DNA of 64,000 bases from Thalassotalea sp. HSM 43 (GTDB lineage: Bacteria > Pseudomonadota > Gammaproteobacteria > Enterobacterales > Alteromonadaceae): positions 3,186,302-3,250,301 of the forward strand of contig NZ_CP038493.1 of the NCBI RefSeq assembly GCF_004752005.1. The letters are read 5' to 3'. A program made the translations under genes and the position numbers. Positions 1-64,000 of the stretch are shown here, piece by piece. The notes under the pieces are model-generated. The model made no database searches and had not been told where the DNA came from. It worked only from the letters and a program-made list of their open reading frames with translations. The number at the start of each line of letters is the position of its first letter. Position 1 is the first letter of the stretch.

Positions 1-2506
1 TGCACAGGCAAACGCTGATGAGAATATCGAAGTTATTGAGGTTACGGGTATCCGTGGCTCGAACAAGAAAAACCTAAACGCTAAGCGTTTCTCAAATTCA
101 ATTGTTGATGTCATCTCTGCAGAAGATATCGGTAAGTTTCCAGATAAAAACGTTGCTGAGTCATTGCAACGTATTCCTGGTGTAACTATTCAGCGTCAAT
201 TTGGTGAAGGTGCCGCAGTATCGATTCGTGGTGCAGGCCAAGATTTGACACTCACCACACTAAATGGTCAAAACGTCGCCTCAACCGGTTGGTTTGTACT
301 TGAGCCAGCAAAACGTAGTTTTAACTATGAGTTGTTGCCTTCGGAAATCGTTGGTGATTTGGAAGTTCATAAGACATCTCGCGCCGATTTGGCCGAAGGT
401 GGTATCGGTGGTACGGTAATCGTTCACACCCGTAAGCCGCTTGATCTTGACGCCAATACAATTTTCGCATCTGCTGAAGCGTCTTATCAAGAAGATTCAG
501 AAGAAACTGACCCACAAGCGTCAGCTATGTACAGCTGGAAGAATGAATCTGAAAGCATCGGTTTCTTACTATCCGGTGTTGCTCAAGAACGCTCACTACA
601 ACGTCAAGGTAATGAAGCATTCTGGGAGTGGGGTGCAGGCCCTGTTGCGTTCGAACAAGAACGTAAACGTACCGCTATCACTGCGACATTACAGTACGCA
701 CCAACAGATAACATGGATTTCGTGTTGAACTACATCGACATGGAAATGGAAGCGGATAACACCAACTACGCGTTATGGTTAACGCAAGCTGATACCAGTT
801 GGGGCGATTCGTCTAACACAACATGGTTAGGTCAAGAAACGGATGCCGAAGGTAATATTACTAACCAAGGTACGCAAGTAGCAGGTCCTCTAAACGTAGC
901 GTTTTATCAAATGCGTCCACGTGAAGCGACCATGGACTCTGACGTTGTTGATCTAACCTTCAACTATCAAGGCGATGGTTACACATTTAAATTCCAAGCA
1001 GGTACGACCGAATCAACTGGTGGTACTGACTTTGAAATGGTTCTAGACGACGGTCTTGTACCTTCCCTTGCCGGTGGTTCTTACGATTTTACTGGTGGCA
1101 ATCAAACCTGGGACCTCCCTGCTGGGTTTGATATGAAAACCTATGATCCAGGTTCATTGGCAATGGGTACAGGTCCTAACTTTAACCGTACACCGAAAAC
1201 CGACGAAGAAAGCTACTTTCAAGCTGACGTAACGTTCGACGTTGACTATGGTTTGGTTACTGCGATTAAGACCGGTTTTAAGTTCGCTGAGCATGAAACT
1301 ACCTCACGTCGTTATGAGTACATTCAATCAGATGATTTCAACAATGTGATCAGCACCGATGGTATCCAAGATGGCACTATTGATGTTGGCGCAGGTAACT
1401 ACCAAATCAAGAAGTTTGATGCCGATGCATTGAAAGATTGGGCAAAAGCCAGCATCGTTGGTGAGACGGAAGACCTAGGTTCTTACAGCCACATTGAAGA
1501 AGATAACTGGGCAGCTTACGTTATGGCTGAATTCCAAGGTGACGGTTTTGCCGGTAACTTTGGTGTACGTTATGCCGCGACAGATGCGAAGTCTATCTAC
1601 TATGTAGATGGCGAGAAAACAAACACTGATTCTGATTACGCTGAATTCTTACCAAGCTTTAACTTGAAGATGGACCTAGCCGATGACGTAATCATGCGTG
1701 TTGCTGCATCTCGTGCGATGGCTCGTCCACAGTACGTCGATATGTACGTAAACCCAAATGTTGTTGGTACCAACGATGACTTGCCTGATAACCAGTTCTG
1801 GGTTGTTGGTAACGTTGGTCTAGACCCGTTCATCGCTGATATGTTTGATATCGGTATCGAATGGTACTTCAACGAAAGTTCATTACTAAGTGCGACGTTG
1901 TTTATGAAAGACGTTAAGAACTTCGTAACCTTTAACGAGTATCACGCTGATGCAGCAGACATCGACTTCCCACTAGAAGGTGATGAAGCGGCAAACGGTT
2001 GGACTGTACAAGAGAAGTCTAACGGTAAAGATGCGCAAATCGAAGGTCTTGAACTTCAGTATCAACAGGACTTTGGTAATGGTTTTGGTACCCTTATCAA
2101 CTATACCTACACAGATACGAATACCGATGAAGACACCTACGTTGATGGTAACCCGTTCTTGAGCGACAGCTCGAAAGATCAGTACAACATCACTGGTTAC
2201 TACGAAAATGACACGATTTCAGTGCGTTTATCATATAACTGGCGTAGTGAGTACATGATTCGCGAAACAGGTTCATACGGTAACCGTTTACACGATGACT
2301 TCGGTTCACTTGATTTGAGTGCAACTTGGCATGTTACTGATTACCTAGACATCCGTCTAGATGCAGTTAACTTGACTGAAGAAGACGCTAAACAGTTCGG
2401 TAATAACAACTACCCAACGTCATACAGCGGCTTCACACGTGGCTTCCCATTATATGAATATGAGATGGCACGTCGTGTAAATGTAGGCGCTAGCGTACGT
2501 TTCTAA
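1..2506 (+). CDS. TonB-dependent outer-membrane receptor (5' end outside window)
   Basis: The frame is open from base 2 with no start, so this is the last 834 residues of a larger receptor; the TTG at 164 is internal. Near the visible N-terminus IEVIEVTGIRGS resembles a TonB box. The plug domain follows (ESLQRIPGVTIQR, then a GGIGGTV stretch around visible residue 135) and then a long beta-barrel that closes on a terminal Phe (VGASVRF). Receptors of this type import ligands across the outer membrane with energy from TonB-ExbBD. Because the genes downstream handle GlcNAc, I infer a chitin-oligosaccharide or GlcNAc ligand; the sequence alone does not prove it. A terminator follows at once, so it may be transcribed apart from sapC. 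Confidence 0.93.
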   Translation, partial: AQANADENIEVIEVTGIRGSNKKNLNAKRFSNSIVDVISAEDIGKFPDKNVAESLQRIPGVTIQRQFGEGAAVSIRGAGQDLTLTTLNGQNVASTGWFVLEPAKRSFNYELLPSEIVGDLEVHKTSRADLAEGGIGGTVIVHTRKPLDLDANTIFASAEASYQEDSEETDPQASAMYSWKNESESIGFLLSGVAQERSLQRQGNEAFWEWGAGPVAFEQERKRTAITATLQYAPTDNMDFVLNYIDMEMEADNTNYALWLTQADTSWGDSSNTTWLGQETDAEGNITNQGTQVAGPLNVAFYQMRPREATMDSDVVDLTFNYQGDGYTFKFQAGTTESTGGTDFEMVLDDGLVPSLAGGSYDFTGGNQTWDLPAGFDMKTYDPGSLAMGTGPNFNRTPKTDEESYFQADVTFDVDYGLVTAIKTGFKFAEHETTSRRYEYIQSDDFNNVISTDGIQDGTIDVGAGNYQIKKFDADALKDWAKASIVGETEDLGSYSHIEEDNWAAYVMAEFQGDGFAGNFGVRYAATDAKSIYYVDGEKTNTDSDYAEFLPSFNLKMDLADDVIMRVAASRAMARPQYVDMYVNPNVVGTNDDLPDNQFWVVGNVGLDPFIADMFDIGIEWYFNESSLLSATLFMKDVKNFVTFNEYHADAADIDFPLEGDEAANGWTVQEKSNGKDAQIEGLELQYQQDFGNGFGTLINYTYTDTNTDEDTYVDGNPFLSDSSKDQYNITGYYENDTISVRLSYNWRSEYMIRETGSYGNRLHDDFGSLDLSATWHVTDYLDIRLDAVNLTEEDAKQFGNNNYPTSYSGFTRGFPLYEYEMARRVNVGASVRF

Positions 2507-2530
2507 ACACAAACGCGTTAATCACACGTT

Positions 2531-2558
2531 AAAAAAGGGGAGATTTCTCCCCTTTGTT
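2531..2558 (+). terminator. Rho-independent terminator after the TonB receptor
   Basis: An A-run leads into the stem GGGGAGA, a two-base loop (TT), then TCTCCCC and TTTGTTT. It lies 25 bases after the receptor stop and about 105 bases before the sapC start. Confidence 0.8.
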
Positions 2559-2662
2559 TAGAAAATTTGTAAATATCACTTGTATTGGCTTGTTTAACCG
2601 GTTTAGTCTTATCGACGCATAATTATAAATTCGAAATCAGGCAGCATTTTGGGAGTAGTAAA

Positions 2663-3376
2663 ATGAGCCAAGCAAATATTCAGCCTTTGAACAAAAATGT
2701 TCACGGCAAAACAAAGATTAAAAACCAAACTAATTTCCCTCACGTAAGCGGCCAGCATTTGGCGCCTGTTGTTGTACAGGAGTTCTCACGTGCAGGTGCT
2801 GAATTCCCAGTAGTGTTTGTTAAAAACTCTGAATCAGGTGAATTCCAACCGGTAGCACTATTTGGTGTTAAGCCCGGTGAAAACTTATATACCGCCGAAG
2901 AAAACTGGCAAGGTACCTATGTACCAGCAGCATTGACCCATTTTCCTCTGGCGTTGGTTCCTGAAAGCCAGGAATCTGACAAGTTTATGGTAGTTATTGC
3001 TACTGAAAACAGTGTTGTAAATGAAGAAGAGGGTAATGCCCTGTTCCAAGACAATGGCGAAGAAACCGAATATCTAGCTCGTCGTAAGCAAGCACTTGGT
3101 AAGTTTTTTGAAAACTCTCATATTACCAAAGCTTTCACCAAAGAATTGGTTGATCGTGAGCTGCTTATCCCGCAAAACTTGGATATCCAAGCAAATGGCG
3201 AGAAGATTCAAATTAACGGTTTGTACATCGTCGATGAAAAGAAACTTAATGAACTTTCAGATGAAGAGTTTCTGACGTTGCGTAAACGCGGCATGATTGG
3301 CCCAATCTACGCACACCTGAACTCTGTTAACCAAATACATCGTCTGGTTAAAAAGAAAGTGTCATTAAGCAGTTAA
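2663..3376 (+). CDS. SapC family protein
   Basis: A 237-residue protein resembling the SapC family (PF07277): a PVVVQEFSRAGAEFPVVFVK-type N-terminal segment, then ALFGVKPGENLY and a WQGTYVPAALTHFPLAL stretch. The ATG at 2663 is preferred because GGGAG lies just upstream; an in-frame TTG at 2585 would add 26 unlikely residues and has no ribosome site. No signal peptide or membrane helix is visible. SapC was named for a surface-layer locus of Campylobacter, but in marine and plant-associated proteobacteria it recurs beside TonB receptors and halogenase-like genes, as here, and its role there is unknown. It is probably the first gene of an operon with the next two. Confidence 0.85.
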   Translation: MSQANIQPLNKNVHGKTKIKNQTNFPHVSGQHLAPVVVQEFSRAGAEFPVVFVKNSESGEFQPVALFGVKPGENLYTAEENWQGTYVPAALTHFPLALVPESQESDKFMVVIATENSVVNEEEGNALFQDNGEETEYLARRKQALGKFFENSHITKAFTKELVDRELLIPQNLDIQANGEKIQINGLYIVDEKKLNELSDEEFLTLRKRGMIGPIYAHLNSVNQIHRLVKKKVSLSS

Positions 3377-3384
3377 CTGACATA

Positions 3385-3409
3385 GGAGTCAGGCTTATAA
3401 CCTGACTCC
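3385..3409 (+). other. Stable intercistronic stem-loop between sapC and halogenase-like gene 1
   Basis: GGAGTCAGG (3385-3393) and CCTGACTCC (3401-3409) form a perfect 9-bp stem with a 7-base loop, 8 bases after the sapC stop. No T-run follows, so it looks more like an mRNA processing or stability element, or a partial attenuator, than a full terminator. The ribosome site AGGG of the next gene starts 4 bases after it. Confidence 0.65.
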
Positions 3410-3424
3410 TTCCAGGGATGCTTT

Positions 3425-4963
3425 ATGAACGAATCCGTGCAATCTATCACCATAGTAGGTGGTGGTTCATCGGGCTGGATGACGGCCCTTTATTTAAACC
3501 AGCTTTATAATCACAAACAACAACGCGTAGCTATTCGCGTTATCGAGTCCAAAGACATTGGTATCCTCGGTGTTGGTGAAGCCACGGTTCATTCAATTCG
3601 ATTCTTCTTTGCCGCCATGGGCATCGATGAAAACGAGTTAATCCAAGCAACAAATGCGACGCTTAAAACGGGCATTATGTTTCGTAACTGGATGAAGCCA
3701 AAACAAGGCAATAGCCACGAATATTTCCATCCTTTTGAGCATCAAGCTCTTGGTAGCATTACCGATATATCATCTGCGTGGATCTTGAGTTCGCGCCAAC
3801 TATTTGAACGCTATGATCAAGGCGTTAGTGTGTCGGCGCATTTGATGAAAAATAACCTGACGCCAAAAATGGCGCAATCTAAACCTTATCAAGGCGTTGT
3901 CCCTTACGGCTACCATTTAGATGCCACTATGATGGCACGCTTTCTACGTGATAAAGCGAAGCAACGTGGCGTCGAACACGTTGAAGCGACAGTAACCGAT
4001 GTAATAACTGTTGGTAACAACATCGAGCGTGTTATCACTGAGCAGGGCGAATTTTCAGCAGATCTGTTCATTGATTGCAGTGGCTTTAAGGGCTTGTTGA
4101 TTGAGCGTTTAAAAGATAATAACTGGCAGAGCTTCAAAAAAGAATTGCCGTGCACTAAAGCGGTGGCGATGCAACTTAAGTTTGCCGATAAGCAAATTCC
4201 ACGTAGCTATACCACGGCCACGGCATTGACCAATGGCTGGGTATGGGAAATCGATCTTAATAATCGCCGTGGCACCGGCTATGTCTATGATGGCGACCGA
4301 ATCAGTGCTGAACAAGCTGAGCAGGAACTGAAACAGTTTTTGCAGCAAAGCGGTGATATAGAAGTGGTAAAAACCCTGCACCTTGATATGAAAGTTGGCT
4401 GTCGTAAAGAGTTTTGGGTTGGCAATTGCATTAGCATCGGCTTATCGGGCGGCTTTATTGAGCCGTTAGAGTCAACTGGACTGCATATCATCAATATCGG
4501 CGCCAAATTATTGGCGACCCATCTCAATGAAAAACATACTCAGCAATCGACTCGTGATTCATATAACCGATTGATGAATGGTGTTTATGATGATCTCAAA
4601 CGCTTTATTGTCTTGCATTATTGTTTGACGGATCGTGATGATAGCGAATTTTGGCGTTATGCACAAACGACCGCGCAATACAGCGATGACCTGCAACGTC
4701 AATTGCAGATTTGGCGCCATAAAACCTGTGAATTTATGGACTTAAGTGGTGGTTTTGCAACGACGTTTACCGACGAAAACTATCGTTTCATTTTATATGG
4801 CATGGACTATTTACCGCAATTGCACATGCCGTTTGATGAGCAAGAATGCCAGCAAATGTTTGCCAGGTTGCAGATGATGGCAACACGAGCTCAGTCGGTA
4901 GTGTATTCCAACTACGACTGGTTACAAATGATGCATGGTGAGCGCACCGTCAGTGCAAACTAA
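3425..4963 (+). CDS. Flavin-dependent tryptophan-halogenase-like protein 1
   Basis: 512 residues of the Trp_halogenase family (PF04820). The FAD-binding GGGSSG is at residues 12-17 and GVGEATV at 49-55. Lys81 (TLKTG) aligns with the catalytic lysine of PrnA (Lys79, from memory). ESTG at 349-352 matches the PrnA glutamate/chloride-site segment. The diagnostic WxWxIP motif reads WVWEID (272-277), so the proline is lost. It is co-directional with sapC and 19 bases ahead of a paralogue. Family members near TonB receptors are common in Xanthomonas, Caulobacter and Alteromonadales, and a few act on free indole. Whether this one halogenates anything, or is a flavin enzyme of another type, cannot be told from sequence. 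Confidence 0.88.
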   Translation: MNESVQSITIVGGGSSGWMTALYLNQLYNHKQQRVAIRVIESKDIGILGVGEATVHSIRFFFAAMGIDENELIQATNATLKTGIMFRNWMKPKQGNSHEYFHPFEHQALGSITDISSAWILSSRQLFERYDQGVSVSAHLMKNNLTPKMAQSKPYQGVVPYGYHLDATMMARFLRDKAKQRGVEHVEATVTDVITVGNNIERVITEQGEFSADLFIDCSGFKGLLIERLKDNNWQSFKKELPCTKAVAMQLKFADKQIPRSYTTATALTNGWVWEIDLNNRRGTGYVYDGDRISAEQAEQELKQFLQQSGDIEVVKTLHLDMKVGCRKEFWVGNCISIGLSGGFIEPLESTGLHIINIGAKLLATHLNEKHTQQSTRDSYNRLMNGVYDDLKRFIVLHYCLTDRDDSEFWRYAQTTAQYSDDLQRQLQIWRHKTCEFMDLSGGFATTFTDENYRFILYGMDYLPQLHMPFDEQECQQMFARLQMMATRAQSVVYSNYDWLQMMHGERTVSAN

Positions 4964-4982
4964 CGGTTATTAAGGGACGATT

Positions 4983-6581
4983 GTGGAAAACAAGCAAGCA
5001 AATCATGGTGCTGATGGCGCCATCGAACATATAGTCGTTGTTGGTGGTGGCACCGCAGGCTGGCTGAGCGCCAATCATTTGCTAAAGCAACTTGGTAAGC
5101 GCAATATACGCATTACGCTAATCGAATCGCCAGACATAGCCACGGTAGGTGTTGGTGAAGGCACAGTGCCGATGATGCGCCAAACCCTGCAAGAATTAGG
5201 AATTCGTGAAACCGAATTTATTCAACGATGTGACGTCACCTTTAAACAAGGCATTAAGTTCATCGACTGGTTGGATAACCCTGATGACAGCCTAGCCAAT
5301 GCTGACAAGCCTTATTATCACCATATATTTGATTACCCATTAATCCATGAGTTTAACGATTTAACCGAACATTACCTCTCAGGGCATGCACCAAAGCAAA
5401 CCAGTTTTGTTGATGCGGTTGCGTTCCAAGGTAAGGTGTGTGACCAACATCGTGCGCCAAAAGACATAACCACGCCAGAATATCAGGGCCAATTGCATTA
5501 CGCCTATCACCTAGATGCCGGAAAATTTTCAGAACTATTAAAAGAGCATGCCATTAAACAAGGTGTGCATCATGTTAAAGCCAATGTGACTGACGTCAAA
5601 CTGGCTAACAACGGTGATATTGAGGCACTTGAAACCGATTGTGCGGGTGTTATCTCAGCGCAATTTTTTGTCGATTGCAGTGGCTTTCGCTCATTATTAT
5701 TAGGCCAAGCGCTTGGCGTCGATTTTATTGATAAAAGCGATGTGTTGTTTGTTGATAAAGCCGTTGTTGCGCAAATTGCTTACCCTGAAGGGCAACCAGA
5801 CATACCATCTTACACCTTATCTACTGCACAAAAACATGGCTGGATATGGGATATCGGTTTGCAATCACGTCGCGGTGTCGGCCATGTCTACAGCTCGCGC
5901 TATTGCAGCGAGCAAGAGGCCAAGGCGACGTTAATTGATTATATAAATGCCGGTGAGCATGACGCACAAACCGAGATTAAGCTGCGCACTATAGATATGA
6001 AAATAGGCTATCGAGAAAAATTTTGGTCACGCAATTGTGCGGCGATAGGTTTATCTCAGGGCTTTGTCGAGCCACTTGAAGCGACCGGACTACTGGTATT
6101 TGATGCCACCGCAAAACTATTGGCGAGTCAATTTCCAGCCAATCGCAGCCATATGGATATTGTCGCTAAACAGTTTAATAGCCGAGTAAACGAAAGCTGG
6201 TTAAGAGTCATCGATTTTATCAAGTTACATTACTGTCTAAGTCGCCGCGACGACAGTGAATTTTGGCGAGCCAATCGAGACCCAAGCAGCTGCCCACAAT
6301 CACTACAAGACAGGTTAGCATTGTGGCGTCATCAAGCACCTAGCGCCTACGACTTTGCCAGTCGATTCGAGATATTCAATCTAGAAAATTATTTGTATGT
6401 ACTGTATGGCATGGAATTCGACAGCCAAGTGCCTAACAATTCTGACCTAGAGCAAAATAAGGCGCAGGCGCAAGCCTTTTTTGCCCGTGTTGCTGAGCAT
6501 GGCAACACATTAACAGCGCAAATGCCTGATCACGCAGAATTGCTGAACAAAATAAATAAATTCGGGTTGCAGACCCGATAA
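4983..6581 (+). CDS. Flavin-dependent tryptophan-halogenase-like protein 2
   Basis: 532 residues, a clear paralogue of the preceding gene. It starts with GTG, set by AAGGGA five bases upstream. FAD motif VVGGGTAGW is near residue 20, GVGEGTV near 57, and the expected catalytic lysine is Lys88 (TFKQGIKF). Two key places differ from canonical halogenases: WxWxIP is WIWDIG (287-292), and ESTG is EATG (366-369), so the serine that helps frame the halide/FAD site is alanine. The lysine and glutamate remain. Co-translated with copy 1, it may form a heteromeric or sequential pair. Product and substrate are unknown. Confidence 0.87.
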   Translation: MENKQANHGADGAIEHIVVVGGGTAGWLSANHLLKQLGKRNIRITLIESPDIATVGVGEGTVPMMRQTLQELGIRETEFIQRCDVTFKQGIKFIDWLDNPDDSLANADKPYYHHIFDYPLIHEFNDLTEHYLSGHAPKQTSFVDAVAFQGKVCDQHRAPKDITTPEYQGQLHYAYHLDAGKFSELLKEHAIKQGVHHVKANVTDVKLANNGDIEALETDCAGVISAQFFVDCSGFRSLLLGQALGVDFIDKSDVLFVDKAVVAQIAYPEGQPDIPSYTLSTAQKHGWIWDIGLQSRRGVGHVYSSRYCSEQEAKATLIDYINAGEHDAQTEIKLRTIDMKIGYREKFWSRNCAAIGLSQGFVEPLEATGLLVFDATAKLLASQFPANRSHMDIVAKQFNSRVNESWLRVIDFIKLHYCLSRRDDSEFWRANRDPSSCPQSLQDRLALWRHQAPSAYDFASRFEIFNLENYLYVLYGMEFDSQVPNNSDLEQNKAQAQAFFARVAEHGNTLTAQMPDHAELLNKINKFGLQTR

Positions 6582-6586
6582 CCTCG

Positions 6587-6608
6587 AAGGCTCACTAGCT
6601 AGCCTTTT
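6587..6608 (+). terminator. Weak stem-loop before the hexosaminidase gene
   Basis: AAGGCT, an 8-base loop, AGCCTT and a short T-run lie directly after the second halogenase-like gene. The stem is only 6 bp, so read-through into the next gene, 30 bases on, is likely. Confidence 0.35.
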
Positions 6609-6637
6609 CACATAATAACGACAACAAAAGAGATACC

Positions 6638-9274
6638 ATGATGAAAAACGCTTTTGCACTAAGTTTGCTTGCTTCGTCTTTGCTGTTTGGCTGCTCTGAG
6701 CCGGTAAGCAATGTCAAAATAGACAAACAAGCTGAAGTCGACAAATTTGCTGATAGCGCCAAGATTGAATTCGAATTGGTAAGCAATGTGCCAAGCGATA
6801 AATGTGACTCGGCACGCACCGATGGCAATTGTTTTCATGGTCGATTACATATAACTCCGGCCGCGGATTACGCCGCCGATGACTTACATATTTACTTTTC
6901 CCAAATAAACCCTGTGCAAAGTGTTGCATCAGAGCACTTTACTATTGAACACATCAATGGCGACTTGCATCGTCTGCAAACAAAGGCTGATTTTAACGGC
7001 TTGCAAGCGGGACAAACCTACACCATAGATTACTGGGTTGATTTTTGGACCTTGTCTGAAACCGATGCTCTACCAAATTACATTGCCCATCTTGATGGTA
7101 CCGAGGCGCGTGTTATTGTCAGTACACAAACCCAAATCGATGCGGAAACAGGCCTGGAGCGATACCCGTTCGTAAAAAGTTTTGCCGATGAAACGACCCA
7201 GTTTAAGCGAACCAAAGACGATGCCACACAATGGGCCACCGCAGAACGTCTGTATCAACGTAACGAAAAATTAAGCGCCAGTGATCACCAGTTGGCCACG
7301 GCACTTATTCCGACACCATCGCAAGTTATCGTCTCTACCGGCAGTATTGACTTGCAACAAGGCATTAAGCTGAACGTTACTGGCGTTGATAAAACGCAAT
7401 TAGCCATGGCAATTAAGCGCTTGCAGCAATTGGGCATTAGCGAAAGCGATTCAGGTGTTGAGCTTAACCTAACACTTGATGCGTCATTAGCCATCGCCAA
7501 TGAAGGCTATCAATTAAAAAGCTCAGAGCAGGGCATTGCCATTGCAGCAAGTTCAATCGGCGGTCTATTTTATGGTGTGCAATCAATCGCCGGGCTTGTT
7601 GATGTGACGAAATTGACCATGCCGCATGTCAATATTGATGATGCGCCGCATTATGGTTTTCGTGGCATGATGGTGGATGTTGCTCGAAACTTCCATTCGA
7701 AACAGTTTGTGCTTGATTTAATTGAGCAAATGGCTGCTTATAAGCTGAATAAATTGCACCTTCATCTTGGTGATGACGAAGGTTGGCGCTTAGAAATTAA
7801 CGATTTACCTGAGCTGACCGATATTGGCTCAAAACGATGCTTTGATTTGACCGAACAACGTTGTTTATTGCCGCAATTAGGTGCGGGCGTAGACCCAACG
7901 TCAGTTGTTAACGGTTATTACAGCCGCGAAGATTACATTGAGATATTGCAATATGCCGATCAACATCAGATCCAAGTGATTCCATCACTGGATATGCCAG
8001 GCCACTCTCGTTCATCTATTGTAGCGATGAAAGCTCGCTATAAGCGCCTTATGGCAGAAGGGGATGAGCAAGCAGCAAAACAATACTTATTGCACGATGA
8101 AAACGATACCACGGTGTACTCTTCAATTCAGTATTACAACGACAATACCATTAACGCCTGTATGGAATCATCGTATGCGTTTGTCGCTAAAGTCATGGAT
8201 GAAGTCAAAGCGCTACACGCAGAAGCGGGCCAGCCATTAACACGCTATCACATTGGTGCCGATGAAACCGCCGGTGCTTGGGTCGAGTCTCCAATTTGTC
8301 AGGCATTTCTTGCCAATAATGATGAAGGCATCACCAAAGCCGAACAATTGGGTGGTTACTTTGTTGAGCGCGTTGCCAAGATATTATCTGAACGTGGCAT
8401 CGAAACCGCTGGCTGGAGTGATGGCATGAGCCATACCCGCTTTGAAAAAATGCCGAGTTTTGCTCAAGCCAACAGTTGGGGATTGACCTACTGGCAAGGC
8501 CATCAAGTTGCTCATAAGTTAGCCAACAATGGTTGGGATCTTGTGGTGTCGAGCCCAGATGTGACTTATTTTGATTTTCCTTATGAGGCGGATCCTAAGG
8601 AGCACGGCTATTATTGGGCGTCACGCCACAGCAACACCGAAAAACTGTTTCAATTTATGCCAGATAATCTGCCGGTTCACGCCGAGTTTTGGTTAGACCG
8701 CCAAGATTTACCGTACCAAACCGATGACACATTGCAAAAAGATGAGCAGGGCAAGGTGGTTTCAGGACCATTAAAGGCAGGTGTTCGTTTTGCCGGTATT
8801 CAAGGTCAATTGTGGAGCGAGAATACCCGTAACGACGATTTAGCCGAGTACAAAATCTTTCCGCGCCTATTTGCTTTAGCAGAGCGCGCATGGCACAGCC
8901 CAGAATGGGCGGTAGCTTACGATTACAATGGCGCTACCTTTGATCAGAACAGTGGTCGCTTTAGCGCTGAAAAGCGCCAACAACGAGATCAACTGTGGGC
9001 AAATTTTGCCGATACGATAGCCAATAAAGAGCTTGCTAAATTAGAGCTAGCGGATATTTTTTATCGACTACCGACGCCTGGTGCTAAAGTGGTTGACGGA
9101 CAATTGCATATGAACAGCCCTTACCCAGGGTTAACCATGCAATATCGTTATAATGAGCAATGGCAACAATGGACAGCACCGGTGGCGATAGACTCCGATG
9201 TCGAAGTTAGGTTGTTGTCGGTAAATGGCGATAGAGCTGGGCGCAAGTTGCTTGTTAAAGTGCCTAAAGGCTAG
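6638..9274 (+). CDS. hexA: Beta-N-acetylhexosaminidase (chitobiase), GH20 lipoprotein
   Basis: 878 residues, the usual size of bacterial chitobiases. The N-terminus is a lipoprotein signal with lipobox LFGC (Cys19); Ser at +2 favours the outer membrane. Then come a chitobiase N-terminal beta-sandwich (about 40-170), a GH20b domain (about 225-335), the GH20 TIM barrel (from PHYGFRGMMVDVARN, about 340-780) with the catalytic pair Asp542-Glu543 in HIGADE, and a C-terminal domain (about 800-878). Retaining GH20 enzymes cut terminal GlcNAc from chitooligosaccharides by substrate-assisted catalysis. It follows the halogenase-like genes by 56 bases and precedes the nag operon, so it would supply GlcNAc to NagP. 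Confidence 0.94.
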   Translation: MMKNAFALSLLASSLLFGCSEPVSNVKIDKQAEVDKFADSAKIEFELVSNVPSDKCDSARTDGNCFHGRLHITPAADYAADDLHIYFSQINPVQSVASEHFTIEHINGDLHRLQTKADFNGLQAGQTYTIDYWVDFWTLSETDALPNYIAHLDGTEARVIVSTQTQIDAETGLERYPFVKSFADETTQFKRTKDDATQWATAERLYQRNEKLSASDHQLATALIPTPSQVIVSTGSIDLQQGIKLNVTGVDKTQLAMAIKRLQQLGISESDSGVELNLTLDASLAIANEGYQLKSSEQGIAIAASSIGGLFYGVQSIAGLVDVTKLTMPHVNIDDAPHYGFRGMMVDVARNFHSKQFVLDLIEQMAAYKLNKLHLHLGDDEGWRLEINDLPELTDIGSKRCFDLTEQRCLLPQLGAGVDPTSVVNGYYSREDYIEILQYADQHQIQVIPSLDMPGHSRSSIVAMKARYKRLMAEGDEQAAKQYLLHDENDTTVYSSIQYYNDNTINACMESSYAFVAKVMDEVKALHAEAGQPLTRYHIGADETAGAWVESPICQAFLANNDEGITKAEQLGGYFVERVAKILSERGIETAGWSDGMSHTRFEKMPSFAQANSWGLTYWQGHQVAHKLANNGWDLVVSSPDVTYFDFPYEADPKEHGYYWASRHSNTEKLFQFMPDNLPVHAEFWLDRQDLPYQTDDTLQKDEQGKVVSGPLKAGVRFAGIQGQLWSENTRNDDLAEYKIFPRLFALAERAWHSPEWAVAYDYNGATFDQNSGRFSAEKRQQRDQLWANFADTIANKELAKLELADIFYRLPTPGAKVVDGQLHMNSPYPGLTMQYRYNEQWQQWTAPVAIDSDVEVRLLSVNGDRAGRKLLVKVPKG

Positions 9275-9318
9275 TTAGGTCAATGGTTTAGCAATTAATT
9301 TCAAAAAAATGAAAAAAG

Positions 9319-9340
9319 TAAATGACAGCGCTGTCATTTA
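9319..9340. promoter_or_regulatory. NagR-like (LacI family) operator
   Basis: A perfect 22-bp palindrome with the core AATGACAGCGCTGTCATT (9321-9338) and a central CG, as LacI-family operators have. It closely resembles the NagR site I recall from Shewanella GlcNAc regulons. It lies 75 bases before nagK. No nagR gene is in the window. Confidence 0.85.
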
Positions 9341-9350
9341 CCGTTAATAT
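9322..9350 (+). promoter_or_regulatory. Probable nag operon promoter overlapping the operator
   Basis: ATGACA (9322-9327, 5/6 to the -35 consensus), a 17-base spacer and TAATAT (9345-9350, 4/6 to the -10). The operator covers the -35 and most of the spacer, a geometry that suits repression by a LacI-type protein. Confidence 0.55.
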
Positions 9351-9414
9351 TCTAATAACAAAATCGCAAACTGCTGATCACAGATGGTTTGGCACTTTGT
9401 AGAATGAGGCAAGA

Positions 9415-10299
9415 ATGGATAGCAAGAATCAACAATTATATTTGGGTATCGATGGTGGTGGCAGCAAGTGTAAAGCTGTGATCATGAATACCGATATGCA
9501 GATTCTAGGCGAGGGGATCGCAGGGGCAGCAAACCCGTTTCATAATTTAGAGCGTGCCCAACAGTCGATAATCGATGCCTGTGTATTGGCATTATCTGAC
9601 GCCGGTTTAGAACGCAGCGCTATGCACAGCCTCATTGCAGGTGTTGGCTTGGCTGGTGTTAATCTGCCGAAATACTTTCAGTTAATGCAAGAATGGCAAC
9701 ACCCATTTAAGCAAATGCATTTGGCAACCGATCTGCATATTGCCTGCCTTGGTGCTCATGGTGAAGCGAAAGGCGCAATCATGATCAATGGTACGGGCTC
9801 AGTCGGTTATGTAACAAGTGGTGTTGAATCACTGGTTATCGGTGGTCATGGCTTCCCACACGGCGACATTTGCTCTGGTGCATGGTTAGGTTTTCGTGCT
9901 GTTGAGCAAGTGTTACTAAGTGACGATAAGCTTATTGAAGACACATTATTAACCGATAAGTTGTTCAAAAAGCTGGCGGTGAAGGACGCGAATACGTTAA
10001 TTGAAGCGATTGCTGGTCAAGGTGCGACCTTTTATGGTCAGTTTGCTATCGATGTATTTGATTGTGCTGAAGCGGGTGACGCCATAGCACTGCAAATCAT
10101 AGAACAAGGCGCCGCATATTTCTGCCAAGTATTTGATCGACTTATTGCTTTTCAACAAGGCAAAGTTGCCTTGATAGGCGGCATCAAAACTCGCCTAATG
10201 CCTTATTTACCAAAGCGTATTCATGAGCAAGTTATAGAACCTGTCAATCCTCCGGAATACGGCGCCGTTTTGTTTGCGATTAAACAAGTTAACAGCTAA
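9415..10299 (+). CDS. nagK: N-acetylglucosamine kinase, BadF/BadG family
   Basis: 294 residues. The N-terminal phosphate-1 loop LGIDGGGSKCKAV and the internal MINGTGSVGY (phosphate-2) and GGI (adenosine) segments mark the ASKHA fold of BadF/BadG-type sugar kinases. It would convert cytosolic GlcNAc to GlcNAc-6-phosphate with ATP. It is first of four genes after the NagR-like operator, and the next start is 28 bases from its stop, so co-transcription with nagB and nagA is expected. Family kinases differ in sugar; GlcNAc is assigned from the context. Confidence 0.92.
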   Translation: MDSKNQQLYLGIDGGGSKCKAVIMNTDMQILGEGIAGAANPFHNLERAQQSIIDACVLALSDAGLERSAMHSLIAGVGLAGVNLPKYFQLMQEWQHPFKQMHLATDLHIACLGAHGEAKGAIMINGTGSVGYVTSGVESLVIGGHGFPHGDICSGAWLGFRAVEQVLLSDDKLIEDTLLTDKLFKKLAVKDANTLIEAIAGQGATFYGQFAIDVFDCAEAGDAIALQIIEQGAAYFCQVFDRLIAFQQGKVALIGGIKTRLMPYLPKRIHEQVIEPVNPPEYGAVLFAIKQVNS

Positions 10300-10327
10300 T
10301 CAATTTCATTACTTTATGGAAGACACT

Positions 10328-11323
10328 ATGATCTCTTTAATGCAACAAGAAGCAAAACAAGCACCAGACGTTATAAAGCAACAGATTCATGAAAACGCGC
10401 CTATCGCTGCAAAAATAGGTGCCAAATTAACTGAATTTGCGCCGAAGATGGTGATGATCATAGGTCGTGGCTCGTCAGATCATGCCGGTGTATTCGCCAA
10501 GTATTTGATTGAAATTGAAGCCGGTATTCCAACATTTGCAGCGGCGCCATCGGTTGCCTCTGTATATGGCAAAACGTTACAGCTCGCCAACGCATTTGTC
10601 ATCGTTATCTCTCAATCAGGTCGCAGCCCTGACATTCTTTCACAAGCACAAATGGCCAAAGACGCCGGTGCTTATGTTGTTGCTTTAGTTAATGATGAAA
10701 GCTCACCATTGGCGGCGTTGGTCGACGATGTGTTACCGCTTAGAGCCGGTCCTGAAAAATCTGTCGCGGCCACGAAAAGTTACTTAGCAACCTTATCGGC
10801 ATTATTGCAACTGACGGCGCACTGGACTGATAATACATCTTTAGTTGACGCTTTAGAGCAATTACCAAGCGGTTTGCAAGCGGCGGTTGATAGCCAAGTA
10901 CAATTGACCTCCGAGTCTTTGCAAAACACTCGTAACTTAGTCGTGCTGGGGCGTGGTTTAGGTTATGCGGTATCTAAAGAGATTGCGCTGAAATTAAAAG
11001 AAGTTTGTTCGATTCATGCCGAAGCCTTCTCAAGTGCGGAGTTTTTACACGGTCCAGTTACCTTAGTTGAGCAGCAACTAACCATTGTCGATTGTTTGGT
11101 AAATGATGAATCAAAAGACGCGCATCAACAACAAGTTGCTGAAGTAAAAAGTCGTGGGGCCGATGTTATTCACCTAAACCAGATTGTTGCCGATATGCAC
11201 CCAAGACTGGCACCATTGTTAGTATTACAACGTTTTTATTTGGATGTAGAGCACGTTGCTGTGAGCAAAGGTTTTAATCCTGATGAGCCGAAAGGCTTGA
11301 AAAAAGTTACCCAAACTCTGTAG
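10328..11323 (+). CDS. nagB: Glucosamine-6-phosphate deaminase, NagB-II type (two SIS domains)
   Basis: 331 residues with two SIS sugar-isomerase domains (about 30-170 and 195-320) and no glutamine amidotransferase domain, unlike GlmS. Motifs include GRGSSDHAG, SQSGRSPD and AEAFSSAEFLHGP. NagB-II converts GlcN-6-P to fructose-6-P and ammonia and replaces the unrelated NagB-I in Alteromonadales. The ATG at 10328 has GGAAGA just upstream; an in-frame ATG at 10316 and a TTG at 10274 overlapping nagK are less likely. nagA starts 20 bases after its stop. Confidence 0.9.
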   Translation: MISLMQQEAKQAPDVIKQQIHENAPIAAKIGAKLTEFAPKMVMIIGRGSSDHAGVFAKYLIEIEAGIPTFAAAPSVASVYGKTLQLANAFVIVISQSGRSPDILSQAQMAKDAGAYVVALVNDESSPLAALVDDVLPLRAGPEKSVAATKSYLATLSALLQLTAHWTDNTSLVDALEQLPSGLQAAVDSQVQLTSESLQNTRNLVVLGRGLGYAVSKEIALKLKEVCSIHAEAFSSAEFLHGPVTLVEQQLTIVDCLVNDESKDAHQQQVAEVKSRGADVIHLNQIVADMHPRLAPLLVLQRFYLDVEHVAVSKGFNPDEPKGLKKVTQTL

Positions 11324-11343
11324 CGCAAGAAAGGATAGCCATC

Positions 11344-12480
11344 ATGCAGCGTATTGCCATTGAAAAATTCTACGACGGTGAACAATTTCATCAAGATGTT
11401 GTTGTCGTTATCGAACATGGCCAAATTGTCGCTATTGAAGCCGCTAATGAATCCGAAGCGCTTAAGAGTGGCACTATGGTGGCTGGTTTTATTGACGTGC
11501 AAGTCAATGGTGGCGGTGGCGCATTATTTAATAGCAGCACCGATGTTAACAGCATCATCACCATAGGCAAAGCCCATGCCCAATATGGCACCACGGGCTT
11601 TTTACCGACCTTAATTACCGACGATGTGGCGATTATGGCAGATGCCGCCGATGCAATAGCTGAAGCGATCGCCACTCAAGCGGCAGGTGTGTTAGGCGTT
11701 CACTTTGAAGGGCCGCACTTATCGGTTGCTAAAAAAGGGGTACATAGCCCCGAATTTATCCGTCCTATTAGCGCGCAAGAAATGGCGATTTTTACTCGTC
11801 AGGATTTAGGGCAGGTTATCGTTACCCTTGCACCCGAGAACGTTGCAACCAGTGATATTGAAACTCTGGTGAAGGCAGGCGTTAAAGTATGTCTTGGTCA
11901 CTCCAACGCTGAGTTTGACACGGTGCAAGCAGCCACTGATGCTGGAGCGACTGGCTTCACCCATTTGTTTAATGCCATGTCAGCATTTACCTCTCGTCAA
12001 CCAGGTATGGTTGGCGCTGCATTACTAAATGACTCGACCTGGTGCGGTCTGATTGTCGATGGACATCATGTGCATTATCAGTCCGCAGCGATAGCTATCC
12101 GTGCTAAAGCGCAAGGTAAAATGATGTTAGTTACCGATGCTATGTCGGTGGTAGGCACAGACGAACAAAGCTTTCCGTTCTTCGGTGTTGATATTATTCG
12201 TACCGGTGATCGCTTAAATGCGCCGACTGGCGAATTGGCAGGCTCATGTCTTGATATGGCATCAGCGGTAGCAAACACCGTTAATAACGTCGGTATAGAG
12301 CTTGGTGAGGCATTAAATATGGCGTCACGTTATCCTGCAGAGTTTTTAGGCAAAGCAGCGCAATACGGCAGCTTGAAAGTTGGTATGCGAGCTGACTTGG
12401 TTATCCTTGATGATAACTTAAACGTGTTAGAAACATATATTGCGGGTGAGCAAGTATTCACCGGTGCAGCTCAATCTTGA
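11344..12480 (+). CDS. nagA: N-acetylglucosamine-6-phosphate deacetylase
   Basis: 378 residues, amidohydrolase superfamily, normal length for NagA. Motifs: HFEGPHLS with the metal-binding Glu, LGHSNAEF (metal His), THLFNAMSAFTSRQPG (substrate site) and LVTDAMS with the catalytic Asp. It deacetylates GlcNAc-6-P to GlcN-6-P, the substrate of the neighbouring NagB-II. The ribosome site AAAGGA lies upstream of the ATG. Third gene of the nag operon. Confidence 0.96.
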   Translation: MQRIAIEKFYDGEQFHQDVVVVIEHGQIVAIEAANESEALKSGTMVAGFIDVQVNGGGGALFNSSTDVNSIITIGKAHAQYGTTGFLPTLITDDVAIMADAADAIAEAIATQAAGVLGVHFEGPHLSVAKKGVHSPEFIRPISAQEMAIFTRQDLGQVIVTLAPENVATSDIETLVKAGVKVCLGHSNAEFDTVQAATDAGATGFTHLFNAMSAFTSRQPGMVGAALLNDSTWCGLIVDGHHVHYQSAAIAIRAKAQGKMMLVTDAMSVVGTDEQSFPFFGVDIIRTGDRLNAPTGELAGSCLDMASAVANTVNNVGIELGEALNMASRYPAEFLGKAAQYGSLKVGMRADLVILDDNLNVLETYIAGEQVFTGAAQS

Positions 12481-12595
12481 GCATGGATATAAACAAAACC
12501 AGCGTATAAAGAATTTAAATAAAACATATTAATAACAATAAAAAGGGACAGGGCATAGGGCTCAGAAAATCCCGGTACTTTAAATAGGCGAATCT

Positions 12596-13906
12596 ATGAC
12601 TTCAAAAGTTGCGACTCAACAACAGGCGAACAGCTTGCTGCCGATGGTAATCATTGGCGTGCTGTTTTTTATCTTCGGCTTTGTTACCTGGCTTAACGGC
12701 TCACTTATCCCGTTTTTAAAAATCATCTGTGATTTAAATGAATTTCAGGCATTATTTGTCACCTTTGCGTTCTATATCGCCTATACCGTTATGGCCTTGC
12801 CTATGTCCGGTATACTGCGTCGCACCGGTTACAAAAATGGTATGGCCGTTGGTCTGGCGATCATGGCTGTCGGTGCCATTTTATTTATCCCTGCGGCAAA
12901 AACAGGCCATTATTTTATCTTCCTAACGGCTTTGTTCGTTTTGGGTACTGGCTTAACCATACTGCAAACCGCATCAAATCCTTATCTCGTTCATATCGGC
13001 CCGAAAGAGACCGCAGCAGTGCGTATTTCAATCATGGGCATTGTCAATAAATGCGCTGGTGTTATCGTGCCGATTTTATTCACCGCATTAATCTTGTCAG
13101 GCATGGGTGAATTTTCCGAAGAGTACATGGCAAGTCTCGACGCACAAACTCGTGCTGACCAAATTGAGGCACTATCAAATCGCCTTATTACACCATACAT
13201 TTATATGGCTATTGTCTTGGCGGGTCTGATTGCGCTAGTTAAATATTCATCGCTACCTGAGATTGAGTTTGAAGAAAGTGACAATGACGTAGAAGACAAA
13301 TCTGGCATTTTACAATATCCACAAGCCATTCTTGGTGCCCTTGCTTTATTCGCCTACGTGGGTATCGAAGTAATCGCCGCAGACACCATAGGCTTATTTG
13401 GCTCTGGCATTGGCGTTGAACACTTTGCCAGCTTAACCTCATATACCATGGTCTGTATGGTTATCGGCTATATCTTAGGTATCATCGCTATTCCAAAGTA
13501 TGCCTCTCAAGAAAAGGCTCTAGTGGTATCGTCTATCGCCGGTATTTTATGTGTTATTGGCGCCACAACCGCGTCCACTCAAAGTAGCGCTATTGCAGAT
13601 GTGTTATGGGGCTGGAGTGGTATTCCAGTGATCCCTGATGCCGTAACCTTTGTTGCCTTGATGGGACTGGCGCACGCCATGGTATGGCCGTCAATTTGGC
13701 CACTGGCTTTAGAAGGTCTTGGTAAATACACGGCGCAAGGCTCTGCGTTGTTGATTATGGGTATTGCCGGTGGTGCATTATTACCATTATTGTTTGGCTT
13801 TGTTGCCGAAGGTGGCAGTACGCAGTTTGCTTATTGGGTAGGCTTACCGTGTTACTTATTTATCCTTTATTACGCCGTAAAAGGCCATAAAATGCGTAGC
13901 TGGTAA
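12596..13906 (+). CDS. nagP: GlcNAc permease, MFS transporter of the FucP/GluP family
   Basis: 436 residues, about 12 membrane helices. LFFIFGFVTWLNGSLIPFLK and LTILQTASNPYL are hallmark segments of the fucose/glucose symporter branch. With nagK, nagB and nagA directly upstream, it fits NagP, the proton- or sodium-coupled GlcNAc importer known from Shewanella. A 115-base gap separates it from nagA; I see no clear terminator there and no second copy of the operator, so it is probably transcribed from the nagK promoter. A strong terminator ends the run. Confidence 0.9.
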   Translation: MTSKVATQQQANSLLPMVIIGVLFFIFGFVTWLNGSLIPFLKIICDLNEFQALFVTFAFYIAYTVMALPMSGILRRTGYKNGMAVGLAIMAVGAILFIPAAKTGHYFIFLTALFVLGTGLTILQTASNPYLVHIGPKETAAVRISIMGIVNKCAGVIVPILFTALILSGMGEFSEEYMASLDAQTRADQIEALSNRLITPYIYMAIVLAGLIALVKYSSLPEIEFEESDNDVEDKSGILQYPQAILGALALFAYVGIEVIAADTIGLFGSGIGVEHFASLTSYTMVCMVIGYILGIIAIPKYASQEKALVVSSIAGILCVIGATTASTQSSAIADVLWGWSGIPVIPDAVTFVALMGLAHAMVWPSIWPLALEGLGKYTAQGSALLIMGIAGGALLPLLFGFVAEGGSTQFAYWVGLPCYLFILYYAVKGHKMRSW

Positions 13907-13935
13907 CCCCTAAATAAACCCCCCTCCTCCCTCGA

Positions 13936-13983
13936 AAAGGGCTTGGGCTAAGTAAAAACGCTTAGTCCCAAGTCCTTTTTTTT
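13936..13983 (+). terminator. Strong terminator ending the nag operon
   Basis: An almost perfect stem of about 15 bp (AGGGCTTGGGCTAAG paired with CTTAGTCCCAAGTCCT, two mismatches) with loop TAAAAACG, followed by eight T. Confidence 0.92.
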
Positions 13984-14029
13984 GTGCCTGTTAAAATACA
14001 TTAACGACTTTACTGAATTGTATTTTCCT

Positions 14030-14128
14030 CCTGATAACAAAACGTTACACTAAACAAAGGTGAATTTGATGCTCGTCAATGTATCATTGTCATCTATACT
14101 AATTAATTGTAATCCAATAGTTATCAGG
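14030..14128. repeat. Inverted repeat pair flanking the RND promoter region
   Basis: CCTGATAAC (14030-14038) and its exact reverse complement GTTATCAGG (14120-14128), 90 bases apart. The downstream arm includes the ribosome site of the adaptor gene. They could be paired operator half sites or an RNA fold over the start. Confidence 0.45.
14073..14100 (+). promoter_or_regulatory. Candidate promoter for the first RND operon
   Basis: TCGTCA (14073-14078), a 16-base spacer and TATACT (14095-14100). The -10 match is good, the -35 only fair. Confidence 0.35.
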
Positions 14129-14135
14129 AATAACA

Positions 14136-15290
14136 ATGAAGAAAGCTATCTCTGTGTTATGTATTTCTGCATCCCTCGTGCTGTCATTATCCGCTTGCGA
14201 CCAAAAACAACGGGCCCAACAGCAGATTGAGGTGGTCGTGCAAGACGTTAAAACCTACCCATATCAAGGCGGCGAAGAGTTTGTTGGCCGACTTGAAGCG
14301 GTCAGTGATGTTGAAATTATTGCTCGTGTTAAAGCACCGATCGAAAAAGTACATTTTAAGCAGGGGGCTATGGTCACCGAAGGCGAAGTACTGTACACCT
14401 TGAATCAAGATGAATTGAAGGCTCAATACGACCAAGCACAGGCAGAAGTTGGCAAATCATCATCAGCGCTTGATATCGCTCGCAAGAATTATAATCGCGG
14501 TTTAGAGCTTGCGCCTGATGGTTATATCTCAGGGTCCGAATTGGATCAGTTAGAATCAAAAGTTTCCGAAACAAACGCACAATTAGAGGCGACCAAAGCG
14601 AATTTACGAAATGCTCAGGTAAACCTTGATTATACCGAAATTCACGCACCAATAGGCGGTAAGATTGACCGCTCTAAATTTACCTCTGGTGACTTGGTTG
14701 GTCCTGATGTGGGGTCATTAACCTCCATTGTTGCTGAAGACACTATGGAAATTCCGTTCCAAGTCAGCGAAAAAGTGTATTGGAGAATGGTTCGTAAAAT
14801 GCAACGTGGTGAAGTAAGCAAAAGCTCGCGAAAAGCTATTGTCGAAATCGCCTTTTCAGCAAACGATATATACGAACATCAAGGCAGCATTAATTTTGTC
14901 TCCAACCGTGTAAACCCTGAAACAGGCTCAATGGAAGTCAGAGCGTCGGTACCAAATCCTGATGGCATTTTAAAACCAGGGCAATACGTAACGGTCAATA
15001 TTAAGGTGCCTGTTGCGGTTGATACGCCGATGATATCGCAAATGGCAGTGCAGTCTGATCAACAAGGCGATTATGTCTTGGTGGTTGATAAAAAAGGTGT
15101 CGTTAACCGTGTTAACGTACAATTAGGGCGTCGTGTCGATACCTTAGTGATTGTTGAAACTGGCCTTGAAATTGGCGCCCAAGTGATTATTCGTGGTGTG
15201 CAGCGTGTCAGGGATGGGCTGCAAGTTAAAGCCATTCACATGGATGACATCGAACAAGCAGCATCTTCTGTATCTGTTATTGAATCATAA
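14136..15290 (+). CDS. RND efflux periplasmic adaptor (MexE/AcrA type lipoprotein)
   Basis: 384 residues. Lipoprotein signal ending LSAC (Cys21). The membrane-fusion-protein order is visible: a first beta-barrel/lipoyl half ([19 protein letters not shown]), a coiled-coil hairpin (about 95-160), the second lipoyl half ([14 protein letters not shown]), then beta-barrel and membrane-proximal domains ([14 protein letters not shown]). It would link the inner-membrane pump encoded 8 bases downstream to an outer-membrane channel. No TolC-like gene or local regulator is present, so the channel must be encoded elsewhere. Substrate unknown. Confidence 0.92.
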
Positions 15291-15298
15291 GGTGCTCA

Positions 15299-18200
15299 AT
15301 GTTTAGTAAAACGTTTATTAACCGCCCCAAGCTTGCGCTTGTCATCGCGGTCGTACTTACTCTGTGCGGTACCATTGCCGGTATCAACTTACCTGTATCT
15401 GAATACCCAAATGTCGCACCGCCGCAAGTGGTTGTTAATGCTAACTATACTGGCGCCTCGTCGTCTGTCGTTAAAGAAACCGTAGCACAACCCATTGAAG
15501 ATCAGGTCAATGGTGTTGAAGGCATGATTTACATGCAGTCAAAGAGCTCCAATGACGGTAGTTACCAGTTAACGGTGACGTTTGCGACCGGTACCGACCC
15601 TGATATGGCGCAAGTTCGCGTACAAAACTTGGTTGCTATGGCCGAGCCTAAGTTGCCGCAAGATGTACGTCTGGTCGGTATCTCAGTGAAAAAACAATCG
15701 CCTGATATGTTGTTTTTGGTCAATGTTTATTCTGAAAATGGCGAGTTCGATCGCCCATTTATTTCCAATTATGTAAAAATTAATATCCTCAGCGCGCTAA
15801 AGCGGGTTGATGGTATTTCCGATGCAACCATCATGGGCGAGGCCGCCTATTCGATGCGTATTTGGTTGGATCCTCTAAAAATGGCGGGTTTAAAAGTCAC
15901 GCCGTCGGATATTAAAGCGGCATTAAGCGAACAAAATATTCAAGTTGCCGCCGGTACCGTCGGCTCGCCACCTTATGATTCAGACGTGCAAACCAGTTAT
16001 ACCTTACAAGTTAAGGGTAAGTTGACTGAAGTCGATGAGTTTGAGGACATTATTTTAAGGGCTGACTCTGATGGCTCTTTAGTCACATTAAAAGACGTCG
16101 CTAAAATTGAGTTGGGTCAGGAAGACTACTCGATAGATACGAAAGTGGACGGTAATCCAGCAAGTATGGTTGCCTTGTATCTGTTACCTGGTGCTAATGC
16201 ATTAGAGACAGGTCGAAAAGTGAAAGAAATGATGGCCCAAGCAGCGCCATCGTTTCCAAAAGGATTGGTTTACTCGATAGGTTATGACACGACACGATAT
16301 GTTGCTACCTCAATTGCCAAAGTGGTTTCTTCTTTGTTGCAAGCGGTTGGTTTGGTTATCATCATCACCTACGTTTTCCTTGGCAGCGTGCGTGCAGCCA
16401 TGGTTCCTACCGTGGCGATCCCGGTTTCATTAATCGCGACGTTTTCGGTGATGTTGTTATCTGGGATGACAATAAACACCATAACCTTATTTGGTTTGAT
16501 ACTCGCCATCGGGGTGGTGGTCGATGACGCTATCTTAGTGGTCGAAAATACCGAACGGCATCTCGATGAAGATCCTAATATCACCCCTGAAATGGCGGTA
16601 ACACGAACCATGGAAGAGGTCAGTGGGCCTATCGTTGCGACGACCTTGGTATTGCTGGCGGTGTTTATTCCTGTCGCCATGTTGCCTGGTTTAACGGGTA
16701 TTATGTATCGTCAGTTTGCGTTGACTATTTGTGTGGCGGTTTTGTTTAGTTCACTCAATGCACTTACCTTGTCACCAGCTTTGTGTAAATTGTTATTAAA
16801 GCGCCAAGAGCAACAGGCAGGTTGGTTTAAGAAATTTAATAAGATGTTCGACTTTATCCGTGACAAATACGGTGCGGGTGTCGCATTTTTCATTCGCAAG
16901 AGCATTATTGTTGTGATTGCCTTGGGTGCCATGTTAGCGCTGTTAGGCTGGGGATTTGCCAAGACGCCGACGGGGTTTGTACCACCAGAAGATAAAGGTA
17001 TTTTCATTGTCAGCGTGCAGTTGCCTGACGCCAGCTCTTTGGCAAGAACGCAAAAAGTATTGGATAAACTCACAGATCAATTACAACAAGATAATCGAGT
17101 AGAAAGTATTACCTCTGCCGCAGGCTACAGTATCTTATCTGGTGCAGCGCAAAATAATGCTGGTGTTATGTTTATTGTTCTTAAACATTGGGATGAACGA
17201 CCGGAGCGATCCGATATCGTCTTTGCCATAACCCAGAAGGTGAACTTCCTCGCATTTAAAGAGATACCTGAGGCGCAAGTGTTTGCTATTCCGCCTCCAG
17301 CGGTACCGGGTATGGGCGCCGTTGGTGGCCTTGAATTTATTCTTCAGGATAAACTCGGTGCATCAAATGCTGAAATGGCACGTGTGCTTAATATGTTTAT
17401 TATTGAAGCGAACCAACATCCGGCACTAACCAATGTTTACAGTACGTATCGAGCCAATGTACCGCAGTACTTGGTGGATGTAGATCGTACCAAAGCAAAA
17501 ACCTTAGGTATTAATCTTGATGAAGTATTTGTGACACTGCAATCGCAACTTGGCTCCTTTTATATCAATGACTTTAATAAGTTTGGCCAAACTTACAAAG
17601 TCATTATGCAAGCCAAGCCAGATAGTCGACAAAACATCAGCGATATTCGAAATCTGTATGTGCGTAACCAGCGTGGTGAGATGGTCTCTATGTCGACCAT
17701 TGCTGATGTAGAAGATATTCACGGACCGGACATCAGTGAACGTTATAACTTATTTAATTCACTGAGTATTCGTGCCTCAGCAGCACCGGGTTACAGTTCA
17801 GGTGATGGTATCGCGGCGATGGAGCAGGTTGCCAAAGATATTCTGCCACAGAACTTCCAATATGAATGGACCGGCATGACCTATCAAGAGATTGAAGCGG
17901 GTAACATGGCGATTTACGCTTATGCGTTAGCGTTAGTGTTTATTTACCTGTTCTTGGTCGGCCAATATGAAAGTTGGTCGGTGCCTATTGCGATTATCTT
18001 GGTTGTACCACTAGCGCTGCTTGGTGCGATAGGGGCGCTCAATGCCGTCGGCTTGCCATTAAACTTGTTTGCACAAGTGGGCTTAATATTGCTCATAGGT
18101 ATGGCGGCTAAGAATGCCATTTTGATTGTCGAATTTGCGAAGAATCTGCGTGAAGAAGGAGAGACCATTCATAATGCCGGTTATCAGGCGGGTATTCTCC

Positions 18201-18421
18201 GATTCCGTGCGGTATGTATGACAGGTGTATCTTTCATTGTTGGTATCATACCGCTAGTTATCGCCACAGGTGCTGGTATGTTTAGCCAAAAATCCCTTGG
18301 TTTTACCATCTTTGGTGGTATGACGATGGCCCTAGTGGTCGGTACGGTGATCATTCCTGTATGTTACGTTGTTGTACAAAGCGTTAGGGAAAAACTCAAA
18401 GGTGAGCAGACAAGCAAGTAA
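15299..18421 (+). CDS. RND multidrug efflux pump, HAE1 family (MexF/AcrB-like)
   Basis: 1040 residues, full length for an AcrB-type pump. [15 protein letters not shown] is the first membrane helix, and TM4 carries the proton-relay aspartates in [13 protein letters not shown]. Two large periplasmic loops and twelve helices are evident. It expels drugs or metabolites from the inner membrane/periplasm using the proton gradient, in a tripartite complex with the adaptor 8 bases upstream. The start ATG follows AAGGTGCTC. A strong terminator follows. Confidence 0.95.
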
Positions 18422-18438
18422 GCTTTAGTCGCTGTAAT

Positions 18439-18474
18439 AGCGCCATATTGTCATTGACAATGTGGCGCTTTTTT
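18439..18474 (+). terminator. Terminator of the first RND operon
   Basis: AGCGCCATATTGTC pairs with GACAATGTGGCGCT (one mismatch) around a three-base loop, followed by TTTTTT. Confidence 0.93.
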
Positions 18475-18646
18475 ATGTTTATCACTTATTTGATAGTCGC
18501 TATATTTACTTGCAGCAATCTTTGCGCTTTCATTAAGGTATTGATAGTTTGTATTTATGTCGACACGTTTGCTGCCTAACAAGCATAACAAAGACTGCTA
18601 ACCGCGTTAGCACCATAGAAGCTTTATTAAAGCGCCAGGAGAGAAG

Positions 18647-19297
18647 ATGCGATTTACGTTGTGGCTAATAGCGTGTGTATTGGTTTCGGCTTGTACCGTG
18701 CAACCAAACTCTAAAGACACTGTCGAACCGGAAAGCGAATCTTATCAACTCGATTACGGCTTCTATTCCTACACCTATGAGAAAATTGACAATTACCCCG
18801 CAGAAGCTGATTTGAATCTGCTGTTTCCGGCGATTCCCGGCTCTATTTTTGGTATGCCGTCACCAGAGTTGGTGCATATTAGCTCGGTCAATAATGATTT
18901 CACCTTTGAATTAACCTTACCCAATGACATGGATGCGCTCGCCTCAAGGTTGACAGGGGGAGCTTTAATGATCACCCCAGCAGATACTAAAGTACTGCGC
19001 TTGGGCACGTTTCATGTATTTCCATCAATGCGAGACAGCGTTGGTGGCGGTGGCTTTATTCACAAACCAAGCGGTGACTTTATGTTGCTGGTGTATTTCT
19101 CAAAATCAGCACATATAAGCGGCCAATTTGCGATTGGTAGAGACCAGTTTGAGCATGATATAAACATACCGGCGGCAGGTTGGCATTGGATCAAAATAGG
19201 CAAGCAGTCTGATTACAGTTATCGTCTATCGACGTTTGACGGTGACAGCGATCAAATCGAGTTCTTTGTGCTTGTTGAGAACGTATTTAATGTCTAA
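18647..19297 (+). CDS. Predicted lipoprotein of unknown function
   Basis: 216 residues that I do not recognise. It starts after a strong ribosome site (AGGAGAG) with a lipoprotein signal ending VSAC (Cys16). The rest is hydrophilic and rich in aromatic and beta-type segments, with a glycine cluster (SVGGGGFIHKPSG, about residue 130) and an aromatic AGWHWIKIG segment near 185. No catalytic motif is visible. It is followed 32 bases later by a small membrane protein gene and both lie between two terminators, suggesting a two-gene envelope operon. Confidence 0.75.
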   Translation: MRFTLWLIACVLVSACTVQPNSKDTVEPESESYQLDYGFYSYTYEKIDNYPAEADLNLLFPAIPGSIFGMPSPELVHISSVNNDFTFELTLPNDMDALASRLTGGALMITPADTKVLRLGTFHVFPSMRDSVGGGGFIHKPSGDFMLLVYFSKSAHISGQFAIGRDQFEHDINIPAAGWHWIKIGKQSDYSYRLSTFDGDSDQIEFFVLVENVFNV

Positions 19298-19329
19298 TTG
19301 GCAGCAACACAAGGCGCAAATCTGTTGTT

Positions 19330-19614
19330 ATGAATCATTATCGTAAAAAGCATTGGGCGCTTGTTATAGGCGCTGTGGCGATGCTAATTGGTGCGGTTTT
19401 TTTTGCGCTCAGTTGGTTTGTGTTTGACCACGATATGCCGGGCTATCGAATCGCACTATCACCTGGTATTTTGTTTATGAAGTTATTCACGGAAGAGCTA
19501 GATATGGGGCTTAAACTGGTGTTGCTGATGGCAGGCCAGTTTGTGATAACGGCAGCAGTGAGTTATTTACTGTTGTCTCTGTCGAATTGGTTTACTGACA
19601 CTAAGAAAAGCTGA
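19330..19614 (+). CDS. Small membrane protein of unknown function
   Basis: 94 residues with two hydrophobic helices (about 9-31 and 61-84), a short basic N-terminus (NHYRKKHW) and a basic C-terminal tail. The linker contains DHDMPGYRIALSPG. It is 32 bases after the lipoprotein gene and probably co-transcribed. No obvious ribosome site is seen immediately upstream, so it may depend on translation of the first gene. Function unknown. Confidence 0.6.
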   Translation: MNHYRKKHWALVIGAVAMLIGAVFFALSWFVFDHDMPGYRIALSPGILFMKLFTEELDMGLKLVLLMAGQFVITAAVSYLLLSLSNWFTDTKKS

Positions 19615-19659
19615 TACTACGCTAACCTTTACGAGAATCGACAAAGTCTAGAACTGACA

Positions 19660-19692
19660 AAGACCATTAACGATAAAATCGATAATGGTCTT
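19660..19692. terminator. Perfect inverted repeat between convergent genes, probable bidirectional terminator
   Basis: AAGACCATTA and CGAT pair exactly with ATCG and TAATGGTCTT across a tiny AAA loop; one A sits at the same place in each arm. It is midway between the stops of two convergent genes. The T-run is short on both sides. Confidence 0.6.
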
Positions 19693-19740
19693 ACTGACTA
19701 TCTTTATTGCCTCTGTCGTTTTGCTAAAATACTCAGTGTT

Positions 19741-20181
19741 CTAGTTGTATTCGTCGACCGAAATAACTCTAGGTTCACCATTAATCAATTCGATAAGTCC
19801 TTCCATCCAAACGTATTTGTTTAGCTTTTTAGAACGGTAACGAATGATTATTTTGGCTTCTCTATTGCCTAAAAATTCAGAGGAAATGAAAGATACATCG
19901 GTACCGACTCGCGTCTTACTACGATGTCCTTTTTTAAGATAGTCAAGATACTCACCACGATCGTATTGCAATACGAAACCAAAACCGCTGGAACCTTGAT
20001 TAACCGTAACTTGAACGTCATTAGACATAACGCTTTGTAGTAGGGTTTCATCTTCAGTGCGGTGAAAATCTATAAACTGTTGTGCTATATGATTAATACT
20101 GTCTTCGGTTAACTCATCTAAGGCAAACGCCTGAGATGGATAACTGACCATTATCATAAGCAATAAAACAAATTTTCTCAT
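19741..20181 (-). CDS. Secreted protein of unknown function, possibly NTF2/SnoaL-like fold
   Basis: 146 residues from the ATG at 20181, which gives a clean signal peptide (RKFVLLLMIMVSYPSQAFA); a start at 20244 would put 21 polar residues in front of it. The mature part begins with a helix (EDSINHIAQQFIDFHRTED) and continues with alternating strands ending in IELINGEPRVISVDEYN. A helix followed by a curved sheet and a closing ingEPRV strand resembles NTF2-like domains, but that is a pattern guess. It faces pntA with a long intergenic region between. Confidence 0.6.
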   Translation of the reverse strand: MRKFVLLLMIMVSYPSQAFALDELTEDSINHIAQQFIDFHRTEDETLLQSVMSNDVQVTVNQGSSGFGFVLQYDRGEYLDYLKKGHRSKTRVGTDVSFISSEFLGNREAKIIIRYRSKKLNKYVWMEGLIELINGEPRVISVDEYN

Positions 20182-20634
20182 ACCTAGCTCATTAAACGCA
20201 TCCATTAGCACAAAGTGAATATCCATGTTCACTTCCCAAGTCACAGTATGGCGAGTGCTACTTAACTTCTCCGGTATCAGGGATGTATATTTTTGTTATC
20301 AATATATGCTTACATTAATAAAGATAACGTACTTTTTATTTAAAAAGCCAGTTTTATTTAAAATTTGCATAATTTATGCCCTTAAATTAACAAAAAATTA
20401 ACGCCTTTGATTCTTTTTTCAACAAAATAGTGTTACTAATAAATTCAAGCGGTTACAGATTTAAACCTTGGCATTATCGAGGATGCTGCAAAATGCTCTG
20501 TGCGCTTAAGCGTTTTTTTGTGCAGGAAAAACAACAATTATGTCCATTTAATTGTTTGCTTACATAGGGTTACGGCCTGACATGTGAGTAAACAAACCTG
20601 AACTTTCAGGGTAACAATAATAAAGGTTCATTCT
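20182..20634. other. Intergenic region upstream of pntA
   Basis: About 450 bases, AT-rich, no plausible gene. It contains a 13-bp palindrome GCATAATTTATGC (20367-20379), CGCTTAAGCG followed by seven T (20503-20519), and a CCTGAA/TTCAGG mini-hairpin (20597-20610) just before the pntA ribosome site. These suggest a regulated leader, but no known riboswitch class is recognised. Confidence 0.4.
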
Positions 20635-22173
20635 ATGCAAATTGGCATTCCAAAGGAGTCACTCAAGGGTGAAAACCGAGTCGCTGTTTCCCCCGCATCT
20701 ATTCAAGCACTGGCTAAGTTAGGGTTTGATGTTGTTGTCGAAAGCGGAGCCGGTGATAAAGCAAGTTTCAACGATACGGTATATGGCGAAGCTGGAGCGG
20801 GCATTGTTGATGCAAACGCAGCTTGGCAGGCGGATTTAGTATTGAAGGTGAATCCGCCTAACGATGCTGAAGTCGATATGCTCAAAGATGGCACCACTTT
20901 AGTTAGTTTTATAGCGCCAGCACAAAACGACGCATTACTCAGCAAATTAAAAGATAAACAGGTTGATACTCTGGCCATGGAAATGGTGCCGAGGATGACT
21001 CGCTCGCAATCCATGGATGCATTAAGCTCTATGGCAAATATTGCCGGCTACCGCGCGGTAGTCGAAGCAACCAACCATTTTGGTCGTTTTCTTACTGGCC
21101 AAATTACCGCCGCCGGTAAAATTCCACCGGCGAAAGTGATGATTATTGGCGCTGGTGTCGCAGGTCTTGCGGCGATAGGTACGGCAGGAAGTTTAGGAGC
21201 CATTGTTCGTGCTTTTGACACTCGACCTGAAGTAAAAGAGCAAATAGAAAGTATGGGTGCCGAATTCCTTGAACTCGATTACGAGGAAGAAGAGGACACC
21301 GGTGCAGGCGATGGCTATGCCAAAGAAATGAGCCAAGCCTTTATTGATGCTGAAATGGCATTGTTTCGTGAACAAGCGAAAGACGTTGATATTATCATCA
21401 CAACAGCAATGATCCCTGGTCGTCCTGCACCTAAGTTGATTCTTGAAGACATGGTGTATTTGATGAAACCTGGTTCTGTTATTGTTGATTTAGCCGCACC
21501 CGGTGGCGGTAACTGTGAATTGACCAAACCCGGTGAAATGATAGAAATAAACCAAGTGAAAATCATTGGTTATACCGACTTTGTGTCTCGCTTACCGAAT
21601 CAATCCAGTCAATTGTATGCCAATAACTTAGTCAATTTGATGAAGTTATTATGTAAGGACAAAGACGGCAATATCGACATCGATTTTGACGATCAGGTGT
21701 TACGCAATATGACCGTGGTAAAAGACGGCGAAGTTACCTTTCCACCACCGCCTATTCAAGTTTCAGCCGCGCCGCCTGTGGTAAAACCCGAACTGGTAAA
21801 AGAGGTTGTTGAGCAACCAAGTAAACCTGGTGTTGGCAAATACCTTGCTATGTTGCTAGGTGCCGTTGGTTTTACCTGGGTCGCAAACGTCGCTCCGGCG
21901 GAGTTTTTATCGCACTTTACGGTGTTTGTTCTCGCTTGTGTGGTCGGCTATCACTTGGTTTGGAACGTTACCCACGCACTCCATACGCCATTAATGAGTG
22001 TCACCAATGCCATTTCCGGCATTATTATTGTCGGCGCATTATTGCAAGTCAGCAGTGACAATCTACTGGTGCAAATACTGGCTGGGGTGGCGGTGTTAAT
22101 TGCCACCATCAATATAGCCGGTGGATTTTTTGTCACCAAGCGTATGTTGAAAATGTTTCGTAAAGAGGGGTAA
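20635..22173 (+). CDS. pntA: NAD(P) transhydrogenase subunit alpha
   Basis: 512 residues, the size of E. coli PntA. The N-terminal alanine-dehydrogenase-like domain ([20 protein letters not shown]) binds NAD(H), with the dinucleotide fold at [17 protein letters not shown] (about 165-182). The C-terminal part has about four membrane helices. With PntB it forms the proton-translocating transhydrogenase that uses the proton gradient to make NADPH from NADH. The ribosome site AAAGG is upstream. It overlaps or abuts pntB. Confidence 0.97.
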
Positions 22174-22178
22174 TGACG

Positions 22179-23555
22179 ATGTCTGAAGGAATTATCAGTG
22201 CAGCGTATATCATTGCCGCTGTATTATTTATTTTATCGCTTGCTGGTTTAAGCAAGCAGGAAACTGCCGAAGCAGGTAACTGGTACGGTATTATCGGTAT
22301 GACCATCGCTCTGGTTGCGACCATTGCTGCACCGCAGGTCAGTGGTGTGGCCATTATCATTGTTTGTATGGTGATAGGTGGCGCTATCGGTTTGCACTTT
22401 GCCAAAAAGGTTGAGATGACCGAAATGCCGGAATTGGTCGCCATTTTGCACAGCTTTGTTGGCCTAGCTGCGGTATTTGTTGGCTTTAATAGCTTTTTAG
22501 AGCATGACCCGTTGATGATAGGCGCAAGTTTAACCATTCATAATGTTGAAGTGTTTTTAGGCGTGTTTATTGGTGCGGTAACCTTTACCGGCTCTGTCGT
22601 CGCGTTTGCGAAATTGCGTGGTCTTGTAAACAGCGCGGCGTTAATGCTTCCACATCGCCATAAGTTAAACCTTGCCATGGTGTTATTTTCTATATACCTG
22701 ATGGTTGAGTTTGTTGGCGGCGGCGGTATCGCTTTCCCACTTATCGTCATGACGTTAATCGCCTTTGTGTTTGGTTATCATTTGGTCGCATCTATTGGCG
22801 GTGCGGACATGCCGGTTGTCGTCTCCATGCTTAATTCGTACTCGGGTTGGGCCGCCGCATCGGCGGGCTTTATGCTAGGTAATGACTTATTGATTATTAC
22901 CGGCGCATTGGTGGGCAGCTCAGGTGCTATTCTGTCTTACATCATGTGTAAAGCCATGAATCGCTCATTTATTAGCGTGATTGCTGGCGGTTTCGGAACC
23001 GATGTTCAAACCAGCAGCGATGTCGATTACGGTGAGCACAGAGAGATCAGTGCTGAAGCAACCGCTGAATTATTATCGCAGGCCAAATCTGTGATCATCA
23101 CGCCGGGTTATGGCATGGCTGTGGCACAAGCGCAGTATCCTGTATATGAAATTACCCAAGCTCTGCAGCAAAAGGGCATTAAAGTTCGCTTTGCGATTCA
23201 TCCGGTGGCTGGTCGTTTACCGGGGCATATGAACGTACTGTTGGCTGAGGCTAAAGTACCTTACGACATTGTCTTGGGTATGGAAGAAATTAACGATGAT
23301 TTCGCCGACACTGACGTGGTATTGGTTATTGGTGCTAACGATACGGTAAACCCCGCGGCGGCTGAAGACCCAACCAGTCCGATAGCCGGGATGCCAGTAT
23401 GTGAAGTGTGGCACGCAAAGCAAGTTATTGTCTTTAAGCGTTCGATGAATACCGGCTATGCTGGTGTACAAAACCCACTGTTCTTTAAAGAAAATACCGA
23501 CATGTTATTTGGCGATGCTAAAGACAGTGTCGAGAAAATTTCTAAAGCACTGTAG
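22179..23555 (+). CDS. pntB: NAD(P) transhydrogenase subunit beta
   Basis: 458 residues from ATG 22179. The N-terminal half is membrane-embedded with about nine helices; the C-terminal NADP(H)-binding domain (from about 280) holds [16 protein letters not shown] and the [18 protein letters not shown] loop. An ATG at 22173 overlaps the pntA stop (TAATG) but lies only two bases after the ribosome site AGAGGGG; 22179 has normal spacing and is preferred. The product completes the transhydrogenase. Confidence 0.97.
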
Positions 23556-23600
23556 CAGTAGGTGTCGCTACCCACTGCAATAGGTGCGAGTATTTAATAA

Positions 23601-23641
23601 AACAATCCCCAACAGATTCATTCTGTTGGGGATTGTTTTTA
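23601..23641 (+). terminator. Strong terminator of pntAB
   Basis: A perfect 15-bp stem, AACAATCCCCAACAG against CTGTTGGGGATTGTT, with loop ATTCATT and a following T-run. Confidence 0.95.
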
Positions 23642-23660
23642 TCTCTTGCCAGTTTATAAT
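23633..23660 (+). promoter_or_regulatory. Candidate murI promoter overlapping the pnt terminator
   Basis: A perfect -10 hexamer TATAAT (23655-23660), 16 bases after TTGTTT (23633-23638), which is part of the 3' arm and T-run of the pntAB terminator. Transcripts would begin near 23667, about 25 bases before the likely start codon. Confidence 0.55.
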
Positions 23661-23691
23661 CCTTGTACTTATCGCTAATTCATGTCGCATA

Positions 23692-24528
23692 TTGTTGTCT
23701 ACATTACCTGCTACACAATCACCGCAATCGCAAACTGATCTTAATGGCAGCATTGGCATTTTTGACTCAGGTGTTGGCGGTTTATCCATTTATCAAGGTG
23801 TCAAAGACTTACTTATCAATGAGCGAGTGGTGTATGTCGGTGATATGGCGCATTCTCCTTATGGGGAAAAGTCCGCTGAGTTTATTCTTCAGCGCTGCCA
23901 TAAGATTTGCCAGTATTTACAACAACAAGGGGTAAAAGCCATTGTTGTCGCCTGTAATACCGCAACCGTGTCAGTGATAGACAGTTTGCGAGCACAATTT
24001 AGTCTGCCTATTATCGGGGTGGAGCCAGCGGTAAAGCCTGCGGCTATGCACAGTAAAACCGGTCACGTTGGCGTGTTTGCTACGCGGGCGACATTAGCCA
24101 GTCGTAGTTTCAATCAATTGATGGCAGACCTTAGCCAATTCGCTTGTTTTCATACCGTAGCTTGTCGCGGTTTGGTTGAAGCGATCGAAACCATGCCACA
24201 TGACGACAATCACATTCAGCGACTGTTAAACGATTTTAGCGCACAGGTATTATCACATAACATTGATGCTCTGGTGTTAGGGTGTACTCACTATCCATTT
24301 ATCAAACATCAACTGCGCCACATATTACCAGAGCACATCGATATTTATGATACCGCACAGGCAGTAGCACGACAGTTACAACGTCGATTGCAACAAGTCG
24401 ACGGCTTAGCGCCACAAACACATTCGCTTGAAGATGTGTTCTTAACCAGCGGCGATGCGGCCTTTGGCGAACAGATATTCTCAACGCTATTAAATAAATC
24501 AACTAAAGTTAAACAATTAATTATCTAA
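23692..24528 (+). CDS. murI: Glutamate racemase
   Basis: About 278 residues. The catalytic signature is complete: GIFDSGVGGLS, then VVACNTATV with the first catalytic Cys, and VLGCTHYPF with the second. It interconverts L- and D-glutamate for peptidoglycan. No ATG is available in frame: extending upstream would run through the pntAB terminator hairpin. The best start is TTG at 23692 (or 23695), giving a short N-terminal tail like that of E. coli MurI. No clear ribosome site precedes it, so expression may be weak or leader-independent. The last codons lie in a 16-bp tandem repeat. Confidence 0.9.
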   Translation: MLSTLPATQSPQSQTDLNGSIGIFDSGVGGLSIYQGVKDLLINERVVYVGDMAHSPYGEKSAEFILQRCHKICQYLQQQGVKAIVVACNTATVSVIDSLRAQFSLPIIGVEPAVKPAAMHSKTGHVGVFATRATLASRSFNQLMADLSQFACFHTVACRGLVEAIETMPHDDNHIQRLLNDFSAQVLSHNIDALVLGCTHYPFIKHQLRHILPEHIDIYDTAQAVARQLQRRLQQVDGLAPQTHSLEDVFLTSGDAAFGEQIFSTLLNKSTKVKQLII

Positions 24529-24561
24529 CCAATTAATGATCTAACCTATTAATGATCTAAC
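24514..24561. repeat. Three tandem 16-bp repeats at the murI stop
   Basis: Units 24514-24529, 24530-24545 and 24546-24561 read close variants of CAATTAATGATCTAAC; units 1 and 2 differ at one base and units 2 and 3 at two. The first contains the murI stop codon; the last ends 20 bases before slyD. Confidence 0.85.
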
Positions 24562-24581
24562 TTGGGGTAGGGACAGAGGCT

Positions 24582-25064
24582 ATGAAAATAGACAAAAATA
24601 CCGTCGTACAATTTCACTATGTGCTTAAGAATGAACAAGGTGAGGTCATTGAAGACTCAAATAAAAGTGAGGCGATTGCCATTTTGATGGGCCACCGCAA
24701 TATGATCAAAGGTGTTGAAAACGCCTTGTTAGGTAAGCAAGCTGGCGAAAGCTTTAGTGTCACCGTAGCGCCGGAAGATGCCTATGGTGAGTATATTGAC
24801 GGCGCTGAGCAACGAGTACCAGCCAAACATTTACAAGGTGCCAAGAAGTGGAAACCTGGTATGGTGGCGGTGGTCGAAACAGACCAGGGTCAACGTCAAG
24901 TCACGGTGTTAAAAGTAGGCCGTTTTATGATTACCGTCGACACAAACCACCCGTATGCTGGTCAATCGTTGAGTTTTGATATTGACGTGCTAGATGTTAG
25001 AGCAGCAGATGAGAGTGAAATATCTCACGGCCACGCTCATGGCATAGGCGGACATCAGCACTAG
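24582..25064 (+). CDS. slyD: FKBP-type peptidyl-prolyl isomerase, SlyD-like
   Basis: 160 residues. The FKBP domain is split by an insert-in-flap chaperone domain (about 70-125), as in SlyD: VVQFHYVLKNEQGEVIEDS at the start and PEDAYGEY before the insert. The C-terminus is His-rich (SHGHAHGIGGHQH) but much shorter than the metal-binding tail of E. coli SlyD, so nickel storage is probably reduced. It catalyses prolyl isomerisation and has chaperone activity in the cytosol. It follows murI by about 50 bases, across the tandem repeat. Confidence 0.93.
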   Translation: MKIDKNTVVQFHYVLKNEQGEVIEDSNKSEAIAILMGHRNMIKGVENALLGKQAGESFSVTVAPEDAYGEYIDGAEQRVPAKHLQGAKKWKPGMVAVVETDQGQRQVTVLKVGRFMITVDTNHPYAGQSLSFDIDVLDVRAADESEISHGHAHGIGGHQH

Positions 25065-25116
25065 CATACAAACAAAGGGTTGGTAATGCGGCTTGAAGGA
25101 CTGAGCTATAGCCTAT

Positions 25117-25791
25117 TTAAAAGCTGTATTGCAGGCCAATTTCGGCACTGACCGGGGTAAAGTCGATAGTGTCGAGACGCACTGAAGCAGAATTTTGCTC
25201 TAAATCGGTGAGCTCTAAATTGGTATATTTTAGCTCGGCCAACAACGATAAGTTTTCGCTCATGCGAAAATCCATACCCGCCATTATCGAAAAGGCAATG
25301 TCAGAGTCATTTTCTAAGGTAATCGAGTCATTGTCGTTTTCGATGTCCAGTTCTGTATCGGTTGTCGTACCTATACCAATGCCAAGATATGGACGCATAT
25401 TGCCTTTAAATTGCACATGCCAATAGGCATTCAGCGAAATCACAGAAACACTAAAGTTAGCATCTAGTTTAGGGTCGTCTAGGGTGTCGAATTCATCAAA
25501 GGTGACATCAGCATCACTGTCGAAGTAGCTGTAACTGAGTTCTAAAGAGACATTATCAGAGACAAAATAACCGATACCTAAACCGGCAACATAGCCTGTG
25601 TCGGGCTCAATTGGAATTTTATCTTCTAAGTCGATTGATGCCTCGCCCTCGGCATCGGTGTCATCAATGTAGGTAATGCCTATTTTCGGTTTTAAGTACC
25701 AGTCGCCTTGTGATGAAAGCGCTTGAAAGCTTAAAAAGATCAGCATTATAAATACGAAAACTTTGAGAAATACGGCACTGGCTGTTTTCAT
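25117..25791 (-). CDS. Outer-membrane beta-barrel protein (OmpW/OmpA-barrel type)
   Basis: 224 residues with a signal peptide (VFIMLIFLSFQALSSQ) and a small eight-strand barrel pattern: GDWYLKPKIGITYIDD at the start, repeated alternating strands (NVSLELSYSYFDSD, MRPYLGIGIGTTTD) and a closing VSAEIGLQYSF with terminal Phe. Loops are strongly acidic (DTDAEGEAS, DIENDNDS). OmpW-like barrels pass small hydrophobic compounds, but this assignment is at fold level only. It is convergent with slyD and divergent from the amidohydrolase gene; AAGGATG serves as ribosome site. Confidence 0.8.
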   Translation of the reverse strand: MKTASAVFLKVFVFIMLIFLSFQALSSQGDWYLKPKIGITYIDDTDAEGEASIDLEDKIPIEPDTGYVAGLGIGYFVSDNVSLELSYSYFDSDADVTFDEFDTLDDPKLDANFSVSVISLNAYWHVQFKGNMRPYLGIGIGTTTDTELDIENDNDSITLENDSDIAFSIMAGMDFRMSENLSLLAELKYTNLELTDLEQNSASVRLDTIDFTPVSAEIGLQYSF

Positions 25792-25905
25792 TGTTATGCA
25801 TCCTTGAACTTAGACGACTGAGTTTGTTAGGCTGTTATGTTAATAATAGTTCAATAAGATGGAATAGAGTAATTATTCCCCCTGCAACTTTGGAGAAATC
25901 CTGCA

Positions 25906-27201
25906 ATGCCAATTAACAATAAAAAACTGCTGGCGCTATTCGCTTTAATGCCATTATCAACAATGGCCGCCGATTATAAGATACTGCATGCTGGTAAGGT
26001 ATTACCTGTGCCAGGGAAAACGGTGTTAAGTCAGCAATCGATTGTCATAAAGGACAATCAAATTGACGCTATACTGCCTGGATACATCACCAAGTCAGAA
26101 GTCGATAAAGATGCCGAAGTTATTGACTTAAAAGATAAATTTATTATGCCTGGGCTTATGGATATGCACGTGCACATTCAATTTGAATTAGGCCCAAATA
26201 ACGATAGCGAAACCTTGAAATTGTCTGCCGAAGATGTTGCTATGCGCAGTGTTTATTTTGCTGAGAAAACCTTGCAATCAGGGTTCACAACGGTACGCGA
26301 TCTTGGTGCTAACCCACAACCGCTATATGCGTTACGTGATGGCATAAACAAAGGTTGGGTAGAAGGCCCACGTATTGTCGCCTCAGGTGGTGTATCGGTG
26401 ACGGGGGGGCATGGTGATGTCGATGGCATGCGTCATGATTTGTTAGAAAAATACACCAGCAAGACCATCTGTGACGGTCCGTACGATTGCCGAGGGGCAA
26501 CGCGCAATGCCATTAAGTATGGTGCTGACGTTATCAAGATTACCTCAACGGGTGGTGTCTTGTCCGATACCAATACCGGAACCGGACAACAAATGGCTGA
26601 CGATGAAATCAAAGAAATTGTTGATGCCGCTCACGCGCTCGGTCGCAAAGTTGCTAGTCATGCCCATGCCGCAGCTGGTATCAATGCTGCGTTGCGTGCA
26701 GGTGTTGATTCAATTGAACATGGTAGCTATGCCGACGAAGACTCTATTCAGCTATTCAAATACTCAGGGGCGTATTTAGTACCTACTTTATTGGCGGGCG
26801 ACACCGTATTAAAAATGGCAGAGACCAGTGACTTTATGTCTGATGCCATTAGAGCCAAAGCCCGTAGGGTCGGCGCCGATATGATTGCCAACTTTTCTCG
26901 TGCTTATGAGAATGGTGTAAACATTGCTTTTGGTACCGATTCTGGCGTGTCCTCGCATGGCAATAATGCCTATGAAGCGGTGCTTATGTATAACGCCGGT
27001 ATGGCGCCTATGGATATTTTGAAATCGGCGACAATAAATGCCGCTGACTTAATCGATAAAAGCAGCCAGCTGGGCACGTTAGAGCAAGGTAAATTTGCCG
27101 ATATCATTGCCATGGATGATAACCCACTAAAAGATATCAGTGCTTTGCAACGTGTTAGCTTTGTGATGAAAGATGGCAAAGTGTTCAAACACAACCTTTA
27201 A
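25906..27201 (+). CDS. Secreted amidohydrolase family protein
   Basis: 431 residues with a signal peptide (LLALFALMPLSTMAA). Amidohydrolase superfamily metal motifs are present: DMHVHIQFE (HxH), a likely carboxylated lysine in YGADVIKITSTGG, HAHAAAGINAAL, SIEHGSY and the final FGTDSG Asp. The CDGPYDCRGATR segment with two Cys is typical of the imidazolonepropionase/Xaa-Pro-dipeptidase-like exported subgroup. It probably hydrolyses a peptide or cyclic amide in the periplasm. The ribosome site is GGAG. Its last 29 bases overlap the next gene. Confidence 0.87.
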   Translation: MPINNKKLLALFALMPLSTMAADYKILHAGKVLPVPGKTVLSQQSIVIKDNQIDAILPGYITKSEVDKDAEVIDLKDKFIMPGLMDMHVHIQFELGPNNDSETLKLSAEDVAMRSVYFAEKTLQSGFTTVRDLGANPQPLYALRDGINKGWVEGPRIVASGGVSVTGGHGDVDGMRHDLLEKYTSKTICDGPYDCRGATRNAIKYGADVIKITSTGGVLSDTNTGTGQQMADDEIKEIVDAAHALGRKVASHAHAAAGINAALRAGVDSIEHGSYADEDSIQLFKYSGAYLVPTLLAGDTVLKMAETSDFMSDAIRAKARRVGADMIANFSRAYENGVNIAFGTDSGVSSHGNNAYEAVLMYNAGMAPMDILKSATINAADLIDKSSQLGTLEQGKFADIIAMDDNPLKDISALQRVSFVMKDGKVFKHNL

Positions 27202-28336
27202 ACTCGAGTTTGTTGACAGCCTAACAAAGGTTGATAAACAACAGTGGCAGGCTTTGTTTGCGGACAATCCGTTCTGCCACTGCGAGTTTTTATTGTCCCT
27301 TGAGCAACATTGTTTAGGTCAAGGTAGCGGATGGTATCCACAACATATCTTAGTCTTTGATGGTAGCGACATTGTCGCTGCCATGCCTGGTTACATCAAA
27401 ACGCACTCCTATGGCGAATACATGTTTGATTGGAACTGGGCTGACGCCTATCAACAAACTGGTCAAGACTATTACCCTAAGTACATCAGTGCTATTCCAT
27501 TTACGCCGGTAAGCAGCCGTCGCATCGCCATTGCGGCAAGTCATCAGCAGCACAGCGAGCAAATCATTTCGGCGGTTATTAAGGGCTGCCAATATCTGCA
27601 AGACAAATTGCAACTATCCAATAGCCAGTGGTTGTATATTGATAAGCCAACCTCCGACATATTGGCAACGACTTGCCCGCAACGTATTGATTTGCATTAC
27701 CTTTGGCATAATCGAAATTATCAGGACTTTGACGGCTTCCTAGCGCAGCTCACTTCACGTAAACGCAAAAACATCAAAAAAGAACGGGCTAAAATCGCTC
27801 AGCAACATTTCACCTTTCAATGGTTAGATGGGGCGCAAATCAATGATGACCTTTGGCAGCAGTTTTATCGTTTTTACGTCAATACCTACCGTTATCGCTC
27901 AGGTCACGATGGCTATTTAAATCTACCTTTCTTTCAAAGCTTATCGACCGTGTTACGTCAACATGTGCGCTTGTTGATGGTCGCAGATCAAACCGGTGAG
28001 TTCGTCGCAGGGGCCTTATTTGTTGTCAGTGATGATACCTTGTATGGCCGCTATTGGGGCTGTGAGGCAGGGGATGATTTTCTGCACTTTGAAGTCTGTT
28101 ATTACCAAGGCATTGAATACGCCATTAAGCACCAGCTAGCGTTTTTCGATGCCGGTGTTCAAGGCGAACATAAATTAATCCGCGGTTTTGAACCGAAATT
28201 AAGTTATGGCAATTATTTATTTACACAGCAGCCGTTTGCTGCGGCAATAACAGAGCACCTAAGCCAACAAAATCGTCATATACAAATGGCACTCGAGCGC
28301 GCTAAACAATATTTACCGTATCGCAAGGACGGTTAA
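27173..28336 (+). CDS. FemAB-like GNAT acyltransferase (PF04339 type)
   Basis: 387 residues. CHCEFLLSLEQHCLGQGSGW and PGYIKTHSYGEYMFDWNWADAY are hallmark segments of the FemAB-like/GNAT family once called DUF482; KRKNIKKERA lies near residue 200 and FDAGVQGEHKLIRGFEP near 330. Members are thought to transfer aminoacyl or acyl groups, but the substrate is unknown. The start overlaps the amidohydrolase gene by 29 bases in another frame and has no clear ribosome site, pointing to translational coupling. The stop is 8 bases from that of the convergent EamA gene. Confidence 0.85.
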   Translation: MAKCSNTTFKLEFVDSLTKVDKQQWQALFADNPFCHCEFLLSLEQHCLGQGSGWYPQHILVFDGSDIVAAMPGYIKTHSYGEYMFDWNWADAYQQTGQDYYPKYISAIPFTPVSSRRIAIAASHQQHSEQIISAVIKGCQYLQDKLQLSNSQWLYIDKPTSDILATTCPQRIDLHYLWHNRNYQDFDGFLAQLTSRKRKNIKKERAKIAQQHFTFQWLDGAQINDDLWQQFYRFYVNTYRYRSGHDGYLNLPFFQSLSTVLRQHVRLLMVADQTGEFVAGALFVVSDDTLYGRYWGCEAGDDFLHFEVCYYQGIEYAIKHQLAFFDAGVQGEHKLIRGFEPKLSYGNYLFTQQPFAAAITEHLSQQNRHIQMALERAKQYLPYRKDG

Positions 28337-28340
28337 CGCT

Positions 28341-28356
28341 GTGCTTAATCAAGCAC
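28341..28356. terminator. Small hairpin in the convergent junction
   Basis: GTGCTT, loop AATC, AAGCAC sits at the stop of the minus-strand EamA gene and 5 bases after the FemAB-like gene. The stem is 6 bp with no clean T-run, so a weak shared terminator at best. Confidence 0.3.
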
Positions 28357-29229
28357 CTTCTTCGACTTTCGCTTAAGCACGCCTGTGGTCATGCCGACAC
28401 CGGCAAGAATCAACACCGCGCCGATAAGCATTGACATGGTCAATTGCTCATCTAGGAAAATCATTCCCCAGAAAACACCAAATACCGGAATAAGGTAGGC
28501 CACCGAGATGCTTTTATCTGGGCCAACTTCTTTGATCAAATAAAAATAGATGATATAGGCAAGGGCGGTGCAAATCGCGCCAAGTACTATGGTGGCGACT
28601 ATCGCTTGTTCACTTATCGCCTGCTCGGGCATGAAAAAGGGCAAAATCGGTAAATACACCAATGCCGCAAAAAACTGGCTGCCAACGGCGACCGACATAG
28701 AGTTTACCTTACTAAGGTATTTTCCGGTATAACAGGCAGCAAAACCGTAATTAAGGCCGGCAATTAATCCGGCAAAAATAGCGATGGCGGTGGCATCAAT
28801 GGCAAAATCACCTTTGCCGGCGAATAAGGTCAAAATACCAATAAAGCCCAACATCAGACCGGTCGTCTTGTTGATGGTCAGTCGTTGTTTTAACCAAACA
28901 AAGCCGACCAAAGCGGCAAAGATAGGCGCGGTGGCATTTAAAATAGAGGTTAAGCCAGCGGATAAAGTTAACGTGGCGTAAGCCAATAACACAAACGGTA
29001 TGGCAGTATTGGTCATACCGACAATGAATATACCTTGCCAATGCCGACGTAAATCGGCAAAACCGCGTCGAAACAATAAAAATGGTAATAACGTGGCAAA
29101 ACCGATCAGTGCTCGAAAACCAATCAATGCAATCGGGCCCATTTCAGGCGTTGCAACCCTCATAAACATAAAGGAAGCGCCCCATATGGCGGCCAGTAGT
29201 ATCAACAGCAATGTTTGATTGAGAGTCAT
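28345..29229 (-). CDS. EamA/DMT family transporter
   Basis: 294 residues with ten hydrophobic helices in two homologous halves, the EamA repeat. The start ILLAAIWGASFMFMRVATPEMGP and the second-half AYLIPVFGVFWGMIFLDEQLT are typical of RhaT/YdcZ-like drug-metabolite exporters. Substrate cannot be deduced; family members export amino acids, nucleosides or drugs. It stands alone on the minus strand, convergent with the FemAB-like gene. Confidence 0.93.
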   Translation of the reverse strand: MTLNQTLLLILLAAIWGASFMFMRVATPEMGPIALIGFRALIGFATLLPFLLFRRGFADLRRHWQGIFIVGMTNTAIPFVLLAYATLTLSAGLTSILNATAPIFAALVGFVWLKQRLTINKTTGLMLGFIGILTLFAGKGDFAIDATAIAIFAGLIAGLNYGFAACYTGKYLSKVNSMSVAVGSQFFAALVYLPILPFFMPEQAISEQAIVATIVLGAICTALAYIIYFYLIKEVGPDKSISVAYLIPVFGVFWGMIFLDEQLTMSMLIGAVLILAGVGMTTGVLKRKSKKVLD

Positions 29230-29518
29230 GAAAACGTCATTATGGTGATGTTATGGTGTCATCATTGGCAAGCACTGGTCACTATAAAGTGATACCTGCA
29301 TTGACCAAGGATAAAACGTTAGGGTGGGGATATTATAGAGTCTAGGTTAGGTTTGTAAGCAACAATTTTGATTTATTAGGCCTGTACACAACATTATTTA
29401 CATTTTGCCTATTGAAAAAACACCTCAAGCACCTATATCATCGCCGAGCATTATGCATTTTCACAATCAATTAAATTCACACTCAATTAAATTCAATTAC
29501 GATAAACAAAGTTAACTC

Positions 29519-30346
29519 ATGGTCATTAGTCTTTCCCTTTTACAAACCAAACTAAAACGCATTGATTCGAGCAAGTTGTTTCAAGGTATTGTCATTTCCG
29601 TCATTGTATTGTCTGCATTATTGATTGGTGCCAAAACTCATGACCTACCAAGCCAAGTCATTTCATTTTTACTGATTCTGGATATGGCGATTACGGTATT
29701 CTTTGCTATCGAAATCGTTATTCGTTATTTAGCAACGGACTCAAATAAAGAGTTTTTTAAGAATGGCTGGAACATCTTCGATACATTGATTGTTATTGGC
29801 AGCTTAATTCCCGCCGGTGGTTCTGGTGTGCTGTTGGCGCGTTTACTTCGAGTGTTCCGTGTGTTGCGCTTGGTATCGATGATCCCTGAATTAAGATCCT
29901 TGATAAACGCACTGCTTAAAGCCATCCCAAAAATGGGCTACATCGCCTTATTAATGTTCGTAATCTTTTATATTTATGCGGCGATTGGCAGCATCATGTT
30001 TGCCAGTATTAATGACGTGCTGTGGGGTGACGTTAGCATCGCGCTGCTTACCTTGTTTCGGGTTGCCACTTTTGAAGATTGGACCGACGTTATGTACGAA
30101 ACAATGGAAGTGTACCCGCTAAGTTGGATTTTCTATATTAGCTTTATCTTTTTCACTGCGTTTATTTTTCTTAATATGATGGTGGGGACGATTCTAGAAG
30201 TAATGGCAGAAGAGCACGAGTTAGAAAGGGCTCGCGCACACGGCGAAAGTGGCGATGGCGGAGAACCTGCCTCCCGTGCACAAATTGAACAGTTACAGAA
30301 CCAAATCAGTGACTTACAAAAATTAATAACAGAAAAGCACAATTGA
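29519..30346 (+). CDS. Single-domain voltage-gated cation channel (NaChBac family)
   Basis: 275 residues. Six membrane segments: S1-S3 (about 20-110), S4 with arginines every third residue (LLARLLRVFRVLRLVSM, about 105-121), S5, a pore loop and S6. The selectivity filter is TFEDWTD (184-190). NaChBac-type sodium channels have TLESW in this place; here Asp follows the Glu and another Asp ends the filter, as in engineered calcium-selective variants. The C-terminus (from about 245) is a polar linker and a coiled coil (IEQLQNQISDLQKLI) that should assemble the tetramer. No neighbour suggests its role; channels of this family affect motility and pH homeostasis. Confidence 0.9.
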   Translation: MVISLSLLQTKLKRIDSSKLFQGIVISVIVLSALLIGAKTHDLPSQVISFLLILDMAITVFFAIEIVIRYLATDSNKEFFKNGWNIFDTLIVIGSLIPAGGSGVLLARLLRVFRVLRLVSMIPELRSLINALLKAIPKMGYIALLMFVIFYIYAAIGSIMFASINDVLWGDVSIALLTLFRVATFEDWTDVMYETMEVYPLSWIFYISFIFFTAFIFLNMMVGTILEVMAEEHELERARAHGESGDGGEPASRAQIEQLQNQISDLQKLITEKHN

Positions 30347-30405
30347 TTTATATCATTTTACATTAACAACCACTATCATTAACAAAGTTTAAATCTCATT
30401 ATCTT

Positions 30406-30434
30406 GCACCTGAGCTGTAGCGACAGGTGCTTTG
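30406..30434 (+). terminator. Probable terminator after the channel gene
   Basis: GCACCTG and CAGGTGC (7-bp perfect stem, 11-base loop) followed by TTTGT. Confidence 0.5.
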
Positions 30435-30496
30435 TCTGTGGTTGTCGGTAGCAAAATGACGCCCTATGGCACTCGTTAAATTATAAGGGCTAGGTT

Positions 30497-31921
30497 TTGT
30501 TTACTGACGTTGTAAATTTTCTTAATGGCTTACTTTGGGGGCAGATTTTAGTACCACTTCTATTAATCGCCGGTGTGTGGTTCACCATCCGCTTAAAAGC
30601 AATTCAGTTTCGCCACTTTGGCCACATGTTCAGTGTTATGCGACATAGTCGTAATACTGACGGTCATGGTATCTCATCTTTTCAGGCTTTGTGTACGTCC
30701 TTAGCGGCACGCGTTGGTACCGGTAATTTGATGGGCGTTGCCGTGGCAATTTCCTTAGGTGGTCCAGGGGCAATATTCTGGATGTGGATGATTGCCTTGG
30801 TCGGCATGGCCACCGCGTTTGCAGAAAGCACCTTAGGTCAATTGTACAAAGAAGAAAATAGCAGCGGTAACTACCGTGGTGGTCCGGCATTTTACATGCT
30901 TAAAGGTCTAAAAAGCCCCGCTATGGCGTTGATATTCTCTGTCTGTTTGTTTATCGGTTACGGCATGGTTTTCTCAGCTCCGCAAGCGTTTTCGATTGCT
31001 GAAGCTCTCGACTACTCCTATGGCGTAGACCCGTATATTACCGGTGTGGTAATCACCATTTTGGCGGGTGTCATTGTTATGGGCGGGATGAAAAAAATCG
31101 CTCGTTTCTCCGAAATGGTTGTGCCATTTATGGGGGTAGCGTATTTCCTTGTTGCGCTGTGGGTGATCTTAACCAGTTTGCCTGAAATCCCAGGCGTTTT
31201 TAAACAAATCATCTACTCAGCGTTTGGCTTACAAGAAGCCGGTGCCGGTATGCTTGGTGTCGCTATGATGCAAGGCATTAAACGCGGCTTGTATTCAAAT
31301 GAAGCAGGTATGGGTTCGGTACCACATGCTGCCGCTGCAGCAACGCCGTATCCACCACACCCTGCATCGCAAGGTTATGTGCAAATGTCAGGCGTATTCT
31401 TTGACACCATCATACTGTGTACCTGTACGGCGATGATTATTCTTTTGAGCGGTATTGAATTAGGCCAAACCTTTGGTATTCAGCTTACCCAGCAAGCATT
31501 GGCAAATCAGGTCGGTTCTTGGGGGAGTGACTTTATTGCCTTAGCGATATTCTTTTTCGGTTTTACTTCAATGGTCGCCAACTACGCCTATGCAGAAAAT
31601 TCGCTGCCGTTTTTAAAAATGAACAATAAGATTGGCCGAGCCATCTTTTTAGCGGTGTTTTTAGGCATGATTTTTTATGGTTCTGTGGCCACGTTAGGCG
31701 AGGTCCTTGGTCTCGCTGATTTGGCTATGGCCTTGATGACGGTGATTAACGTTATCGCCATTATGTTTTTGAGTAAGCATTTAGTCACCTTAGCCAAAGA
31801 CTATAATGAACATATTGATAAAGGTGATGTACCGCGCTTTGTCGCCAGTGAGAAGCAAGTTAAAGACATGAACCTAACGGCTGGTATCTGGAGCGAAGAA
31901 AATACCCGTTTGCCTAAATAA
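30497..31921 (+). CDS. Sodium:alanine (glycine) symporter, AGCS family
   Basis: 474 residues, about 11 helices. Signatures: GTGNLMGVAVAISLGGPGAIFWMW with the family N-terminal motif, and RGLYSNEAGMGSVPHAAA. It imports alanine or glycine with sodium. The start is a TTG at 30497, supported by AAGGGC six bases upstream and by alignment of the N-terminus (VVNFLNGLLWGQILVPLLL) with the family. It stands alone, ended by a clear terminator. Confidence 0.94.
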   Translation: MFTDVVNFLNGLLWGQILVPLLLIAGVWFTIRLKAIQFRHFGHMFSVMRHSRNTDGHGISSFQALCTSLAARVGTGNLMGVAVAISLGGPGAIFWMWMIALVGMATAFAESTLGQLYKEENSSGNYRGGPAFYMLKGLKSPAMALIFSVCLFIGYGMVFSAPQAFSIAEALDYSYGVDPYITGVVITILAGVIVMGGMKKIARFSEMVVPFMGVAYFLVALWVILTSLPEIPGVFKQIIYSAFGLQEAGAGMLGVAMMQGIKRGLYSNEAGMGSVPHAAAAATPYPPHPASQGYVQMSGVFFDTIILCTCTAMIILLSGIELGQTFGIQLTQQALANQVGSWGSDFIALAIFFFGFTSMVANYAYAENSLPFLKMNNKIGRAIFLAVFLGMIFYGSVATLGEVLGLADLAMALMTVINVIAIMFLSKHLVTLAKDYNEHIDKGDVPRFVASEKQVKDMNLTAGIWSEENTRLPK

Positions 31922-31946
31922 GGTAGGTGCCAGGCTATACAATCGT

Positions 31947-31981
31947 AATAAAGCCGGTCAGAAGCCGGCTTTATTGTTTTA
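31947..31981 (+). terminator. Terminator of the AGCS symporter gene
   Basis: AATAAAGCCGG and CCGGCTTTATT form an 11-bp perfect stem with loop TCAGAAG, followed by GTTTTATT. Confidence 0.9.
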
Positions 31982-32039
31982 TTATATTGGGGGTTTTTGC
32001 TATGCTTGCCCCGAAATTTGACGATAGACAAGGATCTCA

Positions 32040-33332
32040 ATGAGCTTTGATACCATAGGCTTACCTGAACCCGTATTAAAAGCGGTAAAGGAATGCGGAT
32101 ATAAAAACATGACGGCAGTGCAACAACGGGCGATCCCAGCGGTGCGAAGTGGTCAAGATGTGTTAGCCAGTGCCCAAACCGGTACCGGTAAAACCGCGGC
32201 CTTTGCATTGCCTATCATTGAGCAACTATTGCAAACGAATACATCGTCAACCCCTGTGGTTAAAGCCTTGATCTTAACGCCGACACGTGAACTTGCGCAG
32301 CAAGTTGCCGACAATATTGAAAGTTATTGTCGTTACACGCAATTAAAAACCTTGGTGGTTTTTGGTGGCGTTGGCTCTGCAGGACAAGAGAAAAAACTTA
32401 AGGCTGGCGCAGATATCTTGGTCGCCACACCGGGTCGCTTATTAGAACATGTGCAAATGCGCAACGTTAATCTGGCACAAGTTAAACATGTGGTACTCGA
32501 TGAAGCCGATCGTATGTTGGATATGGGTTTTTTCGCTGATATTGAAAAGCTATTAGCGTCCCTTAAGCACCAGTATCAAACTTGCTTATTCTCAGCGACC
32601 TTTTCAAATAAAGTAAAAACACTGACTAAGCAAATTTTGCAGAACCCGCGTATCGTTGAAACGGCCAAGCAAAATGCAACGAACGCCAAGATAAAACACT
32701 TTGTTTATCCGGTGGAAGAAAAGCGTAAGAGTGAAATGCTGGCGGAGTTAATTGGTGTTAACAACTGGCAACAAGTGATGGTGTTTGCCGGGACTCGAGA
32801 AAGTGCCAATCAAATCGCCAAAGAGCTCAAGTTAGATGGCATCAAAGCGGTGCTGTGTCATGGTGAAAAATCACAGGGTGCACGCAATAAAGCGTTGCTG
32901 GATTTTAGTGAGGGTAGAGCGCGAGTTATGGTGGCTACGGATGTCGCTGCTCGTGGTATCGATATCGCGGATTTACAGTATGTGGTCAACTACCACTTAC
33001 CGTTTTTACCAGAAGATTATGTACATCGTATTGGTCGTACAGGGCGTGCCGGTAAAACAGGAACGGCGATTTCTTTATTGTCACCAAAAGACAATAAATT
33101 CCTTGCCAATATAGAACAGACCATAGGTCAAAAAATTGTTCAGGTTAAGTTACCTGGCTATGATTTCGATCCAACGGATTATCAGACCGAGACGCAAGCC
33201 CCTGAAAAGTCGAGCAAGAATCGCTATCAATCACAGCAATTGAAAAATCGCTCTGTTGCGCAAAAGCAAAGCAAAAAGACCACGAAAAAAGCGGTTAAAC
33301 CGAAAAAACGCAGTCGTTATTCAAGCAAATAA
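32040..33332 (+). CDS. rhlE: DEAD-box ATP-dependent RNA helicase, RhlE-like
   Basis: 430 residues. All core motifs are seen in order: Q motif (MTAVQQRAIP), AQTGTGKTAA (Walker A), PTRELA, TPGRLL, DEAD (Walker B), SATF, ATDVAARGIDI and HRIGRTGRAG. The C-terminus is a basic Lys/Arg/Ser-rich tail of about 45 residues (KKTTKKAVKPKKRSRYSSK) that likely binds RNA. It unwinds short RNA duplexes in ribosome assembly or mRNA decay. The RhlE subgroup is assigned from overall appearance. It is followed closely by a zinc-ribbon-like gene. Confidence 0.93.
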   Translation: MSFDTIGLPEPVLKAVKECGYKNMTAVQQRAIPAVRSGQDVLASAQTGTGKTAAFALPIIEQLLQTNTSSTPVVKALILTPTRELAQQVADNIESYCRYTQLKTLVVFGGVGSAGQEKKLKAGADILVATPGRLLEHVQMRNVNLAQVKHVVLDEADRMLDMGFFADIEKLLASLKHQYQTCLFSATFSNKVKTLTKQILQNPRIVETAKQNATNAKIKHFVYPVEEKRKSEMLAELIGVNNWQQVMVFAGTRESANQIAKELKLDGIKAVLCHGEKSQGARNKALLDFSEGRARVMVATDVAARGIDIADLQYVVNYHLPFLPEDYVHRIGRTGRAGKTGTAISLLSPKDNKFLANIEQTIGQKIVQVKLPGYDFDPTDYQTETQAPEKSSKNRYQSQQLKNRSVAQKQSKKTTKKAVKPKKRSRYSSK

Positions 33333-33349
33333 GCGGATTTAAGTTGGCG

Positions 33350-34000
33350 ATGGACTACCAAGATATCGAAGTACCGTTTCATTTTCGGCATTTATGCTGG
33401 TTTTGCGGCGAACCTTATGCGCAAGTATTTTCCTTTCCGCCAACTCATAGTGAGCACCTTAATTGCCCGCACCCACACTTGAACGTTAACGCTTGTGGTG
33501 AATGTGCCAAGTTTGCCAAAAAAGCCAAAGGCCATACTATTTTTTCCGTGCGCCAAGAAGTTAAACAAGCGTTATTAAAAGCCTATCAAAAAGATTTAGC
33601 GATAGGGCAAAACTGGACCAAGCAAGAGTTAGCTGACGCCGGTTTTGAAGATGGAAACTTTGCTGGATTTGCCAAAAGTGCGTGGTTTATGTTTGAAGTG
33701 GCTCGCGATAGAGTTAATTTTAAAGCCTGGCCGTTAGTGGTATCGGGACAACAAATCGACAGTATTTATCAAGGCATGAGCTTTCAATTTGATGGCGTGA
33801 CTTATCCTGATATCTACCATGCGGTTGATTTTTTCGCTAAGACTTATGATCTGAATAACCCGTTTATTCTCGCTGTGCTTAACATTATCGGTACCGAGCA
33901 ATTTGCCAAAGCGATACGACTGGCGCGAACTTGTGTTGGTTTTACCCCACAAGAGCGCCAGCAGCTGCTAAATGAACTTACCGCGAATCAGCAAGATTAA
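33350..34000 (+). CDS. Unknown protein with an N-terminal zinc-ribbon-like Cys motif
   Basis: 216 residues from ATG 33350. I do not recognise the family. The N-terminus has CWFCGEP (about 16), then CPHPH and CGEC, a CxxC...C...CxxC arrangement able to bind zinc. The rest is mostly helical, with a QNWTKQELADAGFE segment and a long C-terminal helix region. A TTG at 33344 is better spaced from AAGCGGA and cannot be excluded. It is 17 bases after the RhlE-type helicase gene and probably in its operon, which hints at an RNA-related role (inference only). Confidence 0.75.
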   Translation: MDYQDIEVPFHFRHLCWFCGEPYAQVFSFPPTHSEHLNCPHPHLNVNACGECAKFAKKAKGHTIFSVRQEVKQALLKAYQKDLAIGQNWTKQELADAGFEDGNFAGFAKSAWFMFEVARDRVNFKAWPLVVSGQQIDSIYQGMSFQFDGVTYPDIYHAVDFFAKTYDLNNPFILAVLNIIGTEQFAKAIRLARTCVGFTPQERQQLLNELTANQQD

Positions 34001-34001
34001 A

Positions 34002-34499
34002 TTATTGAATGATGATCACTGGATCGTAGTTTGAACCCGCACAATCCTTAACCGCAACATCATAAGTATAAGTACCTTTATGTTTGACTTTACAGTCGAC
34101 AATATCATCACCACCGGCTTTTAAGTCACAATTGTGAAATGGTTTTTTATGTTTGTCATTGGTGGATGCGGTAAACAGTATTTCAAATTCTTTACCTGGT
34201 GATGTTTTCCAGACTATGCGTTTGTCTTTCTTAGAACAGATGCAATCTTTCTTACCTTTACACGGGCTATTTTCCGCACCAAATTGCAATGCACAGTTAT
34301 CAACATCAGGCTCGAGTGGTTCGATGACGCAATTGTCGGCATCAAGATTTATGGTGATGGTTGTGCTCTTCATTTTGTCGATTTGCTCTGCTTGATTGGC
34401 ATCGGCAGCATCGGCAACATTGATCAGCGCCCATGACGCACCAAGAATGCTGACGATAACGACGATAAAACGCAAGATTACAGCGAATGAATGACTCAT
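34002..34499 (-). CDS. Secreted Cys-containing protein of unknown function
   Basis: 165 residues. A signal peptide or anchor (FAVILRFIVVIVSILGASWALI) is followed by a mature part with nine cysteines, including CKGKKDCICSKKDKR, and by strands such as TYTYDVAVKDCAG. The pattern suggests a small disulfide-bonded beta domain. AGGAAA lies before the start. It sits downstream of the membrane-bound winged-helix/TPR regulator on the same strand with a gap of about 100 bases, so a link between the two is possible. It overlaps no neighbour; its stop is 2 bases from that of the convergent zinc-ribbon gene. Confidence 0.7.
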   Translation of the reverse strand: MSHSFAVILRFIVVIVSILGASWALINVADAADANQAEQIDKMKSTTITINLDADNCVIEPLEPDVDNCALQFGAENSPCKGKKDCICSKKDKRIVWKTSPGKEFEILFTASTNDKHKKPFHNCDLKAGGDDIVDCKVKHKGTYTYDVAVKDCAGSNYDPVIIIQ

Positions 34500-34601
34500 A
34501 ACAGTTTCCTAGGGTTATTATTAATAAACTGCCACAGTTGCCATTCCCTGGTGGAGGGTATCAGTTTATCGGGATTAAAACTCGATACCGCAGAGTTTGG
34601 G

Positions 34602-37043
34602 TTAATTAAAAACTTCGCTAAGTTGTTCTTTATAGGCTATAAATTGCGGATCCGCCAGTATAAGCGGTTTGGGGTAGCCTAATTCTATTGATTTAATGAG
34701 ATATTGCTCCGCTAAAATAATATCTCGACAGTTAAGTGATAACAGCGCTAAGTAGTAGTAAATATAAGGGTCAGAGACTGTCGCCTCGAGAATATTAACC
34801 CGGTATGAGTTCGCTGCCTGACAATCGCCAAGTTCAGAATGATAACGGCCAATTTGCGATTGCAACGATAAGTCTTTCGGGTTGATGATTTCCTGTTTTT
34901 TCGCCAGTGACAAAGCCTTCTCAAATGACGGCTTGGCACGATTATGTTGCGTTGGCGAGTATTTATAGGCATCGCCAAGGTTAGCCCACATTAAATCGTC
35001 CTCTGGCGAAAGCTTCAGGCTCTGCTGATACAATTCAGCAGCATCATCAAATTGTTTATTAAAAAACAAACTGGTCGCCAAATTAGAATACAACATACCC
35101 GTTGGCTCAATTGCCATGGCTTTTGACCAACTGACGCTGGCATTTTCCCAATCCATTAATAAATAATAGGTACCGCCCAGGGCATTGTGGACAATAGCGA
35201 CGTCATCCTTAAGTAACACCGACTTTTTGAATTGTTCGATGGCTTGCTGGTATTTACCATGGTTGTAGAGAAAGCGACCATAATCGTAATAATTTTTCCA
35301 AAATGTTGGTTCCAATGCCAGTGCTTGCTGGTAGACGTCTTCCGCTTGAGTAAAGTGCTTTTGCTGTTCCAGTACGCCGGCTAAGGTGATCAAAACGGGT
35401 GCTGATTCGGGGTCAATGGACAATGCTTTGCGCAGTTCTTGCTCGGCTTGCATAAGGCGACCATCGGTCAAATAAAGTTTCCCTAATGACCAATGTGAAT
35501 TGACACTAGTCCGCTCGACGTTGGCGGTCATTTCACAGACTTGCACGCCATTTTGATAATGACTGATTTCACTGCTCAGCAAGTAGGCTTCCATATACGC
35601 TTGGCACAAGGATGCTGAGGCTTCGATAAAGTTTGGATCGGCATTCACCGCTTGCTTTAAAAAGGCTATGGCTTCAACCAAAGTAGCAATGCTTTTGCTG
35701 GTACTGAGTTTATCCTTACCTTGCAAGTAGGCGTCAAACGCTTCGAAATTTTTGGTTGGTATATTGGTACTCTGACTCGGCTCATAATGACTAGGCAGTA
35801 ATAAATGTAATGCGTTGATCACTTTTCGGCTCAATTTTTGATACAAGTCTAAACCTTGATCAACTTGCGCTTCTATTTTCGCCCCCCACACTTGAAAACC
35901 GGACACCGTATCAATTAACTGTGCTTCAACAACGATTTGTTGTTTGATGATTTGCGCTCGGCCTTCAACGATATAACGTACTCCTAACGTATCTTTTATA
36001 TCGTTAATCGAGGCGTTGGTTTTAATGCCCATGGTTGCTCTAAGAGAGGCAACTTTAAATTCAGGTTTGTTGGCGATGATGTTTATCATCTCATCTTGTA
36101 TTTGGTTGACCAAATAGTCGTGTTCTCTATTAACACTCGGTGGCATACGAAAGGTCATCACAGCGATGGCGTTGTTGGTCAACGGTTTACTTATGATGGT
36201 CTCGGCTAATTTTTTAGACTCATTCTCTTGCTCTAAGTCGATATAGGCGATGAGATAGGTCGACAGAAAGTAGATCACCACCAAAACAATGGCAACGAAC
36301 AATGAGTCAACCGCCAGTTGTTGATAGAAAAAACGCGTACGCCGTTGTTGTTCGGCAACGCTGCGCCGCCGTTTTCGCAGCTCTTTAAACCAATGAAAGC
36401 TAATGAGTACTGGAAAACAAATGATCAGTAAAAGAGTCGATAATTTTAATGCCCACTGCGGGGCATGAAAGATAGGTAAGACAATAGACAATACCTGTAG
36501 CATTACCCAACTAAAAATAACGTAAGCAACACTGGCTTTAAATAACCGGCTACTTTTTAGAATCGAAAAGGTGAGGCTCCATTTGCGTTTGCGGGCTACG
36601 GGTTCATTATCTTCTGCTAAGTTAAATAGACTGGTTAACGGTTTATCCTCAGCCGGTAACATCATGCGATAACCACGACGAGGAATAGTCTGAATAAATG
36701 TAGGGCATTCTTTATGATCGCCCAATGCATGACGAATTTCGCTGATCACATGGGTGACATTGGTACTGGTGGTCCCGCCTTCACCCCAGCCAAAGTTGAG
36801 AATATCTTCACGGCTTACTACTTGGCACTGCTGGCTTGATAGGAACAGTAATATTTCCATCGCTTTAGGTGCAAGATGGTAGCGAGCACCATCGCGGATG
36901 ATGATCCCTGAGTCAGGCTCAACAATAACATTGCCCAAGCAAAAACCTTGATGCAGCTTTTGTACGGTCGCAGGATCCTGCGACACATCAGCAGACGTAT
37001 CGGGCGTATTAGTTTTATTCGATGGCGTTAATTCGTCAGACAA
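34602..37043 (-). CDS. Membrane-bound winged-helix regulator with TPR domain (CadC/ToxR-like)
   Basis: 813 residues. Domain order: a disordered N-terminus; an OmpR/ToxR-type winged helix (about 35-135; YHLAPKAMEILLFL, STNVTHVISEIRHALG, FIQTIPRRGYRM); about three membrane helices (170-265); a periplasmic TolB-N/FlgO-like domain (NAIAVMTF, VRYIVEGRAQI, about 285-400); then a long array of TPR repeats (about 420-790; for example PTFWKNYYDYGRFLYNHGKYQQAI). It probably senses something outside the membrane and acts on nearby promoters without phosphorylation. Target genes are unknown; candidates are the Cys-containing gene downstream and the divergent antiporter. Confidence 0.88.
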   Translation of the reverse strand: MSDELTPSNKTNTPDTSADVSQDPATVQKLHQGFCLGNVIVEPDSGIIIRDGARYHLAPKAMEILLFLSSQQCQVVSREDILNFGWGEGGTTSTNVTHVISEIRHALGDHKECPTFIQTIPRRGYRMMLPAEDKPLTSLFNLAEDNEPVARKRKWSLTFSILKSSRLFKASVAYVIFSWVMLQVLSIVLPIFHAPQWALKLSTLLLIICFPVLISFHWFKELRKRRRSVAEQQRRTRFFYQQLAVDSLFVAIVLVVIYFLSTYLIAYIDLEQENESKKLAETIISKPLTNNAIAVMTFRMPPSVNREHDYLVNQIQDEMINIIANKPEFKVASLRATMGIKTNASINDIKDTLGVRYIVEGRAQIIKQQIVVEAQLIDTVSGFQVWGAKIEAQVDQGLDLYQKLSRKVINALHLLLPSHYEPSQSTNIPTKNFEAFDAYLQGKDKLSTSKSIATLVEAIAFLKQAVNADPNFIEASASLCQAYMEAYLLSSEISHYQNGVQVCEMTANVERTSVNSHWSLGKLYLTDGRLMQAEQELRKALSIDPESAPVLITLAGVLEQQKHFTQAEDVYQQALALEPTFWKNYYDYGRFLYNHGKYQQAIEQFKKSVLLKDDVAIVHNALGGTYYLLMDWENASVSWSKAMAIEPTGMLYSNLATSLFFNKQFDDAAELYQQSLKLSPEDDLMWANLGDAYKYSPTQHNRAKPSFEKALSLAKKQEIINPKDLSLQSQIGRYHSELGDCQAANSYRVNILEATVSDPYIYYYLALLSLNCRDIILAEQYLIKSIELGYPKPLILADPQFIAYKEQLSEVFN

Positions 37044-37253
37044 TTATTTAGTTCATCCGTGCAATTTTCTGTTTGGCACTAAGTAATTATGGTATTTGCT
37101 TAGTGATTTGCAATTTATAAGTGATTGAAATTATTTCATCTTCATTGCCTCTCTCTATATTTTGGTAAACAATAGCCCTAGCCAACTTTGATCTGCAATT
37201 GCCAGCGATTAATGGTAAAGTTGCTTTGTTAATCAGTTGTTAAAGGAACTAAT

Positions 37254-39221
37254 GTGGGGCATTTGTCTGAAATCTTAGCTATTTTAGTCGCCGCGGTGAT
37301 TTGCGTTTGGATATTCAGACGCCTTAACTTGCCGGCGATACTTGCCTACCTTGTTGCCGGTACCTTGGTGGGGGAGCATGTCTTAGGCGCCACAGGCAAC
37401 AGCATTGATTACGACCACATCGCCGAAATAGGCATCGTCTTTTTATTGTTTACCTTGGGTTTGGAGTTTTCCTTACCAAAACTTATGGCCATGCGGCATT
37501 TGGTAATCGGCGTTGGTTCCAAGCAAGTTGGTTTATCGCTGTTGGTGTTCATGCTGATTGCTTTGTTGCTCGGCATTTCTTTTGAAGCGGCGATGGTCAT
37601 TGGCGGCATTATCGCCTTATCGTCTACCGCAATCGTTATCCGTCAGTTAAGTGAAACCGGCTCTATTAAGCGCAAGTCTGGGCAAATATCCGTCGCGGTA
37701 TTGTTATTCCAAGATGTTGCCGTCGTGCCATTGTTAATCATCATTCCTTTATTATCGGATCAAAGTGGCAACTCGATGATTGTCGCTTTACTGTTTGCCT
37801 TATTAAAAGGCGTATTTGTCATCGGCTTATTGATGATTGTTGGTAAGTGGATATTGCCACGGGTTTACAATCAAGTGGCGTCGGTGCGTACCGATGAATT
37901 GTTTGTACTGACCACCTTATTCGTCACCTTATTTACCGCAGGTCTTACTCAAGCCTTTGGCTTGTCGATGGCCTTGGGCGCGTTCTTGGCAGGTATGATG
38001 CTTGGTGAAAGTCAGTATAAATACCAATTAGAGGCGGATATTAGGCCGTTTCGTGACATATTAATGGGCTTATTTTTCGTTACCGTTGGTATGAAGCTCA
38101 ATCCGATAACGTTGCTCACCCAACCGTTTACCATTTTGTTTCTGGTGATTGGCTTTATGGCGGTTAAAATCGTTATTGTCCGTTATTTGGCGGCAAAAGC
38201 GGGCGAGTCCACAAAAGATGCGTGGGCGTCGGCGTTTATGCTGGCGCAAATGGGCGAGTTTGGTTTTGTGTTGATTTCTTTGGCGGCAACTCATGGCGTA
38301 TTGAGCCAAGAGCAGATTTCGATTTTACTCGGTGCTGGTATTATCTCAATGGGTATCACGCCATATATGATCAAAAATGCTCGTAAATGGTCGGTTGCTT
38401 TGGCTTATGATGGCAAACAAGATGATCAGGATGAGCAACAAAAGCATCATGCCAAAGATATGGCTAATCATGTTGTTATTTGTGGTTTCGGCCGTGTTGG
38501 TCAAACCGTAAGCCGATTTCTTAAGCAAGAAAAAATACCGTGTATTGCCATTGATATCGATCCTTTGCGGGTCAATGAGGCAAGGGAATCCGGTGAGCAT
38601 GTCTTGTTTGGCTCTGCCAGACAAACAGAGGTACTTGAAGCTGCCAGTATTCATAAAGCTAGATTGGTCGTTGTCTCCTATGGTGCGGCTGACCAATCAC
38701 TTGAAGTGGTGCACAAGGTGCGCTCTATTTCAAAAGATGTACAAATTTTGGTAAGAACACGCAATGATGATTCGCTAACCTTGCTTAAAGACGCCGGCGC
38801 GAATGAAGTGGTCCCTGAATCACTTGAGGGCAGTTTGATGTTGGTATCCCAAGTCCTTAATTTATCTGGTGTGCCATTTACTCGAATCGTTCGCAGTGTG
38901 CGCACAGAACGGAAAAACCATTACAATCGCTTGCACGGGTTTTACCCTGGTGTCGATACCAATATGAGCTCTGACGCTATTGAGCGCCTTGAATTTGTTC
39001 ACCCAACGTTATTGCTTGATGATGCCTGGGCCAATGGCAAATGTGTCGCTGAGCTGGACTTGCCGAGGCGTCGCGTTGATATCCTTGCCATTCGTCGAGG
39101 TAATGACGAAATCACCGACTTTGACGGCGAGTTTGTTATGCAAGCGCAGGACACCCTGATATTACAAGGTAAACCGAGACGGGTTGAACGCCTAGAAAGA
39201 TTATTGCAACAAGGCTTATAG
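37254..39221 (+). CDS. CPA2 monovalent cation:proton antiporter with TrkA-N domain (KefB/YbaL-like)
   Basis: 655 residues. The N-terminal two thirds are a 12-13 helix exchanger (about 1-380), with LFTLGLEFSLPKL and GGIIALSSTAIVIRQL typical of Kef proteins. A TrkA-N nucleotide-binding domain follows (VVICGFGRVGQTVSRFL, about 405) and a TrkA-C domain ends the protein. It exchanges potassium or sodium for protons under nucleotide control. The start is GTG, set by AAAGGA; an overlapping ATG at 37252 is out of frame and stops after 8 codons. It is divergent from the winged-helix regulator. Confidence 0.93.
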   Translation: MGHLSEILAILVAAVICVWIFRRLNLPAILAYLVAGTLVGEHVLGATGNSIDYDHIAEIGIVFLLFTLGLEFSLPKLMAMRHLVIGVGSKQVGLSLLVFMLIALLLGISFEAAMVIGGIIALSSTAIVIRQLSETGSIKRKSGQISVAVLLFQDVAVVPLLIIIPLLSDQSGNSMIVALLFALLKGVFVIGLLMIVGKWILPRVYNQVASVRTDELFVLTTLFVTLFTAGLTQAFGLSMALGAFLAGMMLGESQYKYQLEADIRPFRDILMGLFFVTVGMKLNPITLLTQPFTILFLVIGFMAVKIVIVRYLAAKAGESTKDAWASAFMLAQMGEFGFVLISLAATHGVLSQEQISILLGAGIISMGITPYMIKNARKWSVALAYDGKQDDQDEQQKHHAKDMANHVVICGFGRVGQTVSRFLKQEKIPCIAIDIDPLRVNEARESGEHVLFGSARQTEVLEAASIHKARLVVVSYGAADQSLEVVHKVRSISKDVQILVRTRNDDSLTLLKDAGANEVVPESLEGSLMLVSQVLNLSGVPFTRIVRSVRTERKNHYNRLHGFYPGVDTNMSSDAIERLEFVHPTLLLDDAWANGKCVAELDLPRRRVDILAIRRGNDEITDFDGEFVMQAQDTLILQGKPRRVERLERLLQQGL

Positions 39222-39393
39222 CATTAATGCGCTAAACCTCTCGCGGTAATAATGTAAAACTACGTTTATTTTTATTGTTGGTCTGTGCAATAATTTATTG
39301 TCATTTAACATAATAAAAATTACTGCAACACCAGCCGTGTAAATCAACAATGACGACTTGTTGTGCCACAGGTGTTGCCGCAAAGGAGTTATT

Positions 39394-40458
39394 TTGCAAT
39401 CTTCTCATCAAAACTCAGAACAGCCTGCGGAACAAGCACCTGAACACTCTTCGCAACCACCTATGCAACAGCCTATGCAACATCCATCACAACAGCCATC
39501 ACAACAACCATGGATAGCCGGGTTCTGGCGCCGCATTGCGGCATTATTTATTGATGCCATCATTCTCGCCATATTCGGTGCCGGATTAGGTTTGTTTTTT
39601 GAAGAGCAATTTGTGCAGTGGGGAAGTTGGGCAAAACTTCTCGGCTTCGTTGTCTCGTTTGGCTATTTTGCGGTGATGAATTCACGTCTATTTGCTGGGC
39701 AAACATTAGGCAAGCAAGCGATGAATATTCGCGTGGTTGACGAGAACAACCAAACCTTATCGTTACCACGTGCCATGTTGAGATATTTACCTTTGGGCAT
39801 ACCGGCCTACTTAAATGGTTTACCGATAGGAGGGGATGATGCCTCCTCTTTCATTGTTTATCCATTGTCGCTTATCGTCATTGGTGGCATGTTTACCATC
39901 CTCTATTTATATCTATTTAATCGTCGTACGCGACAAACTCTGCATGACCTTGTGGTGGGTAGTTATGTGGTAAATTGCCAAGTTGAACAGGCATCAGTAC
40001 AAGCTGTTTGGCGACCTCACTATTTTGCGGTACTGTGCATTGGCTTAGTCAGTCTACTGATGCCTGCGATGGTGACCAGCGTGGTTGATATGCAAGAGTT
40101 TGACAATTTAACCGCTGCTCAAAATGCAATGAACAGTAATAAACATGTACGCTACGCCAGTGTTTTTTCCGGCAGTTCAACCTTTACCTCATCAGAAAGT
40201 GGTGAAAGCACCAGTCATTACATTGATAGTCAAGCATACATGTTTAAGAATATCGTAGAAGATAATTATATTGCGCAACAATTGGCAAAGTCATTGGTTG
40301 CATCATACCCTGAATCGAAAGACAAAGACGTTATTCGAGTGACCATGTCTTACGGTTACGATATAGGTATTTGGTCTAGCTGGTACAATTATACTCACAG
40401 CTTTAATCCATTAGAGATTGTGTCACTGTTAGAGCAAGAAAACGACGCAGCTAAATAG
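39394..40458 (+). CDS. RDD family membrane protein with Gln/Pro-rich N-terminus
   Basis: 354 residues from a TTG at 39394. That start has AAAGGAG five bases upstream; a TTG 36 bases earlier lacks a site. The first 45 residues are a low-complexity Q/P/S stretch with repeats such as QQPMQHPSQQPSQQP. Then comes an RDD domain (about 45-200; AGFWRRIAALFIDAIIL, AGQTLGKQAMNIRVVD, RRTRQTLHDLVVGSYVV). A fourth helix and a roughly 130-residue polar C-terminal domain follow. RDD proteins are thought to be transporters or assembly factors; no firm role. A DUF4345-like gene follows. Confidence 0.85.
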   Translation: MQSSHQNSEQPAEQAPEHSSQPPMQQPMQHPSQQPSQQPWIAGFWRRIAALFIDAIILAIFGAGLGLFFEEQFVQWGSWAKLLGFVVSFGYFAVMNSRLFAGQTLGKQAMNIRVVDENNQTLSLPRAMLRYLPLGIPAYLNGLPIGGDDASSFIVYPLSLIVIGGMFTILYLYLFNRRTRQTLHDLVVGSYVVNCQVEQASVQAVWRPHYFAVLCIGLVSLLMPAMVTSVVDMQEFDNLTAAQNAMNSNKHVRYASVFSGSSTFTSSESGESTSHYIDSQAYMFKNIVEDNYIAQQLAKSLVASYPESKDKDVIRVTMSYGYDIGIWSSWYNYTHSFNPLEIVSLLEQENDAAK

Positions 40459-40507
40459 TCCAAGCAGCGTAAATAGACAGTAAAAAGCAATAATAAAAGA
40501 GGGATTT

Positions 40508-40915
40508 ATGGCGTTAGATAAAGCGTTTGTTATGGTAATGGCGTTGGCATTCTTATTGTTTGCTGTTGCCTTTATCCTTGCTCCTGAATACGCCTTAACG
40601 CTGACAACTGGGCAAACATTAACCAGCGCCACGGCGATTGTTGACTTGCGTGCCACCTATGGCGGTTTATCGCTGGCGATTGCGATACTGTTATTTTGGC
40701 TACTTGCCAAGCAACAGTTGTTACCAATTGCCTTAATTGCCGTGTTGACTCTCATGCTGGCAATGGCAGCAACACGACTTATCGGTTTACTCTTAATGCC
40801 TGACGCTGCAATCATTATGTATGTTTATTTTATTCTTGAAGTCGCCGCGGTGTTAACCGCCAGTTGGTTATTGCGCCGTAATAAGGCGCGCGCTCTTGGC
40901 GCAGATAAGCAATAA
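40508..40915 (+). CDS. DUF4345-like small membrane protein
   Basis: 135 residues with four hydrophobic helices. ATYGGLSLAIAILLFWLL after an acidic-basic DLRATYGG turn is characteristic of DUF4345. AGAGGG precedes the ATG. It lies 49 bases after the RDD gene and is likely co-transcribed. Function unknown. Confidence 0.8.
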   Translation: MALDKAFVMVMALAFLLFAVAFILAPEYALTLTTGQTLTSATAIVDLRATYGGLSLAIAILLFWLLAKQQLLPIALIAVLTLMLAMAATRLIGLLLMPDAAIIMYVYFILEVAAVLTASWLLRRNKARALGADKQ

Positions 40916-40978
40916 TCAGCCTTGCCGTCATTGCGTTTATCGTTTCAACACTAGCGTATTAACAGCTTGCCAAGGGGG

Positions 40979-42136
40979 TTACAATTGCAAAAATTCTCGA
41001 ATGTTTTGCTCTTGCATCATGGCATCTTCATAACCTACTTGAATCAATCGTTTACAGTAATTTTGTTCGAATAAGATATACGACATCAAACTCGAATCAG
41101 AATCTTTACCACTGCCCATCAGACGCAAAATAAACCGTAACGCCCACTTCAGTTCTTCGTAATGCTCGTTGGCAATGACATGGAAGTTTTTACTTGGGCT
41201 GAGCATAAAGGTATCAATATGCTTTAACGGTGACTGCAAACTGCGCTTACTTTCTTCGATCAAAGACAGGGTACGATTGATGCGTTGTAGCCGTTCAAGG
41301 TCACTGTTAAGCGCTTCGGTAAATACGGTATCCATCAAATGACCGGCAATCTCAGCGCTGGTTGGTGGTTGGTTAAAATCAACCGCTTGATGAATGTTTT
41401 GCTGTGGCTGGCTAACACCAACAATAAAAATGCGTTCTGCACCTAAGTGAATAGGCGTACTTAATGGCGATAGTTGACTGATGGAACCATCACCATAGTG
41501 TTGCTTTTTAATTTTAACCGATGGAAATATCAATGGGATCGCACTTGAGGCCATTAAATGATCGGTATGCAAGTTCGTTTGCACACCGCGGCGCTTGGCT
41601 CGCGTCCACGGTGAAATGGATTTGTCGGCCTGATAAAAACTGATGGAGTCGCCTGTGCTGTAACTGGATGCGGTAAGCGCGACAGACGATAGATAGCCAC
41701 GGACAATATTGTCGTCAATACGGCGAAAGTCGACCACTTGATTAAGCAATTGTCGCAAGGGTTCATTGTTAAGCAAACTCATCGCTTTTTTCGGCGCATA
41801 GCCCGCTCGATAGGAGCCGACAATACCACTGATAATATGGCTAAACACTTTACGGGCATTGGAATGGTAAATCTTTGAGGTATGCAGATTATTCCAAACA
41901 TATTCGAGCTTGCGAATTCCTAAATGATAACAAGATGCATAACAAGCAATGGTCGTGGCATTGATGGCACCAGCTGAGGTGCCACTGATAATTGGAAAAG
42001 GAATACCATGATTACGCGGCATAAACTTAGAAATGGCTTTTAATACGCCAACTTGATAAGCCGCGGTCGCGCCGCCACCGGTTAGTAGCAACCCGTTTTT
42101 ATAACCCTTGTAACTTTTCTTGTTATTACCCGCCAT
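40979..42136 (-). CDS. Patatin-like phospholipase
   Basis: 385 residues. Oxyanion-hole loop LLTGGGATAAYQVGVLKA at the start, the nucleophile motif SGTSAGAIN (GxSxG) near residue 50, and the catalytic Asp in GDGSISQL, where the usual DGG/DGA is DGS. A lipolytic Ser-Asp dyad is therefore present. No signal peptide, so it acts from the cytosolic side on membrane lipids or as an effector of unknown target. It is divergent from the DJ-1 operon, and its start is 204 bases from that ATG. Confidence 0.9.
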   Translation of the reverse strand: MAGNNKKSYKGYKNGLLLTGGGATAAYQVGVLKAISKFMPRNHGIPFPIISGTSAGAINATTIACYASCYHLGIRKLEYVWNNLHTSKIYHSNARKVFSHIISGIVGSYRAGYAPKKAMSLLNNEPLRQLLNQVVDFRRIDDNIVRGYLSSVALTASSYSTGDSISFYQADKSISPWTRAKRRGVQTNLHTDHLMASSAIPLIFPSVKIKKQHYGDGSISQLSPLSTPIHLGAERIFIVGVSQPQQNIHQAVDFNQPPTSAEIAGHLMDTVFTEALNSDLERLQRINRTLSLIEESKRSLQSPLKHIDTFMLSPSKNFHVIANEHYEELKWALRFILRLMGSGKDSDSSLMSYILFEQNYCKRLIQVGYEDAMMQEQNIREFLQL

Positions 42137-42277
42137 ATCGCCCTGTAGGTTTGTCCTTTATAGGTTAACTATGTGCAATCTTTAGCGCGCTGTAAAGCGC
42201 TATTTAAGCCCATTAAACCGGCAAAAAGTGAATATCCTATGTTCGCTCGAGCCAATTTGAGAAAATTTCTCATATTG

Positions 42278-42299
42278 TCTTCACATCCTCTTCACAACC
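42278..42299 (+). promoter_or_regulatory. Direct repeat resembling an OmpR-family response-regulator site
   Basis: Two adjacent 11-bp units, TCTTCACATCC (42278-42288) and TCTTCACAACC (42289-42299), identical at 10 of 11 bases, that is TTCACA-N5-TTCACA. One helical turn between units is the hallmark of OmpR/PhoB-type sites. It lies 41 bases before the DJ-1 start; a GATAAA at 42305 could be the -10. The operon carries its own OmpR-type regulator, so autoregulation is the simplest reading. Confidence 0.6.
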
Positions 42300-42340
42300 T
42301 CGTTGATAAAGTAGCAGTCATAATCACAAGGAGAAAGACG

Positions 42341-43471
42341 ATGAAACAATCAATAACCACACTGTTACCTATGTTAGCCGTTATGGCGACACCATTTATA
42401 TCTAACGCCAACCAAGTAGCAAACGATGCGCCAAAAATACTTATGGTGTTAAGTAGCTATGGCGAAAAAAATAGCGATGGTGAACTTGTTAAACCTGGCT
42501 ATGAATTTGATGAGATGAGTAAATCTTATTTGGTGTTTAAAGCGGCAGGCACGCACGTTACCTTTGCCTCACCAAAAGGTGGTGAACTGGTCACTGACCA
42601 ATACGACGCTAAAAAAGCCTATAACGCCGAGTTTTTAGCGGATGAAAGTGCGGTAAAAGCCTTGTCATCAAGCCTTAAATTAACCGATGTTAACGCCGAT
42701 GAATTTGATGCGGTATATATCGTTGGCGGCAAGGGACCTATGTATGATTTGGCCACCGACCCACAAGTAAAAACCATCATCAAAGATGTTTACGAAGATA
42801 ATGGTATCGTTGCGGCAGTTTGCCACGGACCAGCGGCATTGTTAGACGTGAAATTATCCGATAACAGCTATTTAGTCGACGGTAAAAGGATCTCTGCCTT
42901 TACCAATTTGGAAGAATCGGTGTTTACCAAAAAGTGGCAGCTACCTTTTTCTTTGCAGGATAAATTACAAGGCCAAGGCGCAAATTACCAACAAGACGGG
43001 TTAATGCTCAATCAGGTCAGTATCGATGGTCGTATCATTACCGGTCAAAACCCTTTTTCAACCGCCGATAGCGCCGTAGCGGTAGTTGCAAAACTTGGTT
43101 TAGATAGCAAAGACTTACCTCGATTTAAAGACGACAACACCATTAAATTGATGGAACAATTTTATGCCGATAGCGATAACGCTAGCGCCACCTTTAAAGC
43201 ACAACCGGAGCAATATAACCCGATGTTGCTGGCCATGATTGGCGTTTATCAAGCTAAGCATGCGCAATCTGAAGTAGAGCGAAACGTGGCACTTCAGGTG
43301 ATGCAGCAAACCCAAGACATCATTAATCATCCGATGTTGGATATCACCATGGCAAAAACCTTTATCGTCCAAAACGAGCAGGACAAAGCCATTTCATTGT
43401 TGAAAGCATCACAGCTGAAATTTCCAGAAAATGAACAAATCAGTGGTTTATTAAATAAGTTGGCAGACTAA
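42341..43471 (+). CDS. Exported DJ-1/PfpI family protein with C-terminal helical extension
   Basis: 376 residues from ATG 42341, which follows AAGGAGAAAG and begins a signal peptide (TTLLPMLAVMATPFISNA). An in-frame start at 42173 has no ribosome site and would bury the signal. The DJ-1/PfpI domain (about 30-245) has the nucleophile elbow AAVCHGPAALL and GEKNSDGELVKPGYEFDEM near the start, as in Hsp31-like proteins. The extension (about 285-376) is helical and ends TPR-like (NEQDKAISLLKASQLKFPENEQ). It may detoxify aldehydes or act as a chaperone in the periplasm; export is unusual for the family. The next gene overlaps its stop (TAATG). Confidence 0.87.
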   Translation: MKQSITTLLPMLAVMATPFISNANQVANDAPKILMVLSSYGEKNSDGELVKPGYEFDEMSKSYLVFKAAGTHVTFASPKGGELVTDQYDAKKAYNAEFLADESAVKALSSSLKLTDVNADEFDAVYIVGGKGPMYDLATDPQVKTIIKDVYEDNGIVAAVCHGPAALLDVKLSDNSYLVDGKRISAFTNLEESVFTKKWQLPFSLQDKLQGQGANYQQDGLMLNQVSIDGRIITGQNPFSTADSAVAVVAKLGLDSKDLPRFKDDNTIKLMEQFYADSDNASATFKAQPEQYNPMLLAMIGVYQAKHAQSEVERNVALQVMQQTQDIINHPMLDITMAKTFIVQNEQDKAISLLKASQLKFPENEQISGLLNKLAD

Positions 43472-44412
43472 TGAGTGTATTAAGCAAATTAAAGAAAAAC
43501 GGGAAGAAAATCATGATCAGTTTAGCTGGTATCGTCGCAGGCTTAGCCGCCTTATGGTACGCGTTTTTTTCACTCACGCCATACCAGGTTGATGAGTATA
43601 TGATGCAAAGCCATTACGCCTATAAAAAGCCGGCGATGAATATGCAAATAGAGCAAGTTACTGCGCGTAACTTTGCGTTTACCTATCAAACATTTGATGG
43701 TGCTACTGTTAATGGGCGCTTAGCGTACCCTGATGATATTGACGCCATTGATAACGCCAGTACGCGTATGCCTGTTTTGGTTGGTGTGCATGCGATGGGA
43801 CGAAGTGAGAACCGTTGGTGGATGGAAAGCTTTAAAGAGCGCCCTACATTAGAGCAAACCGATGAAATCACCAAGCAAGCATTAGCAGCTGGGTATGCGG
43901 TTATTGCTATCGATGGTCGTAATCATGGTAAGCGCAAAGATCTGGACTACTCGGTTAGAGATATGATGCTCGATCTGCATTTATGGGGTGAACGCGAACC
44001 TTATGAAGCCATGGTCACGGATACCGTAAAAGATTATCGTGTATTGCTTGATTGGATTGAACAGCAATCGCAGTTTGACCAAGATAATATCTCTGTTGCT
44101 GGCTACAGTCTTGGCGGCCAAGTCGCCTTATTATTGGCGGGTATCGATGGTCGAATTGAAAACGTGTTATCAATCGTACCGCCTCATCTTGATGATAAAA
44201 CCGCGATGGTGGCACCAAAAAATGTCGCTAAGCGCTTAAATGTTGATAAAGTATGGTTAGTGACGGCCAATGATGATGAGTATGCCACAGTCGAAAACAA
44301 TGAAACCTTGTTTACTTTGATTAAGGCAAATCAGAAAAAGCATATTCAACTTGATGGTGGCCATATATTGCCTGAGGGCTATTTTAAGCAACTGATAGGA
44401 TGGTACGAGTGA
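43471..44412 (+). CDS. Membrane-anchored alpha/beta hydrolase
   Basis: 313 residues. An N-terminal helix (ISLAGIVAGLAALWYAFF, about 15-32) would anchor it, with the catalytic domain outside. Motifs: GVHAMGRSENRWW (oxyanion region), AIDGRNHGKRKD, the nucleophile GYSLGGQ (about residue 214), a later acidic segment (TANDDEYA) and the catalytic His in LDGGHILPEG. It resembles dienelactone hydrolase/acyl-peptidase-type esterases; the substrate is unknown. Its ATG overlaps the DJ-1 stop and its TGA overlaps the GTG of the response regulator, so translation is coupled on both sides. Confidence 0.87.
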   Translation: MSVLSKLKKNGKKIMISLAGIVAGLAALWYAFFSLTPYQVDEYMMQSHYAYKKPAMNMQIEQVTARNFAFTYQTFDGATVNGRLAYPDDIDAIDNASTRMPVLVGVHAMGRSENRWWMESFKERPTLEQTDEITKQALAAGYAVIAIDGRNHGKRKDLDYSVRDMMLDLHLWGEREPYEAMVTDTVKDYRVLLDWIEQQSQFDQDNISVAGYSLGGQVALLLAGIDGRIENVLSIVPPHLDDKTAMVAPKNVAKRLNVDKVWLVTANDDEYATVENNETLFTLIKANQKKHIQLDGGHILPEGYFKQLIGWYE

Positions 44413-45104
44413 AGTCAGCTAAATTAAAATTGTTGATAGTCGAAGATAACCTGGCGATAAGTCAAAACATCGCCAGCTACTTTGAAAAACATCAGACGAT
44501 TTTAGATTTTGCTTATGATGGGGTACAAGCCTGTGAATTAGCGCTAAGCGAGTATTATGATTGTGTGGTCCTTGATATCGCGATGCCTAAAATGGATGGC
44601 TTGCAGGTCTGTGACCTATTGCGACAAAAGGCGTCACGTCATATCCCCATCATTATGCTCACCGCTCGAGATACGCTAGATGACAAACTGGTTGGTTTTT
44701 CTCAAGGCGCCGATGATTACTTAACCAAACCCTTTGCTCTTGAGGAGTTGTATGCTCGCTGTGTTGCCTTGGCACAGCGTCATACCTTGAATCAACCGAA
44801 AGTGCTAACACTGGGGGAAGGCGAAAAGCAGGTGAGTTTAGATATCAGCAGCAAACAAGTGTTGCGCAATGAGCAGCAAGTGCATTTACAGCCGATTCCC
44901 TTTGCCATTTTACAATTGCTGATGGAAGCGTATCCACGGGCAATGACCCGTAGTGAGCTCTGTGAAAAGATTTGGGGTGACGAACCGACCTCATCAGATG
45001 CCTTGCGCTCACATTTTTATCAGCTGAGAAAAGTGCTCGATAAACCGTTTGCCGAGCCGATAATAAAAACCATACACGGTATTGGTTTTAGTTTATCGCT
45101 TTAA
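44409..45104 (+). CDS. OmpR-family response regulator
   Basis: 231 residues from GTG 44409 (GTGA overlap with the hydrolase stop; TAGGA eight bases upstream). An ATG at 44400 is in frame but its ribosome site would overlap it. Receiver domain: acidic pair VEDN, phospho-acceptor Asp56 (VVLDIAMPKMDG), Thr in MLTARD and Lys in LTKPF. Winged-helix DNA-binding domain from about 135, ending KTIHGIGFSLSL. It pairs with the kinase encoded next and plausibly binds the 11-bp repeat before the operon. Confidence 0.94.
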   Translation: MKSAKLKLLIVEDNLAISQNIASYFEKHQTILDFAYDGVQACELALSEYYDCVVLDIAMPKMDGLQVCDLLRQKASRHIPIIMLTARDTLDDKLVGFSQGADDYLTKPFALEELYARCVALAQRHTLNQPKVLTLGEGEKQVSLDISSKQVLRNEQQVHLQPIPFAILQLLMEAYPRAMTRSELCEKIWGDEPTSSDALRSHFYQLRKVLDKPFAEPIIKTIHGIGFSLSL

Positions 45105-45136
45105 CGTATGTCGTACCCGTAAATAAGAAGAATATT

Positions 45137-46372
45137 ATGATATTTAGTCAGATTCGCACCCGTATTGTCGCGTACTTTATTGCCATGGCGTTGTTTATCA
45201 GCGTGTTGTTTGCCGCATTAGGTTTGCTGTTTTCTTATTATATTGAGGATGCGATGTTTTCGCAGTTGCTCAACGATGAAATGGCGCAAGTGCAAACGCA
45301 AATTGAGCAAGGCCAACAACCGGATACGAACCTATCATTTGTGCGTTTTTATCAGCATGCTGAACAGTTACCTAAATCAGTCAAAGACACACTAGCAGAA
45401 GAGCCTAACCGACACGAATTTTATGCAGAGGATGGTAAGCATTATCACTTAAAGCGCAGTGAACAAGGTTATTTGTTGGCGGAAGTGAGTGAATACCTGA
45501 TTGTCCGTAAAATTAAGGGCAACATGGCAAAAACAACCTTGATATTTATGTTTATCATTTCATTGTTCGTAGCGTTTTTGTCCTGGTCTTTGGCAAAAAG
45601 ACTGATAAAGCCAATAGATAATTTGATGCAGGTCATTAGCTCTGTTAAAGGCCAAGAACTGCCTGAAAACTTTTCTAAACCCTTTGCTAAAGATGAAATC
45701 GGTGTGTTTGCTAGAGAGCTAGAGCGCGCTATGCAGCGTGTGCGCCAATTTATTGAGCGAGAGCAACACTTCACTCGTGATGTTTCCCATGAATTACGCA
45801 CCCCAATCGCCATTAGCCAAGGGGCATTAACCTTACTAAATGACACGCCGTTAAGCGCGGAACAACAACAGCTGAGCGGTCGTATCGGTGATGCGCAACT
45901 GCAAATGCAACAATGCATTGAAGGCTTATTGGCATTAGCGCGAGAGACTGAGTTTAGTGAGGAGCCGGTAACCTTGATGCCGTTAATTGAGTCCTGCGTT
46001 GTAGAGCACCATCAATTGCTAGAGCAAAAGGACATCGAATTATCATTACAGGTCAATGACACGGCGCAGGTGAAAAGTAATAAACAAGCGCTAAAAATCA
46101 TCATAAGTAACCTTATCGGCAACGCGTTTAATCATTGTCAGCAAGGTGGTATCAATATCGATTTTACTAATAATTGTCTTACTATTGCCGACTCAGGGCC
46201 AGGCATAGACCGTGAATTACTGCCGAAAATCTTTCAGTCAGGTGTTAAAGGCCGTGGCAGCGAAGGGTTTGGTATTGGCTTGTCTTTGGTTAAACGTTTA
46301 TGTGAAAAGCTAGATATCGACCTTGGCATTGATTCGGACCAAAATGGCACCAAGATTCGCCTACAATGGTGA
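45137..46372 (+). CDS. Sensor histidine kinase
   Basis: 411 residues. Two membrane helices (about 10-35 and 133-155) flank a periplasmic sensor of about 100 residues rich in Gln and acidic residues. Then HAMP (about 155-205), HisKA with His218 in RDVSHELRTPIA, and HATPase with the N box (NLIGNAFNHC), GPGIDREL and GFGIGLSLVKRL. The short N box and one G1 motif are normal for this QseC/PmrB-like class. It phosphorylates the preceding regulator. What it senses is unknown, but the first two genes of the operon act outside the inner membrane. Confidence 0.94.
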   Translation: MIFSQIRTRIVAYFIAMALFISVLFAALGLLFSYYIEDAMFSQLLNDEMAQVQTQIEQGQQPDTNLSFVRFYQHAEQLPKSVKDTLAEEPNRHEFYAEDGKHYHLKRSEQGYLLAEVSEYLIVRKIKGNMAKTTLIFMFIISLFVAFLSWSLAKRLIKPIDNLMQVISSVKGQELPENFSKPFAKDEIGVFARELERAMQRVRQFIEREQHFTRDVSHELRTPIAISQGALTLLNDTPLSAEQQQLSGRIGDAQLQMQQCIEGLLALARETEFSEEPVTLMPLIESCVVEHHQLLEQKDIELSLQVNDTAQVKSNKQALKIIISNLIGNAFNHCQQGGINIDFTNNCLTIADSGPGIDRELLPKIFQSGVKGRGSEGFGIGLSLVKRLCEKLDIDLGIDSDQNGTKIRLQW

Positions 46373-46396
46373 GTTACTCTATAAGCTATTTAGCGT

Positions 46397-46969
46397 TTAG
46401 TTAATCTTGGTTGCCCGCGCGTATAAACGAATATTGTTATCGATAAGCTGGTCAATTGGTGCTTGGTTATGGGCCATGATCAAGCCTTTAAAGTTGATTT
46501 CAATCAGCTCGGCAAACTCGGTTATCGTCATTTGCAGACTTTGCAGTTGAATTTCATCACCTTGTACCGCGTCATGCAATAGCGCGCTAATTTGCGCAAT
46601 GTTGTCATTGCGATGCTTGATGATCAAGTCTTCACAGTATTTACGCCCAGCAAATAATAATTCATTACGGATCAATTCTTGCTCGATATCGTTAAATAAC
46701 GGGTTTGCCCAGGCTTTTAATAACTGAGCCAGTTTTTGCCAGCAACTGCTGTCTTGTGCCAACAATTCATCACTGAGCATATTTTCCATATGACAGTGTT
46801 CTTCTATTACCGCACGAAACAAGTCTTCCTTTGAACCAAACTGCTTATGGATGGTTACTCTGGAGATATCCGCATAACGACTGATCATCGAGACATTAGT
46901 CGCCTGATAACCATGTTGTAGGAAACACGTTTTTGCTGCATTTAAAATTGTTTGTCGACTTTTTGGCAT
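46397..46969 (-). CDS. TetR/AcrR family transcriptional regulator
   Basis: 190 residues. TetR helix-turn-helix at residues 8-50 (RQTILNAAKTCFLQHGYQATNVSMISRYADISRVTIHKQFGSKEDLF region), then an all-helical ligand-binding domain. It is divergent from the RND adaptor gene, the usual layout for a local repressor; an inverted repeat between them (47067-47083) is a good candidate site. The last residues (RATKIN) lie 24 bases from the stop of the convergent kinase gene. Confidence 0.93.
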   Translation of the reverse strand: MPKSRQTILNAAKTCFLQHGYQATNVSMISRYADISRVTIHKQFGSKEDLFRAVIEEHCHMENMLSDELLAQDSSCWQKLAQLLKAWANPLFNDIEQELIRNELLFAGRKYCEDLIIKHRNDNIAQISALLHDAVQGDEIQLQSLQMTITEFAELIEINFKGLIMAHNQAPIDQLIDNNIRLYARATKIN

Positions 46970-47066
46970 GGTGAATTGGTGTTAATACGTGCTGTCTAGC
47001 GCTATGTTTGCGCTTGATTATTACTTTTGAGTGATAGCATATCGATATTTGTTATATTAATCAATG

Positions 47067-47083
47067 TTTACAGTTTGTGTAAA
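47067..47083. promoter_or_regulatory. Candidate TetR-type operator
   Basis: TTTACA, five bases, TGTAAA: an exact inverted repeat between the TetR gene and the RND operon. Two copies of GTTAACAT, 19 bases apart (47087-47094 and 47106-47113), follow it and may be further sites. Confidence 0.5.
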
Positions 47084-47189
47084 TGTGTTAACATTCGTTC
47101 CGTTAGTTAACATGGCGTATTCAGCACCTAACCTATAATGTCAGCAAATGGGTTCTGTCACGTCAACGTCCGGATTAAAAGGGAACCTT

Positions 47190-48251
47190 ATGTACCGTCA
47201 CCAAATCTACCTGTTACTTGTATGCACATTCATACTCAGCGCATGCTCCCCAGACAATGAACAGGCCAGTGCAAATATCGAGGCTGTAGAGAAAGTTGTG
47301 CAGCTAGCCAATGTGGTTAATACGCCGAACAAGACTCGCTACTCATTTCCCGCAGAAGTCAGTGCTGTGAAAACATTGGAGCTTAGCTTTGAAGTTTCAG
47401 GTCGCCTTACCAGTGCAAAGTTACTCACCGGTAGTCAGATAGAAAAGGGCACCTTGCTAGCATCTATCGATAGCGTGCCATTTCAACGTCGTGTCAATGA
47501 GCAAAAAGCAAAACGTGATAAAGCCGCTCGAGAGCTAAGTCGCATCAAAGCCTTGTTTGCTAAAAACTTGACCGCACAATCGGTACTCGATAACGCCAAG
47601 ACCGATTTGGAATTGGCTGATATTGAACTGTTAAAAGCCGAGCAGGATTTAAGCTATACCCGTTTGTATGCGCCTTTTGATGCGCAGATATCAGAACGAT
47701 TGGTCGACAATAATAACCTGGTTAGTGCGGGCCAAACCATCGCCACATTGCAAGACATGTCGCAGGTGTATTTTACTTTCAATGTACCTGAGCGACTGTT
47801 AACTAACTACAAAGGTAATCCCGTGGTGTCAGCCAAAGCCACCTTACTCAATCAACAACAGTCTTATGACATAGAGTATGTAGAACATTCCACTGCCGTT
47901 GATCCTATCACCCAGACATACAAAGTCGTGTTTGCTATGCAGCCAATCGAAGGGCGAAGCATTACTCCAGGTGCGCGCGCTAATGTCGATATCGAGTTCT
48001 CTAGCACATTGCAAAGCGGTGATTTAATGGTACCGTTTTCTGCGCTGGTTGGCGGAGCAGAGCAAGGCTTTGCGGTATTTAAATTCGAATCAAATGGCAC
48101 CGTTGCAAGATTGCCCGTCACTGTGGTTCGTGTGGTTAACGGTTTCGCCTTGATTCATTCCTCGTTACAGGTTGATGACGAGGTGGTTGCCGCCGGTGCG
48201 AATCGTTTGAGTCATGGCATGAAAGTACGCGCTTACAAAGGTGAGCGTTAA
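47190..48251 (+). CDS. RND efflux periplasmic adaptor (lipoprotein)
   Basis: 353 residues from ATG 47190, which has AAGGGA five bases upstream and gives a lipoprotein signal ending LSAC (Cys19); a start at 47148 would add 14 residues before it. Adaptor order: lipoyl half (ELSFEVSGRLTSAKLLTG), a short coiled-coil hairpin (about 85-130), second lipoyl half (YTRLYAPFDAQISERLVDN) and beta-barrel (VDPITQTYKVVFAM). It links the pump encoded next to an outer-membrane channel not encoded here. The following ATG overlaps its stop (TAATG). Confidence 0.92.
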   Translation: MYRHQIYLLLVCTFILSACSPDNEQASANIEAVEKVVQLANVVNTPNKTRYSFPAEVSAVKTLELSFEVSGRLTSAKLLTGSQIEKGTLLASIDSVPFQRRVNEQKAKRDKAARELSRIKALFAKNLTAQSVLDNAKTDLELADIELLKAEQDLSYTRLYAPFDAQISERLVDNNNLVSAGQTIATLQDMSQVYFTFNVPERLLTNYKGNPVVSAKATLLNQQQSYDIEYVEHSTAVDPITQTYKVVFAMQPIEGRSITPGARANVDIEFSSTLQSGDLMVPFSALVGGAEQGFAVFKFESNGTVARLPVTVVRVVNGFALIHSSLQVDDEVVAAGANRLSHGMKVRAYKGER

Positions 48252-51200
48252 TGAATATTGCTCAATACGCCATTAAAACACCGGTCAATGTATGGCTGGT
48301 GATCATCATTTGCATGCTTGGTGGTTTGATTGGCCTTAACGAAATTGGTCGGTTGGAAGACCCTGCATTTACCATTAAACAGGTGAAAGTGATCACCCCA
48401 TTTAAAGGCGCAAGTGCAAAGCAAGTGGAGCAGGAAATTACCGAACCTGTCGAGATTGCGTTGCAACAAATGCCGCAATTACGTCGCTTAACATCGATCT
48501 CAAAGCCCGGTATTTCTGAAGTACTGGTTGAGATCAAACCGAACTATGACTCCAATGAATTACCACAGATATGGGATGAGTTGCGCAAGCGTCTGGTTGA
48601 TTTAAAACCGAATTTACCTAAAGGCAGTGGCACACCAAAAGTATATGATGACTTTGGCGACGTCTATGGTATGTACTATGCGTTAACCGCGCCAGATTTT
48701 AGTCCGCGGGAAATGCGTGAATTTGCTCGTATTATTCGCCGTGACTTATTAACCGTCGATGGCGTTGGTAAAGTTGATATCTCCGGTGTGATGCAAGAGC
48801 AAATCGTCGCTTATATGGATCCCAATCATATTGCTGGATTAGGCTTGTCCTTTCCTGATGTCGTCAACCTACTGGCCAATAACTTGCAACCCGCCGCTGG
48901 TGCAAGATTGCGCGTTGCCGATAAAAAAGTGCGTATATTGGTAGAAGAACCAACCAATCAATTGGATGAAATTAACCAGTTATCCTTGGTTGTGCCGGGC
49001 ACCAATAACTCCATTAAGTTGCAAGATATTGCTCATATTACGGTTGAGCCGGTGGATATTCAAAACAGCATTATTCGTCATCAAGGACGTGATGCGATTA
49101 CCTTAGCTGTTGCCGCAGTCAATGACGTTAATATAGTTAATGTTGGCAGCCGTGTTGAGACGAAAATAAACGCCATTCTTGCCGAGTTACCTTTAGGCAT
49201 TGAATTACAACCAATATATAACCAAGCCACCGTTGTCGATGAAGCGGTCGGCGGCTTTATCAATAATTTATTTATGTCCGTTGCCGTGGTTGTGATAACA
49301 CTGTGTCTATTTATGGGCTGGCGCTCAGGCATCGTTGTTGGCTCAATATTGTTGATCACGGTTATGGGAACCATTTTGATCATGTGGTTGATGGAATTGC
49401 AATTGCAGCGCATTTCCCTCGGCGCCATGGTGATCGCGATGGGGATGTTAGTTGATAACGCTATCGTCGTTGCTGAAGGCATGATGCTGCGCATGCGCCA
49501 AGGTAAAAATGCCGTTGAGGCAGCCAGCTTTATCGTTAAGCGTACGCAGTGGCCATTGCTCGGTGCGACGGTTATTGGTATTGCCGCATTCTCGGGAATT
49601 GGCTTATCTGATGATGCCACTGGCGAGTTTTTATATTCACTGTTTGCGGTGATTATGATTTCGTTGTTATTGAGTTGGGTGTTAGCGGTTATTGTAACGC
49701 CATTGTTCGGCTCTTATTTTTATCAGCAGGGCAGTGCTGAGCAGCAACCGAGCAAAGGCGTGTTATTGCGTGTATACCAAGCTGCACTGGCTTGGGTTTT
49801 ACGTAATCGCTTAATCACCATTTTGGCTTTGGTGGTGGTGACTGTTACTGCGTATGGTAGTTTTGGAAAATTAAAACAAGGGTTCTTCCCACCATCGAAC
49901 ACGCCGATTTTCTTTATCCATTATTGGGGGCCTCAAGATCAAGACATCCGCAGTACCAATGCCACCATTAAAAAGGCGGAGCAGATAGCGTTAGCACTAG
50001 ACGGTGTCGAGTCGGTGACCAGTTACGTTGGTCAGGGCGCGGCGCGTTACACCTTAACCTACAACCCACAAGCGCCGAATGAGAGCTACGGTTTGTTAAT
50101 GATCCGCACCGAGCAAGCATCGACCATCGATACTCTTGGTAAGACCTTATTGGCTGATTTATCGACTTTAGATTTAAATGCCGATGTGTATTTTGAACGT
50201 ATGCAGTTTGGACCAAGTAATGGCGCCAAATTGGCGGCGCGCTTCTCTGGCCCTGACACCGAGCAATTGCGTGCGTTAGCTGAGCAGGCTAAAGCCATCT
50301 TATATGCCGATAATAGGGTGCGTGATATTCGTCATAACTGGCGTGAAAAAGGCAAAGCGTTAAACGGCCACTACGATAAAATTAACGCCGGTGTGGCGGG
50401 TATTTCACGTAGTGACTTTAACGACGCGGTGCAATATGCCAGCTCAGGTCTCGAACTTGGGCGCTTGCAAGATGGTGATTATTCTTATGCCATCATGGCG
50501 AAAATGGCCGACATTAATAATGACCCTATTGAAGCGATTGAAAATGCCATGGTCTGGTCTTCACAGCAGCGCCAATATGTGCCATTTAGACAAGTATCAA
50601 ATGGCTTAGAATTAGTCAGCGAAGAGGTGCAAATTCAGCGTCGTGATCGTTTACGTACCATTACGGTATTCGCCGATCCTGGATTTAATGAAACCGCAGG
50701 CGCGGCATTAGCACGAATTCGACCGCAAATCGAAGCCATCGAACTACCGCCTGGTTACCAACTTGAGTGGGGTGGCGAATTTGAAGCCTCGCAAGATGCG
50801 CAACAAGCTCTTGGCAAAGGCTTACCTGCTGGCTTTTTAGCGATGTTTATTATTTCAGTGTTGTTGTTTGGTCGTGCTCGTCAGCCATTAATTATCTGGT
50901 TAATTGTGCCAATGGCGGTCGTTGGTGTTGTCACCGGCTTATATTTTACCGGTTTACCATTTGGTTTTATGGCGTTATTAGGCTTTTTAAGCCTATTTGG
51001 TATGTTGATCAAAAACGCTATCGTTTTGTTGGAAGAAATCGACTTACAACGACAAGAGGGGAAAACCGATCAAGTTGCTATTGTTGATGCCAGTATCAGT
51101 CGTTTACGCCCGGTGTCATTGGCTGCTATCACCACCATTTTAGGTATGGCGCCGTTGTTAAGTGATGCCTTCTTTGCCGATATGTCCGTCACCATTATGG

Positions 51201-51283
51201 GCGGTTTGGCGTTTGCAACTGTGCTTACTTTGCTTGCCGTACCGGTCTTGTATTCATTGTTGTTTCGAATTAACTATCGATAA
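48251..51283 (+). CDS. RND efflux pump, HAE1-like
   Basis: 1010 residues, twelve helices and two periplasmic loops. TM4 has MVIAMGMLVDNAIVVAEG: the first relay Asp is kept and the second is Asn, in contrast with VVDDA in the other pump of this window. This is characteristic of a second RND branch (VexF/OqxB-distant, TMP-type), often TetR-regulated. N-terminus (IKTPVNVWLVIIICMLGGL) is the first helix. Substrate unknown. Confidence 0.93.
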   Translation: MNIAQYAIKTPVNVWLVIIICMLGGLIGLNEIGRLEDPAFTIKQVKVITPFKGASAKQVEQEITEPVEIALQQMPQLRRLTSISKPGISEVLVEIKPNYDSNELPQIWDELRKRLVDLKPNLPKGSGTPKVYDDFGDVYGMYYALTAPDFSPREMREFARIIRRDLLTVDGVGKVDISGVMQEQIVAYMDPNHIAGLGLSFPDVVNLLANNLQPAAGARLRVADKKVRILVEEPTNQLDEINQLSLVVPGTNNSIKLQDIAHITVEPVDIQNSIIRHQGRDAITLAVAAVNDVNIVNVGSRVETKINAILAELPLGIELQPIYNQATVVDEAVGGFINNLFMSVAVVVITLCLFMGWRSGIVVGSILLITVMGTILIMWLMELQLQRISLGAMVIAMGMLVDNAIVVAEGMMLRMRQGKNAVEAASFIVKRTQWPLLGATVIGIAAFSGIGLSDDATGEFLYSLFAVIMISLLLSWVLAVIVTPLFGSYFYQQGSAEQQPSKGVLLRVYQAALAWVLRNRLITILALVVVTVTAYGSFGKLKQGFFPPSNTPIFFIHYWGPQDQDIRSTNATIKKAEQIALALDGVESVTSYVGQGAARYTLTYNPQAPNESYGLLMIRTEQASTIDTLGKTLLADLSTLDLNADVYFERMQFGPSNGAKLAARFSGPDTEQLRALAEQAKAILYADNRVRDIRHNWREKGKALNGHYDKINAGVAGISRSDFNDAVQYASSGLELGRLQDGDYSYAIMAKMADINNDPIEAIENAMVWSSQQRQYVPFRQVSNGLELVSEEVQIQRRDRLRTITVFADPGFNETAGAALARIRPQIEAIELPPGYQLEWGGEFEASQDAQQALGKGLPAGFLAMFIISVLLFGRARQPLIIWLIVPMAVVGVVTGLYFTGLPFGFMALLGFLSLFGMLIKNAIVLLEEIDLQRQEGKTDQVAIVDASISRLRPVSLAAITTILGMAPLLSDAFFADMSVTIMGGLAFATVLTLLAVPVLYSLLFRINYR

Positions 51284-51338
51284 ATTTGATTAAATTTAGC
51301 GCAATCAATTGTTTAATTTGCTTGCGCCATTTTCTTTT

Positions 51339-51373
51339 AGTCATCGTGACGCTATTATGCGCGATGACTTTTC
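51339..51373 (+). terminator. Probable terminator of the second RND operon
   Basis: AGTCATCG and CGATGACT pair perfectly (8 bp), and an inner CGC/GCG extends the stem; a short T-run follows. Confidence 0.6.
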
Positions 51374-51403
51374 CATTCCTAAAAATAATAAGGGAAGATA
51401 TTC

Positions 51404-52069
51404 ATGAATAAATCTTTATCAGCATTCGTTGTTGCCTCCATTCTCCTAAGCGGCTGTCAAACCACACGTGAAAATGCTCACACGGGTGAAGCTGAAACCA
51501 ACTCAACAACGATAGGTGCCATCACCGGTGCAATTGGTGGTGCTATTGTTGGCGCGGCGACATCAAGTAAAAGTGATCGCAAAAAAGGCGCCTTGCAAGG
51601 CCTAGTAGGTGGTGCGGTTATCGGTGCGGGTGTGGGTAATCACCTAGACAAACAAGAAGCGTTGTTGCGTGATAAAATGCAACAATCAGGTGTCCAAGTA
51701 AAACGCATCAATGAAAACCAATTACAGTTAGTGATGACCAATGGTATTGGCTTTGATACTGGCTCGTATTACTTGCAGCCACAAATTACCTCAACCCTTA
51801 ACGGTGTTGTCGAGGTACTACGAGAATTTCCAGAATCAAAAATTCGTATTGAAGGGCATACCGACAGCATAGGTAGTGTCAATGCAAACCAAACCTTGTC
51901 TGAAAATCGAGCCTCATCGGTATTGAATTACTTTTTTCAAAACGGTGTGGCGCGTGACCGCTTGATCGCTGTCGGTTTAGGGGAAAGCCAACCGGTATGT
52001 GACAACATCAATGAACAAGGGCGTCAATGTAATCGTCGTGTAGAGATCAACATTCTACCAACGTCGTAG
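51404..52069 (+). CDS. OmpA-family lipoprotein (YiaD-like)
   Basis: 221 residues. Lipoprotein signal ending LSGC (Cys18). A glycine-zipper region (about 37-80; IGAITGAIGGAIVGAAT and GLVGGAVIGAGVG) precedes a C-terminal OmpA domain (about 110-218) with the peptidoglycan-binding core IRIEGHTDSIGSVNANQTLSENRA and NRRVEI. It should tether the outer membrane to peptidoglycan. AGGGAAG precedes the start. A terminator follows. Confidence 0.93.
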   Translation: MNKSLSAFVVASILLSGCQTTRENAHTGEAETNSTTIGAITGAIGGAIVGAATSSKSDRKKGALQGLVGGAVIGAGVGNHLDKQEALLRDKMQQSGVQVKRINENQLQLVMTNGIGFDTGSYYLQPQITSTLNGVVEVLREFPESKIRIEGHTDSIGSVNANQTLSENRASSVLNYFFQNGVARDRLIAVGLGESQPVCDNINEQGRQCNRRVEINILPTS

Positions 52070-52113
52070 TATTCGGTTAGCCGATACAACTAACGAATAC
52101 AGTTGTCGCCAAC

Positions 52114-52153
52114 AAAAACACCCTAAAAACTTGCGTTTTCAGGGTGTTTTTTT
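52114..52153. terminator. Terminator after the OmpA-family gene, possibly bidirectional
   Basis: AAAAACACCCT...AAAAC against GTTTT...AGGGTGTTTTT with loop TTGC and T-runs on both strands; it lies between convergent genes. Confidence 0.9.
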
Positions 52154-52169
52154 ATGACTAAATCTTTGT

Positions 52170-52205
52170 TTATTTAGCGTTTAGTTAGCGCTTATTTAGC
52201 GTTTA
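52170..52205. repeat. Short direct repeat at the liuE stop
   Basis: TTATTTAGCGTTTA occurs at 52170-52183 and 52192-52205, 22 bases apart; the second copy contains the stop codon of the HMG-CoA lyase gene on the minus strand. Confidence 0.6.
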
Positions 52206-53135
52206 TTGGCATTTGCTGCGAAACGCATTGGATACTTTAGAGATCGGTTCTCGTTCAAGTAAATCACTGATAAACCAACCCGCTTGCAGTAACTTATCAA
52301 GATCAATACCGTGTTCAATACCAAGGCCATTGAGCATATAAACCACATCTTCACTGGCGACATTACCAGAAGCACCTTTAGCATACGGGCAACCACCAAG
52401 GCCAGCGACGGCACTGTCGATCACCGCAACGCCCATTTGCAGGGCGGCGTATATATTGGCCAGTGCTTGGCCATAGGTATCATGAAAATGCACCGCCAAT
52501 TTTTCCACAGGCACGTACTGACTGACAGCCGCTAGCATGCGTCGTACGCTTTCTGGCGTGCCGACGCCTATGGTATCGCCTAACGAGATTTCATAGCAGC
52601 CCATGTCGAGCAGCTTCTTGGCAACCTTGGCGACTTGTTCTGGCGCAATATCACCTTCATAAGGGCAACCTACAACGCAAGAAACATAACCACGAACCTT
52701 TAGATTATTGGCGTTTGCCGCCTCAATAACCGGCGCAAATCGCGCTAAAGATTCATCAATTGAGCAGTTAATATTTTTTTGACTAAAGCTTTCCGACGCA
52801 GCGCCAAAGATGGCAACTTCATCAGCTTTAACGGCAAGGGCTGCTTCAAAGCCTTTCATGTTTGGCGTTAAGGCTGCGTAAGTGACGCCAGATTTGCGCT
52901 GTAATTGCGCAAATATCTCGCTTGACGTCGCCATCTGCGGCACCCATTTGGCGGAGACGAAACTGCCGCTTTCAATATAAGCTGTGCCGGCCTCGGCAAG
53001 TTTATTGATCAAGGCTATTTTGTCCTGTGCAGAAATAAACTGCTTTTCATTTTGCAGCCCATCTCTTGGACCGACCTCAACGATTTTAACCGCTTTGGGC
53101 AAGTCGCTGTGACCTAGGTTAGCAACCAGTGTCAT
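52203..53135 (-). CDS. liuE: Hydroxymethylglutaryl-CoA lyase
   Basis: 310 residues. [12 protein letters not shown] (substrate and metal site) near residue 20, [12 protein letters not shown] with metal His, and [20 protein letters not shown] with the active-site Cys. It splits HMG-CoA to acetoacetate and acetyl-CoA, the last step of leucine breakdown. It is last in the liuRABCDE order, 11 bases after liuD. Confidence 0.96.
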
Positions 53136-53146
53136 AACCTTACTCC

Positions 53147-55153
53147 TTATTCTGTCGCACTAAACGCTAATAATTCAGCGCCACCATCGACCATATCACC
53201 GGCGGTAAAATAGAACTCATCAACAACGCCATCGCTTGGCGCTTTAATGGTGTGTTCCATTTTCATCGCTTCCATAATCAATAACGGTTGATCTTTGTTC
53301 ACCGTGGCACCAGGTTCGACTAATAATGTCACCATGGTGCCATTCATTGGCGCCGTTAGACCGCCTTGACCTTGATCGTCACCAGCGTCGCCATAATCAA
53401 CTGGAGTGCGAGAAAAGTGAATCACGCCGGCGTCAAAGTATAGACTGAATTGCGCGTCATTTTCAGCAATGCTAAAGCGACGTTGGTGACCATTAATGAT
53501 CACTTGTAAGCTGTCACCATCGATATAACCTTGTGCGTCAACTTGTTGATCTGCCACCTTGATTACATAGTGTGTAGCATGACCTTCGCCGCGAATGTCG
53601 ACCGTAACCGGATAACTTTGTTCATTAAAGTCTAACGAGAAACGATTGATGTTGGCTTCATTGAGGCGCCAACCATTACTGTTATTCCATGGTGAGGTCG
53701 GATCGTCTTGGTTGTTGTTTTGCTGACTTAATTGTTGCTGCTGTAATTGCAAAAATAACGCCGCAACAGGCAATTCGCTTTCAATGGCTTTATCACTTTT
53801 GTGAAAAATTAGCTCACTGTGCTTGTCGATAAACCCGGTATCTAAATCTTGTTCTACAAACGGCTTACATGTCGCAAGGTTGTACAAGAAATCAATATTA
53901 GTGGTAACACCTTTAATGCGGTATTCCATCAACGCTTTTTGCAAACGTTGTAGGGCTTTATCACGGTTTTCATCCCAAACGATTAGCTTAGCGATCATTG
54001 GGTCATAAAACACGCTAACGTCGTCACCTTGACGTACACCGGTATCAACACGCACGTATTCGCTTTCTAATGGTGTTTGCAAAAAGCTCAAGTGACCCGT
54101 TGCAGGTAAAAAGTCGTTATCAGCATCTTCGGCATAAATACGAGCTTCAAAAGAATGACCGTTGATGCGCAGTTGTTGCTGAGTAAGCGGCAGCTGTTCA
54201 TTGGCGGCAACACGTAATTGCCATTCCACCAAATCTTGACCGGTGATTTTTTCAGTCACTGGGTGTTCAACCTGCAAACGTGTATTCATCTCCATAAAAT
54301 AGAATGAATGATCAACATCAAGCAGAAACTCAACCGTACCGGCGCCTTGGTAGCCAATGGCTTTAGCCGCTTGAATCGCAGCGTCACCCATTTGCGCACG
54401 CAATTCTTCGCTCATGCCTGGTGCTGGCGCTTCTTCGATGACTTTTTGATGGCGACGTTGTACTGAACAATCACGTTCAAACAAATATACTGCGTTGTCG
54501 TGATTGTCACAGAACACCTGGATTTCAACGTGTCTTGGTTGTGTTAGGTATTTCTCCACCAACATAGTGTCATCACCAAACGATGACATGGCTTCACGTT
54601 TTGCTGCGGCTAACCCTTCACTAAACTCTGACTCAGACCAGACTTGGCGCATGCCTTTACCACCGCCACCAGCGGTCGCTTTAAGTAATACTGGGTAGCC
54701 CATATCATCGGACGCTGCTTTGATTATCGCTTCCGATTGATCGTCACCATGATAACCTGGCACTAAAGGCACGTTTGCCTTCTCCATGATTTGCTTAGCC
54801 GCTGACTTAGAGCCCATGGCTTCAATAGCCGCTACTGGTGGGCCGATAAAGGTGATGTTATTGTCTTCACACATACGGCAAAATTCACTGTTTTCAGACA
54901 AGAACCCATAACCTGGATGGATTGCTTGTGCACCGGTTTGTTTTGCTGCGGCAATAACTTTGTCCGCTTGCAAATACGATTCACGTGATGGTGCTTTACC
55001 AATGTAAACGGCTTCATCCGCCATATTTACGTGCAGGCTGTCACGGTCGGCGTCTGAATATACTGCAACCGTTAAAATGCCCATTTCTCTTGCCGTGCGG
55101 ATCACTCTACAAGCAATTTCACCTCGGTTGGCAATTAGTATCTTTTTAAACAT
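53147..55153 (-). CDS. liuD: Methylcrotonyl-CoA carboxylase, biotin-containing alpha subunit
   Basis: 668 residues. Biotin carboxylase part: [25 protein letters not shown]-grasp loop [15 protein letters not shown] and [15 protein letters not shown]. Then a variable middle and a biotinyl domain with EAMKMEH, Lys631 being the biotin attachment site. It carboxylates biotin with ATP and bicarbonate for transfer by LiuB onto 3-methylcrotonyl-CoA. The gap to liuC is 20 bases. Confidence 0.96.
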
Positions 55154-55173
55154 GAGTATTCCTGTGTTGGCAA

Positions 55174-55989
55174 TTATTGTTGTTTGGTGATCCAGGCTGG
55201 CTGGCGCTTTTCAAAAAATGAACGCAATCCTTCCTGACCTTCAGCGCTTACCCTAATGCTGGCAATACGCTCACTGGTATCTTGCAGTAATGCCTCATCG
55301 ACATCTTTAAAGGCAACATCAAACACCAACTGTTTTGCTTGTTCTACCGCTGCTGGGCTATTGGCTAGTAATGTATCAACCATCGCCTCTATTGCATTAT
55401 CCAGCTCATCAATGGCAACCACTTCATCAATTAAGCCGATGCTTAATGCTTTGTTGGCAAAAAAGCGCTCAGCAGTTTGAAAATAACGACGGGCGGCTTT
55501 AACGCCCATAGCTTGAACCACATACGGGCTGATCGTTGCTGGAATAAGGCCTAATTTTACTTCGGATAAACAAAAACTGGCTTTGTCACTGGCAATAGCG
55601 ATATCACAGCAGCTCACCAAGCCTACCGCACCACCAAATGCAGCACCTTGTACTTTGGCGATGGTCGGTTTATCGAGAAAGTTCAGGGCTTTTAGCATGT
55701 TGGCAAGGGCGTTGGCGTCGTGCAGATTTTCATCAAAGCTGTAATCTGCCATGCGTTTCATCCAGCCAAGGTTAGCACCGGCACTGAAGCTTTTGCCATT
55801 GGCAGCAAGAATCACCGCGCGAACGTTGTCATGGCCATGCAAGTAAGTGAATACTTGCGTTAGTCGAGCTATCACCGCATCGTCAAAGGCATTGTGCTTT
55901 TCTGGATTGTTTAGGGTTACCGTAGCAACACCACGCGCATCAATCGCGAGGTCAACAAACTGTTCAGATAAAGGAATTTCAATCGTCAT
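55174..55989 (-). CDS. liuC: Methylglutaconyl-CoA hydratase (crotonase family)
   Basis: 271 residues from ATG 55989. An ATG at 56004 overlaps the liuB stop, but its first codons contain the ribosome site (GGGAG) for 55989. Crotonase motifs: NNPEKHNAFDD, SFSAGANLGWMKRM (oxyanion hole) and KVQGAAFGGAVGLVSCCDIAIA. It hydrates 3-methylglutaconyl-CoA to HMG-CoA. The specific substrate is assigned from its place between liuB and liuD. Confidence 0.93.
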   Translation of the reverse strand: MTIEIPLSEQFVDLAIDARGVATVTLNNPEKHNAFDDAVIARLTQVFTYLHGHDNVRAVILAANGKSFSAGANLGWMKRMADYSFDENLHDANALANMLKALNFLDKPTIAKVQGAAFGGAVGLVSCCDIAIASDKASFCLSEVKLGLIPATISPYVVQAMGVKAARRYFQTAERFFANKALSIGLIDEVVAIDELDNAIEAMVDTLLANSPAAVEQAKQLVFDVAFKDVDEALLQDTSERIASIRVSAEGQEGLRSFFEKRQPAWITKQQ

Positions 55990-56003
55990 GTTTTCCACTC
56001 CCA

Positions 56004-57611
56004 TTACATTCTAAACACACCGAACTTGGTGTCTTCGATGTCTTTGTTAAGTGATGCGGAAATCGCCATGCCTAGCACATTTCGAGTTTGCGCCGGATCG
56101 ATGACACCGTCATCCCACAATCTTGCTGAGGCGTAGTATGGATGACCTTGCTTTTCGTAAACATCAACAATCGGTTGCTTGAATGCTTGCTCTTCTTCGT
56201 TGCTCCATTGCTCGCCACGTTTGTCTTTCTGGTCACGTTTTACTTGCGCTAATACGCCAGCGGCTTGTTCACCGCCCATAACGGAGATACGAGAATTTGG
56301 CCACATAAATAAGAAACGCGGATCATAAGCTCGGCCACACATACCATAGTTACCGGCACCAAAGCTGCCGCCTATCAATACCGTGAATTTAGGCACTTTT
56401 GCCGTCGCAACGGCGGTTACCATCTTCGCACCGTGCTTGGCGATACCGCCAGCTTCGTATTGCTTACCAACCATAAAGCCGGTGATGTTTTGTAAGAAAA
56501 TTAGAGGGATTTTGCGTTGTGCACATAACTCAATAAAGTGAGCACCTTTTTGCGCAGATTCAGCAAATAAAATACCATTGTTGGCGACAATACCCACCGG
56601 GTAACCAAAGATATGAGCGAAACCACAGACAAGAGTGGTGCCGTATAGGGCTTTAAATTCATCGAATTCGCTGCCATCAACAATGCGAGCAATAATTTCA
56701 CGAACATCAAAAGGTTGACGTGAATCTTTTGGCACAATGCCATAAATGTCTTTGCTGTCGTATTTAGGTTCAACAACGTCTTTGGTTGCCAGTTGTTTAG
56801 GCTTTAAGCGGTTAAGATTAGCAACAGAGTCACGCACCAATTTTAACGCATGTTGGTCATTTTGCGCGTAATGATCGGCAACACCTGAGGTACGACAATG
56901 AACATCTGCACCACCAAGCTCTTCAGCTGATACTTCTTCACCTGTGGCGGCTTTGACCAACGGCGGACCGGCTAAGAAAATGGTACCTTGCTCTTTAACG
57001 ATGATCGACTCATCTGCCATTGCCGGTACATACGCACCGCCTGCGGTACATGAACCCATAACCGCGGCAATTTGCGGAATATTTTGCGCTGACATGTTGG
57101 CTTGATTAAAGAATATGCGACCAAAATGTTCCCGATCTGGAAACACTTCATCTTGATTTGGTAGGTTTGCACCGCCGGAATCAACCAATGAAATACAAGG
57201 TAAGTTGTTTTCTTCTGCAATGGTTTGCGCACGAATGTGTTTCTTTACCGTTAGTGGATAATATGTACCACCTTTAACCGTCGCATCGTTGGCGATAATC
57301 ACACATTCTTGACCGCTGACACGACCAATACCGGTAATGATGCCGGCACTAGGAACATGATCTTTATATACATCGTGTGCCGCTAATTGCGACATTTCTA
57401 AAAATGGTGAGCCAGGATCAAGTAAGTGATATACACGATCACGAGGTAATAGTTTGCCACGAGATAAGTGGCGCTCTCTTGATTTCTCGCCACCACCTAA
57501 TTTAATCTCTTCTACAAGTTTATTCAGATCATCCACTTGCGCTTGCATATGTTCAGCGTTTTCACTGAATTCTTGACTGCGCGTATTGATTTTACTGTTA
57601 ATAACCGCCAC
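56004..57611 (-). CDS. liuB: Methylcrotonyl-CoA carboxylase, carboxyltransferase beta subunit
   Basis: 535 residues, two crotonase-like carboxyltransferase halves. [25 protein letters not shown] at the start, [13 protein letters not shown]-type loop ([16 protein letters not shown]) and [20 protein letters not shown] later. It moves the carboxyl group from biotin on LiuD to 3-methylcrotonyl-CoA. It is 111 bases after liuA and overlaps or abuts liuC. Confidence 0.96.
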
Positions 57612-57722
57612 AAGATGTCCTCTATTTGTGCAATTTTGCTACGTTTTTACTGCGTTGTTCTATTCATTTAGTTGTTATTTTTTGCAATAGCAATAGGGCA
57701 GTAAACTGCCCTTAACGTCGGC

Positions 57723-58892
57723 TTAGTTTGACTCGTTAAATAACTCACGACCAATCAACATACGACGAATCTCTGATGTACCAGCACCGATCTCATACAG
57801 TTTTGCATCACGCAATAAACGGCCTGCTGGGAACTCATTGATGTAACCGTTACCACCTAACAATTGGATGGTATCTAATGCCATTTTTGTTGCCAGTTCG
57901 GCAGAGTACAAAATAACACCTGCGGCGTCTTTACGAGTCGTTTCACCACGGTCACTGGCCTGTGCTGCCATGTAAGCGTATGATTTTGCAGCATTCATTT
58001 GTGTATACATGTCAGCAATCTTGCCTTGAACCAATTGGAACTCACCGATTGACTGGCCAAATTGCTTACGGTCATGGATATACGGAACAACTAAGTCCAT
58101 ACACGCATCCATAATACCTAGAGGACCACCAGACAGAACCAAACGTTCGTAATCTAAACCAGACATTAGAACGCGCACGCCTTTGCCTTCTTCACCTAAA
58201 ATGTTTTCGGCAGGTACTTCGCAGTTTTCAAATACCAATTCACAGGTGTTAGAACCACGCATACCTAATTTGTCGAGTTTTTGATGACGCGAGAAACCTG
58301 GGTAATCACGTTCAACGATAAAGGCAGTAATCCCTTTTGAACCAGCACTGGTGTCGGTTTTTGCATAAATCACGTATACATGGGCATCTGGACCATTGGT
58401 GATCCACATTTTGTTGCCATTAAGAATGTATTTGTCACCTTGTTTGTCGGCGCGCAATTTCATGCTTACAACATCGGAACCCGCATTTGGCTCACTCATT
58501 GCCAACGCACCGATATGTTCACCAGTACAAAGCTTTGGTAAATATTTGGCTTTTTGCTCGTGCGTACCGTTTTTGTTTAATTGGTTTAGACATAGATTCG
58601 ACATGGCGCCATAACTTAAACCAACAGATGCCGAAGCACGGCTGATTTCCTGCATGGCAATCATGTGCTCTAAGTAACCTAAACCGCTACCGCCGTATTG
58701 CTCATCTACGGTCATTCCTAGCAAACCCATGTCACCAAACTTGCGCCATAAATCACTTGGGAATTCGTTGTCGATATCAATTTGCTCTGCGCGAGGCGCA
58801 ATTTCATCACGGGCGAAGGCGTTTACTTGATCGCGGATCATGTCAACGGTTTCGCCAAGGTTAAAGTTCAGTGAAGAAAATTGAGAAATCAT
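57723..58892 (-). CDS. liuA: Isovaleryl-CoA dehydrogenase
   Basis: 389 residues, acyl-CoA dehydrogenase fold. [16 protein letters not shown] (FAD site), the catalytic base Glu in [13 protein letters not shown], characteristic of isovaleryl-CoA dehydrogenases rather than the C-terminal Glu of other acyl-CoA dehydrogenases, and [28 protein letters not shown] region near the end. It oxidises isovaleryl-CoA to 3-methylcrotonyl-CoA. First structural gene after liuR. Confidence 0.96.
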
Positions 58893-58929
58893 AATATTAC
58901 CTTTGCTTTAAAATTTGTTTTAAATGAGT

Positions 58930-58953
58930 CGTTTATTCGTTTATTCGTTTATT
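58930..58953. repeat. Three tandem copies of an 8-bp repeat at the liuR stop
   Basis: CGTTTATT three times exactly (58930-58937, 58938-58945, 58946-58953). On the minus strand they read through the last two codons and stop of liuR (58941-58943). Confidence 0.8.
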
Positions 58954-59348
58954 TGTTGTGCATGGGTTAGCTCGTCACGAGCCTGTGCACAACGTTGTTC
59001 AAGGGTGGTTAACTCGGTTAACACCACTTTAATGTCTTCAAGTTGTTGATGCAGGGCGCTTTGCTTTTCAGCGATTAATTGCATGATGGTATCTAGCTGA
59101 CTGGTACTGGTTTTATCAGCATCGTATAGCTCAAATAAGCGGCCGGTTTCAGCAAGAGAAAAGCCTAAGCGTTTGCCACGCAATATCAGCTTCAAGCGCA
59201 CCCGATCGCGGCGACTGTAGATGCGGGTTTGGCCTTTACGTTTTGGCGTGATCAACCCTTGATCCTCATAAAAGCGGATACTGCGGGTAGTAATAGCAAA
59301 CTCTTTTGCCAACTCGCTAATGCTAAATTGCTGCTGTATTTGATCCAT
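58941..59348 (-). CDS. liuR: MerR-family regulator LiuR
   Basis: 135 residues. MerR helix-turn-helix at the start (FSISELAKEFAITTRSIRFYEDQGLI, about 8-33), winged part with KRKGQTRIYSRRDRVRLKLI, then a coiled-coil dimer helix. No metal-binding cysteines of the classic MerR type. LiuR regulates branched-chain amino acid/isovalerate genes in many gammaproteobacteria, and it heads the liu cluster here. GGAAAA lies before the start; the last two codons (Asn-Glu) lie in an 8-bp tandem repeat. Confidence 0.93.
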   Translation of the reverse strand: MDQIQQQFSISELAKEFAITTRSIRFYEDQGLITPKRKGQTRIYSRRDRVRLKLILRGKRLGFSLAETGRLFELYDADKTSTSQLDTIMQLIAEKQSALHQQLEDIKVVLTELTTLEQRCAQARDELTHAQQINE

Positions 59349-59429
59349 TATTTTCCTATTCGAAGGTTGCGCTGTTTAGGCTAGATCGATCCAACCATGG
59401 ATTATTTTATGCTACCACTTTAGTGGAAG

Positions 59430-59445
59430 TTTACGTAAAGGTAAA
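59430..59445. promoter_or_regulatory. LiuR-like operator facing liuR
   Basis: TTTACGTAAAGGTAAA, an imperfect palindrome about 80 bases before the liuR start; it matches the TTTACG...CGTAAA type of LiuR site I recall, with one half degenerate. Confidence 0.55.
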
Positions 59446-59618
59446 GCTAGCGTGTTTGAGGCAGTGTTAAGCTTGAATCTATCTGTACACAAAAACTGAC
59501 GATTAACCAGCTCAATAATAGCCTAGCTCTGCTTGCAGCGCTTTGACGTTAGGCGATAGCACGGATGTCTAAATAGAAGTGGCAATTTAAGATTACATTT
59601 TTCTCTGATTAAAATTGC

Positions 59619-59634
59619 TTTACGTTGGCGTAAA
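59619..59634. promoter_or_regulatory. LiuR-like operator facing the thiolase gene
   Basis: TTTACGTTGGCGTAAA, perfect halves TTTACG and CGTAAA around TTGG, about 120 bases before the thiolase start. Confidence 0.7.
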
Positions 59635-59752
59635 CTAAAATTTTGCGGTAGTCTTGAGACACTCTAATAGCATGCCAATGAACATCTCGATATAGAGATG
59701 GTCTGATAAAGTTGGTATCACTCTATTACAACACTAATTTCAGGAATAAATT

Positions 59753-60937
59753 ATGTCTTTAAATGATCCTATCGTAATTGTTAGCGCAATGCGCACGCCA
59801 ATGGGCGGATTTATGGGCGGCTTAAGTGCAGTTGCCGCAACCGAACTTGGCAGCACAGCGGTTAAAGCCGCTGTCGAACATGCCGGTATTGGTAACGATC
59901 AGGTAGACGAATTAATTATGGGCTGTGTATTGCCTGCTGGCTTAAAGCAAGCCCCAGCTCGTCAAGCAGCATTAGGTGCTGAATTGGCTTTATCAACGGT
60001 TTGTACCACGATCAACAAAGTGTGTGGTTCAGGTATGAAAGCGGCGATGTTTGCTTATGACTCATTGGCGGCAGGTAGTATTGATGTTGCCGTTGCTGGT
60101 GGTATGGAAAGCATGAGTAATGCACCATACATTTTACCTAAAGCACGTGGTGGTATGCGCATGGGCCATGGTGAAATCAAAGATCACATGATGATGGACG
60201 GTCTTGAAAATGCTTACGATGGTATGGCGATGGGCTGTTTCGCGCAAGATACTGCCGATGATGTTGAGTTCAGCCGTGAACAAATGGATGAGTTTGCATT
60301 AACCTCACTTTCACGTGCTAATGCAGCCATTGAATCAGGCGCCTTTAACAATGAAGTTGTTCCAGTAACATTCAAAACTCGCAAAGGCGACGTTACATTT
60401 GCTATCGATGAGCAACCAGGCAACGCCCGACCTGAAAAGATTCCTAGCCTACGCGCTGCATTTAAACGCGACGGAACAATCACCGCAGCGAACTCTAGCT
60501 CAATCTCAGATGGTGCAGCGGCTATGGTCATGATGCGTATGTCTGAAGCTGAAAAACGTGGTTTAACACCGCTTTGTAAAGTGGTTGGTCACGCAACTCA
60601 TGCCCAACAACCTAGTGATTTTACCGTTGCTCCAGTTGGCGCAATGGAAAAACTGTTCAACAAAGTTGAATGGAGTAAAGATGACGTTGATTTATATGAA
60701 ATTAACGAAGCGTTTGCCATGGTGACCATGTTGGCTGTTAAAGAGTTGCAACTTGATCACGCCAAGGTGAACGTCAATGGTGGTGCGTGTGCACTGGGTC
60801 ACCCGATTGGTGCCAGTGGTGCGCGTATCATGGTTACGCTTATCCATGCCCTGAAAAATAAAGGGCTAAGTAAAGGTGTTGCCAGTCTGTGTATTGGTGG
60901 TGGTGAAGCAACTGCCATTGCCGTTGAAATGCTTTAA
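59753..60937 (+). CDS. Acetyl-CoA C-acetyltransferase (thiolase)
   Basis: 394 residues, full thiolase length. Active-site Cys91 in KVCGSGMKA, GGMESMSN, NGGACALGHPIGASGAR with the catalytic His and the second Cys in SLCIGGGEATA. Near liu genes it probably splits acetoacetyl-CoA or 2-methylacetoacetyl-CoA, that is, the end of leucine or isoleucine breakdown (atoB-like). It is divergent from liuR behind a LiuR-like operator. A terminator follows, so it may be expressed apart from the acyl-CoA dehydrogenase. Confidence 0.94.
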   Translation: MSLNDPIVIVSAMRTPMGGFMGGLSAVAATELGSTAVKAAVEHAGIGNDQVDELIMGCVLPAGLKQAPARQAALGAELALSTVCTTINKVCGSGMKAAMFAYDSLAAGSIDVAVAGGMESMSNAPYILPKARGGMRMGHGEIKDHMMMDGLENAYDGMAMGCFAQDTADDVEFSREQMDEFALTSLSRANAAIESGAFNNEVVPVTFKTRKGDVTFAIDEQPGNARPEKIPSLRAAFKRDGTITAANSSSISDGAAAMVMMRMSEAEKRGLTPLCKVVGHATHAQQPSDFTVAPVGAMEKLFNKVEWSKDDVDLYEINEAFAMVTMLAVKELQLDHAKVNVNGGACALGHPIGASGARIMVTLIHALKNKGLSKGVASLCIGGGEATAIAVEML

Positions 60938-60946
60938 TAAAATAAT

Positions 60947-60981
60947 CAAAAAGCCGCAGCATCGCTGCGGTTTTGCTTTTT
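60947..60981 (+). terminator. Terminator after the thiolase gene
   Basis: CCGCAGC, loop ATC, GCTGCGG with A-rich left flank and TTTTGCTTTTT on the right. Confidence 0.85.
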
Positions 60982-61051
60982 AAACGATACCAATATAAAC
61001 GTTAACAATAAAAAAATGACATATAGGTATTGTTGATGGGGACCATACAAC

Positions 61052-62209
61052 ATGAATTTTGATTTAACCGAAGATCAGCAAATGTTTGCTGATATGGCCA
61101 ATCAGTTTGCTCAAGCTGAGTTCGCGCCAAACGCTGCCCGTTGGGATGCAGAACATATTTTCCCAAAAGATGTTATCGCTAAAGCCGGAGAGTTAGGCTT
61201 TTGTGGTCTTTACAGCCCTGAAGATGCTGGTGGTCTAGGCCTTTCTCGCTTGGACTCATCGATTATCTTTGAGCAGTTGTCTATGGGGTGTACCGCGACG
61301 ACGGCGATGATCACCATCCATAATATGGCAACCTGGATGATCGCGACTTGGGGCATTGAGTCAGTTAAACAAACTTGGTGTGACGGTTTGATATCAGGCC
61401 AGCAATTGGCGTCTTACTGTTTGACCGAACCAGGTGCTGGTTCTGACGCTGCATCTTTGCGTACGTCAGCGAAAAAAGACGGTGATGAATATGTTATCAA
61501 CGGCTCAAAAATGTTTATCTCTGGCGCTGGCGATACCGACGTACTCGTTGCTATGGTGCGCACCGGTGGTGAGGGGGCAAAAGGTATTTCTGCGGTTGTT
61601 ATCCCTGCTGATGCTAAAGGCGTTATTTACGGCAAAGCCGAAGAGAAATTAGGCTGGAATGCTCAACCAACACGATTGATCACCTTTGAAGATGTGCGTA
61701 TCCCATGTGAAAATTTATTGGGCGCGGAAGGTGAAGGCTTTAAAATTGCCATGAAAGGCTTAGACGGTGGTCGTATTAATATCGCCACTTGTTCAATCGG
61801 TACTGCGCAACAAGCACTAAATACCGCCATGGTCTATATGCAAGAGCGTGAGCAATTTGGTAAACCGATTGCGGCATTCCAAGGTATGCAATTTAAATTG
61901 TCTGATATGGCGACCAAACTTGTCGCTGCGCGTCAAATGGTTCGCTTAGCAGCCTATAAACTAGACACTAATCACCCAGAAAAAACCGCCTATTGTGCGA
62001 TGGCCAAACAATTTGCAACCGACGTAGGTTTTGAAGTATGTGACGCTGCGCTACAAATTCATGGTGGTTACGGCTATATCAAAGAGTACCCACTTGAGCG
62101 TCATTTTAGAGATGTACGTGTTCATCAAATTCTTGAAGGTACTAACGAGATCATGCGTTTGATTATCGCTCGCCGCCTATTAACAGAAGGTGCGGCAGAG
62201 TTGCTGTAG
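61052..62209 (+). CDS. Acyl-CoA dehydrogenase (isobutyryl/2-methylbutyryl-CoA type)
   Basis: 385 residues. FAD site LTEPGAGSDAASLRTSAKK, VHQILEGTNEIM near the C-terminus with the catalytic Glu in the usual place for short branched-chain enzymes, and DAALQIHGGYGYIKEYPLERHFRD. It likely oxidises isobutyryl-CoA or 2-methylbutyryl-CoA (valine/isoleucine routes). It is followed by a hydratase and a 3-hydroxyisobutyryl-CoA hydrolase, which supports the valine route. Confidence 0.92.
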   Translation: MNFDLTEDQQMFADMANQFAQAEFAPNAARWDAEHIFPKDVIAKAGELGFCGLYSPEDAGGLGLSRLDSSIIFEQLSMGCTATTAMITIHNMATWMIATWGIESVKQTWCDGLISGQQLASYCLTEPGAGSDAASLRTSAKKDGDEYVINGSKMFISGAGDTDVLVAMVRTGGEGAKGISAVVIPADAKGVIYGKAEEKLGWNAQPTRLITFEDVRIPCENLLGAEGEGFKIAMKGLDGGRINIATCSIGTAQQALNTAMVYMQEREQFGKPIAAFQGMQFKLSDMATKLVAARQMVRLAAYKLDTNHPEKTAYCAMAKQFATDVGFEVCDAALQIHGGYGYIKEYPLERHFRDVRVHQILEGTNEIMRLIIARRLLTEGAAELL

Positions 62210-62217
62210 GAGTGACA

Positions 62218-62994
62218 ATGACAGATTTATTGAAATTAGAAAAACAAGGTAATACCGCGATTATTACCTTTAATAATCCACCAGCTCACACTTGGACCCA
62301 GCAAAGTTTGGCAGGTTTGCGCGATTTAGTCTTGCAGTTAAATCAAGATAAAGACGTTTATGCGTTGGTGTTAACCGGCGGCGGTGAGAAGTTTTTCTCG
62401 GCCGGTGCTGATTTGAATGTATTTGCCGATGGTGACAAAACCGTTGCTCGTCAAATGGCGGAAGTATTTGGTCAAGCATTTGAAACCTTATCGGCATTTC
62501 GTGGTGTCTCAATTGCGGCAATCAATGGTTGGTCAATGGGTGGTGGTCTAGAAGTCGCATTAGCGTGTGATATCCGTATTGCCGAAGAACATGCGGTTAT
62601 GGCTCTACCTGAAGCATCGGTTGGTTTATTGCCATGTGCCGGTGGTACGCAAAACTTACATATATTAGTTGGCGAAGGTTGGACCAAACGTATGATTTTA
62701 TGTGGTGAGCGTGTTGACGCGCCAACAGCATTGCGTATTGGTCTTGTTGAAGACGTCGTTAGCAAAGGTGAAGGCCTGAATAAAGCCATTGAATTAGCCG
62801 CGAGAGTTGCTAAGCAATCACCTGTTGCGGTAGCGGCATGTAAACAGCTTATCCAGAAAAACCGTTCAATGCCTATTACCGAGGCATTACCGCAAGAGCG
62901 CGATGCCTTTGTTGATCTATTCGATAGCAAAGACCAGGCGGAAGGCGTCAATGCCTTTTTAGAAAAACGTAAGCCGCAATGGCGTAATGAGTAA
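62218..62994 (+). CDS. Enoyl-CoA hydratase (crotonase family)
   Basis: 258 residues from ATG 62218, with AGGAG five bases upstream; a GTG at 62212 lies within that site. Motifs: NNPPAHTWTQQSL, FFSAGADLNVFADG (oxyanion hole), GWSMGGGLEVALACDIRIAE and LPEASVGLLPCAGGTQNL. The His-Thr-Trp at HTWT in place of the usual NA is a small peculiarity. It probably hydrates methacrylyl-CoA in valine degradation. Confidence 0.92.
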   Translation: MTDLLKLEKQGNTAIITFNNPPAHTWTQQSLAGLRDLVLQLNQDKDVYALVLTGGGEKFFSAGADLNVFADGDKTVARQMAEVFGQAFETLSAFRGVSIAAINGWSMGGGLEVALACDIRIAEEHAVMALPEASVGLLPCAGGTQNLHILVGEGWTKRMILCGERVDAPTALRIGLVEDVVSKGEGLNKAIELAARVAKQSPVAVAACKQLIQKNRSMPITEALPQERDAFVDLFDSKDQAEGVNAFLEKRKPQWRNE

Positions 62995-63002
62995 GGTAAG
63001 TT

Positions 63003-64000
63003 ATGTCTGATATCGTATTATTTGACGAGCTGGAATGTCGTAATGACAAAAAACTGGCGCTAATCACATTAAATTCTGAAAAGTCGCTAAACGCGTTAAG
63101 TCATGCAATGGTCAATGAGATCACACCAAAGTTAAAAGCATGGCAAGAGCGCGATGACATTGTTGCTGTATTTTTACAAGGTGCCGGTGATAAGGCGTTT
63201 TGTGCTGGCGGTGACATTGTTTATTTATATAATAATTTACCAGATGTTAATGGTGACCCAGCACCTAAAGTTGAGCAATTCTTTTTAGATGAGTATGAGC
63301 TTGATCATATGATTCATACCTACAACAAACCATTTATTGTTTGGGGTAATGGCATTGTTATGGGTGGCGGTCTTGGTTTAATGGCGGGTGCTAGCCATCG
63401 TGTCGCCACACAAAACACCCGTATTGCCATGCCAGAGATTAGCATTGGTTTATACCCGGATGTCGGCGGCAGTTATTTTCTTAATAAGATGCCAAACAAT
63501 ACCGGTTTATTTCTAGGCTTAACCGGTGCTGCCATAAATGCTACCGACGCCAAATATGTATCACTAGCCGATCATTTTATTGCTCACTCTCATAAGCAAG
63601 ACGTACTTAATGCATTAGCGGATGTTAATTGGGGCGGCACCAAAGCGCTTAATGAAGATAAGCTTAATGATGTGTTATTAGCGTTTGAGCAGCAAAGTAA
63701 AACATTAGCGCCGGTATCAAATATAAAAGGTCATCAGTTACTGATTGATGAATTAACTGGAGCCGATAATATTAGCCAAATCGTTGCCAATATTAAAAAT
63801 GCCGACATCGACGACAAATGGTTTAACAGAGCACAGAAGTCACTTGCCCACGGCAGTGCATTGAGCGTGCAGTTAACCTACAACCAAATACAAAAATCTA
63901 AAAACATGTCGTTGGCTGAGTGTTTTCGTATGGAACTGACCATCTCGAAAAAATGTGGCGAGTTTGGTGAGTTCAAAGAAGGTGTCCGCGCCTTATTAAT
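63003..64000 (+). CDS. 3-hydroxyisobutyryl-CoA hydrolase (3' end outside window)
   Basis: 332 codons visible and still open at the window edge. The ATG at 63003 lies 8 bases after the hydratase stop. Motifs: AFCAGGDIVYLYNN (the HIBYL-CoA-H signature; catalytic residues follow), NGIVMGGGLGLMAGASHRVAT and MPEISIGLYPDVGGSYFLNKM. The longer C-terminal region (LSVQLTYNQIQKSKNMSLAECFRMELTIS) separates it from simple crotonases. It hydrolyses 3-hydroxyisobutyryl-CoA in valine breakdown. Confidence 0.94.
   Translation, partial: MSDIVLFDELECRNDKKLALITLNSEKSLNALSHAMVNEITPKLKAWQERDDIVAVFLQGAGDKAFCAGGDIVYLYNNLPDVNGDPAPKVEQFFLDEYELDHMIHTYNKPFIVWGNGIVMGGGLGLMAGASHRVATQNTRIAMPEISIGLYPDVGGSYFLNKMPNNTGLFLGLTGAAINATDAKYVSLADHFIAHSHKQDVLNALADVNWGGTKALNEDKLNDVLLAFEQQSKTLAPVSNIKGHQLLIDELTGADNISQIVANIKNADIDDKWFNRAQKSLAHGSALSVQLTYNQIQKSKNMSLAECFRMELTISKKCGEFGEFKEGVRALL

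Follow-up and report, generated by a model that had tools for sequence, protein, structure and literature searches.

The window, that is, the whole 64,000-nucleotide stretch of Thalassotalea sp. HSM 43 DNA that was analysed, opens with a gene for a TonB-dependent receptor of the TIGR01782 type (positions 1–2506, + strand; 533 bits for the part inside the window), whose full frame (L039:7912-10506, 864 aa) starts 89 bases ahead of the window. All further genes of this locus described here lie on the same strand. The receptor gene is followed by a gene for a SapC-family protein of no known function (2663–3376; PF07277, 237 bits), the likely start of which is the ATG at 2663, and by two adjacent Trp_halogenase paralogues, halA (3425–4963) and halB (4983–6581). 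A 10-bp perfect inverted repeat without a T-run behind it was read in the gap between sapC and halA (3384–3410). Downstream lie genes for a GH20 chitobiase/beta-hexosaminidase (6638–9274; PF00728, 314 bits), the N-acetylglucosamine kinase NagK (9415–10299; NF046058, 396 bits, cut-off 370), a SIS-type NagB (10274–11323), the deacetylase NagA (11344–12480) and a NagP-like MFS carrier (12596–13906; NF046060, 533 bits, under the cut-off of 625). NagB and NagA were assigned from position, sequence and same-place orthologues in relatives; the listed TTG start of nagB is probably too early.

A NagR-like palindrome, TGACAGCGCTGTCA, lies in the gap between the GH20 gene and nagK (9323–9336), and an identical copy, outside the window, precedes the receptor gene (L039:7806-7819), both with 0 mismatches. 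The exact sequence TGACANCGNTGTCA was present in 34 of 35 nag loci; we take the consensus of these palindromes to be the one bound by NagR. The regulator of the locus was assigned from where its gene lies and from its resemblance to LacI-type orthologues. The locus has the full set expected for sugar uptake through a TonB receptor: the receptor itself, a glycoside hydrolase, a kinase, a carrier of the inner membrane and a regulator. The same catabolic genes and regulator type occur in the Shewanella nag cluster with NagR, NagK and NagP, while a word count for the paper describing it (PMC2996990) gives zero for “halogenase” and “SapC”. Nothing in the locus was recognisable as a flavin reductase, although a PF01613 gene is present at another site of the genome.

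Catalytic residues and the WxWxIP variant

Both halogenase reading frames are intact, encoding 512 aa from an ATG (HalA) and 532 aa from a GTG (HalB), and match the PF04820 profile with 412 and 425 bits, respectively (cut-off 21). The GxGxxG FAD motif is kept as GGGSSGW in HalA and GGGTAGW in HalB, as are the tunnel lysine and catalytic glutamate (Lys81 and Glu349 in HalA; Lys88 and Glu366 in HalB), so that the earlier note's description of two adjacent paralogues with intact catalytic residues holds. Two alignments, with 28 and 27 relatives, showed these lysines and glutamates and both Trp and the Ile of WxWxIP as invariant columns. The AlphaFold2 model of HalA (pLDDT 90.0, pTM 0.89) has a predicted halogenase fold: the 50 best PDB folds listed were flavin halogenases with query TM values of 0.86–0.92, PrnA, RebH, PyrH and AbeH (WIWTIP in our alignment) being among these matches. 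HalB was also modelled with confidence (pLDDT 90.8, pTM 0.91), its halogenase fold being assigned by sequence only (best phmmer matches 9lu2, E 3e-157, and 2pyx, E 6e-135). PrnA, RebH, PyrH and AbeH have the same FAD motif, lysine and glutamate as HalA and HalB; they belong to natural-product clusters and use free Trp as substrate. Among the free-Trp-binding residues, of which Trp4 has a reported role (PMC8269204), we saw no obvious YYEN-like stretch in HalA or HalB when the alignments were inspected by eye. We infer that the two proteins are enzymatically active and cytoplasmic; that they are active flavoenzymes is very probable, and halogenation, not hydroxylation, is the somewhat favoured reaction.

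The loss of the signature proline reported in the earlier note is confirmed: WxWxIP appears as WVWEID at 272 in HalA and WIWDIG at 287 in HalB, with both Trp and the Ile kept and the proline replaced by Asp and Gly, respectively; HalB has EATG in place of the ESTG found in HalA. The note's term “broken” did not survive comparison with relatives, since the proline was kept in only 46 of 99, so that the full WxWxIP is no marker of this branch, while both Trp, the Ile, the lysine (98) and the glutamate (97) were each kept in 96–98 of the 99. The Asp is fixed in the HalA clade (12/12 rows), and solved homologues also lack the proline: 9ltb (WLWDIA); 2pyx, a structural-genomics entry for a Shewanella frigidimarina halogenase close to HalB, with the very motif of HalB (WIWDIG); and 9lu2, a “tryptophan halogenase putative” of Pseudoalteromonas sp. 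L11-2 released in 2026, which is the closest solved protein to HalB (WIWDIA). HalA is only 30–34% identical to 2pyx and 9lu2. We therefore reject loss of function as the meaning of the motif, which is a clade-specific variant kept across genera. BrvH (6frl) and Xcc4156 (6y1w), for which a peptide substrate has been suggested (PMC7336383), belong to the same family; unlike HalA and HalB, they keep the proline (WQWGIP and WMWRIP) and have ESTS and ESTN.

Co-inheritance with the receptor subtype

A TonB receptor was encoded at most four genes away from 89 of 99 halogenase relatives, and from 54 of 58 in a further set. The source genome has six halogenases, which lie in gene runs downstream of three of its ten TIGR01782 receptors (nine of the ten over the cut-off). 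Two further receptor/halogenase sets thus exist besides the GlcNAc locus, and our reading of their neighbours is that they adjoin beta-glucan and alpha-glucan genes. The setting reported in the earlier note, with receptor and SapC upstream and chitobiase and nag genes downstream, is real, but its GlcNAc context is no peculiarity of these enzymes.

A search by receptor across 146 related genomes, independent of the halogenases, found the window receptor type (64–100% identity; next best 45%) in 14. All 14 also encode an EATG-type HalB in the locus of that receptor; HalA (at least 54%) was present in 12 of them and in none of the 132 others. The four Shewanella loci examined carry both HalA and HalB. 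Nag loci with a receptor of the DWF(I/V)L type had no intact halogenase, either in the nagK-selected sample (12/12) or in genomes chosen as family-free (3/3).

Three same-genus loci are instructive, as their nag genes are kept at near-ordinary identity and the receptor is only 39–40% identical instead of 76–85%. One (L103) has a different halogenase pair, another (L177) just a fused remnant of 96 aa that joins the HalA N-end to the HalB C-end, and the third (L184) no halogenase. SapC, encoded between receptor and HalA in the window, is kept at 72–74% in all three; the halogenases were lost or exchanged.

Tree comparisons gave the same picture. In 50 nag loci, halogenase class required 6 changes on the receptor tree, where 5 is the least possible, against 23, 21 and 22 on the nagK, LacI and GH20 trees (shuffle mean 25.4). 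Presence or absence required 1 change on the receptor tree against 9, 7 and 9 (shuffle mean 11). Over the complete set of 62 nag rows (61 in the case of nagK), class required 8 changes on the receptor tree against 27 on that of nagK, and presence 4 against 12. The class coding puts L053 in class QQQ though its enzyme is HalA-like, and has five loci in a “mix” bin. Loci in the first sample had mostly been chosen by HalA similarity, which makes that sample rich in the AB class. A nagK-selected sample meant to counter that bias (39 loci from 66 genomes, 26 with usable receptor and nagK) contains no AB locus because already sampled genomes, HalA carriers included, were left out; in these 26 loci the contrast was weaker, with 5 changes in class on the receptor tree and 9 on the nagK tree (shuffle mean 10.5), and 3 against 5 for presence.

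Distance tests agree. The partial Mantel correlation between HalB and receptor given nagK, LacI and GH20 was 0.79 (0/2000 permutations, n = 31), and that between HalB and GH20 given the receptor was 0.16 (240/2000). The corresponding values for nagK (0.46), LacI (0.35) and SapC (0.52) mean that some shared history remains; nagA carried a weak receptor signal (0.27). The co-occurrence of SapC, halogenase pair and receptor, a search for which the earlier note had proposed, was found, but as a unit it divides: SapC tracks the sugar genes and not the receptor, while the halogenases follow the receptor. HalA and HalB are closely co-inherited with the receptor subtype, and are very likely dedicated to the receptor, not to GlcNAc catabolism. 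No open-licence report of this co-inheritance was recognised in the titles and abstract starts of the matches listed.

Acceptor and competing explanations

This coupling of the halogenase set to the receptor subtype, and not to the sugar genes, makes the receptor the first candidate for what the enzymes act on. No acceptor residue was found by comparing columns of paired and unpaired receptors, columns by halogenase lineage, or independent pairs, none of the six columns shown in the last test reaching significance. The first contrast comprised 81 paired and 20 unpaired receptors. Five paired rows had been left out, namely four with a different type of receptor and a second receptor from L108, as had short receptors (≤700 aa in the first sample, ≤750 aa elsewhere). 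Trp was not enriched in paired receptors (1.48% vs 1.59%). W127 and W209 mark the nag receptor clade, halogenase-free loci included. W209 and Y608 were commoner in receptors beside HalB-lineage enzymes; W209 was rejected as an acceptor mark, as three receptors beside such enzymes (L040, L098 and L108) have Asn there.

Our preferred explanation, held tentatively, is that HalA and HalB are receptor-dedicated flavin halogenases, for which the receptor precursor is the best candidate substrate. With chitin sugars present, receptor, SapC, HalA, HalB and chitobiase would be co-produced under putative NagR-like control. The two FADH2-dependent, cytoplasmic halogenase-type enzymes would serve the receptor whose gene lies two places upstream of halA and modify its precursor ahead of Sec export, HOX (X = Br or Cl) passing from the flavin via the tunnel to each enzyme's lysine. 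The target would be an aromatic side chain, carried either by the receptor or by some small bound partner; that the receptor polypeptide itself is the acceptor is plausible, though not the likelier case. Each receptor subtype would have its own enzyme set. In favour of this reading, gene families encoded nearby that are able to modify proteins include a TPR sulfotransferase, with protein-tyrosine sulfotransferases as its best PDB matches, and Cupin_8; and QhpG, a flavoenzyme of halogenase fold that is no halogenase, is reported to dihydroxylate a peptidyl Trp in the cytoplasm (PMC7876137). The surface-molecule role raised in the earlier note fits these results.

TonB receptors import small ligands, and it is possible, if rather unlikely, that the two enzymes produce a halogenated peptide or small molecule (a signal, a deterrent or a ligand resembling a siderophore) for recognition or import by this receptor; enzyme and receptor would then co-evolve as maker and carrier. 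Such neighbourhoods were reportedly read as pointing to halogenated siderophores in the comparative genomics of Iyer et al. (NAR 2010). A small-molecule substrate is also conceivable since the metagenomic enzymes MHal2-4 act on free indole, MHal3 and MHal4 brominating phenol as well (PMC8269204). However, of the ORFs with 100 aa or more at window positions 1–16000, none could be recognised as an NRPS, PKS or precursor-peptide gene, the operon has NagR-like sites, and the three receptor/halogenase loci of the genome adjoin different gene sets. Less probable still is that the altered WxWxI(D/G) makes HalA and HalB hydroxylating flavin monooxygenases, perhaps with the same receptor acceptor. WxWxIP has been suggested to stop halogenases from working as monooxygenases (PMC5945002), and the fixed Asp of the HalA clade and the EATG of HalB would suit such a change, as would the weak matches of HalA and HalB to the QhpG, LodB and GoxB models, all below the cut-off. 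Against it, both Trp and the Ile of the motif are kept, and so is the tunnel lysine, for which a hydroxylase should have no need.

That receptor and halogenases travel together as mere neighbours through linked transfer, with no functional tie, is improbable. The exchanged segment of L103 does look like one stretch (receptor-hal-SapC-hal), but L177 and L184 keep a resident-type SapC between a changed receptor before it and changed halogenases after it, and gene order and strand vary, for example in the Shewanella and Pseudoalteromonas loci. That the pair helps to use chitin or GlcNAc by catalysing one of the steps, a view favoured by its place inside a nag operon with NagR-like sites, is scarcely credible given the DWF(I/V)L-receptor nag loci without an intact halogenase and a halogenase class almost uncoupled from the nagK, GH20 and LacI trees; the earlier note was right that GlcNAc metabolism does not explain the pair.

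Tryptophan halogenase is a common annotation of genes beside TonB receptors, the family being present in 91 of 146 related genomes, and Colwellia transcripts named rebH and prnA have been reported in seawater experiments (PMC11337851). The new point suggested by our results is what HalA and HalB belong to, namely a receptor subtype instead of the sugar genes, which hints that such receptors may be chemically finished by dedicated enzymes. More speculatively, many TIGR01782-type sugar receptors of marine proteobacteria may be finished post-translationally before export according to a receptor-specific tailoring code, whose enzyme sets would include halogenase pairs or triples, Cupin_8 oxygenases and protein-tyrosine-sulfotransferase-like enzymes, HalA and HalB being the set of one GlcNAc receptor type. 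The substrate question of these halogenases thereby narrows to one mass-spectrometry experiment on the receptor.

Residues and motifs of HalA and HalB

HalA (window 3425-4963; 512 aa; PF04820, 412 bits) and HalB (4983-6581; 532 aa with a GTG start; PF04820, 425 bits) are encoded by genuine, undamaged reading frames. The residues named in an earlier note were confirmed in the sequence: the FAD motif (GGGSSGW in HalA, GGGTAGW in HalB), Lys81 and Lys88, WVWEID and WIWDIG, and ESTG with Glu349 (HalA) and EATG with Glu366 (HalB). The AlphaFold2 models were confident (pLDDT 90.0 and pTM 0.89 for HalA; 90.8 and 0.91 for HalB), and all 50 best PDB folds among the matches listed for the HalA model were flavin halogenases, with query TM of 0.86-0.92. 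HalA and HalB are a variant branch of a known enzyme family.

The same note had regarded their WxWxIP motif as broken, which our comparison does not bear out. Among 99 PF04820-type proteins from 60 fetched loci, almost all of which come from a single family in the order, position six was P in 46, G in 30, D in 13, A in 6, Y in 2 and E and S in one each; the two tryptophans (98 and 96), the isoleucine (96), the lysine (98) and the glutamate (97) were conserved. The 12 HalA rows from GlcNAc (nag) loci formed a single clade, all with W[VA]W[EQ]ID and ESTG. Named-record loci from Thalassotalea, Shewanella, Pseudoalteromonas, Rheinheimera, Bowmanella, Ferrimonas and unplaced Gammaproteobacteria contributed 15 orthologues of HalA (58-65% identity); all carried W[VA]W[EQ]ID, and 14 carried ESTG, the fifteenth being truncated by a contig end. 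Since the motif is constant within the clade and the proline is also absent from the solved structures 2pyx, 9lu2 and 9ltb, it is a lineage variant preserved through long divergence.

Co-inheritance of halogenases and receptor

The full-length gene of the TIGR01782-type TonB-dependent receptor lies two genes upstream of HalA, at L039:7912-10506 (L039, the window's locus extended beyond the window start). The window's genome has six PF04820 genes and ten TIGR01782 receptors, nine above the cut-off, and all six PF04820 genes lie in gene runs downstream of three of these receptors. The second set (L040, G000:C1:492-501 kb) reads receptor-hal-SapC-Cupin_8-hal-DUF6445 and the third (L041, G000:C1:1880-1886 kb) receptor-hal-hal. 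A receptor lay at most four genes away for 89 of the 99 relatives' halogenases, and for 54 of 58 in 37 loci of named records. Across 146 genomes, the halogenase family occurred in 91 (E 1e-40) and a TIGR01782 receptor in 102 (E 1e-60); by hand comparison of the two lists, G137 was the only halogenase genome lacking a listed receptor of this type. Both occur in nearly every genome inside the window's family, so co-occurrence there is little informative; outside it, such a receptor was present in 12 of 13 halogenase genomes versus 3 of 45 others (hand count).

The halogenase set also varies with the receptor subtype. The window's receptor found 14 genomes at 64-100% identity, then a clean gap to 45%. 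All 14 had an EATG-type HalB (47-100%) at the same locus, and 12 had HalA (at least 54%), which was absent from G026 and G102; none of the remaining 132 genomes had HalA at that level, the nearest being 44% in G063. Nag-locus receptors with NGNFVAST(G/A)WF accompanied EASA-type pairs (L103, L204; L188 with a third enzyme), and ESTS/ESTA triples occurred in L193, L202, L208, L209, L212 and L200, the L200 receptor being truncated by a contig end. This triple was constant with its receptor type: two ESTS and one ESTA, with one ESTS enzyme on the opposite strand. Receptors with DWF(I/V)L had an intact halogenase in none of 12 nagK-selected nag loci, nor in three loci from genomes chosen for lacking the halogenase family; a Cupin_8 gene was nearby in 6 of these 15. 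Beside another receptor type, a 261-263 aa protein lies between receptor and halogenase in L055, L058, L069 and L078, with a PKCGTHL stretch in the L055, L058 and L078 copies; for the L058 copy, Pfam gave no match and the PDB none that was convincing. Halogenase-like proteins with unrecognisable motif residues adjoin true halogenases at L077:9031-10563, L095:6889-8403 and L156:6535-7989, possibly as non-catalytic partners.

For the 50 nag loci common to four gene trees, halogenase class required 6 changes on the receptor tree and 23, 21 and 22 on the nagK, LacI and GH20 trees (300 shuffles: mean 25.4, least 20-22); presence required 1, and 9, 7 and 9 (shuffles averaged 11, with a minimum of 7-8). 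With SapC included (34 loci), class changes numbered 4 on receptor, 12 on nagK and 10 on SapC. The nagK-selected subset of 26 loci gave 5 class changes on receptor and 9 on nagK (shuffles averaged 10.5, with a minimum of 7-8) and 3 and 5 presence changes; that of 17 loci gave 4 class changes on receptor and 5-6 on other trees. On a tree of 132 receptors of all kinds there were 11 presence changes, against a shuffle average of 33.9 and a minimum of 29.

Partial Mantel tests gave 0.79 for HalB-type versus receptor distance given nagK, LacI and GH20 (n=31; reached in 0/2000 permutations). Given receptor, HalB correlated with GH20 at 0.16 (240/2000), nagK at 0.46 (0/2000), LacI at 0.35 (5/2000) and SapC at 0.52 (0/2000), the last three indicating some residual shared history. 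SapC itself followed nagK given receptor (0.73, 0/2000) more than receptor given nagK (0.25, 69/2000). Given nagK, GH20 versus receptor gave 0.09 (500/2000) and nagA versus receptor 0.27 (18/2000), the latter a weak signal.

Same-genus loci and operon surroundings

Identities to the window were compared within its genus. Loci L042-L045 have receptor 76-85%, SapC 72-78%, GH20 61-67% and nagK 60-68%. L103 matches the window in SapC (73%), GH20 (67%), nagK (68%), nagB (80%) and LacI (78%), but its receptor is only 40% identical, and it carries a different, EASA-type pair and an extra SapC of 41%. L177 likewise retains SapC (74%), GH20 (66%), nagK (67%) and nagB (79%), but has a 39% receptor; its sole halogenase remnant (L177:10953-11243) is a 96-aa in-frame relic joining HalA residues 2-61 to HalB residues 494-529, and its genome otherwise lacks a halogenase-family match at E 1e-40. 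This is a natural double loss of HalA and HalB. L184 (receptor 39%, SapC 72%, GH20 59%, nagK 60%) showed no halogenase trace. In the window SapC separates the receptor gene from HalA, so its retention is not accounted for by plain linkage. In L182 (G007), the receptor reading frame is split in two, and one of the paired halogenases is shortened (489 vs 519 aa), with nag genes apparently intact; this damage could be a draft-assembly sequencing error.

A NagR-like palindrome, free of mismatches to the consensus, lies upstream of the receptor gene and again between GH20 and nagK. Of 35 nag loci, 34 contained exact TGACANCGNTGTCA, and a hand count placed it shortly upstream of the receptor gene in 32 of them; in several it adjoins a TPR-sulfotransferase gene, which some relatives have there. 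NagR regulons of two Xanthomonas species are described as including TonB receptors (PMC5343134). TPR-sulfotransferases stand next to halogenases in L046, L047, L048, L049, L056, L136, L137, L141, L144, L145 and L148, several with a NagR-like site, and the best PDB sequence matches of the L046 copy were protein-tyrosine sulfotransferases. Between sapC and halA lies a perfect inverted repeat of 10 bp (window 3384-3410), which may determine how abundant the halogenase portion of the transcript is. Directly after the nag genes (14136-18421), two ORFs resemble an RND efflux pair of membrane-fusion protein and pump.

A possible role in receptor modification

Among the papers listed in our searches of the open-licence literature, none was recognised as describing the co-inheritance of receptor and halogenases. 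This co-inheritance points to the receptor, or to something that the receptor alone handles. HalA and HalB have no signal sequence and begin directly with the Rossmann fold, which suggests a cytoplasmic location, where the receptor precursor would meet them ahead of Sec export. QhpG, a flavoenzyme with the halogenase fold, is described as having a protein Trp as its substrate in the cytoplasm (PMC7876137), and a peptide substrate has been suggested for BrvH and Xcc4156 (PMC7336383). Comparisons of receptor sequences found no acceptor residue, and for this reason the full proposal is offered tentatively, at somewhat below even chances. It is very probable that HalA and HalB are tied to the receptor; as putative receptor-dedicated flavin halogenases, they may modify its precursor.
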